From Crossaster papposus (Eukaryota > Echinodermata > Asteroidea > Velatida > Solasteridae): a DNA stretch of 64,000 nt. Each line of letters starts with the position of its first letter. Positions within the stretch are counted from its first letter, which is position 1. Positions 1 through 64,000 of this stretch are shown one piece after another. The stretch spans positions 248,001 through 312,000 of the forward strand of contig JBAIAA010000806.1 of NCBI GenBank assembly GCA_037893245.1. The letters run 5' to 3'. Below the pieces are notes generated by a model. It was not told where the DNA came from and did not search any database. It worked only from the letters and a program-made list of their open reading frames with translations. The translations under genes were made by a program, and so were the position numbers.

Positions 1-3000
1 ACCTATGGCGAATTTGAAACGCGTGTGTTAACGTTAACATTTTCAGAAAATCGAAATAAAATACTAACAAAGCATGCCCCGGGTCAAATTGCTAATTTTG
101 CCATTCCTGGAGGCCCCCCTCTATCTCCTAACACCCAGCCCCTTCCCGGGGCATGCTTTCCTTTATGCCCTTATTTGTGGGCGGGGATTGTGTGCACAAA
201 CCTATGGCGAATTTGAAACGCGTGTGTTAACGTTAAAATTTTCAGAAAATCGAAATAAAATACTAACAAAGCATGCCCCGGGTGAAATTGCTAATTTTGC
301 CATTCCTGGAGGCCCCCCTCTATCTCCTAACACCCAGCCCCTTCCCGGGGCATGCTTTCCTTCATGCCCTTATTTGTGGGCGGGGATTGTGTGCACAAAC
401 CTATGGCGAATTTGAAACGCGTGTGTTAACGTTAACATTTTCAGAAAAATCGAAATAAAATACTAACAAAGCATGCCCCGGGTCAAATTGCTAATTTTGC
501 CATTCCTGGAGGCCCCCTCTATCTCCTAACACCCAGCCCCTTCCCGGGGCATGCTTTCCTTCATGCCCTTATTTGTGTGCAGGGATTGTGTGCACAAACC
601 TATGGCGAATTTGAAACGCGTGTGTTAACGTTAACATTTTCAGAAAATCGAAATAAAATACTAACAAAGCATGCCCCGGGTCAAATGCTAATTTTGCCAT
701 TCCTGGAGGCCCCCCTCTATCTCCTAACACCCAGCCCCTTCCCGGGGCATGCTTTCCTTCATGCCCTTATTTGTGGGCGGGGATTGTGTGCACAAACCTA
801 TGGCGAATTTGAAACGCGTGTGTTAACGTTAACATTTTCAGAAAATCGAAATAAAATACTAACAAAGCATGCCCCGGGTCAAATTGCTAATTTTGCCTTT
901 CCTGGAGGCCCCCCTCTATCTCCTAACACCCAGCCCCTTCCCGGGGCATGCTTTCCTTCATGCCCTTATTTGTGGGCGGGGATTGTGTGCACAAACCTAT
1001 GGCGAATTTGAAACGCGTGTGTTAACGTTAACATTTTCAGAAAATCGAAATAAAATACTAACAAAGCATGCCCCGGGTCAAATTGCTAATTTTGCCATTC
1101 CTGGAGGCCCCCCTCTATCTCCTAACACCCAGCCCCTTCCCGGGGCATGCTTTCCTTCATGCCCTTATTTGTGGGCGGGGATTGTGTGCACAAACCTATG
1201 GCGAATTTGAAACGCGTGTGTTAACGTTAAAATGTTCAGAAAATCGAAATAAAATACTAACAAAGCATGCCCCGGGTCAAATTGCTAATTTTGCCATTCC
1301 TGGAGGCCCCCCTCTATCTCCTAACACCCAGCCCCTTCCCGGGGCATGCTTTCCTTCATGCCCTTATTTGTGGGCGGGGATTGTGTGCACAAACCTATGG
1401 CGAATTTGAAACGCGTGTGTTAACGTTAAAATGTTCAGAAAATCGAAATAAAAAAATAACAAAGCATGCCCTGGGTCAAATTGCTAATTTTGCCATTCCT
1501 GGAGGCCCCCCTCTATCTCCTAACACCCAGCCCCTTCCCGGGGCATGCTTTCCTTCATGCCCTTATTTGTGGGCGTGGATTATGTGCACAAACCTATGGC
1601 GAATTTGAAACGCGTGTGTTAACGTTACAATTTTCAGAAAATCGAAATAAAATACTAACAAAGCATGCCCCGGGTCAAATTGCTAATTTTGCCATTCCTG
1701 GAGGCCCCCCTCTATCTCCTAACACCCAGCCCCTTCCCGGGGCATGCTTTCCTTCATTCCCTTATTTGTGGGCGGGGATTGTGTGCACAAACCTAAGGCG
1801 AATTTGAAACGCGTGTCTTAACGTTAAACTGTTCAGAAAATCGAAATAAAATACTAACAAAGCATGCCCCGGGTCAAATTGCTAATTTTGCCATTCCTGG
1901 AGGCCCCCCTCTATCTCCTAACACCCAGCCCCTTCCCGGGGCATGCTTTCCTTCATGCCCTTATTTGTGGGCGTGGATTGTGTGCACAAACCTATGGCGA
2001 ATTTGAAACGCGTGTGTTAACGTTAACATTTTCAGAAAATTGAAATAAAATACTAACAAAGCATGCCCCGGGTCAAATTGCTAATTTTGCCATTCCTGGA
2101 GGCCCCCCTCTATCTCCTAACACCCAGCCCCTTCCCGGGGCATGCTTTCCTTTATGCCCTTATTTGTGGGCGGGGATTGTGTGCACAAACCTATGGCGAA
2201 TTTGAAACGCGTGTGTTAACGTTAAAATGTTCAGAAAATCGAAATAAAATACTAACAAAGCATGCCCCGGGTCAAATTGCTAATTTTGCCATTCCTGGAG
2301 GCCCTCCTCTATCTCCTAACACCCAGCCCCTTCCCGGGGCATGCTTTCCATCATGCCCTTATTTGTGGGCGGGGATTGTGTGCACAAACCTTTGGCGAAT
2401 TTGAAACGCGTGTGTTAACGTTAAAATGTTCAGAAAATCGAAATAAAATACTAACAAAGCATGCCCCGGGTCAAATTGCTAATTTTGCCATTCCTGGAGG
2501 CCCCCCTCTATCTCCTAACACCCAGCCCCTTCCCGGGGCATGCTTTCCTTCATGCCCTTATTTGTGGGCGTGGATTGTGTGCACAAACCTATGTCGAATT
2601 TGAAACGCGTGTGTTAACGTTAACATTTTCAGAAAATCGAAACAAAATACTAACAAAGCATGCCCCGGGTCAAATTGCAAATTTTGCCATTCCTGGAGGC
2701 CCCCCTCTATCTCCTAACACCCAGCCCCTTCCCGGGGCATGCTTTCCTTCATGCCCTTATTTATGGGCGGGGATTGTGTGCACAAACCTATGGCGAATTT
2801 GAAACGCGTGTGTTAACGTTAACATTTTCAGAAAATCGAAATAAAATACTAACAAAGCATGCCCCGGGTCAAATTGCTAATTTTGCCATTCCTGGAGGCC
2901 CCCCTCTATCTCCTAACACCCAGCCCCTTCCCGGGGCATGCTTTCCTTCATGCCCTTATTTGTGGGCGGGGATTGTGTGCACAAACCTATGGCGAATTTG

Positions 3001-3900
3001 AAACGCGTGTGTTAACGTTAAAATGTTCAGAAAATCGAAATAAAATACTAACAAAGCATGCCCCTGGTCAAATTGCTAATTTTGCCATTCCTGGAGGCCC
3101 CCCTCTATCTCCTACCACCCAGCCCCTTCCCGGGGCATGATTTCCTTCATGCCCTTATTTGTGGGCGGGGATTGTGTGCACAAACCTATGGCGAATTTGA
3201 AACGCGTGTGTTAACGTTAACATTTTCAGAAAATCGAAATAAAATACTAACAAAGCATGCCCCTGGTCAAATTGCTAATTTTGCCATTCCTGGAGGCCCC
3301 CCTATATCTCCTACCACCCAGCCCCTTCCCGGGGCATGATTTCCTTCATGCCCTTATTTGTGGGCGGGGATTGTGTGCACAAACCTATGGCGAATTTGAA
3401 ACGCGTGTGTTAACGTTAACATTTTCAGAAAATCGAAATAAAATACTAACAAAGCATGCCCCGGGTAAATTGCTAATTTTGCCATTCCTGGAGGCCCCCC
3501 TCTATCTCCTAACACGCAGCCCCTTCCCGGGGCATGCTTTCCTTCATGCCCTTATTTGTGGGCGGGGATTGTGTGCACAAACCTATGGCGAATTTGAAAC
3601 GCGTGTGTTAACGTTAAAATTTTTAGAAAATCGAAATAAAATACTAACAAAGCATGCCCCGGGTCAAATTGCTAATGTTGCCATACCTGGAGGCCCCTCT
3701 CTATCTCCTAACACCCAGCCCCTTCCCGGGGCATGCTTTCCTTCATGCCCTTATTTGTGGGCGGGGATTGTGTGCACAAACCTATGGCGAATTTGAAACG
3801 CGTGTGTTAACGTTACAATTTTCAGAAAATCGAAATAAAATACTAACAAAGCATGCCCCGGGTCAAATTGCTAATTTTGCCATTCCTGGAGGCCCCCCTC
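1..3900. repeat. Satellite array, left arm (199-bp monomer)
   Basis: About 19.6 tandem copies of a 199-bp monomer, mostly differing by a few substitutions. Recognisable blocks in each copy are GTTAACGTTAAC, TACTAACAAAGCATGCCCC, CCTGGAGGCCCCCCTCTATC and GTGGGCGGGGATTGTGTGCA. Each copy has a perfect 15-bp inverted repeat, AAAGCATGCCCCGGG and CCCGGGGCATGCTTT, about 60 bp apart. Because 199 is not a multiple of 3, open frames rotate from copy to copy, so the repeated 113-residue ORFs are not genes. The array stops in mid-monomer at 3900, where the transposon begins, and resumes at 21479. Confidence 0.98.
3893..3900. repeat. Target-site duplication, left copy (CCCCCCTC)
   Basis: These eight bases are part of the normal monomer (GGAGG, CCCCCCTC, TATCTCC). 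They recur directly after the right end of the element at 21479-21486. The C run allows some slippage, but 8 bp is the length that keeps the two terminal repeats symmetric. Confidence 0.88.
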
Positions 3901-3924
3901 CAGGGGGGGGCGGAGGGGGGGCCC
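3901..3924 (+). repeat. Left terminal inverted repeat
   Basis: 24 bp starting CAGGGGGGGGCGGAGG and ending in CCC. The inverse of the right end differs only at positions 4 and 8 (G here, T there). Beyond base 24 the two ends are unrelated. Confidence 0.92.
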
Positions 3925-4155
3925 AAAAAAGTGCGCCACCAACGTTGGTTTGTATCTCATTCGTTCTTCCGCGCTTGCAAGGTACACATTGATTCATAGC
4001 ATTGTGCACACACGTAGACGTGACACAGCACATGCACAATTCCACGCACGAGGCACGGTGATCGCGCCCTGTCTGATCGCGTTGCAAGCCCGTCTTTTTG
4101 AATGACACACCGGCGGTAGCGTGGTATTGTGATCGGCCGGCCAACTGTTTACAGC
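3925..4155 (+). promoter_or_regulatory. Left subterminal region, promoter and 5' leader of the nuclease gene
   Basis: Only 231 bp separate the left terminal repeat from the nuclease start codon, so any promoter must lie here. It is more GC-rich than the introns. It contains a 12-bp perfect palindrome, ACCAACGTTGGT (3938-3949), and CGGCCGGCC just before the start. I see no clear TATA box. The palindrome could be a site for transposase or a transcription factor; this is a guess. Confidence 0.45.
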
Positions 4156-7100
4156 ATGGGAATCAAAGGCCTGCTGTCGAAATTGCGTGAGCATTCCCAA
4201 AGGATACACATATCAGAGCTTCCCCCAAACAGTCGGATCGGGATTGACGCCTCTATTTGGCTGTATAAAGGAGCTTCCAAGTGTTGTTTAGAGCTCGTAC
4301 AAGGAGTAGACACCGACATGTAACACATCATGTTACAAATGTATATCGTTTCCTTGACCTTGCTCTATGGTGATATTTTAAATGGATCACACAATCATAA
4401 ACGGATAGTATAATCATGGATGAATAAGATTAAGAAGGAATGTTGTTGAATTGTGAAATTGCATATTGTTAGTTTTGGAATTCGACAAAATTCTACAAAT
4501 TCGTTAAAAAGAGGCATTACAGATAGATCTGCTTGTTGTAGTTGTTGTAGGGGTGGTCCATGACTTTTAACCAGGCTTATACATGTAATTACATGTGGAA
4601 TGTAAATACATCCTATTTTTAACATTGAGGTAGGCCCTAGTCATGGTAGGGATACGATGTACATAACATTGTGATGACTCGGTGACCATCTAAAAACAAA
4701 GTGAATTTTATAACACATTCCATACATGGACATCACTATAAATTTTCCCCTGCATGCATAATTGATCATAAAAATTAATAGAAAGCAACAGCAAGTCATA
4801 GAAATTTCAATTTAATAGCAGAGACAATATTTCAGCATTTACAGAATATATTAAAAAATTTAAAACCAGTCTCGGTCAAAGCATGGAGGAAAAAGTATTC
4901 CTTCGTGGTCATAGGGCTTGATGAGTACAGGGTGATCATTAAGCCATGTCCAGGTATGGACAATTTTCCAAAGTTTTCTTTTCTTAAAAGATTGTTTTTA
5001 AACGTTGGATTCGCGTGCCAACATTTACATTTGGATTTATTGTTTTTGATTCATACTGGATGCAGATACATCAAGACATTTCTTGATGCCATAAAACTAT
5101 TGGAGGGGAACAACTTGCAACCAGTTGTGGTTTTTGATGGCGAACCACTACCTGCTAAGGCTCATCTGAATGAACAACGAGCTAGGTAAGATATGCACTG
5201 ATGCTTCGAAAACAAAATCAACTTGCAGTTATTTTCAGTCACATTTTAAAAATATTTTTGTTAATGTAATTTAAAGTTCAACTGTGTTTTCCTCATGTGT
5301 CCTGGAGGAAGGTTGCAATTTTTAATTTACATTGTACCACAAATTATGACAGTGCTTGGCCCTAACATTATAAATTATTTAAATGTTCAATTGTTACAGT
5401 ATAATAAACAGATGAAATGTAACTACAGATGAAATGTATACAGATGATAATATTGTGAATACAAAAAGGAACCACTGTAATGTACTTTAATTTTCTTTTA
5501 ATTTCAAATCATCATTATATCATACACGTATCTGAATTTTTATTTTGTCTAGTGTTAGACGAGATGCCCGTGTGCAGGCACTGTCTTTACTGAGGGAAGG
5601 ACAAGATGTTCATGCAAGGAGACGGGCTGCGGCTGCTGTACATGTCACCCCAGAAATGGTTGACAATGTTATAGTGGTGATTTTTTTTCTTTTGTTTGAA
5701 GGAAGGGGGATAAGAATAAAAATTACTTAAGAATTATGTGTAGTCTCCCTGTCATTACATTTAGTTTTCATCATAAAGTCACTATTACACAGTTCAAGAA
5801 AATTAATGTCAGTGAAGTTCTTTGTTCAGTTTGATTATTATCAAATGGAATGTACATTTGTAACCGTCTACTGTTTTCTAAAAGCAATACTGTTATGGTA
5901 TAACCATAATGCCTCATGTCACATGCTGTGAATGTTCAGGGACATAATGACATCTACCTTTCAAAATAACTTGCACTTGTTACATTTTTCTACAGTCTTT
6001 GAATCGGAACCATATTCCTTGGCAACAAGCACCTTATGAGGCCGATGCCCAACTAGCCTACATGTCTGTCAATGGACAGATTCAGTATGTTATATCCGAG
6101 GATTCAGATCTACTCGTATACGGAGCGTTACAAGTAAGTGTCGTGAACATTTTTAATGATTAAAAATTATACTTGCTAATCATAAACCGTAAAAATAATA
6201 ATGAAGAGAAGAGGGTTACATACTCAAAACTAAAGAGTTCATTTAAATTTATAAAATGTTATTGCCAGCAACATTGTCAATAATAGTGAAGTTTGATTTT
6301 TGATGTTATAGTTTGTCAATGGATTCCACCTGAAATACAACAATTCCTTTTGAAAGGTTGACATGGTATCTCAGCAACACAATTTATTAAACATCAGAAT
6401 TTGGCGTTCAGAATTTTGTGTCATATTTATTAAGAGGTATGTATTTTTAACTAAAAGTTTAATTCAATGATGCCCTACACAGGTCATTTACAAGTACAAC
6501 TGCATTAATGGAAGTGGAGAAATGTTGAAGAAGACAGACCTACAGAGAGCATTTCCCGGCTACACACACACAAAGTTTCAAGAAATGTGCATCCTAAGTG
6601 GTTGTGACTACCTTCAGTCACTGGCAGGCGTTGGGCTAGCAAGAGCTGAAAAATTTGTCAACAGTGTTTCAGCGGCAGATATCACTCGGGTAATAATTGA
6701 TAAATTTTACTTAACCTGACACATTTCCCAAAAGAGGTACTACAGAGAAAAAGAAAAAGCTAACATACAATTAAAGCCAATTAATAATGTCAATCTAGCC
6801 TGTCGGGTTCCTTTTCAGAGACCACATGAAAACCTTTGTAAAAAAAGGGCTGCAACCATCTAGGAGAGTTGTCTGGCAGACATCTTGAAAAGACCTCCTC
6901 CATAGTTTCCTGGAATAAAGGCAGGACCCTGTTCTTTATTATTAATTTCTTCCTCAACATACATATTTTATTTTATAACACAGGAACTGCCAAATATTGG
7001 AAGGGTACTTGGCAGAGCATTGGTTGTGGAGCAAGAGTACATGGAGAACTTTAAGGCAGCACTCTTTGCTTTTAACCATCACGTCGTTTTTGATGAGAAC

Positions 7101-9082
7101 AAGGGTGACCTCGTCCCATTCACACCATACAAACCAGGTTTCAAACTGTACCCTTCAGGGGGAATGTATCCTTTTTGTTACCATTGTAACAACATTTTCC
7201 TTTGTTGCTGTATAAAAACCGATTTGTGCTCCACCACCTATATGTTTTAACTGGTCGTGACAAATAAGCCAATACAGTCAAAAAAATATACTTAACTTTG
7301 TGATAATAATTAAACAGGACTGACAGGAAGTTGCCACTCCAGGGCAACATGGATGCATTGTTGTTTACTCTTGGTGACTTTGACATATCTGGTAAGCACA
7401 ATATCTCTTTGAATTATGGGAAGATAGTGTTATTAGCTTTCATGTTGTAGACCCCCTCTGTAGTAAAACCCCTCCAGAGTGAAGTTTTTGTAGAAAGTAG
7501 CACCCCCATAAAAAAATGGAATTGGCCAAAGACAACACAGAGTGCATGTGAGTGTGCATGGTCACTTTCACATATTTTGGCAAAGTGATCAGACGTATTC
7601 ACAACGGTGTTCTCTTTTGTCTTTGCCCAATAGGTATGTACAAATGTTTCTTTCTTTTTATACACATCTAGGTTCCTTTATTTCTGTTCACATTTTCATT
7701 TACTTGGAGTATACAATCAATGACTTAAGTTGATCAATTGGCCGAAGGTAAATTGTTCTTTGAATTTGTCAACTTTACTCTTTTGCCAAGTACCATAGAG
7801 ATTTGACATGTTTGAAGTTTGTTTTAGGATGCTTAGATGTTTCCATTATTGTTTGTATATTCACTTTTATGTAACTTTAGATGAGATTTAAGATGATATA
7901 AGTTTGGTTAGTTTTTAGCAACTTAACTTTAGTTATTCACTTCAGTTATTCATGGGAAGTTTCACTAAGTTTCCTGGATTTGAGGAAAGTTTGGTGAAAG
8001 TTGTGGAGTTGATAACTTGGATTTCGTTTATTTAAGAAACTGGACCATGTATGTTTTAAAGTAAACGGTGCTAGTAGATTATGAAATTGAATGTAAGTTT
8101 CACCATTTAGCCAAGGAAACTTCCATTGCAAGCATTGAGTGTATATAGACAAGCTGAAGCATGACCTTGCCACGTTGTGGAGGGGGAATGCTAACTAGGC
8201 TAGCTAGAACAATGATATACTTGTGTGTGTAGTAATGGAAAGGCCACCTGTCCCACAGTAAGTGTAGCACTGAAGCAGTAGTATGCCCCAGACAATTGAC
8301 TTGGCTGGAGTTGAGCCATACAGTGGAATGTCTGTTGCCATAGCAACAAGGGTGCTGGCCAGCCTGAGTAGTGTGTTTATCTTTAAGACCTGACAGATAA
8401 TAAGAGTTCTCTTAGTTGTGGCCACGAGATTATTAAGTTAAGTTTCCCCTGTGGGTTAGATAGTACATGTAGTTGGCCATTAGTTTTAAAGTGATGTTTC
8501 TCCTAAAGTTTGATAGTTTTGGCCATACTGATTTAAAGTGTTGTTATTTAGGAAACTGACTTAACCTTTTTCTTGTAGACTAATTGTTTGTTTATTATGA
8601 TGTTTGAATAAACACTTTCACATATTTTGGCAAAGTGATCAGACGTATTCACAACGGTGTTCTCTTTTGTCTTTGCCCAATAGAAATAACGTTACCACAT
8701 GACAGCTGGGTAACAATATAATGACATAATGACATATTGACATTACCCATCACATACAGTAATAGTGAAGTTGCCGTTCATTACACGATATTAATAAATA
8801 CCTAGGAGAGTTGCTGGCTTCTGATTGGTTGAGACTCGATCAAGTGGAGTGGATTATCAGGTAGTAATAGCATGGGTTTCAAGAAGAAGCGAATAAATGT
8901 TACCTGAACCAGCAATAATCAAGCATCATGTAAGCCAATGATTGGCCGAATGCAACAGTTCTACGGTAACTTGTAACAAGGACGCGTCAAATCTTGATAC
9001 GGTGCGCTATAAAATGTACGTGTAAAACGTTTGTATCTATTCGCGCGGCATATTTCAGTGGCATAACTACGGGAAGAAAAGT

Positions 9083-9127
<45 letters not shown>

Positions 9128-10084
9128 GTGCACCCCACCTGATAATGCGGGTGACCCCTAAATATTTCTCTGCCATATTTCCCATTTGGCCCAAAAGGAA
9201 ATTTAGACCGATGTTCTATCCATTTTGCAGGTGTTCTTGACACGTCGTATGAGCCGGACATCACTTTTGAGAATTCAACATCAAGTCCTGATGATTCAAC
9301 TCATTTACTGCGATCAAGGGGAGAGTTCATTCACAATGTTGAGATTATCAGAAATTACAACTGGACAGTACCAGGGCTCCCTGTACTCACACTGTCCCTT
9401 GCTCTTGGAACAGGGCTTGTCAACAAAGAACATTCCCAAATAGCCCTGAACCTGACACCACCATGGGGCATCCATCAGATCCCAGAACATGTTCATACTT
9501 CAGTGAAATGCATGGAAAAATGTGACATCTCCATCGAAGATAAGGATTACATTCTCTTATGGAAGTGGGAGTTTGTTTGGGATGGTGTTCAGTCCAGTGG
9601 AACGTCTAGTGAGATTGAACTGACAGGTAGTGCCAGTGAACTAGATAGTACAGAAAGCCCTGATATAGTTCTGTCTGGTGAAAGTAGCCCTGAAGAGGAT
9701 GTCGAGCACTCCCTACCATTTAAAGTAATGGGAAGTGTTTATAAAGTTTCACGGCAGGACATGCTGCTTTCAGCGAAGGAGGCAATGGACAGAGGAGAAG
9801 AGGTTGGAGTAACCTTAGAACCAGAACCGAACAACCCAAAGGATCCAAGAGCAATTCAAGTAATTCTACACACAAACAACAAATCTGCATGTGTGGGCTA
9901 CATACAGCGAGAACTCACAGAGTTTATTCACCCTCTGATTGTAGATTTTCAAATTGTGAAATTATGTGTGTCACATATCAAATTCCAGTTATTTAATCCT
10001 CCTGGTTATTATCTCAAAATAACTATCACAAGAAAAGGTAGATGGGAAGCTCTTGTACTGCTGAAATCACTCAGTGTGCGTTGA
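4156..10084 (+). CDS. EXO1/FEN1-type XPG nuclease fused to a C-terminal HIRAN domain (8 exons, 620 aa)
   Basis: Exons: 4156-4319, 5066-5185, 5553-5676, 5996-6133, 6483-6689, 6984-7165, 7318-7391, 9231-10084. All introns are GT-AG and the sum (1863 nt) is in frame. It starts [12 protein letters not shown], the usual XPG N-terminus after Met removal. The XPG-N domain covers about residues 1-95 ([12 protein letters not shown] with Asp31; [12 protein letters not shown] with Asp79). The XPG-I domain covers about 138-235 ([11 protein letters not shown] with Glu151 and Asp153; ISEDSDLL with Asp172 and Asp174; CILSGCDY with Asp224), then a helix-two-turn-helix, GVGLARA. All expected metal-binding acids are present. 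Residues 338-457 are unrecognised and 458-497 are Ser/Glu-rich. HIRAN spans about 498-606 ([21 protein letters not shown]). This family cuts 5' flaps or degrades 5' ends, and HIRAN binds DNA ends. A role in end or gap processing during transposition is inferred. Confidence 0.87.
4320..6983 (+). other. Introns 1-5 of the nuclease gene
   Basis: Introns are 4320-5065 (746 bp), 5186-5552, 5677-5995, 6134-6482 and 6690-6983; exons 2-5 lie between them. All are AT-rich with GT-AG ends. I see no further gene, RNA or repeat in them beyond short direct repeats of CAGATGAAATGTA near 5410-5440. Confidence 0.7.
7563..7633 (+). repeat. 71-bp direct repeat, copy 1
   Basis: Starts CACTTTCACATATTTTGG and ends CTTTGCCCAATAG. 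It is identical to 8613-8683, exactly 1050 bp downstream. The similarity stops abruptly at both edges. Confidence 0.95.
7634..8612 (+). mobile_element. 979-bp insert between 71-bp direct repeats (possible retroposed fragment)
   Basis: The segment ends TGTTTGAATAAA directly before the second repeat copy, which looks like a retroelement 3' tail or polyadenylation signal. No inverted repeats or reverse transcriptase frame are visible. The 71-bp repeats would be a very long target-site duplication, so a local duplication with rearrangement is an alternative. It contains a degenerate repeat of about 25 bp near 8474-8545 (GGCCAT followed by TTTAAAGTG). Confidence 0.4.
8613..8683 (+). repeat. 71-bp direct repeat, copy 2
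   Basis: Identical to 7563-7633. The downstream flank returns to ordinary intron sequence. Confidence 0.95.
9083..9126 (+). repeat. Homopolymer of 44 G
   Basis: An unbroken G run, about 105 bp upstream of the acceptor of the last nuclease exon. Such a run could form G-quadruplexes in DNA or in the pre-mRNA. Its exact length is uncertain because sequencing and assembly of such runs are error-prone. Confidence 0.9.
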
Positions 10085-10406
10085 AACATTATTGTTCCAA
10101 ACTACAATTTGACGAGGTACTTCGCTCATTTGAGTAAAGTGTACTGCTTTACCGATTTAAATAATTTTAATAATTTATTGTATTTTCGATAATTAACAAA
10201 GACAAATGTTAAAGCAGGTTTTCGAAAGTTCAACAATTAATGTATGATCACAACTTTTATATTTTGGTATTTCAATCTTTCCGTAAAGGCTTTGGAAAGT
10301 CATATACATGTTTCCAAACTTTTGGAAAATTCGCGACATCATCAGGATGACAGACGCACAGATGTCGAGTTTATTAATAGTGCTATGTCATTTTGGAGCT
10401 CAGTAT
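10085..10406. terminator. Convergent 3' ends of the two transposon genes
   Basis: These 322 bp separate the two stop codons. On the minus strand an AATAAA polyadenylation signal (10370-10375) lies 32 bp after the large gene's stop, and another lies at 10174-10179. On the plus strand I see only the weaker AATAAT at 10160-10165 and 10169-10174. If the nuclease transcript uses a later site, the two mRNAs overlap in antisense. Confidence 0.6.
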
Positions 10407-13400
10407 TCACAAATTGGGTGGAGCAGGAAGAGGGTTCTCCACATGGTGATATTTGTCCCTGATAGTCCGCCGACCTGCCCTTGGGGCTTTCGCCATGGCT
10501 GGGTTTTGCTTGGCTGGGTTCCTGACGGCCCATGTCTGTTCCAGTCGCTCTTGACCTTTTCTAGATGATATGTTAAATGATGGCAGTGGTCCCAGTTGAT
10601 ACCTATCATCTTTCGATTGATGGTAGAAAAAAGGGAGATCTGTGTCTAACCTCTTACAAAATTCATTGAGGATCTTCCTGAAATGAAAGCACAGAAACAT
10701 AATTTCAGATTTAACTACCGTTCAATGTCATATGTTTCTTTGCAAATACCGTCTGTTCAAACCGCATATATTTTGTTGACAAATCAATTTAATTTTTTTT
10801 AATATGCCCTTTTACAAAAACCTCAGGTTGTTCTAACAACTATGCCCAGCCCAGTAAGCTTTGTTTGTCTACCACCATGCTTTTAAATCTTGCCACCAGG
10901 TTCGAAGACCATGTTACAAATGAAAAAATGTAAAGACAATAATTCAATTTGTTCTAGAAATAATTCCTGGCCCTACGCAATACTAACAAATTTTACTTGG
11001 GAGAATTTGTATGAATTCATCCCCCAATTTTCATGCGAATATCAACCTATATTTAAGTATGCATTCGAACCTCAATAATAAGAGCACTGTTAATACAACA
11101 TTATGTTTATAACAAGTAACATTTTAGGTCCCAATTACTTGTTCTTCTTTGTGTTTATTCCTGATAAAATGGTAATCAGCAAAGTCCCAAGGACCTTATT
11201 AACAAGGTTTGACTGTACAACTCGGAGAACACTGTACCTGTAGCTAAAGATGAAGTCTTTGTGGTCAAATATTCTACCAAGCATGTGGTGGACTACTGAT
11301 ATAAAAGCTTCCACATCATCAGAGGTTGCAGCACGGGGATGTTCGGGAGGGAGTCCTTCTGACACAAGTTCATGTCGCATTTGTTGGCTCTCTATGTTTG
11401 CAAACAATCCAACCACCACTTCTCTTGTAAAACCCTGCAACCCTTTTACTGATCTGTGGAGCATCAAAAGTCATGTATGTGTACTACATTACATTTTTTG
11501 TTAAAAGAAAAGGCAATTTTCATTTGTCATTCCAAATTACATTGTGGTGTATTCATTAGAAAAGTCAATTTCATTTGTCATTCCAAATTACATTGTGGTG
11601 CATTTGCTAAACTAAGGCATCATACACCAGATATCTATTGATATATTGAGCATCATATGACTGCTGTCACATTCATGCTTGCATTTCCTGTTATCATTCT
11701 GAACGAAATAATGTTTCACTCAATGGTTACATTGGAGGTGGTTTTTGGCAATAAAGTGAAGTTCATGAAGAAAAGAAATGAGCATTCTTTGCTGTGAGTA
11801 ATATTTTTCTTGTATATTGATGTACACATGGTAATGTTACCCCACACAATTACACCATAGAAATGTATATTGAAGGAGGACAGGTCACAGGATGAGTAGA
11901 AGCAAGCCTGAGACTATGACTTTCACATGGTTGCTACACAACAATATCCAGTTATACACATGAAATATTACCTGTTGACATCAATGTAGGAATAATCTCT
12001 GGTGCTTGCTCCAAACAGCCAATCCTCTAAGATGAATGTCAGCATGTCCTTATTGAACTGTGACCTCTGTTCCTCAGTAACCCCTCTTCCATCTGTAGCC
12101 TTGTGCCAGTTGGCAACTACTCGAGCAAACCTGAAACAACCAAATGTGGAAAGGGAAATTATCAATATTCAATTGTCAATGTATTGCACTTTGCAAGAAG
12201 CTAAAGCATGCATCTGACACCAATACCCAGTCAAATGTGGTGGAAGTATATGTAAACTGTGACATTGAAAATGCTGAAAGAAACATGATATTATTTTAAC
12301 AAAATTAATTGATGAGCAAAAACCATGTTTGTTGCTAGGACGACCCTTAACGATGCTTCAAATGGAAAATTATGACTTGAACTGTATTAAAAACTGTATG
12401 AGCAATTCAGCCTAGGTTAATGTCTGTATTGAACAGAATACGAGGCTGACAAAATATGAAAATATAGACAACAAATAGAAAAACTCCATTACAATATTTC
12501 AGAAAAAAAATTAAATTTGCATTAAAAAAACAAAGAGAGAAACACCTGATTGTAAAAACAACAGGGAACATGATATGATAATGGGAACAAGGGAACATTG
12601 TGATTAAAAACAACTGAATTATGAATTTGATTAGGAAATAACGCGTTTGTTTCTGGCACGATTCTTGACGACGTTCTGATGCAGATCCAAACTACCCATC
12701 GTTCACCCTACTGTAATAACATAAATTGTCTAATTATCTTTTGTTTCACATGATTTAGTAACAGCTCTGTATGTAAACAGTAAGAGAGTAAACAATGCAA
12801 TATGATTTGATAATGAAGCTGTTTCAAATGGGGAACACATCAAATGGAAATAATAATACATTAGATATATATCCAGATATCCTGAAAGAAAAGCAGATAT
12901 TTTTCATCAACAGAAGATATCTGGAAAACAACAAACAATTAAATAGAACAATGATAAATTTGTGAATGAAATTAGTATGAGCATGTTCAAAAAGCCGAAG
13001 CTTATGGTTAACATGCCCTTAACAAATTCATTGGTTAGGGGATCCACTAAACGTGCATAAAAATAAATTCTTTGTTTTTTTGTTTTCATGCATGTACACA
13101 GGGCAAACCTGGCTTCATTGGTGTAGTCTTTCCTTTCCATGAAGGAAATGACTCCAGGACTGAACATCCTTTCACAGTCTGACACATTTTGTTTTCGTTG
13201 CCCAGTTACTGCTGCTACTGTTAGCCCAGTACTGGGGTCTTCAAGAGCTTCCACCCACCTATCCATACATTGTTTGCAAAATTATTACAATATAGACTGC
13301 ATAATATTAATACATGTAGGAACAAATATAACAATACATCAAATCAGTCCATAAATGATCCAGCATGGAATCCTTGATTTGCAGTGCAGAAAACAACACC

Positions 13401-16400
13401 CATGCTTGTAAAAACATCATTTCAAAAATTGATTTCCATCCTTTCAAAAACGTCATACTTTGCATCCTAATTGGGCGGTTGTTGTGTATAATTAGGGTCA
13501 AGTAAACATTTCAATGAAATTAAAACATATCCAATGTAAATCACCTTTTCATGTTGCAGTCAGGAATAGTTCCACGTCTCGCACAATTGGTGATTCGCTT
13601 CAGAAGATGACAGTGGTCCTCCCTGTCATGAAATTCGACTCTGGTGTCTGGGTCAACCTCAGGAACATACAGGTGATGTTTGAAGTCGATCTGCTGTTCT
13701 AAGTACTTCTTTATAGTATGCCTGTAAATGTATGTAGCCATAACACTGCGAAGACATTCTGTAACACTTTCTGAAACTCCTGCAATAATTGACCAAATAA
13801 TTATTTACTTTGTAATAAATTCATATATAAGTAGAATGAAAAATATAAAAATACTAAAGTCAAGTTCATGATAATGCTAGCTCCTGTTTAACCAGTTCGC
13901 GCCGGGATTATTTTAACAACGCCGAGCCGACGGGCGGGATTATTTTTAACAAAACTCGATCCGAAGCGTGTTCAGGCTGATAGTGCCGGGAAGCACACCC
14001 ACGCATTTCCGGCCTTGCGCGCTGCTGACATACATTTCCGAACTTGAACTTGGCGTGTTTATGCGTCATCCGTTTTAAATTTTGGGAAATTTTTGCGTTT
14101 ATATACGTCATCCGGCGCGAACTGGTTAGAAAATATTGTGGTAGTGGCAGTCACAGGTATGGATTTTTATGTACAATGAAAGACTCATTAAAAAGTGAGA
14201 GTTATTTAAAAAGTACAGTTTTTTGACTTGCACTTAATTTGTTCGAGTGTTTCTGGGTTAAAAATACAAAAACCGATATAACTACCTGGTGTCCACGTAT
14301 GCACAACAGATGCTGGAGCATATAGGTGTTCATGAAGCATGTGCATTGCTGCCTTGAATGACACACCTTGCTGTAGCCGATCATATAACCACACAACATC
14401 AACAGTAGGTACAGCTGGATGAGTAACAGCAGCGCGAACAGTTGTTTCATCTGACTCAAAGATTACAGTTTGAGAGTTGATATTAAGAAATTGACAGTTT
14501 TAATCAAAACGAAATGTCTATTTTAATCAACTTTCTTTTTTTTTATAAAAAAAAATAAAAAATAAAAAAAAATGAGAAGTTGGTTACATTGATTACAGGA
14601 CAATACCCATTTTTTTTTTTTTTACATGTGCATATCTAAGTGTCAGTACATTTACAGCTTTTCAAAAGTAGAGGTGTGGAATGGGGAGAGAGTTGTAAGT
14701 TTTAGTTGTGAAATGGTCCTTACAAGCAGAACTGCAAACAATTGGATGGAATATTTCTCAGTAACAATGACAAACATAAAATGAAAATATGGTCTTACAC
14801 ACTGCATGAGTAAAGAAAAGATTACCAGTAACAGTTGGAGTCAAGTAACTTTTGAGGTCATGCACAGGGATTGCTTTGGATTCCCTCTTTGCATCCATTA
14901 ATAGCTGAATAGTTGATACAGGCCGAGTTTCTCCTTGTGTCCGTAAGGAGTTCCACTCACCATCTGTCACAAAACCTGAAGTAATGATAACAATTTTCCA
15001 ATAATGTATTCAGAAATTTCAAACATTAGTTTGAAACATAACAAAATTTACCTTCTCCCATTATTCTTATTTTTAAAAATGTGTTCTATTAAGAACACGT
15101 GGAGTCAGGTTGGTGTGGTCCCTTTCCTTGTCTTTCACCTGTGCAATTTGCATTTCGGCCTTAGCCAACATGGGAATGTCGATCGATTTCAGTCCCCGAT
15201 GTGATTTGGGCAGACTATCATTTCTGGGTCTTTCGGGCCCTGTTCCAACAAGACTGCGACCCTTTGGACAAGGAGTTCCTGTGGTCAGGGTTGGTGTAGT
15301 CCAGTATACTTTAGTGTTGTACCCTGGTGTTGTACCATGTTGTACCATCATCAATCCCAACTGATATCCTCTGCGTATCTTCATATCAGTATGAAATTTT
15401 CCTGTATATTTAACATTATTTGAAGGTGAATGATTCTGATGAAAGCTAGAGCTATTTTAAGTATGGAGCCGAGCTAAATATTGTTACTCCCTGATCATTT
15501 CCACTCAAGCCAATGATATAAATATATAGGCCGATGCCTCCAGTCCATGGGTGGATATTCCTGGGCCACATGCTGTACATGTACCACCATCAATCCCAAT
15601 AACTACCTCCTGTGTCTCTCCCCTTTCAACTTGCCGACAATTCAAGAATCTCCAATCTCATAACTCCCATTACATATAAATAAAGAATATTTATTTACCA
15701 ACTACAGTCATTCCAACTGATTTCATTGACATCTTCAGCTCCCTAGCTAAACTCCTGATCTGGTCATCGGTTGCTGTTGAGATGGGCATTACTCTCACTG
15801 GTAAAGCATAAGGCTTGCTTCTCCTAAGTTCGTCCGAGATCATGAAAATCAGCAGATGGGTGGCAACTTCTCTACTGGCTCTTGTTAATCCAACTACATA
15901 TGACCTTAGTTCTGATTGAAGCTTAACCATGTCTGTCCTGTCGCCTAAAGCACAGACATAAATAGATAAATACATGTATTACATGTACCACACTTACTTT
16001 CTTCATGTATACACCCTGGTATGATTTCATTAATTTCCTTGCAATAACAGATCAACGCACATGGCTACTCAGCAACATACTATTGATTCAATTAATTTTC
16101 TAGTCTTGGTTCCAAGGCGTTACTAGGAGGATAATTCACCATAAACACAGACATAAACCTATGTACTTTATGTCTGTGGCTGGATGCATTCCACATCCCA
16201 TAAATCACAGAAATATAAAGATTTTTGTTATGTCTGTGCCATATATACACGAAAGCTGACTTTGTCGACGAAGGACACCCGCTTTAGTGAATCGCTGCTG
16301 TCCAAATCGGTACGCGTTGAAACAGCGCACCGTTAAGGACACCTTGAAACCAAGACTAGCTGAATAAGTAGGGGGCTTCCCTTTTTCAAAAGTTGAACTA

Positions 16401-19400
16401 AATTAATTTATGAATCATCGTGGGCCGTTTTGTTTTTGGCTTGATATCTCCTTTGAAAGCTTATAACTAAACCAATGCTAGAAAATTATTGATTTAATTA
16501 TGAATTATATTTTTGGGGTGCCACACCCAACAGCACACATACACCAACTATCAGAAATTCTATCTTCTGACATTTAGGAAATATTAACAAAAAACTGGGA
16601 TGAGACTTACCAGTAAGGATGATATCATTTATCAATTTGGTCAGGCTTTTGTTGCTCTTTAAAAGGTCACTGTATGTTTGAGCCTCCCATGCAACTTCCA
16701 TCAAGACATTGCGTGCCACCCTAGGGTTGCCTTGTTTCTTGACTAGTTTTTGTGAGGATCTGTCTTTGTCTGTGCTCATAAAAGATTTTAAAGAAATGTA
16801 TGTGGAGGTTACATGAGTATGCTCAGTAAAGGCATTGTACCAAACGATGAAATGAAAGTTGTAACCCTAATATGTAGGTACATGTACATGGATGCCATGG
16901 TGGCAGGCATATCAACAGAACAGATCAATGTGCAATATGTAGTTGAAAGAAGTTTAATAATTAATTAACATAGTTCTTGTATATCAAAATCAATTAATCA
17001 TAGCTAATCACTTTTTCACTTTGTCAAGCTGGCGTAGTGTTTACTTTTCTCGCCTTCCACCGCTGTGGCCGGGTTCGATTCCTGCCTGGACCACATGTGG
17101 AAGTCCCTGCCCTATTCTATGAATTTTCTTCTGAAAATTCTTCTGGGGTTTTCCTTCCACTTCTAAAACTGTAATTTCTTCTCCTTGTCTTTAATTGATA
17201 GGTTTCTTCAGGCTTTCGAGCTTCAGTGCCTGTGACACTTTTAGGAAATTGTTAGTTTCATTACCAGAAAGAATTTAAATAAATAAATAAATAAACAAAA
17301 CATCCATACTTTTTTTCAATGCTTTCTTCTCAGTCGTTAATGTCTCCAAGCAAGATGGCAGATCACTGAGCTTCAGGTTTTCGATGGCACACAATCTTGC
17401 TTTATAGGCAGAATGCGTTTCTTGCAATTGTCCATCTCCCCAATCTACATCTCCTGTCCAATCACCTTTAATATAAACAAAAATAGGAGTTGCCGAAGTT
17501 CAATGAAATAGAAATGATTCCTCCTAATGACACAGTTGTTGTTGACCGTGCCGCAGCACGAGGACAAATTTTACAATACTGGTTATAAGGGGAACAAGAG
17601 AGATGACTCTGAAATTAACCTTCTCATACTTTTAAGGCATCCAAAGTGTTCTCCAAATATTATATGTGTCACATGTGTGTATGTCATACATGTCATTCCT
17701 TGAATTATTCAATCAAAATGAATAATTACCCTTTGTGCTCTCTCGAACTCCTTTGTTTACATCACAGGCATCAGCCTTTATCCACCATCTTCCTTGTGGG
17801 TTTGTCCGGTGGGCTTGTCTAAGCATCTCAACCTAAAGATCAAATTTAAAAAGATTCCCAAAAGATAATTAACACAACTGTAGTACTTGCTTTGCATAGG
17901 AAATTTTTTTTCTTCAAAACACCATCTTTTGTACGTGCAAATAGACAAAGAACCAACTGAATAAGCAGTAACAAAGTATCGACAAAATAGTAACAAAAAC
18001 AACAATGGGACTGAAAACCAATATTATCCCTCTATTTCTCATGGCTTGTAAAGTGAGCGAGCCTTATTGAGAAAAATACTTAAAAACAACCAAACCTGAA
18101 TCGAAGCATCTGCAGCGAATGGAGTTTCTGCAATATGCTTACGCAACGTCCTGGCAGATAGACCAACAACATTAACTTTGGCCTGTGAACAGATGAATGT
18201 TCAATACAGAAATCATTATCCGGGAATTAAAATGCAATTGTCTGTGTGTATAATTTACACCCTTTGAATCTGTTCGTGTTTAGTAACTTGTACTATAAAG
18301 GTAGACTACTTACATGTGCTGTCTCCAGTCTGTGCCCTGTTTGTTTACTTGATGGCTGGTTTATGGTAAGCTTCTGTACATCAGCCTCAGATGATCGGGG
18401 GGTTGTTGTCTTGACTGGAGTTGATGTAGATGTCGGTCCAAGGGACAAAGCCACTGCTTCTGCGAGAATATCACTGGATACCTCATACTTGAACATCGGC
18501 CCAGTGAATAGCGCAAGAAATTTTTCTCCGCAGTGAGCATATAGTGTTTCAAGGAAAGAGGCATAGGCCGGGTGTATTTTGACACAATCCATGTAACGTT
18601 CATGGAAAAATTGAATGTTGCTCTCAATCAATGGATACGGCATTCTGTTCATGTCAATCTTGCCTGATGCCAAATTATCAGCTAGTTGATAGATGATGTT
18701 CGGTCTGTTTGCCTGAAGTGTCCATATCATTCCCTCAACTAACACTCTAGCACAGTTCCTTGGCACTGAGAAGTCCGGATCAGTTGTTTTTATTGCCTTC
18801 TCGAACAGAAACTGAAGATGCTGCTTATCAGTGGAACTTGGCACACTTTTGACACTTTCGCTGCTGTCAGTGTCACTATCCCCATGTGTAACATGAAAGG
18901 TGTCCTCTGCAGCTTCTACTGTAGGGAAGATCTTTATCAGTCTTGTAACTGCACTGCGACAGGCACTATCTGTTGCAATACAAAAAAGGAAAATTAAAAT
19001 TTCATTTTTAATGTGTACTCACTGCCCATCCTTAACAACAAAATGTTGTGGTGGTGGACGCCTGTCAAAGTTAAGTTTATAAGTAAACTTCAAAATGTTA
19101 AAAGAATAACATGTGTTGCAACCTTACAAGAATTTTTTTTGAAATGGCTATATTTACCTATTTTCACAGGAGCATAGTAACTAGTTGATCAAAGTATTGA
19201 TGCAACTATGCATTTTTATACATGAAGTATCATCATTATTTTACTGACCTGTTCTTGACCCGGAACACTTTAGGTTGACAAACTGGGCACAGTCTTTCCA
19301 AAATTGCTTATTCTTTTGCAAGGGCCAGCCAGCTTTCCCCTCTGCAGTGTGATGCAGTGCAACGTAAGTCACCAGACTTTTGGTCTCACTGTCGCTCCAC

Positions 19401-20155
19401 TGCTTCTCAGCAACATGCTTGAAAGAGAATTAAAGAATAACAAAACTACATACCCGGTATCATTATTGGACTTGGAACTCACAATTATTTATCAGGACCT
19501 AATTGGTATACAAATTTAGATAATTTTTTTATTTTTCTTTATTTTGCAACCTAATGATGAATTTCTGATGTTGATACATGTTATTTGTCATCATCGGGTG
19601 GGGTGGCTGTATCACAGCTTCATCACCATGAACGTCACTAAAAATGTACACTGTAAATACAACATCGCATTAACGTCACAAAATCATAGCCAGTGGCAAC
19701 CAGAATTCATTACCATTTTCTTTCTAATCAAGGCGTGGGGAATACAAACATTTTCCAGCTCAGACATACAGTGTGTACATACATTACATGTCATTGACTT
19801 TTTTATTGCAGAGAGAGGGAAATATTCTTTAATAATTTTTTTTTAAACATTATGTATCTCTCCAAATCCCATAGCAGTACTGGTCAGGAGAACAATATTG
19901 TTGATACAAATTGGGAACAATACGTGTAACAATTTCAAATAGACATAACTAAAATAATGACAATTTAGAAAAATTGGTAGAAGATTATTAGCACAAACAT
20001 TTTATATTTGTTTGCAGGTTGACTGTCAGTGTCAGTAACGTGCCAATTTATTCCCTTACCTTTGGTGGTGCTTTAGTGGTAAATAACGACCGTCTCTTCT
20101 TGGTGTCAGGTTTGCCGGGTGTGTCTCCAGAAGAAATATGTTGGCGCCTACTCAT
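10407..20155 (-). CDS. Putative transposase with N-terminal Myb/SANT domain (15 exons, 1005 aa)
   Basis: Exons in order: 20155-20060, 19417-19249, 18969-18314, 18182-18096, 17832-17730, 17465-17310, 16769-16611, 15944-15699, 14975-14826, 14450-14286, 13779-13545, 13258-13109, 12130-11972, 11453-11238, 10677-10407. All introns are GT-AG; 3018 nt end in a stop with no break. Residues 1-32 are basic. Residues 38-103 form a Myb/SANT-like trihelix (QWSDSETKSLV, QFWKDCAQFV, CRSAVTRLIKIF). Next come GRWWIKADACD (Asp357, Asp360), VVGFVTDGEWN (Asp562) and FHDREDHCHLLKRI (Asp717), resembling the beta1, beta4 and DxxHxxK motifs of RNase H-fold transposases. The C-terminal part has VKGLQGFTREVV and LPPEHPRAATSDDVE, then a basic tail. 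I assign the transposase role from these motifs, the terminal repeats and the position; the catalytic residues are unproven. Confidence 0.85.
10678..11237 (-). other. Intron 14 of the putative transposase gene
   Basis: 560 bp, AT-rich, with GT-AG ends on the minus strand. Nothing recognisable is seen inside. Confidence 0.7.
11454..11971 (-). other. Intron 13 of the putative transposase gene
   Basis: 518 bp with GT-AG ends. It contains the 52-bp tandem duplication listed separately and otherwise nothing recognisable. Confidence 0.7.
11514..11605 (+). repeat. Two-copy tandem duplication of about 52 bp
   Basis: CATTTGTCATTCCAAATTAC followed by ATTGTGGTG occurs twice (copies start about 11514 and 11566). 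The copies differ by one T and one C/T change. They lie in intron 13 of the large gene. Confidence 0.85.
12131..13108 (-). other. Intron 12 of the putative transposase gene
   Basis: At 978 bp this is the longest intron of the gene. It is AT-rich with short purine-rich tracts and scattered TTCAAATGG or TCAAATGG words. No gene, RNA or clear element end is seen. Confidence 0.65.
13891..14126. mobile_element. MITE of about 236 bp with TA duplication
   Basis: It begins ACCAGTTCGCGCCGG and ends in the exact reverse complement, with TA on both sides (13889-13890 and 14127-14128). With the duplication the inverted match is 17 bp. The flanks also fit TTA, so a Harbinger-type origin is possible, but TA gives symmetric ends and suggests a Tc1/mariner type. 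It sits in intron 10 of the large gene, is GC-rich relative to its surroundings and has no coding frame of note. Confidence 0.85.
14451..14825 (-). other. Intron 9 of the putative transposase gene
   Basis: 375 bp with GT-AG ends. It contains long T and A runs (about 14527-14572 and 14611-14622). Nothing else is recognised. Confidence 0.65.
14976..15698 (-). other. Intron 8 of the putative transposase gene, with coding-like debris
   Basis: Splicing from 15699 to 14975 gives a seamless protein (VVGFVTDGEWN), so this 723-bp segment is intronic. It contains a minus-strand ORF at 15073-15384. It also has two related stretches near 15350-15385 and 15585-15625 that read roughly ETQEVVIGIDGGT and DTQRISVGIDDGT on the minus strand. 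They may be decayed, duplicated exon pieces of another sequence. I cannot identify a parent gene. Confidence 0.45.
16103..16356. mobile_element. MITE of about 254 bp with TA duplication
   Basis: It begins GTCTTGGTTCCAAGGCGT and ends in the reverse complement of GTCTTGGTTTCAAGGTGT (16 of 18 match). TA flanks both sides (16101-16102 and 16357-16358). Inside is a perfect 12-bp hairpin arm pair, CACAGACATAAA and TTTATGTCTGTG (16146-16157 and 16167-16178). It lies in intron 7 of the large gene. TA flanks suggest mobilisation by a Tc1/mariner-type transposase. Confidence 0.8.
17025..17297 (+). mobile_element. tRNA-derived SINE
   Basis: A tRNA-like head contains a B box, GGTTCGATTCC (17072-17082), preceded by an A-box-like TGGCGTAGTG about 40 bp upstream. 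It is followed by a body with CTGGGGTTTTCCTTCC and a tail of AAAT repeats (about 17277-17297). This layout is typical of SINE2-type elements transcribed by RNA polymerase III. It sits in intron 6 of the large gene, opposite to the gene's direction. The 5' edge is uncertain and I could not define a target-site duplication. Confidence 0.75.
19418..20059 (-). other. Intron 1 of the putative transposase gene
   Basis: 642 bp between the short first exon and the SANT-coding exon, with GT-AG ends on the minus strand. AT-rich; nothing recognisable inside. Confidence 0.7.
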
Positions 20156-21454
20156 TGTGTGAAAAATAGGTGAATTCTACAATATGGAAATTTAAAAAGA
20201 AAAACAATTCAGCAACTTGAATAACACGAGAAAGTAGAACAATTGTTCATGTTAATTTAACGCTTCATATAATTAGAAAGACTGTTGATTATAAATAATG
20301 ACTGTGGTCATCACTAGGTTCAGGAGGAGAAAAGCAAACGATAAACGTTTATGACGTTCAGACTAGGGTTGGAACAATTCAATCAGCAAAGATAAAACAC
20401 GAGCCTAATGATTTTCTGACAGTTACTTTGACAAGTGAAAGTTAAAGGTTCGCTATATGTTAAAGCATTCCTCTATGGTTAAAGCTAAGTGGTATATTCA
20501 AACTCAATTTTGTTTGGAGAACCAACAACACTCACTAGTTCCCCAATTTTTTAAAAAATAAACTAAAACAGTGAGTACCGTTCAGAAAATTCAGCTAGCA
20601 TAAAATTGGTCTCACACGACACAGGCAGTGACATTTTAATTTGAGATATGCCAACGCTATTCAATTAAATATCATACTCAAATCCCTGTTATTAGGCCTA
20701 GTATTATGAATAATTACCAGGTTGTTGAAAAGTAAAGCTTCATGATTATACACCACTGTTTAGTGTTACTTTACACACTCGCGTAAAACGTAAATAGAAA
20801 GCTGTCACTTGCAGTTGCACTGTGTGTCGATTCAGTCATGGAGAAATAAGACACATTATTCAGTCCAGTCAGTTTGTAAACAAGCTTCACACATACCGTG
20901 CGCGTGTTGTGTTCCCAGCCGTCGATTACGTGAATCCACATCTCGAAAGGTTTGGTGTCCGACTACGTACACAAGCACGGAATTTGTTTGGGGAGATGTC
21001 ATTTTCGGCCAGTTTCGTTCGAAAACAACACGATAAAACGCAAGGGGTTCACAGGCAGATTTTTTTAAAAATTCAGTATATCACTGCTACATCCTTTTTT
21101 AACGTATCTATGGAAAAAAATGAGTGGGTTCGAAGCACGATTTTTCACAATTTATCGATTATTATGGCCCTTTTTAGGGGAGGTACTTGTTAACGTCGTT
21201 TGAGTATTTGTGCACAATCTCCACGCGCATCAACGGTACGTCAACGCTTAATTTTTTCGACTGCTTTTTTAATTTTCAATACAATTTTTGTCATTGGATG
21301 ATAACAATTAAGGTAAATAACAACCTTTTACAACTACAAAAGACAAGATGTTAAGATTGGATGCCAAAAACTCTTTATTTTTCGAGTGAGAAAATTGTTC
21401 CCCCCTATTTTGAGAATGGACGGTACCACGGCGTTTCGCAATCACAGCCTCGAA
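20156..21454 (-). promoter_or_regulatory. Right subterminal region upstream of the putative transposase gene
   Basis: About 1.3 kb between the large gene's start codon and the right terminal repeat. It should hold the promoter and any untranslated first exon. Short plus-strand ORFs here have no recognisable similarity. I see no TATA box or repeat array that I could defend. It is much longer than the 231-bp left counterpart. Confidence 0.45.
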
Positions 21455-21478
21455 GGGCCCCCCCTCCGCCACCCACTG
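21455..21478 (-). repeat. Right terminal inverted repeat
   Basis: Reads on the minus strand CAGTGGGTGGCGGAGG, then a G run and CCC. It pairs with 3901-3924 (22 of 24) and marks the outer end of the element. Confidence 0.92.
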
Positions 21479-21486
21479 CCCCCCTC
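21479..21486. repeat. Target-site duplication, right copy (CCCCCCTC)
   Basis: Identical to 3893-3900 and followed by TATCTCCTAACACC, the normal continuation of the interrupted satellite monomer. Confidence 0.88.
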
Positions 21487-21637
21487 TATCTCCTAACACC
21501 CAGCCCCTTCCCGGGGCATGCTTTCCTTCATGCCCTTATTTGTGGGCGGGGATTGTGTGCACAAACCTATGGCGAATTTGAAACGCGTGTGTTAACGTTA
21601 AAATTTTCAGAAAATCGAAATAAAATACTAACAAAGC

Positions 21638-24600
21638 ATGCCGCGGGTCAAATTGCTAATTTTGCCATTCCTGGAGGCCCCCCTCTATCTCCTAACACCC
21701 AGCCCCTTCCCGGGGCATGCTTTCCTTCATGCCCTTATTTGTGGGCGGGGATTGTGTGCACAAACCTATGGCGAATTTGAAACGCGTGTGTTAACGTTGA
21801 AATTTTCAGAAAATCGAAATAAAATACTAACAAAGCATGCCCCGGGTCAAATTGCTAATTTTGCCATTCCTGGAGGCCCCCCTCTATCTCCTAACACCCA
21901 GCCCCTTCCCGGGGCATGCTTTCCTTCATGCCCTTATTTGTGGGCGGGGATTGTGTGAACAAACCTATGGCGAATTTGAAACGCGTGTGTTAACGTTAAA
22001 ATGTTCAGAAAATCGAAATAAAATACTAACAAAGCATGCCCCGGGTCAAATTGCTAATTTTGCAATTCCTGGAGGCCCCCCCTCTATCTCCTAACACCCA
22101 TCCCCTTCCCGGGGCATGCTTTCCTTCATGCCCTTATTTGTGGGCGGGGATTGTGTGCACAAACCTATGGCGAATTTGAAACGCGTGTGTTAACGTTAAC
22201 GTTTTCAGAAAATCGAAATAAAATACTAACAAAGCATGCCCCGGGTCAAATTGCTAATTTTGCCATTCCTGGAGGCCCCCCTCTATCTCTTAACACACAG
22301 CCCCTTCCCGGGGCATGCTTTCCTTCATGCCCTTATTTGTGGGCGGGGATTGTGTGCACAAACCTATGGCGAATTTGAAACGCGTGTGTTAACGTTAACA
22401 TTTTCAGAAAATCGAAATAAAATACTAACAAAGCATGCCCCGGGTCAAATTGCTAATTTTGCCATTCCTGGAGGCCCCCCTCTATCTCCTAACACCCAGC
22501 CCCTTCCCGGGGCATGCTTTCCTTCATGCCCTTATTTGTGGGCGGGGATTGTGTGCACAAACCTATGGCGAATTTGAAACGCGTGTGTTAACGTTAAAAT
22601 TTTCAGAAAATCGAAATAAAATACTAACAAAGCATGCCCCGGGTCAAATTGCTAATTTTGCCATTCCTGGAGGCCCCCCTCTATCTCCTAACACCCAGCC
22701 CCTTCCCGGGGCATGCTTTCCTTCATGCCCTTATTTGTGGGCGGGGATTCTGTGCACAAACCTATGGCGAATTTGAAAAGCGTGTGTTAACGTTACAATT
22801 TTCAGAAAATCGAAATAAAATACTAACAAAGCATGCCCCGGGTCAAATTGCTAATTTTGCCATTCCTGGATGCCCCCCTCTATCTCCTAACACCCAGCCC
22901 CTTCCCGGGGCATGCTTTCCTTCATGCCCTTATTTGTGGGCGTGGATTGTGTGCACAAACCTATGTCGAATTTGAAACGCGTGTGTTAACGTTAACATTT
23001 TCAGAAAATCGAAACAAAATACTAACAAAGCATGCCCCGGGTCAAATTGCAAATTTTGCCATTCCTGGAGGCCCCCCTCTATCTCCTAACACCCAGCCCC
23101 TTCCCGGGGCATGCTTTCCTTCATGCCCTTATTTGTGGGCGGGGATTGTGTGCACAAACCTATGGCGAATTTGAAACGCGTGTGTTAACGTTAACATTTT
23201 CAGAAAATCGAAATAAAATACTAACAAAGCATGCCCCGGGTCAAATTGCTAATTTTGCCATTCCTGGAGGCCCCCCTCTATCTCCTAACACCCAGCCCCT
23301 TCCCGGGGCATGCTTTCCTTCATGCCCTTATTTGTGGGCGGGGATTGTGTGCACAAACCTATGGCGAATTTGAAACGCGTGTGTTAACGTTAAAATGTTC
23401 AGAAAATCGAAATAAAATACTAACAAAGCATGCCCCTGGTCAAATTGCTAATTTTGCCATTCCTGGAGGCCCCCCTATATCTCCTACCACCCAGCCCCTT
23501 CCCGGGGCATGATTTCCTTCATGCCCTTATTTGTGGGCGGGGATTGTGTGCACAAACCTATGGCGAATTTGAAACGCGTGTGTTAACGTTAACATTTTCA
23601 GAAAATCGAAATAAAATACTAACAAAGCATGCCCCGGGTAAATTGCTAATTTTGCCATTCCTGGAGGCCCCCCTCTATCTCCTAACACGCAGCCCCTTCC
23701 CGGGGCATGCTTTCCTTCATGCCCTTATTTGTGGGCGGGGATTGTGTGCACAAACCTATGGCGAATTTGAAACGCGTGTGTTAACGTTAAAATTTTCAGA
23801 AAATCGAAATAAAATACTAACAAAGCATGCCCCGGGTCAAATTGCTAATGTTGCCATACCTGGAGGCCCCTCTCTATCTCCTAACACCCAGCCCCTTCCC
23901 GGGGCATGCTTTCCTTCATGCCCTTATTTGTGGGCGGGGATTGTGTGCACAAACCTATGGCGAATTTGAAACGCGTGTGTTAACGTTGAAATTTTCAGAA
24001 AATCGAAATAAAATACTAACAAAGCATGCCCCGGGTCAAATTGCTAATTTTGCCATTCCTGGAGGCCCCCCTCTATCTCCTAACACCCAGCCCCTTCCCG
24101 GGGCATGCTTTCCTTCATGCCCTTATTTGTGGGCGGGGATTGTGTGCACAAACCTATGGCGAATTTGAAACGCGTGTGTTAACGTTAAAATGTTCAGAAA
24201 ATCGAAATAAAATACTAACAAAGCATGCCCCTGGTCAAATTGCTAATTTTGCCATTCCTGGAGGCCCCCCTCTATCTCCTACCACCCAGCCCCTTCCCGG
24301 GGCATGATTTCCTTCATGCCCTTATTTGTGGGCGGGGATTGTGTGCACAAACCTATGGCGAATTTGAAACGCGTGTGTTAACGTTAACATTTTCAGAAAA
24401 TCGAAATAAAATACTAACAAAGCATGCCCCTGGTCAAATTGCTAATTTTGCCATTCCTGGAGGCCCCCCTATATCTCCTACCACCCAGCCCCTTCCCGGG
24501 GCATGATTTCCTTCATGCCCTTATTTGTGGGCGGGGATTGTGTGCACAAACCTATGGCGAATTTGAAACGCGTGTGTTAACGTTAACATTTTCAGAAAAT

Positions 24601-27600
24601 CGAAATAAAATACTAACAAAGCATGCCCCGGGTAAATTGCTAATTTTGCCATTCCTGGAGGCCCCCCTCTATCTCCTAACACGCAGCCCCTTCCCGGGGC
24701 ATGCTTTCCTTCATGCCCTTATTTGTGGGCGGGGATTGTGTGCACAAACCTATGGCGAATTTGAAACGCGTGTGTTAACGTTAACATTTTTAGAAAATCG
24801 AAATAAAATACTAACAAAGCATGCCCCGGGTCAAATTGCTAATGTTGCCATACCTGGAGGCCCCTCTCTATCTCCTAACACCCAGCCCCTTCCCGGGGCA
24901 TGCTTTCCTTCATGCCCTTATTTGTGGGCGGGGATTGTGTGCACAAACCTATGGCGAATTTGAAACGCGTGTGTTAACGTTACAATTTTCAGAAAATCGA
25001 AATAAAATACTAACAAAGCATGCCCCGGGTCAAATTGCTAATTTTGCCATTCCTGGAGGCCCCCCTCTATCTCCTAACACCCAGCCCCTTCCCGGGGCAT
25101 GCTTTCCTTCATGCCCTTATTTGTGGGCGGGGATTGTGTGCACAAACCTATGGCGAATTTGAAACGCGTGTGTTAACGTTAAAATTTTCAGAAAATCGAA
25201 ATAAAATACTAACAAAGCATGCCGCGGGTCAAATTGCTAATTTTGCCATTCCTGGAGGCCCCCCTCTATCTCCTAACACCCAGCCCCTTCCCGGGGCATG
25301 CTTTCCTTCATGCCCTTATTTGTGGGCGGGGATTGTGTGCACAAACCTATGGCGAATTTGAAACGCGTGTGTTAACGTTGAAATTTTCAGAAAATCGAAA
25401 TAAAATACTAACAAAGCATGCCCCGGGTCAAATTGCTAATTTTGCCATTCCTGGAGGCCCCCCTCTATCTCCTAACACCCAGCCCCTTCCCGGGGCATGC
25501 TTTCCTTCATGCCCTTATTTGTGGGCGGGGATTGTGTGAACAAACCTATGGCGAATTTGAAACGCGTGTGTTAACGTTAAAATGTTCAGAAAATCGAAAT
25601 AAAATACTAACAAAGCATGCCCCGGGTCAAATTGCTAATTTTTTGCCATTCCTGGAGGCCCCCCCTCTATCTCCTAACACCCATCCCCTTCCCGGGGCAT
25701 GCTTTCCTTCATGCCCTTATTTGTGGGCGGGGATTGTGTGCACAAACCTATGGCGAATTTGAAACGCGTGTGTTAACGTTAACGTTTTCAGAAAATCGAA
25801 ATAAAATACTAACAAAGCATGCCCCGGGTCAAATTGCTAATTTTGCCATTCCTGGAGGCCCCCCTCTATCTCTTAACACACAGCCCCTTCCCGGGGCATG
25901 CTTTCCTTCATGCCCTTATTTGTGGGCGGGGATTGTGTGCACAAACCTATGGCGAATTTGAAACGCGTGTGTTAACGTTAACATTTTCAGAAAATCGAAA
26001 TAAAATACTAACAAAGCATGCCCCGGGTCAAATTGCTAATTTTGCCATTCCTGGAGGCCCCCCTCTATCTCCTAACACCCAGCCCCTTCCCGGGGCATGC
26101 TTTCCTTCATGCCCTTATTTGTGGGCGGGGATTGTGTGCACAAACCTATGGCGAATTTGAAACGCGTGTGTTAACGTTAAAATTTTCAGAAAATCGAAAT
26201 AAAATACTAACAAAGCATGCCCCGGGTCAAATTGCTAATTTTGCCATTCCTGGAGGCCCCCCTCTATCTCCTAACACCCAGCCCCTTCCCGGGGCATGCT
26301 TTCCTTCATGCCCTTATTTGTGGGCGGGGATTCTGTGCACAAACCTATGGCGAATTTGAAAAGCGTGTGTTAACGTTACAATTTTCAGAAAATCGAAATA
26401 AAATACTAACAAAGCATGCCCCGGGTCAAATTGCTAATTTTGCCATTCCTGGATGCCCCCCTCTATCTCCTAACACCCAGCCCCTTCCCGGGGCATGCTT
26501 TCCTTCATGCCCTTTTTTGTGGGCGTGGATTGTGTGCACAAACCTATGTCGAATTTGAAACGCGTGTGTTAACGTTAACATTTTCAGAAAATCGAAACAA
26601 AATACTAACAAAGCATGCCCCGGGTCAAATTGCAAATTTTGCCATTCCTGGAGGCCCCCCTCTATCTCCTAACACCCAGCCCCTTCCCGGGGCATGCTTT
26701 CCTTCATGCCCTTATTTGTGGGCGGGGATTGTGTGCACAAACCTATGGCGAATTTGAAACGCGTGTGTTAACGTTAACATTTTCAGAAAATCGAAATAAA
26801 ATACTAACAAAGCATGCCCCGGGTCAAATTGCTAATTTTGCCATTCCTGGAGGCCCCCCTCTATCTCCTAACACCCAGCCCCTTCCCGGGGCATGCTTTC
26901 CTTCATGCCCTTATTTGTGGGCGGGGATTGTGTGCACAAACCTATGGCGAATTTGAAACGCGTGTGTTAACGTTAAAATGTTCAGAAAATCGAAATAAAA
27001 TACTAACAAAGCATGCCCCTGGTCAAATTGCTAATTTTGCCATTCCTGGAGGCCCCCCTATATCTCCTACCACCCAGCCCCTTTCCGGGGCATGATTTCC
27101 TTCATGCCCTTATTTGTGGGCGGGGATTGTGTGCACAAACCTATGGCGAATTTGAAACGCGTGTGTTAACGTTAACATTTTCAGAAAATCGAAATAAAAT
27201 ACTAACAAAGCATGCCCCGGGTAAATTGCTAATTTTGCCATTCCTGGAGGCCCCCCTCTATCTCCTAACACGCAGCCCCTTCCCGGGGCATGCTTTCCTT
27301 CATGCCCTTATTTGTGGGCGGGGATTGTGTGCACAAACCTATGGCGAATTTGAAACGCGTGTGTTAACGTTAAAATTTTCAGAAAATCGAAATAAAATAC
27401 TAACAAAGCATGCCCCGGGTCAAATTGCTAATGTTGCCATACCTGGAGGCCCCTCTCTATCTCCTAACACCCAGCCCCTTCCCGGGGCATGCTTTCCTTC
27501 ATGCCCTTATTTGTGGGCGGGGATTGTGTGCACAAACCTATGGCGAATTTGAAACGCGTGTGTTAACGTTACAATTTTCAGAAAATCGAAATAAAATACT

Positions 27601-28801
27601 AACAAAGCATGCCCCGGGTCAAATTGCTAATTTTGCCATTCCTGGAGGCCCCCCTCTATCTCCTAACACCCAGCCCCTTCCCGGGGCATGCTTTCCTTCA
27701 TGCCCTTATTTGTGGGCGGGGATTGTGTGCACAAACCTATGGCGAATTTGAAACGCGTGTGTTAACGTTAAAATTTTCAGAAAATCGAAATAAAATACTA
27801 ACAAAGCATGCCGCGGGTCAAATTGCTAATTTTGCCATTCCTGGAGGCCCCCCTCTATCTCCTAACACCCAGCCCCTTCCCGGGGCATGCTTTCCTTCAT
27901 GCCCTTATTTGTGGGCGGGGATTGTGTGCACAAACCTATGGCGAATTTGAAACGCGTGTGTTAACGTTGAAATTTTCAGAAAATCGAAATAAAATACTAA
28001 CAAAGCATGCCCCGGGTCAAATTGCTAATTTTGCCATTCCTGGAGGCCCCCCTCTATCTCCTACCACCCAGCCCCTTTCCGGGGCATGATTTCCTTCATG
28101 CCCTTATTTGTGGGCGGGGATTGTGTGCACAAACCTATGGCGAATTTGAAACGCGTGTGTTAACGTTAACATTTTCAGAAAATCGAAATAAAATACTAAC
28201 AAAGCATGCCCCGGGTAAATTGCTAATTTTGCCATTCCTGGAGGCCCCCCTCTATCTCCTAACACGCAGCCCCTTCCCGGGGCATGCTTTCCTTCATGCC
28301 CTTATTTGTGGGCGGGGATTGTGTGCACAAACCTATGGCGAATTTGAAACGCGTGTGTTAACGTTAAAATTTTCAGAAAATCGAAATAAAATACTAACAA
28401 AGCATGCCCCGGGTCAAATTGCTAATGTTGCCATACCTGGAGGCCCCTCTCTATCTCCTAACACCCAGCCCCTTCCCGGGGCATGCTTTCCTTCATGCCC
28501 TTATTTGTGGGCGGGGATTGTGTGCACAAACCTATGGCGAATTTGAAACGCGTGTGTTAACGTTACAATTTTCAGAAAATCGAAATAAAATACTAACAAA
28601 GCATGCCCCGGGTCAAATTGCTAATTTTGCCATTCCTGGAGGCCCCCCTCTATCTCCTAACACCCAGCCCCTTCCCGGGGCATGCTTTCCTTCATGCCCT
28701 TATTTGTGGGCGGGGATTGTGTGCACAAACCTATGGCGAATTTGAAACGCGTGTGTTAACGTTAAAATTTTCAGAAAATCGAAATAAAATACTAACAAAG
28801 C
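21638..28801. repeat. Two 18-monomer higher-order repeat units
   Basis: The rare variant CCGCGGGTC occurs near 21638, 25219 and 28802, spaced 3581 and 3583 bp (18 x 199 = 3582). The order of other variants (extra C, ACACACAGCC, GATTCTGTG with AAAAGCG, GGATGCC, CAAATTGCAAATTT) is the same in both units. The second half of unit two has an internal rearrangement: a five-monomer block of about 994 bp is repeated (27013 and 28007). A partial third unit continues to about 30.2 kb. Confidence 0.8.
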
Positions 28802-31389
28802 ATGCCGCGGGTCAAATTGCTAATTTTGCCATTCCTGGAGGCCCCCCTCTATCTCCTAACACCCAGCCCCTTCCCGGGGCATGCTTTCCTTCATGCCCTT
28901 ATTTGTGGGCGGGGATTGTGTGCACAAACCTATGGCGAATTTGAAACGCGTGTGTTAACGTTGAAATTTTCAGAAAATCGAAATAAAATACTAACAAAGC
29001 ATGCCCCGGGTCAAATTGCTAATTTTGCCATTCCTGGAGGCCCCCCTCTATCTCCTAACACCCAGCCCCTTCCCGGGGCATGCTTTCCTTCATGCCCTTA
29101 TTTGTGGGCGGGGATTGTGTGAACAAACCTATGGCGAATTTGAAACGCGTGTGTTAACGTTAAAATGTTCAGAAAATCGAAATAAAATACTAACAAAGCA
29201 TGCCCCGGGTCAAATTGCTAATTTTGCCATTCCTGGAGGCCCCCCCTCTATCTCCTAACACCCATCCCCTTCCCGGGGCATGCTTTCCTTCATGCCCTTA
29301 TTTGTGGGCGGGGATTGTGTGCACAAACCTATGGCGAATTTGAAACGCGTGTGTTAACGTTAACGTTTTCAGAAAATCGAAATAAAATACTAACAAAGCA
29401 TGCCCCGGGTCAAATTGCTAATTTTGCCATTTCTGGAGGCCCCCCTCTATCTCTTAACACACAGCCCCTTCCCGGGGCATGCTTTCCTTCATGCCCTTAT
29501 TTGTGGGCGGGGATTGTGTGCACAAACCTATGGCGAATTTGAAACGCGTGTGTTAACGTTAACATTTTCAGAAAATCGAAATAAAATACTAACAAAGCAT
29601 GCCCCGGGTCAAATTGCTAATTTTGCCATTCCTGGAGGCCCCCCTCTATCTCCTAACACCCAGTCCCTTCCCGGGGCATGCTTTCCTTCATGCCCTTATT
29701 TGTGGGCGGGGATTGTGTGCACAAACCTATGGCGAATTTGAAACGCGTGTGTTAACGTTAAAATTTTCAGAAAATCGAAATAAAATACTAACAAAGCATG
29801 CCCCGGGTCAAATTGCTAATTTTGCCATTCCTGGAGGCCCCCCTCTATCTCCTAACACCCAGCCCCTTCCCGGGGCATGCTTTCCTTCATGCCCTTATTT
29901 GTGGGCGGGGATTCTGTGCACAAACCTATGGCGAATTTGAAAAGCGTGTGTTAACGTTACAATTTTCAGAAAATCGAAATAAAATACTAACAAAGCATGC
30001 CCCGGGTCAAATTGCTAATTTTGCCATTCCTGGATGCCCCCCTCTATCTCCTAACACCCAGCCCCTTCCCGGGGCATGCTTTCCTTCATGCCCTTATTTG
30101 TGGGCGGGGATTGTGTGCACAAACCTATGGCGAATTTGAAACGCGTGTGTTAACGTTAAAATTTTCAGAAAATCGAAATAAAATACTAACAAAGCATGCC
30201 CCTGGTCAAATTGCTAATTTTGCCATTCCTGGAGGCCCCCCTCTATCTCCTAACACCCAGCCCCTTCCCGAAGCATGCTTTCCTTCACGCCCTTATTTGT
30301 GGGCGGGGATTGTGTGCACAAACTTATGGCGAATTTGAAACGCGTGTGTTAACGTTAACATTTTCAGAAAATCGAAATAAAATACTAACAAAGCATGCCC
30401 CAGGTCAAATTGCTAATTTTGCCATTCCTGGAGGCCCCTCTCTATCTCCTAACAGCCAGCCCCTTCCCGGGGCATGCTTTCCTTCATGCCCTTATTTGTG
30501 GGCGGGGATTGTGTGCACAAACCTATGGCGAATTTGAAACGCGTGTGTTAACGTTAACATTTTCAGAAAATCGAAATAAAATACTAACAAAGCATGCCCC
30601 GGGTCAAATTGCTAATTTTGCCATTCCTGGAGGCCCCCCTCTATCTCCTAACACCCAGCCTCTTCCCGGGGCATGCTTTCCTTCATGCCCTTATTTGTGG
30701 GCGGGGATTGTGTGCACAAACCTATGGCGAATTTGAAACGCGTGTGTTAACGTTAAAATGTTCAGAAAATCGAAATAAAATACTAACAAAGCATGCCCCG
30801 GGTCAAATTGCTAATTTTGCCATTCCTGGAGGCCCCCCCTCTATCTCCTAACACCCATCCCCTTCCCGGGGCATGCTTTCCTTCATGCCCTTATTTGTGG
30901 GCGGGGATTGTGTGCACAAACCTATGGCGAATTTGAAACGCGTGTGTTAACGTTAACGTTTTCAGAAAATCGAAATAAAATACTAACAAAGCATGCCCCG
31001 GGTCAAATTGCTAATTTTGCCATTCCTGGAGGCCCCCCTCTATCTCTTAACACACAGCCCCTTCCCGGGGCATGCTTTCCTTCATGCCCTTATTTGTGGG
31101 CGGGGATTGTGTGCACAAACCTATGGCGAATTTGAAACGCGTGTGTTAACGTTAAAGTTTTCAGAAAATCGAAATAAAATACTAACAAAGCATGTCCCGG
31201 GTCAAATTGCTAATTTTGCCATTCCTGGAGGCCCCCTCTATCTCCTAACACCCAGCCCCTTCCCGGGGCATGCTTTCCTACATGCCCTTATTTGTGGGCG
31301 GGGATTGTGTGCACAAACCTATGGCGAATTTGAAACGCGTGTGTTAACGTTAACATTTTCAGAAAATCGAAATAAAATACTAACAAAGC

Positions 31390-33777
31390 ATGCCCCGGGT
31401 CAAATTGCTAATTTTGCCATTCCTGGAGGCCCCCCTCTATCTCCTAACACCCAGCCCCTTCCCGGGGCATGCTTTCCTTCATGCCCTTATTTGTGGGCGG
31501 GGATTGTGTGCACAAACCTATGGCGAATTTGAAACGCGTGTGTTAACGTTAACATTTTCAGAAAATCGAAATAAAATACTAACAAAGCATGCCCCGGGTC
31601 AAATTGCTAATTTTGCCATTCCTGGAGGCCCCCCTCTATCTCCTAACACCCAGCCCCTTCCCGGGGCATGCTTTCCTTCATGCCCTTATTTGTGGGCGGG
31701 GATTCTGTGCACAAACCTATGGCGAATTTGAAAAGCGTGTGTTAACGTTACAATTTTCAGAAAATCGAAATAAAATACTAACAAAGCATGCCCCGGGTCA
31801 AATTGCTAATTTTGCCATTCCTGGATGCCCCCCTCTATCTCCTAACACCCAGCCCCTTCCCGGGGCATGCTTTCCTTCATGCCCTTATTTGTGGGCGGGG
31901 ATAGTGTGCACAAACCTATGGCGAATTTGAAACGCGTGTGTTAACGTTAAAATTTTCAGAAAATCGAAATAAAATACTAACAAAGCATGCCCCGGGTCAA
32001 ATTGCTAATTTTGCCATTCCTGGAGGCCCCCCTCTATCTCCTAACACCCAGCCCCTTCCCGGGGCATGCTTCCCTTCATGCCCTTATTTGTGGGCGGGGA
32101 TTGTGTGCACAAACCTATGGCGAATTTGAAACGCGTGTGTTAACGTTAACATTTTCAGAAAATCGAAATAAAATACTAACAAAGCATGCCCCGGGTCAAA
32201 TTGCTAAATTTGCCATTCCTGGAGGCCCCCCTCTATCTCCTAACACCCAGCCCCTTCCCGAAGCATGCTTTCCTTCACGCCCTTATTTGTGGGCGGGGAT
32301 TGTGTGCACAAACCTATGGCAAATTTGAAACGCGTGTGTTAACGTTAACATTTTCAGAAAATCGAAATAAAATACTAACAAAGCATGCCCCAGGTCAAAT
32401 TGCTAATTTTGCCATTCCTGGAGGCCCCTCTCTATCTCCTAACAGCCAGCCCCTTCCTGGGGCATGCTTTCCTTCATGCCCTTATTTGTCGGCGGGGATT
32501 GTGTGCACAAACCTATGGCGAATTCGAAACGAGTGTGTTAACGTTAACATTTTCAGAAAATCGAAATAAAATACTAACAAAGCATGCCCCGGGTCAAATT
32601 GCTAATTTTGCCATTCCTGGAGGCCCCCCTCTATCTCCTAACACCCAGCCCCTTCCCGGGGCATGCTTTCCTTCATGCCCTTATTTGTGGGCGGGGATTG
32701 TGTGCACAAACCTATGGCGAATTTGAAACGCGTGTGTTAACGTTGATATTTTCAGAAAATCGAAATAAAATACTAACAAAGCATGCCCCGGGTCAAATTG
32801 CTAATTTTGCCATTCCTGGAGGCCCCCCTCTATCTCCTAACACCCAGCCCCTTCCCGGGGCATGCTTTCCTTCATGCCCTTATTTGTGGGCGGGGATTCT
32901 GTGCACAAACCTATGGCGAATTTGAAAAGCGTGTGTTAACGTTACAATTTTCAGAAAATCGAAATAAAATACTAACAAAGCATGCCCCGGGTCAAATTGC
33001 TAATTTTGCCATTCCTGGATGCCCCCCTCTATCTCCTAACACCCAGCCCCTTCCCGGGGCATGCTTTCCTTCATGCCCTTATTTGTGGGCGGGGATAGTG
33101 TGCACAAACCTATGGCGAATTTGAAACGCGTGTGTTAACGTTAAAATTTTCAGAAAATCGAAATAAAATACTAACAAAGCATGCCCCGGGTCAAATTGCT
33201 AATTTTGCCATTCCTGGAGGCCCCCCTCTATCTCCTAACACCCAGCCCCTTCCCGGGGCATGCTTCCCTTCATGCCCTTATTTGTGGGCGGGGATTGTGT
33301 GCACAAACCTATGGCGAATTTGAAACGCGTGTGTTAACGTTAACATTTTCAGAAAATCGAAATAAAATACTAACAAAGCATGCCCCGGGTCAAATTGCTA
33401 ATTTTGCCATTCCTGGAGGCCCCCCTCTATCTCCTAACACCCAGCCCCTTCCCGAAGCATGCTTTCCTTCACGCCCTTATTTGTGGGCGGGGATTGTGTG
33501 CACAAACCTATGGCAAATTTGAAACGCGTGTGTTAACGTTAACATTTTCAGAAAATCGAAATAAAATACTAACAAAGCATGCCCCAGGTCAAATTGCTAA
33601 TTTTGCCATTCCTGGAGGCCCCTCTCTATCTCCTAACAGCCAGCCCCTTCCTGGGGCATGCTTTCCTTCATGCCCTTATTTGTCGGCGGGGATTGTGTGC
33701 ACAAACCTATGGCGAATTTGAAACGAGTGTGTTAACGTTAACATTTTCAGAAAATCGAAATAAAATACTAACAAAGC
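31390..33777. repeat. Two 6-monomer higher-order repeat units
   Basis: Two consecutive blocks of 1194 bp (6 x 199) carry the same variant order: GATTCTGTG with AAAAGCG, GGATGCC with GGATAGTG, GCTTCCCTTC, CCCGAAGC with CACGCCC, and TTCCTGGGGC with TTGTCGGCG. Confidence 0.75.
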
Positions 33778-36700
33778 ATGCCCCGGGTCAAATTGCTAAT
33801 TTTGCCATTCCTGGAGGCCCCCCTCTATCTCCTAACACCCAGCCCCTTCCCGGGGCATGCTTTCCTTCATGCCCTTATTTGTGGGCGGGGATTGTGTGCA
33901 CAAACCTATGGCGAATTTGAAACGCGTGTGTTAACGTTGATATTTTCAGAAAATCGAAATAAAATACTAACAAAGCATGCCCCGGGTCAAATTCCTAATT
34001 TTGCCATTCCTGGAGGCCCCCCTCTATCTCCTAACAGCCAGCCCCTTCCCGGGGCATGCTTTCCTTCATGCCCTTATTTGTGGGCGGGGATTGTGTGCAC
34101 AAACCTTTGGCGAATTTGAAACGCGTGTGTTAACGTTAAAATGTTCAGAAAATCGAAATAAAATACTAACAAAGCATGCCCCGGGTCAAATTGCTAATTT
34201 TGCCATTCCTGGAGGCCCCCCTCTATCTCCTAGCACCCAGCCCCTTCCCGGGGCATGCTTTCCTTCATGCCCTTATTTGTGGGCGTGGATTGTGTGCACA
34301 AACCTATGTCGAATTTGAAACGCGTGTGTTAACGTTAACATTTTCAGAAAATCGAAACAAAATACTAACAAAGCATGCCCCGGGTCAAATTGCAAATTTT
34401 GCCATTCCTGGAGGCCCCCCTCTATCTCCTAACACCCAGCCCCTTCCCGGGGCATGCTTTCCTTCATGCCCTTATTTGTGGGCGGGGATTGTGTGCACAA
34501 ACCTATGGCGAATTTGAAACGCGTGTGTTAACGTTAACATTTTCAGAAAATCGAAATAAAATACTAACAAAGCATGCCCCGGGTCAAATTGCTAATTTTG
34601 CCATTCCTGGAGGCCCCCCTCTATCTCCTAACACCCAGCCCCTTCCCGGGGCATGCTTTCCTTCATGCCCTTATTTGTGGGCGGGTATTGTGTGCACAAA
34701 CCTATGGCGAATTTGAAACGCGTGTGTTAACGTTGATATTTTCAGAAAATCGAAATAAAATACTAACAAAGCATGCCCCGGGTCAAATTGCTAATTTTGC
34801 CATTCCTGGAGGCCCCCCTCTATCTCCTAACAGCCAGCCCCTTCCCGGGGCATGCTTTCCTTCATGCCCTTATTTGTGGGCGTGGATTGTGTGCACAAAC
34901 CTATGTCGAATTTGAAACGCGTGTGTTAACGTTAACATTTTCAAAAAATCGAAACAAAATACTAACAAAGCATGCCCCGGGTCAAATTGCTAATTTTGCC
35001 ATTCCTGGAGGCCCCCCTCTATCTCCTAACACGCAGCCCCTTCCCGGGGCATGCTTTCCTTCATGCCCTTATTTGTGGGCGGGGATTGTGTGCACAAACC
35101 TATGGCGAATTTGAAACGCGTGTGTTAACGTTAAAATTTTCAGAAAATCGAAATAAAATACTAACAAAGCATGCCCCGGGTCAAATTGCTAATTTTGCCA
35201 TTCCTGGAGGCCCCCCTCTATCTCCTAACACCCAGCCCCTTCCCGGGGCATGCTTTCCTTCATGCCCTTATTTGTGGGCGGGGATTGTGTGCACAAACCT
35301 ATGGCGAATTTGAAACGCGTGTGTTAACGTTAACATTTTCAGAAAATCGAAATAAAATACTAACAAAGCATGCCCCTGGTCAAATTGCTAATGTTGCCAT
35401 TCCTGGAGGCCCCCCTCTATCTCCTACCACCCAGCCCCTTCCCGGGGCATGATTTCCTTCATGCCCTTATTTGTGGGCGGGGATTGTGTGCACAAACCTA
35501 TGGCGAATTTGAAACGCGTGTGTTAACGTTAACATTTTCAGAAAATCGAAATAAAATACTAACAAAGCATGCCCCGGGTCAAATTGCTAATTTTGCCATT
35601 CCTGGAGGCCCCCCTCTATCTCCTAACACGCAGCCCCTTCCCGGGGCATGCTTTCCTTCATGCCCTTATTTATGGGCGGGGATTGTGTGCACAAACCTAT
35701 GGCGAATTTGAAACGCGTGTGTTAACGTTAAAATTTTCAGAAAATCGAAATAAAATACTAACAAAGCATGCCCCGGGTCAAATTGCTAATTTTGCCATTC
35801 CTGGAGGCCCCCCTCTATCTCCTAACACCCAGCCCCTTCCCGGGGCATGCTTTCCTTCATGCCCTTATTTGTGGGCGGGGATTGTGTGCACAAACCTATG
35901 GCGAATTTGAAACGCGTGTGTTAACGTTACAATTTTCAGAAAATCGAAATAAAATACTAACAAAGCATGCCCCGGGTCAAATTGCTAATTTTGCCATACC
36001 TGGAGGCCCCTCTCTATCTCCTAACACCCAGCCCCTTCCCGGGGCATGCTTTCCTTTATGCCCTTATTTGTGGGCGGGGATTGTGTGCACAAACCTATGG
36101 CGAATTTGAAACGCGTGTGTTAACGTTACAATTTTCAGAAAATCGAAATAAAATACTAACAAAGCATGCCCCGGGTCAAATTGCTAATTTTGCCATTCCT
36201 GGAGGCCCCCCTCTATCTCCTAACACCCAGCCCCTTCCCGGGGCATGCTTTCCTTCATGCCCTTATTTGTGGGCGGGGATTGTGTGCACAAACCTATGGC
36301 GAATTTGAAACGCGTGTGTTAACGTTAAAATTTTCAGAAAATCGAAATAAAATACTACCAAAGCATGCCGCGGGTCAAATTGCTAATTTTGCCATTCCTG
36401 GAGGCCCCCCTCTATCTCCTAACACCCAGCCCCTTCCCGGGGCATGCTTTCCTTCATGCCCTTATTTGTGGGCGGGGATTGTGTGCACAAACCTATGGCG
36501 AATTTGAAACGCGTGTGTTAACGTTGAAATTTTCAGAAAATCGAAATAAAATACTAACAAAGCATGCCCCGGGTCAAATTGCTAATTTTGCCATTCCTGG
36601 AGGCCCCCCTCTATCTCCTAACACCCAGCCCCTTCCCGGGGCATGCTTTCCTTCATGCCCTTATTTGTGGGCGGGGATTGTGTGCACAAACCTATGGCGA

Positions 36701-39552
36701 ATTTGAAACGCGTGTGTTAACGTTAAAATGTTCAGAAAATCGAAATACAATACTAACAAAGCATGCCCCGGGTCAAATTGCTAATTTTGCCATTCCTGGA
36801 GGCCCCCCCCCCTCTATCTCCTAACACCCATCCCCTTCCCGGGGCATGCTTTCCTTCATGCCCTTATTTGTGGGCGGGGATTGTGTGCACAAACCTATGG
36901 CGAATTTGAAACGCGTGTGTTAACGTTAACGTTTTCAGAAAATCGAAATAAAATACTAACAAAGCATGCCCCGGGTCAAATTGCTAATTTTGCCATTCCT
37001 GGAGGCCCCCCTCTATCTCTTAACACACAGCCCCTTCCCGGGGCATGCTTTCCTTCATGCCCTTATTTGTGGGCGGGGATTGTGTGCACAAACCTATGGC
37101 GAATTTGAAACGCGTGTGTTAACGTTAAACTTTTCAGAAAATCGAAATCAAATACTAACAAAGCATGCCCCGGGTCAAATTGCTAATTTTGCCATTCCTG
37201 GAGGCCCCCCTCTATCTACTAACACCCAGCCCCTTCCCGGGGCATGCTTTCCTTCATGCCCTTATTTGTGGGCGGGGATTGTGTGCACAAAACTATGGCG
37301 AATTTGAAACGCGTGTGTTAACGTTACAATTTTCAGAAAATCGAAATAAAATACTAACAAAGCATGCCCCGGGTCAAATTGCTAATTTTGCCATTCCTGG
37401 AGGCCTCCCTCTATCTCCTAACACCCAGCCCCTTCCCGGGGCATGCTTTCCTTCATGCCCTTATTTGTGGGCGGGGATTGTGTGCACAAACCTATGGCGA
37501 ATTTGAAACGCGTGTGTTAACGTTAAAGTTTTCAGAAAATCGAAATAAAATACTAACAAAGCATGTTCCGGGTCAAATTGCTAATTTTGCCATTCCTGGA
37601 GGCCCCCCTCTATCTCCTAACACCCAGCCCCTTCCCGGGGCATGCTTTCCTTCATGCCCTTATTTGTGGGCGGGGATTGTGTGCACAAACCTATGGCGAA
37701 TTTGAAACGCGTGTGTTAACGTTAACATTTTCAGAAAATCGAAATAAAATACTAACAAAGCATGCCCCGGGTCAAATTGCTAATTTTGCCATTCCTGGAG
37801 GCCCCCCTCTATCTCCTAACACCCAGCCCCTTCCCGGGGCATGCTTTCCTTCATGCCCTTATTTGTGGGCGGGGATTGTGTGCACAAACCTATGGCGAAT
37901 TTGAAACGCGTGTGTTAACGTTAACATGTTCAGACAATCGAAATAAAATACTAACAAAGCATGCCCCGGGTCAAATTGCTAATTTTGCCATTCCTGGAGG
38001 CCCCCCTCTATCTCCTAACACCCAGCCCCTTCCCGGGGCATGCTTTCCTTCATGCCCTTATTTGTGGGCGGGGATTGTGTGCACAAAACTATGGCGAATT
38101 TGAAACGCGTGTGTTAACGTTACAATTTTCAGAAAATCGAAATAAAATACTAACAAAGCATGCCCCGGGTCAAATTGCTAATTTTGCCATTCCTGGAGGC
38201 CCCCCTCTATCTCCTAACACCCAGCCCCTTCCCGGGGCATGCTTTCCTTCATGCCCTTATTTGTGGGCGGGGATTGTGTGCACAAACCTATGGCGAATTT
38301 GAAACGCGTGTGTTAACGTTAAAGTTTTCAGAAAATCGAAATAAAATACTAACAAAGCATGCCCCGGGTCAAATTGCTAATTTTGCCATTCCTGGAGGCC
38401 CCCCTCTATCTCCTAACACCCAGCCCCTTCCCGGGGCATGCTTTCCTTCATGCCCTTATTTGTGGGCGGGGATTGTGTGCACAAACCTATGGCGAATTTG
38501 AAACGCGTGTGTTAACGTTAACATTTTCAGAAAATCGAAATAAAATACTAACAAAGCATGCCCCGGGTCAAATTGCTAATTTTGCCATTCCTGGAGGCCC
38601 CCCTATATCTCCTAACACCCAGCCCCTTCCCGGGGCATGCTTTCCTTCATGCCCTTATTTGTGGGCGGGGATTGTGTGCACAAACCTATGGCGAATTTGA
38701 AACGCGTGTGTTAACGTTAAAATTTTCAGAAAATCGAAATAAAATACTAACAAAGCATGCCCCGGGTCAAATTGCTAATTTTGCCATTCCTGGAGGCCCC
38801 CCTCTATCTCCTAACACCCAGCCCCTTCCCGGGGCATGCTTTCCTTCATGCCCTTATTTGTGGGCGGGGATTGTGTGCACAAACCTATGGCGAATTTGAA
38901 AAGCGTGTGTTAACGTTACAATTTTCAGAAAATCGAAATAAAATACTAACAAAGCATGCCCCGGGTCAAATTGCTAATTTTGCCATTCCTGGATGCCCCC
39001 CTCTATCTCCTAACACCCAGCCCCTTCCCGGGGCATGCTTTCCTTCATGCCCTTATTTGTGGGCGGGGATTGTGTGCACAAACCTATGGCGAATTTGAAA
39101 CGCGTGTGTTAACGTTAACATTTTCAGAAAATCGAAATAAAATACTAACAAAGCATGCCCCGGGTCAAATTGCTAATTTTGCCATTCCTGGAGGCCCCCC
39201 TCTATCTCCTAACACCCAGCCCCTTCCCGGGGCATGCTTCCCTTCATGCCCTTATTTGTGGGCGGGGATTGTGTGCACAAACCTATGGCGAATTTGAAAC
39301 GCGTGTGTTAACGTTAACATTTTCAGAAAATCGAAATAAAATACTAACAAAGCATGCCCCGGGTCAAATTGCTAATTTTGCCATTCCTGGAGGCCCCCCT
39401 CTATCTCCTAACACCCAGCCCCTTCCCGAAGCATGCTTTCCTTCACGCCCTTATTTGTGGGCGGGGATTGTGTGCACAAACCTATGGCGAATTTGAAACG
39501 CGTGTGTTAACGTTAACATTTTCAGAAAATCGAAATAAAATACTAACAAAGC

Positions 39553-41542
39553 ATGCCCCAGGTCAAATTGCTAATTTTGCCATTCCTGGAGGCCCCTCTC
39601 TATCTCCTAACAGCCAGCCCCTTCCCGGGGCATGCTTTCCTTCATGCCCTTATTTGTGGGCGGGGATTGTGTGCACAAACCTATGGCGAATTTGAAACGA
39701 GTGTGTTAACGTTAACATTTTCAGAAAATCGAAATAAAATACTAACAAAGCATGCCCCGGGTCAAATTGCTAATTTTGCCATTCCTGGAGGCCCCCCTCT
39801 ATCTCCTAACACCCATCCCCTTCCCGGGGCATGCTTTCCTTCATGCCCTTATTTGTGGGCGGGGATTGTGTGCACAAACCTATGGCGAATTTGAAACGCG
39901 TGTGTTAACGTTGATATTTTCAGAAAATCGAAATAAAATACTAACAAAGCATGCCCCGGGTCAAATTGCTAATTTTGCCGTTCCTGGAGGCCCCCCTCTA
40001 TCTCCTAACAGCCAGCCCCTTCCCGGGGCATGCTTTCCTTCATGCCCTTATTTGTGGGCGGGGATTGTGTGCACAAACCTATGGCGAATTTGAAACGCGT
40101 GTGTTAAGGTTAAACTTTTCAGAAAATCGAAATAAAATACTAACAAAGCATGCCCCGGGTCAAATTGCTAATTTTGTCATTCCTGGAGGCCCCCCTCTAT
40201 CTCCTAACACCCAGCCCCTTCCCGGGGCATGCTTTCCTTCATGCCCTTATTTGTGGGCGGGGATTCTGTGCACAAACCTATGGCGAATTTGAAAAGCGTG
40301 TGTTAACGTTAACATTTTCAGAAAATCGAAATAAAATACTAACAAAGCATGCCCCGGGTCAAATTGCTAATTTTGCCATTCCTGGATGCCCCCCTCTATC
40401 TCCTAACACCCAGCCCCTTCCCGAAGCATGCTTTCCTTCACGCCCTTATTTGTGGGCGGGGATTGTGTGCACAAACCTATGGCGAATTTGAAACGCGTGT
40501 GTTAACGTTAACATTTTCAGAAAATCGAAATAAAATACTAACAAAGCATGCCCCAGGTCAAATTGCTAATTTTGCCATTCCTGGAGGCCCCTCTCTATCT
40601 CCTAACAGCCAGCCCCTTCCCGGGGCATGCTTTCCTTCATGCCCTTATTTGTGGGCGGGGATTGTGTGCACAAACCTATGGCGAATTTGAAACGAGTGTG
40701 TTAACGTTAACATTTTCAGAAAATCGAAATAAAATACTAACAAAGCATGCCCCGGGTCAAATTGCTAATTTTGCCATTCCTGGAGGCCCCCCTCTATCTC
40801 CTAACACCCATCCCCTTCCCGGGGCATGCTTTCCTTCATGCCCTTATTTGTGGGCGGGGATTGTGTGCACAAACCTATGGCGAATTTGAAACGCGTGTGT
40901 TAACGTTGATATTTTCAGAAAATCGAAATAAAATACTAACAAAGCATGCCCCGGGTCAAATTGCTAATTTTGCCGTTCCTGGAGGCCCCCCTCTATCTCC
41001 TAACAGCCAGCCCCTTCCCGGGGCATGCTTTCCTTCATGCCCTTATTTGTGGGCGGGGATTGTGTGCACAAACCTATGGCGAATTTGAAACGCGTGTGTT
41101 AAGGTTAAACTTTTCAGAAAATCGAAATAAAATACTAACAAAGCATGCCCCGGGTCAAATTGCTAATTTTGTCATTCCTGGAGGCCCCCCTCTATCTCCT
41201 AACACCCAGCCCCTTCCCGGGGCATGCTTTCCTTCATGCCCTTATTTGTGGGCGGGGATTCTGTGCACAAACCTATGGCGAATTTGAAAAGCGTGTGTTA
41301 ACGTTAACATTTTCAGAAAATCGAAATAAAATACTAACAAAGCATGCCCCGGGTCAAATTGCTAATTTTGCCATTCCTGGATGCCCCCCTCTATCTCCTA
41401 ACACCCAGCCCCTTCCCGGGGCATGCTTTCCTTCATGCCATTATTTGTGGGCGGGGATTGTGTGCACAAACCTATGGCGAATTTGAAACGCGTGTGTTAA
41501 CGTTAAAATTTTCAGAAAATCGAAATAAAATACTAACAAAGC
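39553..41542. repeat. Two 5-monomer higher-order repeat units
   Basis: Two consecutive 995-bp blocks start at 39553 and 40548. They share CCCCAGGTC, ACCCATCC, TTTTGCCGTTCC, TTAAGGTTAAAC with TTTTGTCATT, and GATTCTGTG in the same order. Confidence 0.75.
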
Positions 41543-44500
41543 ATGCCCCGGGTCAAATTGCTAATGTTGCCATTCCTGGAGGCCCCCCTCTATCTCCTAA
41601 CACCCAGCCCCTTCCCGGGGCATGCTTTCCTTCATGCCCTTATTTGTGGGCGGCGATTGTGTGCACAAACCTATGGCGAATTTGAAACGCGTGTGTTAAC
41701 GTTAAAATTTTCAGAAAATCGAAATAAAATACTAACAAAGCATGCCCCGGGTCAAATTGCTAATTTTGCCATTCCTGGAGGCCCCCCTCTATCTCCTAAC
41801 ACCCAGCCCCTTCCCGGGGCATGCTTTCCTTCACGCCCTTATTTGTGGGCGGGGATTGTGTGCACAAACCTATGGCGAATTTGAAACGCGTGTGTTAACG
41901 TTAACATTTTCAGAAAATCGAAATAAAATACTAACAAAGCATGCCCCAGGTCAAATTGCTAATTTTGCCATTCCTGGAGGCCCCTCTCTATCTCCTAACA
42001 GCCAGCCCCTTCCCGGGGCATGCTTTCCTTCATGCCCTTATTTGTGGGCGGGGATTGTGTGCACAAACCTATGGCGAATTTGAAACGAGTGTGTTAACGT
42101 TAACATTTTCAGAAAATCGAAATAAAATACTAACAAAGCATGCCCCGGGTCAAATTGCTAATTTTGCCATTCCTGGAGGCCCCCCTCTATCTCCTAACAC
42201 CCAGCCCCTTCCCGGGGCATGCTTTCCTTCATGCCCTTATTTGTGGGCGGGGATTGTGTGCACAAACCTATGGCGAATTTGAAACGCGTGTGTTAACGTT
42301 GATATTTTCAGAAAATCGAAATAAAATACTAACAAAGCATGCCCCTGGTCAAATTGCTAATTTTAGCCATTCCTGGAGGCCCCCCTCTATCTCCTAACAG
42401 CCAGCCCCTTCCCGGGGCATGCTTTCCTTCATGCCCTTATTTGTGGGCGGGGATTGTGTGCACAAACCTATGGCGAATTTGAAACGCGTGTGTTAGGGTT
42501 AAACTTTTCAGAAAATCGAAATAAAATACTAACAAAGCATGCCCCGGGTCAAATTGCTAATTTTGTCATTCCTGGAGGCCCCCCTCTATCTCCTAACACC
42601 CAGCCCCTTCCCGGGGCATGCTTTCGTTCATGCCCTTATTTGTGGGCGGGGATTGTGTGCACAAACCTATGGCGAATTTGAAACGCGTGTGTTAACGTTA
42701 AAATTTTCAGAAAATCGAAATAAAATACTAACAAAGCATGCCCCTGGTCAAATTGCTAATTTTGCCATTCCTGGAGGCCCCCCTCTATCTCCTACCACCC
42801 AGCCCCTTCCCGGGGCATGCTTTCCTTCATGCCCTTATTTGTGGGCGGGGTTTGTGTGCACAAACCTATGGCGAATTTGAAACGCGTGTGTTAACGTTAA
42901 AATTTTCAGAAAATCGAAATAAAATACTAACAAAGCATGCCCCGGGTCAAATTGCTAATTTTGCCATTCCTGGAGGCCCCCCTCTATCTCCTAACACCCA
43001 GCCCCTTCCCGGGGCATGCTTTCCTTCACGCCCTTATTTGTGGGCGGGGATTGTGTGCACAAACCTATGGCGAATTTGAAACGCGTGTGTTAACGTTAAC
43101 ATTTTCAGAAAATCGAAATAAAATACTAACAAAGCATGCCCCAGGTCAAATTGTTAATTTTGCCATTCCTGGAGGCCCCTCTCTATCTCCTAACAGCCAG
43201 CCCCTTCCCGGGGCATGCTTTCGTTCATGCCCTTATTTGTGGGCGGGGATTGTGTTCACAAACCTATGGCGAATTTGAAACGCGTGTGTTAACGTTAAAA
43301 TTTTCAGAAAATCGAAATAAAATACTAACAAAGCATGCCCCGGGTCAAATTGCTAATTTTGCCATTCCTGGAGGCCCCCCTCTATCTCCTAACACCCAGC
43401 CCCTTCCCGGGGCATGCTTTCCTTCATGCCCTTATTTGTGGGCGGGGATTGTGTGCACAAACCTATGGCGAATTTGAAACGCGTGTGTTAACGTTAACAT
43501 TTTCAGAAAATCGAAATAAAATACTAACAAAGCATGCCCCGGGTCAAATTGCTAATTGTGCCATTCCTGGAGGCCCCCCTCTATCTCCTAACACCCTGCC
43601 CCTTCCCGGGGCATGCTTTCCTTCATGCCCTTATTTGTCGGCGGGGATTGTGTGCACAAACCTATGGCGAATTTGAAACGCGTGTGTTAACGTTAACATT
43701 TTCAGAAGATCGAAATAAAATACTAACAAAGCATGCCCCGGGTCAAATTGCTAATTTTGCCATTCCTGGAGGCCCCCCTCTATCTCCTAACACCCAGCCC
43801 CTTCCCGGGGCATGCTTTCCTTCATGCCCTTATTTGTGGGCGGGGATTGTGTGCACAAACCTATGGCGAATTTGAAACGCGTGTGTTAACGTTACAATTT
43901 TCAGAAAATCGAAATAAAATACTAACAAAGCATGCCCCGGGTCAAATTGCTAATTTTGCCATTCCTGGAGGCCCCCCTCTATCTCCTAACACCCAGCCCC
44001 TTCCCGGGGCATGCTTTCCTTCACGCCCTTATTTGTGGGCGGGGATTGTGTGCACAAACCTATGGCGAATTTGAAACGCGTGTGTTAACGTTAACATTTT
44101 CAGAAAATCGAAATAAAATACTAACAAAGCATGCCCCAGGTCAAATTGTTAATTTTGCCATTCCTGGAGGCCCCTCTCTATCTCCTAACAGCCAGCCCCT
44201 TCCCGGGGCATGCTTTCGTTCATGCCCTTATTTGTGGGCGGGGATTGTGTGCACAAACCTATGGCGAATTTGAAACGCGTGTGTTAACGTTAAAATTTTC
44301 AGAAAATCGAAATAAAATACTAACAAAGCATGCCCCGGGTCAAATTGCTAATTTTGCCATTCCTGGAGGCCCCCCTCTATCTCCTAACACCCAGCCCCTT
44401 CCCGGGGCATGCTTTCCTTCATGCCCTTATTTGTGGGCGGGGATTGTGTGCACAAACCTATGGCGAATTTGAAACGCGTGTGTTAACGTTAACATTTTCA

Positions 44501-46995
44501 GAAAATCGAAATAAAATACTAACAAAGCATGCCCCGGGTCAAATTGCTAATTGTGCCATTCCTGGAGGCCCCCCTCTATCTCCTAACACCCTGCCCCTTC
44601 CCGGGGCATGCTTTCCTTCATGCCCTTATTTGTGGGCGGGGATTGTGTGCACAAACCTATGGCGAATTTGAAACGCGTGTGTTAACGTTAACATTTTCAG
44701 AAGATCGAAATAAAATACTAACAAAGCATGCCCCGGGTCAAATTGCTAATTTTGCCATTCCTGGAGGCCCCCCTCTATCTCCTAACACCCAGCCCCTTCC
44801 CGGGGCATGCTTTCCTTCATGCCCTTATTTGTGGGCGGGGATTGTGTGCACAAACCTATGGCGAATTTGAAACGCGTGTGTTAACGTTACAATTTTCAGA
44901 AAATCGAAATAAAATACTAACAAAGCATGCCCCGGGTCAAATTGCTAATGTTGCCATTCCTGGAGGCCCCTCCTCTATCTCCTAACACCCAGCCCCTTCC
45001 CGGGGCATGCTTTCCTTCATGCCCTTATTTGTGGGCGGGATTGTGTGCACAAACCTATGGCGAATTTGAAACGCGTGTGTTAACGTTAACATTTTCAGAA
45101 AATCGAAATAAAATACTAACAAAGCATGCCCCGGGTCAAATTGCTAATTTTGCCATTCCTGGAGGCCCCCCTCTATCTCCTAACACCCAGCCCCTTCCCG
45201 GGGCATGCTTTCCTTCATGCCCTTATTTGTGGGCGGGGATTGTGTGCACAAACCTATGGCGAATTTGAAACGCGTGTGTTAACGTTAACATTTTCAGAAA
45301 ATCGAAATAAAATACTAACAAAGCATGCCCCGGGTCAAATTGCTAATTGTGCCATTCCTGGAGGCCCCCCTCTATCTCCTAACACCCTGCCCCTTCCCGG
45401 GGCATGCTTTCCTTCATGCCCTTATTTGTCGGCGGGGATTGTGTGCACAAACCTATGGCGAATTTGAAACGCGTGTGTTAACGTTAACATTTTCAGAAGA
45501 TCGAAATAAAATACTAACAAAGCATGCCCCGGGTCAAATTGCTAATTTTGCCATTCCTGGAGGCCCCCCTCTATCTCCTAACACCCAGCCCCTTCCCGGG
45601 GCATGCTTTCCTTCATGCCCTTATTTGTGGGCGGGGATTGTGTGCACAAACCTATGGCGAATTTGAAACGCGTGTGTTAACGTTACAATTTTCAGAAAAT
45701 CGAAATAAAATACTAACAAAGCATGCCCCGGGTCAAATTGCTAATTTTGCCATTCCTGGAGGCCCCCCTCTATCTCCTAACACCCAGCCCCTTCCCGGGG
45801 CATGCTTTCCTTCACGCCCTTATTTGTGGGCGGGGATTGTGTGCACAAACCTATGGCGAATTTGAAACGCGTGTGTTAACGTTAACATTTTCAGAAAATC
45901 GAAATAAAATACTAACAAAGCATGCCCCAGGTCAAATTGTTAATTTTGCCATTCCTGGAGGCCCCTCTCTATCTCCTAACAGCCAGCCCCTTCCCGGGGC
46001 ATGCTTTCGTTCATGCCCTTATTTGTGGGCGGGGATTGTGTGCACAAACCTATGGCGAATTTGAAACGCGTGTGTTAACGTTAAAATTTTCAGAAAATCG
46101 AAATAAAATACTAACAAAGCATGCCCCGGGTCAAATTGCTAATTTTGCCATTCCTGGAGGCCCCCCTCTATCTCCTAACACCCAGCCCCTTCCCGGGGCA
46201 TGCTTTCCTTCATGCCCTTATTTGTGGGCGGGGATTGTGTGCACAAACCTATGGCGAATTTGAAACGCGTGTGTTAACGTTAACATTTTCAGAAAATCGA
46301 AATAAAATACTAACAAAGCATGCCCCGGGTCAAATTGCTAATTGTGCCATTCCTGGAGGCCCCCCTCTATCTCCTAACACCCTGCCCCTTCCCGGGGCAT
46401 GCTTTCCTTCATGCCCTTATTTGTGGGCGGGGATTGTGTGCACAAACCTATGGCGAATTTGAAACGCGTGTGTTAACGTTAACATTTTCAGAAGATCGAA
46501 ATAAAATACTAACAAAGCATGCCCCGGGTCAAATTGCTAATGTTGCCATTCCTGGAGGCCCCCCCTCTATCTCCTAACACCCAGCCCCTTCCCGGGGCAT
46601 GCTTTCCTTCATGCCCTTATTTGTGGGCGGGATTGTGTGCACAAACCTATGGCGAATTTGAAACGCGTGTGTTAACGTTAACATTTTCAGAAAATCGAAA
46701 TAAAATACTAACAAAGCATGCCCCGGGTCAAATTGCTAATTGTGCCATTCCTGGAGGCCCCCCTCTATCTCCTAACACCCAGCCCCTTCCCGGGGCATGC
46801 TTTCCTTCATGCCCTTATTTGTGGGCGGGGATTGTGTGCACAAACCTATGGCGCATTTGAAACGCGTGTGTTAACGTTAACATTTTCAGAAGATCGAAAT
46901 AAAATACTAACAAAGCATGCCCCGGGTCAAATTGCTAATTTTGCCATTCCTGGAGGCCCCCCTCTATCTCCTAACACCCAGCCCCTTCCCGGGGC

Positions 46996-49900
46996 ATGCT
47001 TTCCTTCATGCCCTTATTTGTGGGCCTTCATGCCCTTATTTGTGGGCGGGGATTGTGTGCACAAACCTATGGCGAATTTGAAACGCGTGTGTTAACGTTA
47101 ACATTTTCAGAAAATCGAAATAAAATACTAACAAAGCATGCCCCGGGTCAAATTGCTAATTTTGCCATTCCTGGACGCCCCCCTCTATCTCCTAACACCC
47201 AGCCCCTTCCCGGGGCATGCTTTCCTTCATGCCCTTATTTGTGGGCGGGGATTGTGTGCACAAACCTATGGCGAATTTGAAACGCGTGTGTTAACGTTAA
47301 CATTTTCAGAAAATCGAAATAAAATACTAACAAAGCATGCCCCGGGTCAAATTGCTAATTGTGCCATTCCTGGAGGCCCCCCTCTATCTCCTAACACCCA
47401 GCCCCTTCACGGGGCATGCTTTCCTTCATGCCCTTATTTGTGGGCGGGGATTGTGTGCACAAACCTATGGCGAATTTGAAACGCGTGTGTTAACGTTAAA
47501 ATTTTCAGAAAATCGAAATAAAATACTAACAAAGCATGCCCCGGGTCAAATTGCTAATTGTGCCATTCCTGGAGGCCCCCCTCTATCTCCTAACACCCAG
47601 CCCCTTCCCGGGGCATGCTTTCCTTCATGCCCTTATTTGTGGGCGGGATTGTGTGCACAAACCTATGGCGAATTTGAAACGCGTGTGTTAACGTTAACAT
47701 TTTCAGAAAATCGAAATAAAATACTAACAAAGCATGCCCCGGGTCAAATTGCTAATTGTGCCATTCCTGGAGGCCCCCCTCTATCTCCTAACACCCAGCC
47801 CCTTCCCGGGGCATGCTTTCCTTCATGCCCTTATTTGTGGGCGGGGATTGTGTGCACAAACCTATGGCGCATTTGAAACGCGTGTGTTAACGTTAACATT
47901 TTCAGAAAATCGAAATAAAATACTAACAAAGCATGCCCCGGGTCAAATTGCTAATTGTGCCATTCCTGGAGGCCCCCCTCTATCTCCTAACACCCAGCCC
48001 CTTCCCGGGGCATGCTTTCCTTCATGCCCTTATTTGTGGGCCTTCATGCCCTTATTTGTGGGCGGGGATTGTGTGCACAAACCTATGGCGAATTTGAAAC
48101 GCGTGTGTTAACGTTAACATTTTCAGAAAATCGAAATAAAATACTAACAAAGCATGCCCCGGGTCAAATTGCTAATTTTGCCATTCCTGGACGCCCCCCT
48201 CTATCTCCTAACACCCAGCCCCTTCCCGGGGCATGCTTTCCTTCATGCCCTTATTTGTGGGCGGGGATTGTGTGCACAAACCTATGGCGAATTTGAAACG
48301 CGTGTGTTAACGTTAACATTTTCAGAAAATCGAAATAAAATACTAACAAAGCATGCCCCGGGTCAAATTGCTAATTGTGCCATTCCTGGAGGCCCCCCTC
48401 TATCTCCTAACACCCAGCCCCTTCACGGGGCATGCTTTCCTTCATGCCCTTATTTGTGGGCGGGGATTGTGTGCACAAACCTATGGCGAATTTGAAACGC
48501 GTGTGTTAACGTTAAAATTTTCAGAAAATCGAAATAAAATACTAACAAAGCATGCCCCGGGTCAAATTGCTAATTGTGCCATTCCTGGAGGCCCCCCTCT
48601 ATCTCCTAACACCCAGCCCCTTCCCGGGGCATGCTTTCCTTCATGCCCTTATTTGTGGGCGGGGATTGTGTGCACAAACCTATGGCGAATTTGAAACGCG
48701 TGTGTTAACGTTAACATTTTCAGAAAATCGAAATAAAATACTAACAAAGCATGCCCCGGGTCAAATTGCTAATTTTGCCATTCCTGGAGGCCCCCCTCTA
48801 TCTCCTAACACCCAGCCCCTTCCTGGGGCATGCTTTCCTTCATGCCCTTATTTGTGGGCGGGGATTGTGTGCACAAACCTATGGCGAATTTGAAACGCGT
48901 GTGTTAACGTTACAATTTTCAGAAAATCGAAATAAAATACTAACAAAGCATGCCCCGGGTCAAATTGCTAATTTTGCCATTCCTGGAGGCCCCCCTCTAT
49001 CTCCTAACACCCAGCCCCTTCCCGGGGCATGCTTTCCTTCATGCCCTTATTTGTGGGCGGGGATTGTGTGCACAAACCTATGGCGCATTTGAAACGCGTG
49101 TGTTAACGTTAACATTTTCAGAAAATCGAAATAAAATACTAACAAAGCATGCCCGGGGTCAAATTGCTAATTTTGCCATTCCTGGAGGCCCCCCTCTATC
49201 TCCTAACACCCAGCCCCTTCCCGGGGCATGCTTTCCTTCATGCCCTTATTTGTGGGCCTTCATGCCCTTATTTGTGGGCGGGGATTGTGTGCACAAACCT
49301 ATGGCGAATTTGAAACGCGTGTGTTAACGTTAACATTTTCAGAAAATCGAAATAAAATACTAACAAAGCATGCCCCGGGTCAAATTGCTAATTTTGCCAT
49401 TCCTGGACGCCCCCCTCTATCTCCTAACACCCAGCCCCTTCCCGGGGCATGCTTTCCTTCATGCCCTTATTTGTGGGCGGGGATTGTGTGCACAAACCTA
49501 TGGCGAATTTGAAACGCGTGTGTTAACGTTAACATTTTCAGAAAATCGAAATAAAATACTAACAAAGCATGCCCCGGGTCAGATTGCTAATTGTGCCATT
49601 CCTGGAGGCCCCCCTCTATCTCCTAACACCCAGCCCCTTCACGGGGCATGCTTTCCTTCATGCCCTTATTTGTGGGCGGGGATTGTGTGCACAAACCTAT
49701 GGCGAATTTGAAACGCGTGTGTTAACGTTAAAATTTTCAGAAAATCGAAATAAAATACTAACAAAGCATGCCCCGGGTCAAATTGCTAATTGTGCCATTC
49801 CTGGAGGCCCCCCTCTATCTCCTAACACCCAGCCCCTTCCCGGGGCATGCTTTCCTTCATGCCCTTATTTGTGGGCGGGGATTGTGTGCACAAACCTATG

Positions 49901-50963
49901 GCGAATTTGAAACGCGTGTGTTAACGTTAACATTTTCAGAAAATCGAAATAAAATACTAACAAAGCATGCCCCGGGTCAAATTGCTAATTTTGCCATTCC
50001 TGGAGGCCCCCCTCTATCTCCTAACACCCAGCCCCTTCCTGGGGCATGCTTTCCTTCATGCCCTTATTTGTGGGCGGGGATTGTGTGCACAAACCTATGG
50101 CGAATTTGAAACGCGTGTGTTAACGTTACAATTTTCAGAAAATCGAAATAAAATACTAACAAAGCATGCCCCGGGTCAAATTGCTAATTTTGCCATTCCT
50201 GGAGGCCCCCCTCTATCTCCTAACACCCAGCCCCTTCCCGGGGCATGCTTTCCTTCATGCCCTTATTTGTGGGCGGGGATTGTGTGCACAAACCTATGGC
50301 GCATTTGAAACGCGTGTGTTAACGTTAACAATTTCAGAAAATCGAAATAAAATACTAACAAAGCATGCCCCGGGTCAAATTGCTAATTTTGCCATTCCTG
50401 GAGGCCCCCCTCTATCTCCTAACACCCAGCCCCTTCCCGGGGCATGCTTTCCTTCATGCCCTTATTTGTGGGCCTTCATGCCCTTATTTGTGGGCGGGGA
50501 TTGTGTGCACAAACCTATGGCGAATTTGAAACGCGTGTGTTAACGTTAACATTTTCAGAAAATCGAAATAAAATACTAACAAAGCATGCCCCGGGTCAAA
50601 TTGCTAATTTTGCCATTCCTGGACGCCCCCCTCTATCTCCTAACACCCAGCCCCTTCCCGGGGCATGCTTTCCTTCATGCCCTTATTTGTGGGCGGGGAT
50701 TGTGTGCACAAACCTATGGCGAATTTGAAACGCGTGTGTTAACGTTAACATTTTCAGAAAATCGAAATAAAATACTAACAAAGCATGCCCCGGGTCAAAT
50801 TGCTAATTGTGCCATTCCTGGAGGCCCCCCTCTATCTCCTAACACCCAGCCCCTTCCCGGGGCATGCTTTCCTTCATGCCCTTATTTGTGGGCCTTCATG
50901 CCCTTATTTGTTTGCGGGGATTGTGTGCACAAACCTATGGCGAATTTGAAACGCGTGTGTTAA
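46996..50963. repeat. Monomers with a 22-bp internal tandem duplication
   Basis: CCTTCATGCCCTTATTTGTG plus GG is present twice in a row at 47003-47046. The same lengthened monomer returns near 48.0, 49.2, 50.5 and 50.9 kb, and outside this block near 53.9 and 56.1 kb. Spacings are 1016, 1216 and 1216 bp for the first four, so it tags a further higher-order unit of five to six monomers. Confidence 0.8.
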
Positions 50964-51205
50964 CGTTAAAAATGTTCAGAAAATCGAAATAAAATACTAA
51001 CAAAGCATGCCCCGGGTCAAATTGCTAATTTTGCCATTCCTGGAGGCCCCCCTCTATCTCCTAACACCCAGCCCCTTCCCGGGGCATGCTTTCCTTCATG
51101 CCCTTATTTGTGGGCGGGGATTGTGTGCACAAACCTATGGCGAATTTGAAACGCGTGTGTTAACGTTAAAATTTTCAGAAAATCGAAATAAAATACTAAC
51201 AAAGC

Positions 51206-54200
51206 ATGCCCCGGGTCAAATTGCTAATTTTGCCATTCCTGGACGCCCCCCTCTATCTCCTAACACCCAGCCCCTTCCCGGGGCATGCTTTCCTTCATGC
51301 CCTTATTTGTGGGCGGGGATTGTGTGCACAAACCTATGGCGAATTTGAAACGCGTGTGTTAACGTTAAAATTTTCAGAAAATCGAAATAAAATACTAACA
51401 AAGCATGCCCCGGGTCAAATTGCTAATTTTGCCATTCCTGGAGGCCCCCCTCTATCTCCTAACACCCAGCCCCTGCCCGGGGCATGCTTTCCTTCATGCC
51501 CTTATTTGTGGGCGGGGATTGTGTGCACAAACCTATGGCGAATTTGAAACGCGTGTGTTAACGTTAACATTTTCAGAAAATCAAAATAAAATACTAACAA
51601 AGCATGCCCGGGTCAAATTGCTAATTGTGCCATTCCTGGAGGCCCCCCTCTATCTCCTAACACCCAGCCCCTTCCCGGGGCATGCTTTCCTTCATGCCCT
51701 TATTTGTGGGCGGGGATTGTGTGCACAAACCTATGGCGCATTTGAAACGCGTGTGTTAACGTTAACATTTTCAGAAAATCGAAATAAAATACTAACAAAG
51801 CATGCCCCGGGTCAAATTTGTAATTTTGCCATTCCTGGAGGCCCCCCTCTATCTCCTAACACCCAGCCCCTTCCCGGGGCATGCTTTCCTTCATGCCCTT
51901 ATTTGTGGGCGGGGATTGTGTGCACAAACCTATGGCGAATTTGAAACGCGTGTGTTAACGTTACAATTTTCTGAAAATCGAAATAAAATACTAACAAAGC
52001 ATGCCCCGGGTCAAATTGCTAATTTTGCCATTCCTGGAGGCCCCCCTCTATCTCCTAACACCCAGCCCCTTCCCGGGGCATGCTTTCCTTCAGGCCTTTA
52101 TTTGTGGGCGGGGATTGTGTGCACAAACCTATGGCGAATTTGAAACGCGTGTGTTAACGTTAAAATTTTCAGAAGGTCGAAATAAAATACTAACAAAGCA
52201 TGCCCCGGGTCAAATTGCTAATTTTGCCATTCCTGGAGGCCCCCCTCTATCTCCTAACACCCAGCCCCTTCCCGGGGCATGCTTTCCTTCATGCCCTTAT
52301 TTGTGGGCGGGGATTGTGTGCACAAACCTATGGCGAATTTGAAACGCGTGTGTTAACGTTAACATTTTCAGAAAATCGAAATAAAATACTAACAAAGCAT
52401 GCCCCTGGTCAAATTGCTAATTTTGCCATTCCTGGAGGCCCCCCTCTATCTCCTAACACCCAGCCCCTTCCCGGGGCATGCTTTCCTTCATGCCCTTATT
52501 TGTGGGCGGGGATTGTGTGCACAAACCTATGGCGAATTTGAAACGCGTGTGTTAACGTTAACATTTTCAGAAAATCGAAATAAAATACTAACAAAGCATG
52601 CCCAGGGTCAAATTTCTAATTTTGCCATTCCTGGAGGCCCCCCTCTATCTCCTAACACCCAGCCGCTTCCCGCAGCATGCTTTCCTTCATGCCTTTATTT
52701 GTGGGCGGGGATTGTGTGCACAAACCTATGGCGAATTTGAAACGCGTGTGTTAACGTTAAAATTTTCAGAAAATCGAAATAAAATACTAACAAAGCATGC
52801 CCCGGGTCAAATTGCTGATTTTGCCATTCCTGGAGGCCCCCCTCTATCTCCTAACACCCAGCCCCTTCCCGGGGCATGCTTTTCTTCATGCCCTTAATTG
52901 TGGGCGGGGATTGTGTGCACAAACCTATGGCGAATTTGAAACGCGTGTGTTAACGTTAACATTTTCAGAAAATCGAAATAAAATACTAACAAAGCATGTC
53001 CCTGGTCAAATTGCTAATTTTGCCATTTCTGGAGGCCCCCCTCTATCTCCTAACACCCAGCCCCTTCCCGGGGCATGCTTTCCTTCATGCCCTTATTTGT
53101 GGGCGGGGATTGTGTGCACAAACCTATGGCGAATTTGAAACGCGTGTGTTAACGTTAAAATGTTCAGAAAATCGAAATAAAATACTAACAAAGCATGCCC
53201 AGGGTCAAATTGCTAATTTTGCCATTCCTGGAGGCCCCCCTCTATCTCCTAACACCCAGCCCCTTCCCGGAGCATGCTTTCCTTCGTGCCCTTATTTGTG
53301 GGCGGGGATTGTGTGCACAAACCTATGGCGAATTTGAAACGCGTGTGTTAACGTTAAAATTTTCAGAAAATCGAAATAAAATACTAACAAAGCATGCCCC
53401 GGGTCAAATTGCTAATGTTGCCATTCCTGGAGGCCCCCCTCTATCTCCTAACACCCAGCCCCTTCCCGGGGCATGCTTTCCTTCATGCCCTTATTTGTGG
53501 GCGGGATTGTGTGCACAAACCTATGGCGAATTTGAAACGCGTGTGTTAACGTTAACATTTTCAGAAAATCGAAATAAAATACTAACAAAGCATGCCCCGG
53601 GTCAAATTGCTAATTGTGCCATTCCTGGAGGCCCCCCTCTATCTCCTAACACCCAGCCTCTTCCCGGGGCATGCTTTCCTTCATGCCCTTATTTGTTGGC
53701 GGGGATTGTGTGCACAAACCTATGGCGCATTTGAAACGCGTGTGTTAACGTTAACATTTTCAGAAAATCGAAATAAAATACTAACAAAGCATGCCCCGGG
53801 TCAAATTGCTAATTTTGCCATTCCTGGAGGCCCCCCTCTATCTCCTAACACCCAGCCCCTTCCCGGGGCATGCTTTCCTTCATGCCCTTATTTGTGGGCC
53901 TTCATGCCCTTATTTGTGGGCGGGGATTGTGTGCACAAACCTATGGCGAATTTGAAACGCGTGTGTTAACGTTAACATTTTCAGAAAATCGAAATAAAAT
54001 ACTAACAAAGCATGCCCCGGGTCAAATTGCTAATTTTGCCATTCCTGGACGCCCCCCTCTATCTCCTAACACCCAGCCCCTTCCCGGGGCATGCTTTCCT
54101 TCATGCCCTTATTTGTGGGCGGGGATTGTGTGCACAAACCTATGGCGAATTTGAAACGCGTGTGTTAACGTTAACATTTTCAGAAAATCGAAATAATATA

Positions 54201-57200
54201 CTAACAAAGCATGCCCCGGGTCAAATTGCTAATTGTGCCATTCCTGGAGGCCCCCCTCTATCTCCTAACACCCAGCCCCTTCACGGGGCATGCTTTCCTT
54301 CATGCCCTTATTTGTGGGCGGGGATTGTGTGCACAAACCTATGGCGAATTTGAAACGCGTGTGTTAACGTTACAATTTTCAGAAAATCAAAATAAAATAC
54401 TAACAAAGCATGCCCCGGGTCAAATTGCTAATTGTGCCATTCCTGGAGGCCCCCCTCTATCTCCTAACACCCAGCCCCTTCCCGGGGCATGCTTTCCTTC
54501 ATGCCCTTATTTGTGGGCGGGGATTGTGTGCACAAACCTATTGCGATATTGAAACGCGTGTGTTAACGTTAACATTTTCAGAAAATCGAAATAAAATACT
54601 AACAAAGCATGCCCCGGGTCAAATTGCTAATTTTGCCATTCCTGGAGGCCCCCCTCTATCTCCTAACACCCAGCCCCTTCCTGGGGCATGCTTTCCTTCA
54701 TGCCCTTATTTGTGGGAGGGGATTGTGTGCACAAACCTATGGCGAATTTGAAACGCGTGTGTTAACGTTACAATTTTCAGAAAATCGAAATAAAATACTA
54801 ACAAAGCATGCCCCGGGTCAAATTGCTAATTTTGCCATTCCTGGTGGCCCCCCTCTATCTCCTAACACCCAGCCCCTTCCCGGGGCATGCTTTCCTTCAT
54901 GCCCTTATTTGTGGGCGGGGATTGTGTGCACAAACCTATGGCGAATTTGAAACGAGTGTGTTAACGTTAACATTTTCAGAAAATCGAAATAAAATACTAA
55001 CAAAGCATGCCCCGGGTCAAATTGCTAATTTTGCCATTCCTGGAGGCCCCCCTCTATCTCCTAACACCCAGCCCCTTCCCGGGGCATGCTTTCCTTCATG
55101 CCCTTATTTGTGGGCGGGGATTGTGTGCACAAACCTATGGCGAATTTGAAACGCGTGTGTTAACGTTACAATTTTCAGAAAATCGAAATAAAATACTAAC
55201 AAAGCATGCCCCGGGTCAAATTGCTAATTTTGCCATTCCTGGAGGCCCCCCTCTATCTCCTAACACCCAGCCCCTTCCCGGGGCATGCTTTCCTTCATGC
55301 CCTTATTTGTGGGCGGGGATTGTGTGCACAAACCTATGGCGAATTTGAAACGCGTGTGTTAACGTTACAATTTTCAGAAAATCAAAATAAAATACTAACA
55401 AAGCATGCCCCGGGTCAAATTGCTAATTTTGCCATTCCTGGAGGCCCCCCTCTATCTCCTAACACCCAGCCCCTTCCCGGGGCATGCTTTCCGTCATGCC
55501 CTTATTTGTGGGCGGGGATTGTGTGCACAAACCTATGGCGAATTTGAAACGCGTGTGTTAACGTTAAAATGTTCAGAAAATCGAAATAAAATACTAACAA
55601 AGCATGCCCCGGGTCAAATTGCTAATTTTTCCATTCCTGGAGGCCCCCCTCTATCTCCTTACACCCAGCCCCTTCCCGGGGCATGCTTTCCTTCATGCCC
55701 TTATTTGTGGGCGGGGATTGTGTGCACAAACCTATGGCGAATTTGAAACGCGTGTGTTAACGTTAACATTTTCAGAAAATCGAAATAAAATACTAACAAA
55801 GCATGCCCCGGGTCAAATTGCTAATTGTGCCATTCCTGGAGGCCCCCCTCTATCTCCTAACACCCAGCCCCTTCCCGGGGCATGCTTTCCTTCATGCCCT
55901 TATTTGTGGGCGGGGATTGTGTGCACAAACCTATGGCGAATTTGAAACGCGTGTGTTAACGTTAAAATTTTCAGAAAATCGAAATAAAATACTAACAAAG
56001 CATGCCCCGGGTCAAATTGCTAATTTTGCCATTCCTGGAGGCCCCCTCTATCTCCTAACACCCAGCCCCTTCCCGGGGCATGCTTTCCTTCATGCCCTTA
56101 TTTGTGGGCCTTCATGCCCTTATTTGTTTGCGGGGATTGTGTGCACAAACCTATGGCGAATTTGAAACGCGTGTGTTAACGTTAAAATGTTCAGAAAATC
56201 GAAATAAAATACTAACAAAGCATGCCCCGGGTCAAATTGCTAATTTTGCCATTCCTGGAGGCCCCCCTCTATCTCCTAACACCCAGCCCTTTCCCGGGGC
56301 ATGCTTTCCTTCATGCCCTTATTTGTGGGCGGGGATTGTGTGCACAAACCTATGGCGAATTTGAAACGCGTGTGTTAACGTTAAAATTTTCAGAAAATCG
56401 AAATAAAATACTAACAAAGCATGCCCCGGGTCAAATTGCTAATTTTGCCATTCCTGGACGCCCCCCTCTATCTCCTAACACCCAGCCCCTTCCCGGGGCA
56501 TGCTTTCCTTCATGCCCTTATTTGTGGGCGGGGATTGTGTGCACAAACCTATGGCGAATTTGAAACGCGTGTGTTAACGTTAACATTTTCAGAAAATCGA
56601 AATAAAATACTAACAAAGCATGCCCCGGGTCAAATTGCTAATTTTGCCATTCCTGGAGGCCCCCCTCTATCTCCTAACACCCAGCCCCTGCCCGGGGCAT
56701 GCTTTCCTTCATGCCCTTATTTGTGGGCGGGGATTGTGTGCACAAACCTATGGCGAATTTGAAACGCGTGTGTTAACGTTAACATTTTCAGAAAATCGAA
56801 ATAAAATACTAACAAAGCATGCCCGGGTCAAATTGCTAATTGTGCCATTCCTGGAGGCCCCCCTCTATCTCCTAACACCCAGCCCCTTCCCGGGGCATGC
56901 TTTCCTTCATGCCCTTATTTGTGGGCGGGGATTGTGTGCACAAACCTATGGCGCATTTGAAACGCGTGTGTTAACGTTAACATTTTCAGAAAATCGAAAT
57001 AAAATACTAACAAAGCATGCCCCGGGGTCAAATTGCTAATTTTGCCATTCCTGGAGGCCCCCCTCTATCTCCTAACACCCAGCCCCTTCCCGGGGCATGC
57101 TTTCCTTCAGGCCCTTATTTGTGGGCGGGGATTGTGTGCACAAACCTATGGCGAATTTGAAACGCGTGTGTTAACGTTAAAATTTTCAGAAGGTCGAAAT

Positions 57201-58410
57201 AAAATACTAACAAAGCATGCCCCGGGTCAAATTGCTAATTTTGCCATTCCTGGAGGCCCCCCTCTATCTCCTAACACCCAGCCCCTTCCCGGGGCATGCT
57301 TTCCTTCATGCCCTTATTTGTGGGCGGGGATTGTGTGCACAAACCTATGGCGAATTTGAAACGCGTGTGTTAACGTTAACATTTTCAGAAAATCGAAATA
57401 AAATACTAACAAAGCATGCCCCTGGTCAAATTGCTAATTTTGCCATTCCTGGAGGCCCCCCTCTATCTCCTAATACCCAGCCCCTTCCCGGGGCATGCTT
57501 TCCTTCATGCCCTTATTTGTGGGCGGGGGTTGTGTGCACAAACCTATGGCGAATTTTAAACGCGTGTGTTAACGTTAACATTTTCAGAAAATCGAAATAA
57601 AATACTAACAAAGCATGCCCAGGGTCAAATTGCTAATTTTGCCATTCCTGGAGGCCCCCCTCTATCTCCTAACACCCAGCCGCTTCCCGCAGCATGCTTT
57701 CCTTCATGCCCTTATTTGTGGGCGGGGATTGTGTGCAAAAACCTATGGCGAATTTGAAACGCGTGTGTTAACGTTAAAATTTTCAGAAAATCGAAATAAA
57801 ATACTAACAAAGCATGCCCCGGGTCAAATTGCTAATTTTGCCATTCCTGGAGGCCCCCCTCTATCTCCTAACACCCAGCCCCTTCCCGGGGCATGCTTTT
57901 CTTCATGCCCTTAATTGTGGGCGGGGATTGTGTGCACAAACCTATGGCGAATTTGAAACGCGTGTGTTAACGTTAAAATTTTCAGAAAATCGAAATAAAA
58001 TACTAACAAAGCATGTCCCTGGTCAAATTGCTAATTTTGCCATTTCTGGAGGCCCCCCTCTATCTCCTAAAACCCAGCCCCTTCCCGGGGCATGCTTTCC
58101 TTCATGCCCTTATTTGTGGGCGGGGATTGTGTGCACAAACCTATGGCGAATTTGAAACGCGTGTGTTAACGTTAAAATGTTCAGAAAATCGAAATAAAAT
58201 ACTAACAAAGCATGCCTAGGGTCAAATTGCTAATTTTGCCATTCCTGGAGGCCCCCCTCTATCTCCTAACACCCAGCCCCTTCCCGGAGCATGCTTTCCT
58301 TCATGCCCTTATTTGTGGGCGGGGATTGTGTGCACAAACCTATGGCGAATTTGAAACGCGTGTGTTAACGTTAACATTTTCAGAAAATCGAAATAAAATA
58401 CTAACAAAGC
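51206..58410. repeat. Duplicated multi-monomer segment (about 51.2-53.2 and 56.4-58.4 kb)
   Basis: A run of monomers with rare variants is repeated in order: CCCCTGCCCGG at about 51.47 and 56.69 kb, CATGCCCGGGTC (short C run) at about 51.6 and 56.8 kb, TTCAGAAGGTCG at about 52.17 and 57.19 kb, GCCGCTTCCCGCAGC at about 52.66 and 57.68 kb, and CATGTCCCTGG at about 53.0 and 58.0 kb. The offset changes from 5215 to about 5017 bp, which fits the loss of one monomer. Confidence 0.7.
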
Positions 58411-61400
58411 ATGCCCCGGGTCAAATTGCTAATTCTGCCATTCCTGGAGGCCCCCCTCTATCTCCTAACACCCAGCCCCTTCCCGGGGCATGCTTTCCTT
58501 CATTCCCTTATTTGTGGGCGGGGATTGTGTGCACAAACCTATGGCGAATTTGAAACGCGTGTGTTAACGTTAAAATGTTCAGAAAATCGAAATAAAATAA
58601 TAACAAAGCATGCCCCGGGTCAAATTGCTAATTTTGCCATTCCTGGAGGCCCCCCTCTATCTCCTAACACCCAGCCCCTTCCCGGGGCATGCTTTTCTTC
58701 ATGTCCTTAATTGTGGGCGGGGATTGTGTGCACAAACCTATGGCGAATTTGAAACGCGTGTGTTAACGTTAACATTTTTTAGAAAATCGAAATAAAATAC
58801 TAACAAAGCATGCCCCGGGTCAAATTGCTAATTTTGCCATTCCTGGAGGCCCCCCTCTATCTCCTAACACCCAGCCCCTTCCCGGGGCATGCTTTCCTTC
58901 ATGCCCTTATTTGTGGGCGGGGATTGTGTGCACAAACCTATGGCGAATTTGAAACGCGTGTGTTAACGTTACAATTTTCAGAAAATCGAAATAAAATACT
59001 AACAAAGCATGCCCCGGGTCAAATTGCTAATTTTGCCATTCCTGGAGGCCCCCCTCTATCTCCTAACACCCAGCCCCTTCCCGGGGCATGCTTTCCTTCA
59101 TGCCCTTATTTGTGGGCGGGGATTGTGTGCACAAACCTATGGCGAATTTGAAACGCGTGTGTTAACGTTACAATTTTCAGAAGATCGAAATAAAATACTA
59201 ACAAAGCATGCCCCGGGTCAAATGGCTAATTTTGCCATTCCTGGAGGCCCCCTTCTATCTCCTAACACCCAGCCCCTTCCCGGGGCATGCTTTCCTTCAT
59301 GCCCTTATTTGTGGGCGGGGATTGTGTGCACAAACCTATGGCGAATTTGAAACGCGTGTGTTAACGTTAATATTTTCAGAAAATCGAAATAAAATACTAA
59401 CAAAGCATGCCCCTGGTCAAATTGCTAATTTTGCCATTCCTGGAGGCCCCCCTCTATCTCCTAACACCCAGCCCCTTCCCGGGGCATGCTTTCCTTCATG
59501 CCCTTATTTGTGGGCGGGGATTGTGTGCACAAACCTATGGCGAATTTGAAACGCGTGTGTTAACGTTAAAATTTTCAGAAAATCGAAATAAAATACTAAC
59601 AAAGCATGCCCAGGGTCAAACTGCTAATTTTGCCATTCCTGGAGGCCCTCCTCTATCTCCTAACACCCAGCCCCTTCCCGGAGCATGCTTTCCTTCATGC
59701 CCTTATTTGTGGGCGGGGATTATGTGCACAAACCTATGGCGAATTTGAAACGCGTGTGTTAACGTTAAAATGTTCAGAAAATCGAAATAAAATACTAACA
59801 AAGCATGCCCCGGGTCAAATTGCTAATTTTGCCATTCCTGGAGGCCCCCCTCTATCTCCTAACACCCAGCCCCTTCCCGGGGCATGCTTTCCTTCATGCC
59901 CTTATTTGTGGGCGGGGATTGTGTGCACAAACCTATGGCGAATTTGAAACGCGTGTGTTAACGTTAACATTTTCAGAAAATCGAAAAAAAATACTAACAA
60001 AGCATGCCCCGGGTCAAATTGCTAATTTTGCCATTCCTGGAGGCCCCCCTCTATCTCCTAACACCCAGCCCCTTCCCGGGGCATGCTTTCCTTCATTCCC
60101 TTATTTGTGGGCGGGGATTGTGTGCACAAACCTATGGCGAATTTGAAACGCGTGTGTTAACGTTAAAATGTTCAGAAAATCGAAATAAAATACTAACAAA
60201 GCATGCCCCGGGTCAAATTGCTAATTTTGCCATTCCTGGAGGCCCCCCTCTATCTCCTAACACCCAGCCCCTTCCCGGGGCATGCTTTCCTTCATGCCCT
60301 TATTTGTGGGCGGGGATTGTGTGCACAAACCTATGGCGAATTTGAAACGCGTGTGTTAACGTTAAAATGTTCAGAAGATCGAAATAAAATACTAACAAAG
60401 CATGCCCCGGGTCAAATTGCTAATTTTGCCATTCCTGGAGGCCCCCCTCTATCTCCTAACACCCAGCCCCTTCCCGGGGCATGCTTTCCTTCATGCCCTT
60501 ATTTGTGGGCGGGGATTGTGTGCACAAACCTATGGCGAATTTGAAACGCGTGTGTTAACGTTAACATTTTCAGAAAATCGAAATAAAATACTAACAAAGC
60601 ATGCCCCTGGTCAAATTGCTAATTTTGCCATTCCTGGAGGCCCCCCTCTATCTCCTAACACCCAGCCCCTTCCCGGGGCATGCTTTCCTTCATGCCCTTA
60701 TTTGTGGGCGGGGATTGTGTGCACAAACCTATAGCGAATTTGAAACGCGTGTGTTAACGTTAAAATTTTCAGAAAATCGAAATAAAATACTAACAAAGCA
60801 TGCCCAGGGTCAAATTGCTAATTTTGCCATTCCTGGAGGCCCCCCTCTATCTCCTAACACCCAGCCCCTTCCCGGAGCATGCTTTCCTTCATGCCCTTAT
60901 TTGTGGGCGGGGATTGTGTGCACAAACCTATGGCGAATTTAAAACGCGTGTGTTAACGTTAAAATTTTCAGAAAATTGAAATAAAATACTAACAAAGCAT
61001 GCTCCGGGTCAAATTGCTAATTTTGCCATTCCTGGAGGCCCCCCTCTATCTCCTAACACCCAGCCCCTTCCCGGGGCATGCTTTCCTTCATTCCCTTATT
61101 TGTGGGCGGGGATTGTGTGCACAAACCTATGGCGAATTTGAAACGCGTGTGTTAACGTTAAAATGTTCAGAAAATCGAAATAAAATACTAACAAAGCATG
61201 CCCCGGGTCAAATTGCTAATTTTGCCATTCCTGGAGGCCCCCATCTATCTCCTAACACCCAGCCCCTTCCCGGGGCATGCTTTCCTTCATGCTCTTATTT
61301 GTGGGCGGGGATTGTGTGCACAAACCTATGGCGAATTTGAAACGCGTGTGTTAACGTTAACATTTTCAGAAAATCGAAATAAAATACTAACAAAGCATGC

Positions 61401-64000
61401 CCCTGGTCAAATTGCTAATTTTGCCATTCCTGGAGGCCCCCCTCTATCTCCTAACACCCAGCCCCTTCCCGGGGCATGCTTTCCTTCATGCCCTTATTTG
61501 TGGGCGGGGATTGTGTGCACAAACCTATAGCGAATTTGAAACGCGTGTGTTAACGTTAAAATTTTCAGAAAATCGAAATAAAATACTAACAAAGCATGCC
61601 CAGGGTCAAATTGCTAATTTTGCCATTCCTGGAGGCCCCCCTCTATCTCCTAACACCCAGCCCCTTCCCGGAGCATGCTTTCCTTCATGCCCTTATTTGT
61701 GGGCGGGGATTGTGTGCACAAACCTATGGCGAATTTGAAACGCGTGTGTTAACGTTAAAATTTTCAAAAAATTGAAATAAAATACTAACAAAGCATGCTC
61801 CGGGTCAAATTGCTAATTTTGCCATTCCTGGAGGCCCCCTCTATCTCCTAACACCCAGCCCCTTCCCGCGGCATGCTTTCCTTCATGCCCTTATTTGCGG
61901 GCGGGGATTGTGTGCACAAACCTATGGCGAATTTGAAACGCGTGTGTTAACGTTACAATTTTCAGAAAATCGAAATAAAATACTAACAAAGCATGCCCCG
62001 GGTCAAATTGCTAATGTTGCCATTCCTGGAGGCCCCCCTCTATCTCCTAACACCCAGCCCCTTCCCGGGGCATGCTTTCCTTCATGCCCTTATTTGTGGG
62101 CGGGGATTGTGTGCACAAACCTATGGCGAATTTGAAACGCGTGTGTTAACGTTAACATTTTCAGAAGATCGAAATAAAATACTAACAAAGCATGCCCCGG
62201 GTCAAATTGCTAATTTTGCCATTCCTGGAGGCCCCCCTCTATCTCCTAACACCCAGCCCCTTCCCGGGGCATGCTTTCCTTCATGCCCTTATTTGTGGGC
62301 GGGGATTGTGTGCACAAACCTATGGCGAATTTGAAACGCGTGTGTTAACGTTAACATTTTCAGAAAATCGAAATAAAATACTAACAAAGCATGCCCCTGG
62401 TCAAATTGCTAATTTTGCCATTCCTGGAGGCCCCCCTCTATCTCCTAACACCCAGCCCCTTCCCGGGGCATGCTTTCCTTCATGCCCTTATTTGTGGGCG
62501 GGGATTGTGTGCACAAACCTATGGCGAATTTGAAACGCGTGTGTTAACGTTACATTTTTCAGAAAATCGAAATAAAATACTAACAAAGCATGCCCAGGGT
62601 CAAATTGCTAATTTTGCCATTCTTGGAGGCCCCCCTCTATCTCCTAACACCCAGCCTTTTGCCGGAGCATGCTTTCCTTCATGCCCTTATTTGTGGGCGG
62701 GGATTGTGTGCACAAACCTATGGCGAATTTGAAACGCGAGTGTTAACGTTAAAATTTTCAGAAAATCGAAATAAAATACTAACAAAGCATGCCCCGGGTC
62801 AAATTGCTAATGTTGCCATTCCTGGAGGCCCCCCTCTATCTCCTAACACCCAGCTCCTTCCCGGGGCATGCTTTTCTTCATGCCCTTATTTGTGGGCGGG
62901 GATTGTGTGCACAAACCTATGGCGAATTTGAAACGCGTGTGTTAACGTTAAAATGTTCAGAAAATCGAAATAAAATACTAACAAAGCATGCCCCGGGTTA
63001 AATTGCTAATTTTGCCATTCCTCGAGGCCCCCCTCTATCTCCTAACACCCAGCCCCTTCCCGGGGCATGCTTTCCTTCATGCCCTTATTTGTGGGCGGGG
63101 ATTGTGTGCACAAACCTATGGCGAATTTGAAACGCGTGTGTTAACGTTAACATTTTCAGAAAATCGAAATAAAATACTAACAAAGCATGCCCCGGGTCAA
63201 ATTGCTAATTTTGCCATTCCTGGAGGCCCCCCTCTATCTCCTAACACCCAGCCCCTTCCCGGAGCATGCTTTCCTTCATGCCCTTATTTGTGGGCGGGGA
63301 TTGTGTGCACAAACCTATGGCGAATTTGAAACGCGTGTGTTAACGTTAAAATTTTCAGAAAATTGAAATAAAATACTAACAAAGCATGCTCAGGGTCAAA
63401 TTGCTAATTTTGCCATTCCTGGAGGCCCCCTCTATCTCCTAACACCCAGCCCCTTCCCGCGGCATGCTTTCCTTCATGCCCTTATTTGTGGGCGGGGATT
63501 GTGTGCACAAACCTATGGCGAATTTGAAACGCGTGTGTTAACGTTAAAATTTTCAGAAAATTGAAATAAAATACTAACAAAGCATGCTCCGGGTCAAATT
63601 GCTAATTTTGCCATTCCTGGAGGCCCCCCACTATCTCCTAACACCCAGCCCCTTCCCGGGGCATGCTTTCCTTCATTCCCTTATTTGTGGGAGGGGATTG
63701 TGTGCACAAACCTATGGCGAATTTGAAACGCGTGTGTTAACGTTAAAATGTTCAGAAAATCGAAATAAAATACTAACAAAGCATGCCCCGGGTCAAATTG
63801 CTAATTTTGCCATTCCTGGAGGCCCCCCTCTATCTCCTAACACCCAGCCCCTTCCCGGGGCATGCTTTCCTTCGTGCCCTTATTTGTGGGCGGGGATTGT
63901 GTGCACAAACCTATGGCGAATTTGAAACGCGTGTGTTAACGTTAACATTTTCAGAAAATCGAAATAAAATACTAACAAAGCATGCCCCTGGTCAAATTGC

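Follow-up and report, generated by a model that had tools for sequence, protein, structure and literature searches.

The element and its insertion site

The window analysed here is a 64,000-nucleotide stretch of the Crossaster papposus contig JBAIAA010000806.1. Its positions 3901-21478 are occupied by a 17.6-kb element, almost certainly a DNA transposon, lying inside a long satellite array. An earlier note on this DNA described 24-bp terminal inverted repeats (TIRs) matching at 22 of 24 bases and a perfect 8-bp target site duplication (TSD), and both were reproduced by base comparison (Table 1). Among 2,100 x 2,100 end pairs near both edges, these ends are the sole pair with an identical 8-bp flank and at least 14 of 24 TIR matches. 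The satellite monomer was also said to resume exactly beyond the insert; the joined flanks (150 bp from each side with one TSD copy) are indeed identical at 300 of 300 bases to intact satellite at three places right of the element in the window.

Two convergent genes, gene 1 on the forward and gene 2 on the reverse strand, lie 322 bp apart. Splicing of both was inferred from sequence and conservation and gives 8 + 15 = 23 coding exons, with GT-AG at all junctions. The predicted products of 620 aa (gene 1) and 1005 aa (gene 2) contain no internal stops, in agreement with the two complete spliced frames and 23 coding exons noted before.

Table 1 Features of the element (positions in the window; exons as predicted).
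Feature	Position	Strand	Remark
Left TSD copy	3893..3900		8 bp, CCCCCCTC; perfect match to right copy
Left TIR	3901..3924	+	CAGGGG..., G-rich; 22/24 vs right TIR
Gene 1 exon 1	4156..4319	+	Start codon; XPG N region
Gene 1 exon 2	5066..5185	+	
Gene 1 exon 3	5553..5676	+	
Gene 1 exon 4	5996..6133	+	XPG I region
Gene 1 exon 5	6483..6689	+	XPG I region, then the next part of EXO1
Gene 1 exon 6	6984..7165	+	
Gene 1 exon 7	7318..7391	+	
Extra intron 7 stretch	around 7444..8715		~1.27 kb; in window copy, missing from copies C118 and C877
Gene 1 exon 8	9231..10084	+	Linker and HIRAN domain; stop codon
Gene 2 exon 15	10407..10677	-	Stop codon
Gene 2 exon 14	11238..11453	-	Candidate third acid E892 in TSDDVEAF, placed by eye
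Gene 2 exon 13	11972..12130	-	
Gene 2 exon 12	13109..13258	-	
Gene 2 exon 11	13545..13779	-	D(2)H motif DHCHLLK, aa 717-723
Gene 2 exon 10	14286..14450	-	
Gene 2 exon 9	14826..14975	-	Second acidic motif VTDGEW, D562
Gene 2 exon 8	15699..15944	-	Bulk of best-matching P-like segment, aa 499-563
Gene 2 exon 7	16611..16769	-	
Gene 2 exon 6	17310..17465	-	GDVDWGDG aligned with GFVDLGTG of P transposases
Gene 2 exon 5	17730..17832	-	First acidic motif KADACDV, D357
Gene 2 exon 4	18096..18182	-	
Gene 2 exon 3	18314..18969	-	Conserved in second family
Gene 2 exon 2	19249..19417	-	
Gene 2 exon 1	20060..20155	-	Start codon
Right TIR	21455..21478	-	CAGTGGGTGG...; two substitutions vs copy C118 and the short copies read
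Right TSD copy	21479..21486		8 bp, CCCCCCTC; perfect match to left copy

A candidate P-like transposase

Gene 2 probably encodes a P-like transposase, as judged by comparison with P transposases and with hAT and KDZ fragments. No transposase model in Pfam was matched above its cut-off. PF21787 (TNP-like_RNaseH_N) scored 13.8 bits with the gene 2 product and 14.9 bits with its catalytic part (E 0.075 and 0.033; cut-off 24.6), and its best E-value, 0.01 in the row of the second family described below, still falls under the Pfam cut-off. A three-row profile of gene 2 was compared with ten P transposases encoded in the same genome. The hhalign matches, three in number, are weak but colinear, with scores of 46.6, 40.5 and 28.7 against a maximum of 22.6 in the controls (39 column shuffles and one reversal). 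HH-suite gives these matches probabilities of only 57, 27 and 2% and single-comparison E-values of 1.1e-4, 6.5e-4 and 0.021; with two subsets of the P sequences the probability was 16% and 43%. Taken singly, five of the ten P sequences put the region around aa 499-563 first (scores 25.7-37.9) and L071 scored 23.4, L068 had an unrelated 10-column match on top (34.5), and L054, L057 and L072 were at control level (19.9-22.0), so that roughly half of the single sequences carry the likeness.

The P superfamily is characterised by an 8-bp TSD, CA...TG ends and a D(2)H motif between the second and third acid, and an N-terminal THAP domain is common in it, not universal. The element resembles this superfamily (P element/THAP9-type) in the colinear core, where D1, D2 and the D(2)H motif stand in register (DHCH 717-720 on the D-x-x-H of P), in its CA...TG ends and in the 8-bp TSD, which is perfect in the window, in a second copy (C118) and at 13 of the 20 right-end loci described below. 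For the third acid a motif of the QD-x-x-E type was sought; TSDDVEAF was matched by eye, and hhalign of the C-terminal halves left it unaligned. Differences from P are the PF21787 score under the cut-off, the lack of a THAP match in gene 2 in a Pfam scan up to E 1, about 110 aa of gene 2 from the GDVDWGDG segment (to 387) to the next matched segment (from 499), the XPG-HIRAN partner gene and the spread of 23 exons over two genes.

Sequence and profile searches of solved structures (PDB) with gene 2 gave no match, and no relative was found in viral contigs with gene 2 alone or as a two-row profile. AlphaFold predictions of two single exons had a mean pLDDT of 43.7 and 34.6. Two other identities were tried and rejected, namely hAT (no PF05699 match in gene 2; hAT frames from three loci scored no higher than 17.7 in hhalign) and KDZ/Zisupton (no PF18758 match in gene 2; a 129-aa KDZ frame from two loci scored 15.9).

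An unlikely but serious alternative is that the element belongs to AcademX, gene 2 then being an Academ transposase, the XPG nuclease its usual partner and the TSD length atypical. The nuclease of AcademX is an XPG protein, and an XPG domain is present here in gene 1. AcademX is described in a passage of PMC10045372 as encoding a nuclease beside the transposase, and Academ in passages of PMC10294476 as expanded in bivalves. The former passage also gives TSDs of 3 or 4 bp for AcademX and of 9 or 10 bp for AcademH, and relates them to the encoded nuclease and helicase, whereas the TSDs of the window, C118 and the 13 right-end loci are 8 bp without mismatch. Gene 2 moreover resembles P transposases, in a comparison that covered P, hAT and KDZ sequences. 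We know of no HIRAN fusion in Academ.

The nuclease partner and its age

The product of gene 1 is a predicted EXO1-like XPG nuclease fused to a HIRAN domain. Pfam matches were obtained to XPG_N (1.2e-16), XPG_I (9.3e-20) and HIRAN (1.6e-7), and EXO1 was matched at 3.2e-54 with 188 bits, compared with 76 for the best FEN1. The catalytic domain aligns with that of human EXO1 (PDB 5uzv and others; residues 1-304 to 1-305), and seven catalytic acids are kept in this alignment (positions 31, 79, 151, 153, 172, 174 and 224). Gene 1 differs from human EXO1 in that its C-terminal part is HIRAN and in that it sits in a transposon.

According to published work, HLTF uses its HIRAN domain to bind single strands at their 3'-OH ends. 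The domain in gene 1 is HIRAN by Pfam and carries the Asn pair required in HLTF (N537-N538 within PNNPKDP); it is fused to a nuclease, whereas that of HLTF is joined to a SWI/SNF translocase. Passages of PMC4666394 and PMC11237066 describe the pair as needed by HLTF for fork reversal and Cas9 removal.

A second family contains the same convergent gene pair, its proteins being 61% (gene 1) and 63% (gene 2) identical in amino acids to those of the first family, with dN of 0.30 and 0.28 and a saturated dS (>2.5). Because the second family keeps the same convergent pair, the nuclease is regarded as an old part of the element, and both genes are, on these comparisons, conserved together over a long time. 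The first Asn of the HIRAN pair is replaced by His in the second family.

It is improbable that the EXO1-HIRAN gene is cargo, that is, a captured host gene without a role in transposition. Transposons do capture genes, and EXO1-like exons resembling the host's own gene exist (C191/C513); these exons are, however, only 38-49% identical, and a recent capture of host EXO1 was rejected on this ground. A further argument against cargo comes from the second family, in which this fusion recurs at the corresponding convergent position, 61% identical and with a dN of 0.30 against a saturated dS.

Kolobok transposons target TTAA, unlike the element described here. KolobokD, E and P resemble it in that a DDE transposase is accompanied by an accessory nuclease gene, and differ in their nuclease folds, which in passages of PMC9587614 are DEDDh, PD-D/ExK and His-Me finger, none of them XPG. 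Some P transposons are reported with DEDDh nucleases in a passage of PMC3627910. An accessory nuclease is thus of a kind known in several DNA transposon lineages; an EXO1-HIRAN partner in a P-like lineage, kept beside the transposase in two diverged families, is in our judgement new, and the element may link P-type and XPG-bearing transposons.

Recent mobility and a possible division of labour

Copy C118 is 99.85% identical to the window copy over a 10-kb stretch, has unrelated flanks with an 8-bp TSD of its own, CCCCACGG, and measures 16.3 kb without its own insert. The 32-nt right subterminal sequence has 580 exact matches in the 1.02-Gb host genome, compared with 0 for the same pattern read backwards, and many short derivatives of the element are present. 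A TSD of 8-9 bp was found at 15 of the 20 right-end loci examined (13 perfect 8 bp, one of 9 bp, one of 8 bp with one mismatch), the other five being without an assigned TSD; at two loci the joined flanks recur elsewhere as uninterrupted repeat sequence, in 12 and 28 places. Those copies whose ends were read stop at the same bases, their similarity ending at the CAG ends and their 8-bp flanks differing. The element was mobile in the recent past, and the youth proposed in the earlier note agrees with the near-identical C118. The two-gene DNA transposon of that note is likewise borne out; the EXO1-HIRAN identity of gene 1, the P-like gene 2 and the many short derivatives go beyond it.

Exons of both genes occur at five loci, and both frames were seen open in the window copy only (C264, C59 and C877 were read in part). 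Judged from its sequence, the window copy is consistent with autonomy. Copies of the first family do not have a clearly low dN/dS; the values are 0.51 and 0.52 for C877, 0.46 and 0.86 for C59, and 1.28 (16 differences) and 0.19 (5 differences) for C264; C118 has too few differences for the ratio. A misjoin of unrelated genic sequence into the satellite, a long array being hard to assemble, is scarcely credible given the TIRs, the TSD, the 300/300 satellite continuity and the ends at the same bases in C118 with a different TSD.

On balance, we favour a recently mobile two-gene cut-and-paste transposon with a P-type transposase and EXO1-HIRAN, the role of gene 1 being taken loosely. We infer every biochemical step of the mechanism proposed. 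Gene 2 would be a DDE-type transposase with a P-element-type RNase-H core, able to bind the CAG...CTG ends and to join them to target DNA at an 8-bp stagger. The product of gene 1 would act as an EXO1-like 5' nuclease, most likely brought by HIRAN to 3' ends that the transposase has exposed. In the course of excision it would trim or cut the 5' strand or flap that is not transferred; alternatively, it may resect the broken donor site, leading to repair from a sister copy. Processing of transposon ends by gene 1 is possible but tentative. A division of labour between two nucleases, in which the 3' ends are made by a P-like DDE transposase and EXO1-HIRAN docked there cleaves or resects the 5' strands, is doubtful; if true, it would be the earliest case known to us of a HIRAN domain used in transposition. 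An open question becomes testable with this element, namely what happens to the donor break and to the strand that is not transferred, and whether the element deals with them itself. In Tn7, the TnsA nuclease acts beside the TnsB transposase; the division of labour, if true, would be a eukaryotic counterpart of TnsA/TnsB, analogous in function through the idea of a second nuclease handling the strand left by the transposase and different in nuclease fold.

Insertion, gene structure and copies of the element

The termini of the element, which lies in host contig C806 (window = C806:248001-312000), agree at 22 of 24 TIR positions and carry the target site duplication (TSD) CCCCCCTC at both flanks. 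Of the 2,100 x 2,100 combinations of left and right positions that were tested, these ends were the sole pair with an identical 8-bp flank and at least 14 of 24 TIR matches. Once one TSD copy was removed, 300 bp of joined flank matched the right-hand array of the 199-bp satellite at three sites without a difference. Since the flanks rejoin into uninterrupted satellite and the TSD and TIRs are present, the element is a complete unit inserted into a satellite array. Gene 1 (+ strand, 8 exons, 620 aa) and gene 2 (- strand, 15 exons, 1005 aa) are convergent, 322 bp apart, with open frames and GT-AG at every predicted splice junction. The TIRs, perfect 8-bp duplication, exact satellite resumption and two complete spliced frames claimed in an earlier note were thus all borne out.

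Position of the element and of gene 2 regions aligned with the P transposase profile
Feature	Position	P columns	Score	HH-suite probability	E	Detail
Element	window 3901-21478					24-bp TIRs, 8-bp TSD
Gene 2 region	316-387 aa	127-204	28.7	2%	0.021	
Gene 2 region	499-563 aa	205-266	46.6	57%	1.1e-4	
Gene 2 region	702-879 aa	293-490	40.5	27%	6.5e-4	

Elsewhere in the window (46804-54120), some satellite monomers measure 221-222 bp because they contain a 22-bp tandem duplication (CCTTCATGCCCTTATTTGTGGG). Between 46.8 and 50.3 kb they recur every 1,016-1,216 bp, and they reappear near 53.7 kb, which suggests a higher-order repeat.

The element has been mobile recently. Exons of both genes were found at five loci of the host assembly (1.02 Gb, 1,841 contigs), namely the window and contigs C118, C264, C59 and C877, while C400 holds a fragment only. 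The C118 copy is 99.85% identical to the window over a 10,000-bp stretch (97.5-100% over the remaining stretches) and is flanked by CCCCACGG, a different 8-bp duplication of the kind that the earlier note had proposed looking for. Its left end holds a 4.9-kb insert (locus L029:131-5051) that is bounded by CAAAGA...TCTTTG and seems to be flanked by an 8-9-bp duplication, (G)CTTGCAAG. About 1.27 kb of gene 1 intron 7 (window 7444-8715), containing an 82-nt direct repeat (7552-7633 and 8602-8683, 94%), is missing from two other copies, C118 among them. Intron 7 also contains an unbroken run of 44 G (window 9083-9126). The left end lies about 30-51 kb from gene 2 in C264, C59 and C877 (loci read in part), a separation probably due to nested insertions.

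Gene 1 exon 8 of the C118 copy carries a 14-bp indel. In the other three copies, where damage was scored on fetched stretches and many exons lie outside those, exon 8 of gene 1 shows three gap letters in C264 and two stops in C59. C264 also has a 1-bp gap in exon 14 of gene 2, and C877 shares the two stops of C59 and has one more in exon 6, along with gaps.

Products of the two genes and their proposed roles

Pfam domains XPG_N, XPG_I and HIRAN each scored above their curated cut-offs in gene 1. Human EXO1 was the top match among solved structures (residues 1-304, E 3.2e-54, 188 bits); FEN1 reached no more than 76 bits and XPG 49. All seven active-site acids of the nuclease superfamily are present (positions 31, 79, 151, 153, 172, 174 and 224). 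The HIRAN domain contains an Asn pair, N537 and N538. Mutation of the HIRAN Asn pair in HLTF is reported to impair fork binding and reversal (PMC4666394) and Cas9 removal (PMC11237066). The latter paper, citing others, gives the HIRAN ligand as the 3'-OH at an ssDNA end, whereas the former argues for ssDNA and fork-specific binding.

Gene 2 matched the Pfam P-type RNase H domain (PF21787) below threshold (E 0.075; catalytic part 0.033; at best 0.01, still sub-threshold, for the second-family row of the two-row alignment A1) and had no match among solved structures (PDB), so a profile comparison with P transposases was made. The P set comprised 10 transposase frames of the same genome, two nearly identical and several cut short, drawn from at least 131 PF21787 matches listed there. 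Three colinear matches were obtained (table); none of the controls, 39 P alignments with shuffled columns and one reversed, exceeded 22.6, and two subsets of the P sequences scored 37.3 and 42.2. Acidic motifs 1 and 2 and the D(2)H motif are in register with P, and a candidate third acid in TSDDVEAF was paired by eye only. Five of 10 single P sequences ranked the region around 499-563 first (25.7-37.9), as did L071 (23.4); the other four did not. The gene 2 core is therefore likely to be remotely homologous to P-type transposases, a conclusion that extends to homology and not to P membership, and a P-like transposase is considered quite probable, a view tempered by the low HH-suite probabilities.

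A hAT or KDZ transposase was rejected for gene 2, with profile scores against hAT and KDZ frames of at most 17.7. Literature listings, seldom queried this specifically and thin in subscription journals, showed no P-like transposon that encodes an XPG or a HIRAN protein. The nuclease of AcademX transposons is an XPG nuclease. AcademX encodes its nuclease and makes TSDs of 3-4 bp, in contrast to 8 bp here, and AcademH encodes a helicase with TSDs of 9-10 bp (PMC10045372); DEDDh nucleases occur in P and piggyBac (PMC3627910), and Kolobok has several kinds of accessory nuclease (PMC9587614). Zisupton shares the 8-bp TSD (PMC12730594), but its domain is absent from gene 2.

The transposase may expose 3'-OH ends, to which the HIRAN domain would bring the EXO1-like nuclease; the nuclease could then remove 5' flaps or resect the donor break. 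Alternatively, it might work solely in donor repair, or gene 1 might be cargo. We lean modestly towards the explanation as a whole, a mobile two-gene transposon with a P-like transposase and an EXO1-HIRAN nuclease whose role is loosely taken.

Conservation in a second family and short derivatives

The gene pair is conserved, again convergent, in a second family (C999 and C599), both copies of which are broken. The C999 left end is similar (CAGGGG...); a search of C999 yielded no gene 2 exons 13-14, and exon 14 in C599 is split by sequence whose frame, as judged by eye, resembles reverse transcriptase. Between C999 and the window, amino acid identity is 61% for gene 1 (503 codons, dN 0.30, dS 2.6) and 63% for gene 2 (804 codons, dN 0.28, dS 3.4), with dS saturated so that only the direction is meaningful. 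On these codon comparisons, selection has maintained the two genes together over the inter-family distance. Within the first family, dN/dS for the two genes is 0.51 and 0.52 in C877, 0.46 and 0.86 in C59, and 1.28 (16 differences) and 0.19 (5) in C264, and C118 has only 2 and 3 coding differences; these ratios are not clearly low and the numbers are small.

Scoring of all 21 candidates gave 17 XPG_I rows in the host genome. The two families account for 7 and a degenerate relative for 2; among the remaining 8, those on C191 and C513 look like host EXO1. The degenerate third XPG relative (C258:2040147-2042950 and C545; identity 65-94% across short segments and 40% across a longer segment) adjoins a hAT dimerisation-domain fragment. 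Of the 46 matches to gene 2 exon 3 that were scored, 41 are copies of a single sequence with 47-49% identity, on C375, C183, C733, C453, C356 and others, many per contig and tens to hundreds of kb apart. In the copy examined (L046:5900-8300), the second-family transposase is represented by exons 1-3 and 5, exon 5 being doubled, and the 8.5 kb fetched there contained no later exon.

Exact matches to a 32-nt right subterminal sequence number 580 in the host genome (306 + 274), compared with 0 for the pattern read backwards. Ten right ends cluster at C84:14685-48016, mostly at a regular spacing of about 2.9 kb, probably a short copy trapped in a tandem repeat, so the 580 are not all independent insertions. 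In a non-random sample of 20 right ends fetched among the 40 scored (at least two, L009 and L019, without a second end), a script found a TSD at 15: 13 were 8 bp long without mismatch, one was 9 bp and one 8 bp with a mismatch. None was found by script at the other five, where ends are blurred by G-runs; by eye, L020 looks like 8 bp. Because L012 and L017 share flanks, the tally is 14 of 19 sites. The short copies compared, L016 and L028, consist of other sequence framed by 75 bp from the left end (93% identity) and 503 bp from the right (96%). In a search with the joined flanks of five loci, the 40 scored matches all belonged to two of them (12 to L013, 28 to L014); they crossed the junction and represent empty copies of repeats entered by the short elements.

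On contig C8 of the assembly, COX1 matches lack stops, in contrast to C1841 with 13 TGA, of mitochondrial type; C8 is probably a bacterial contig.
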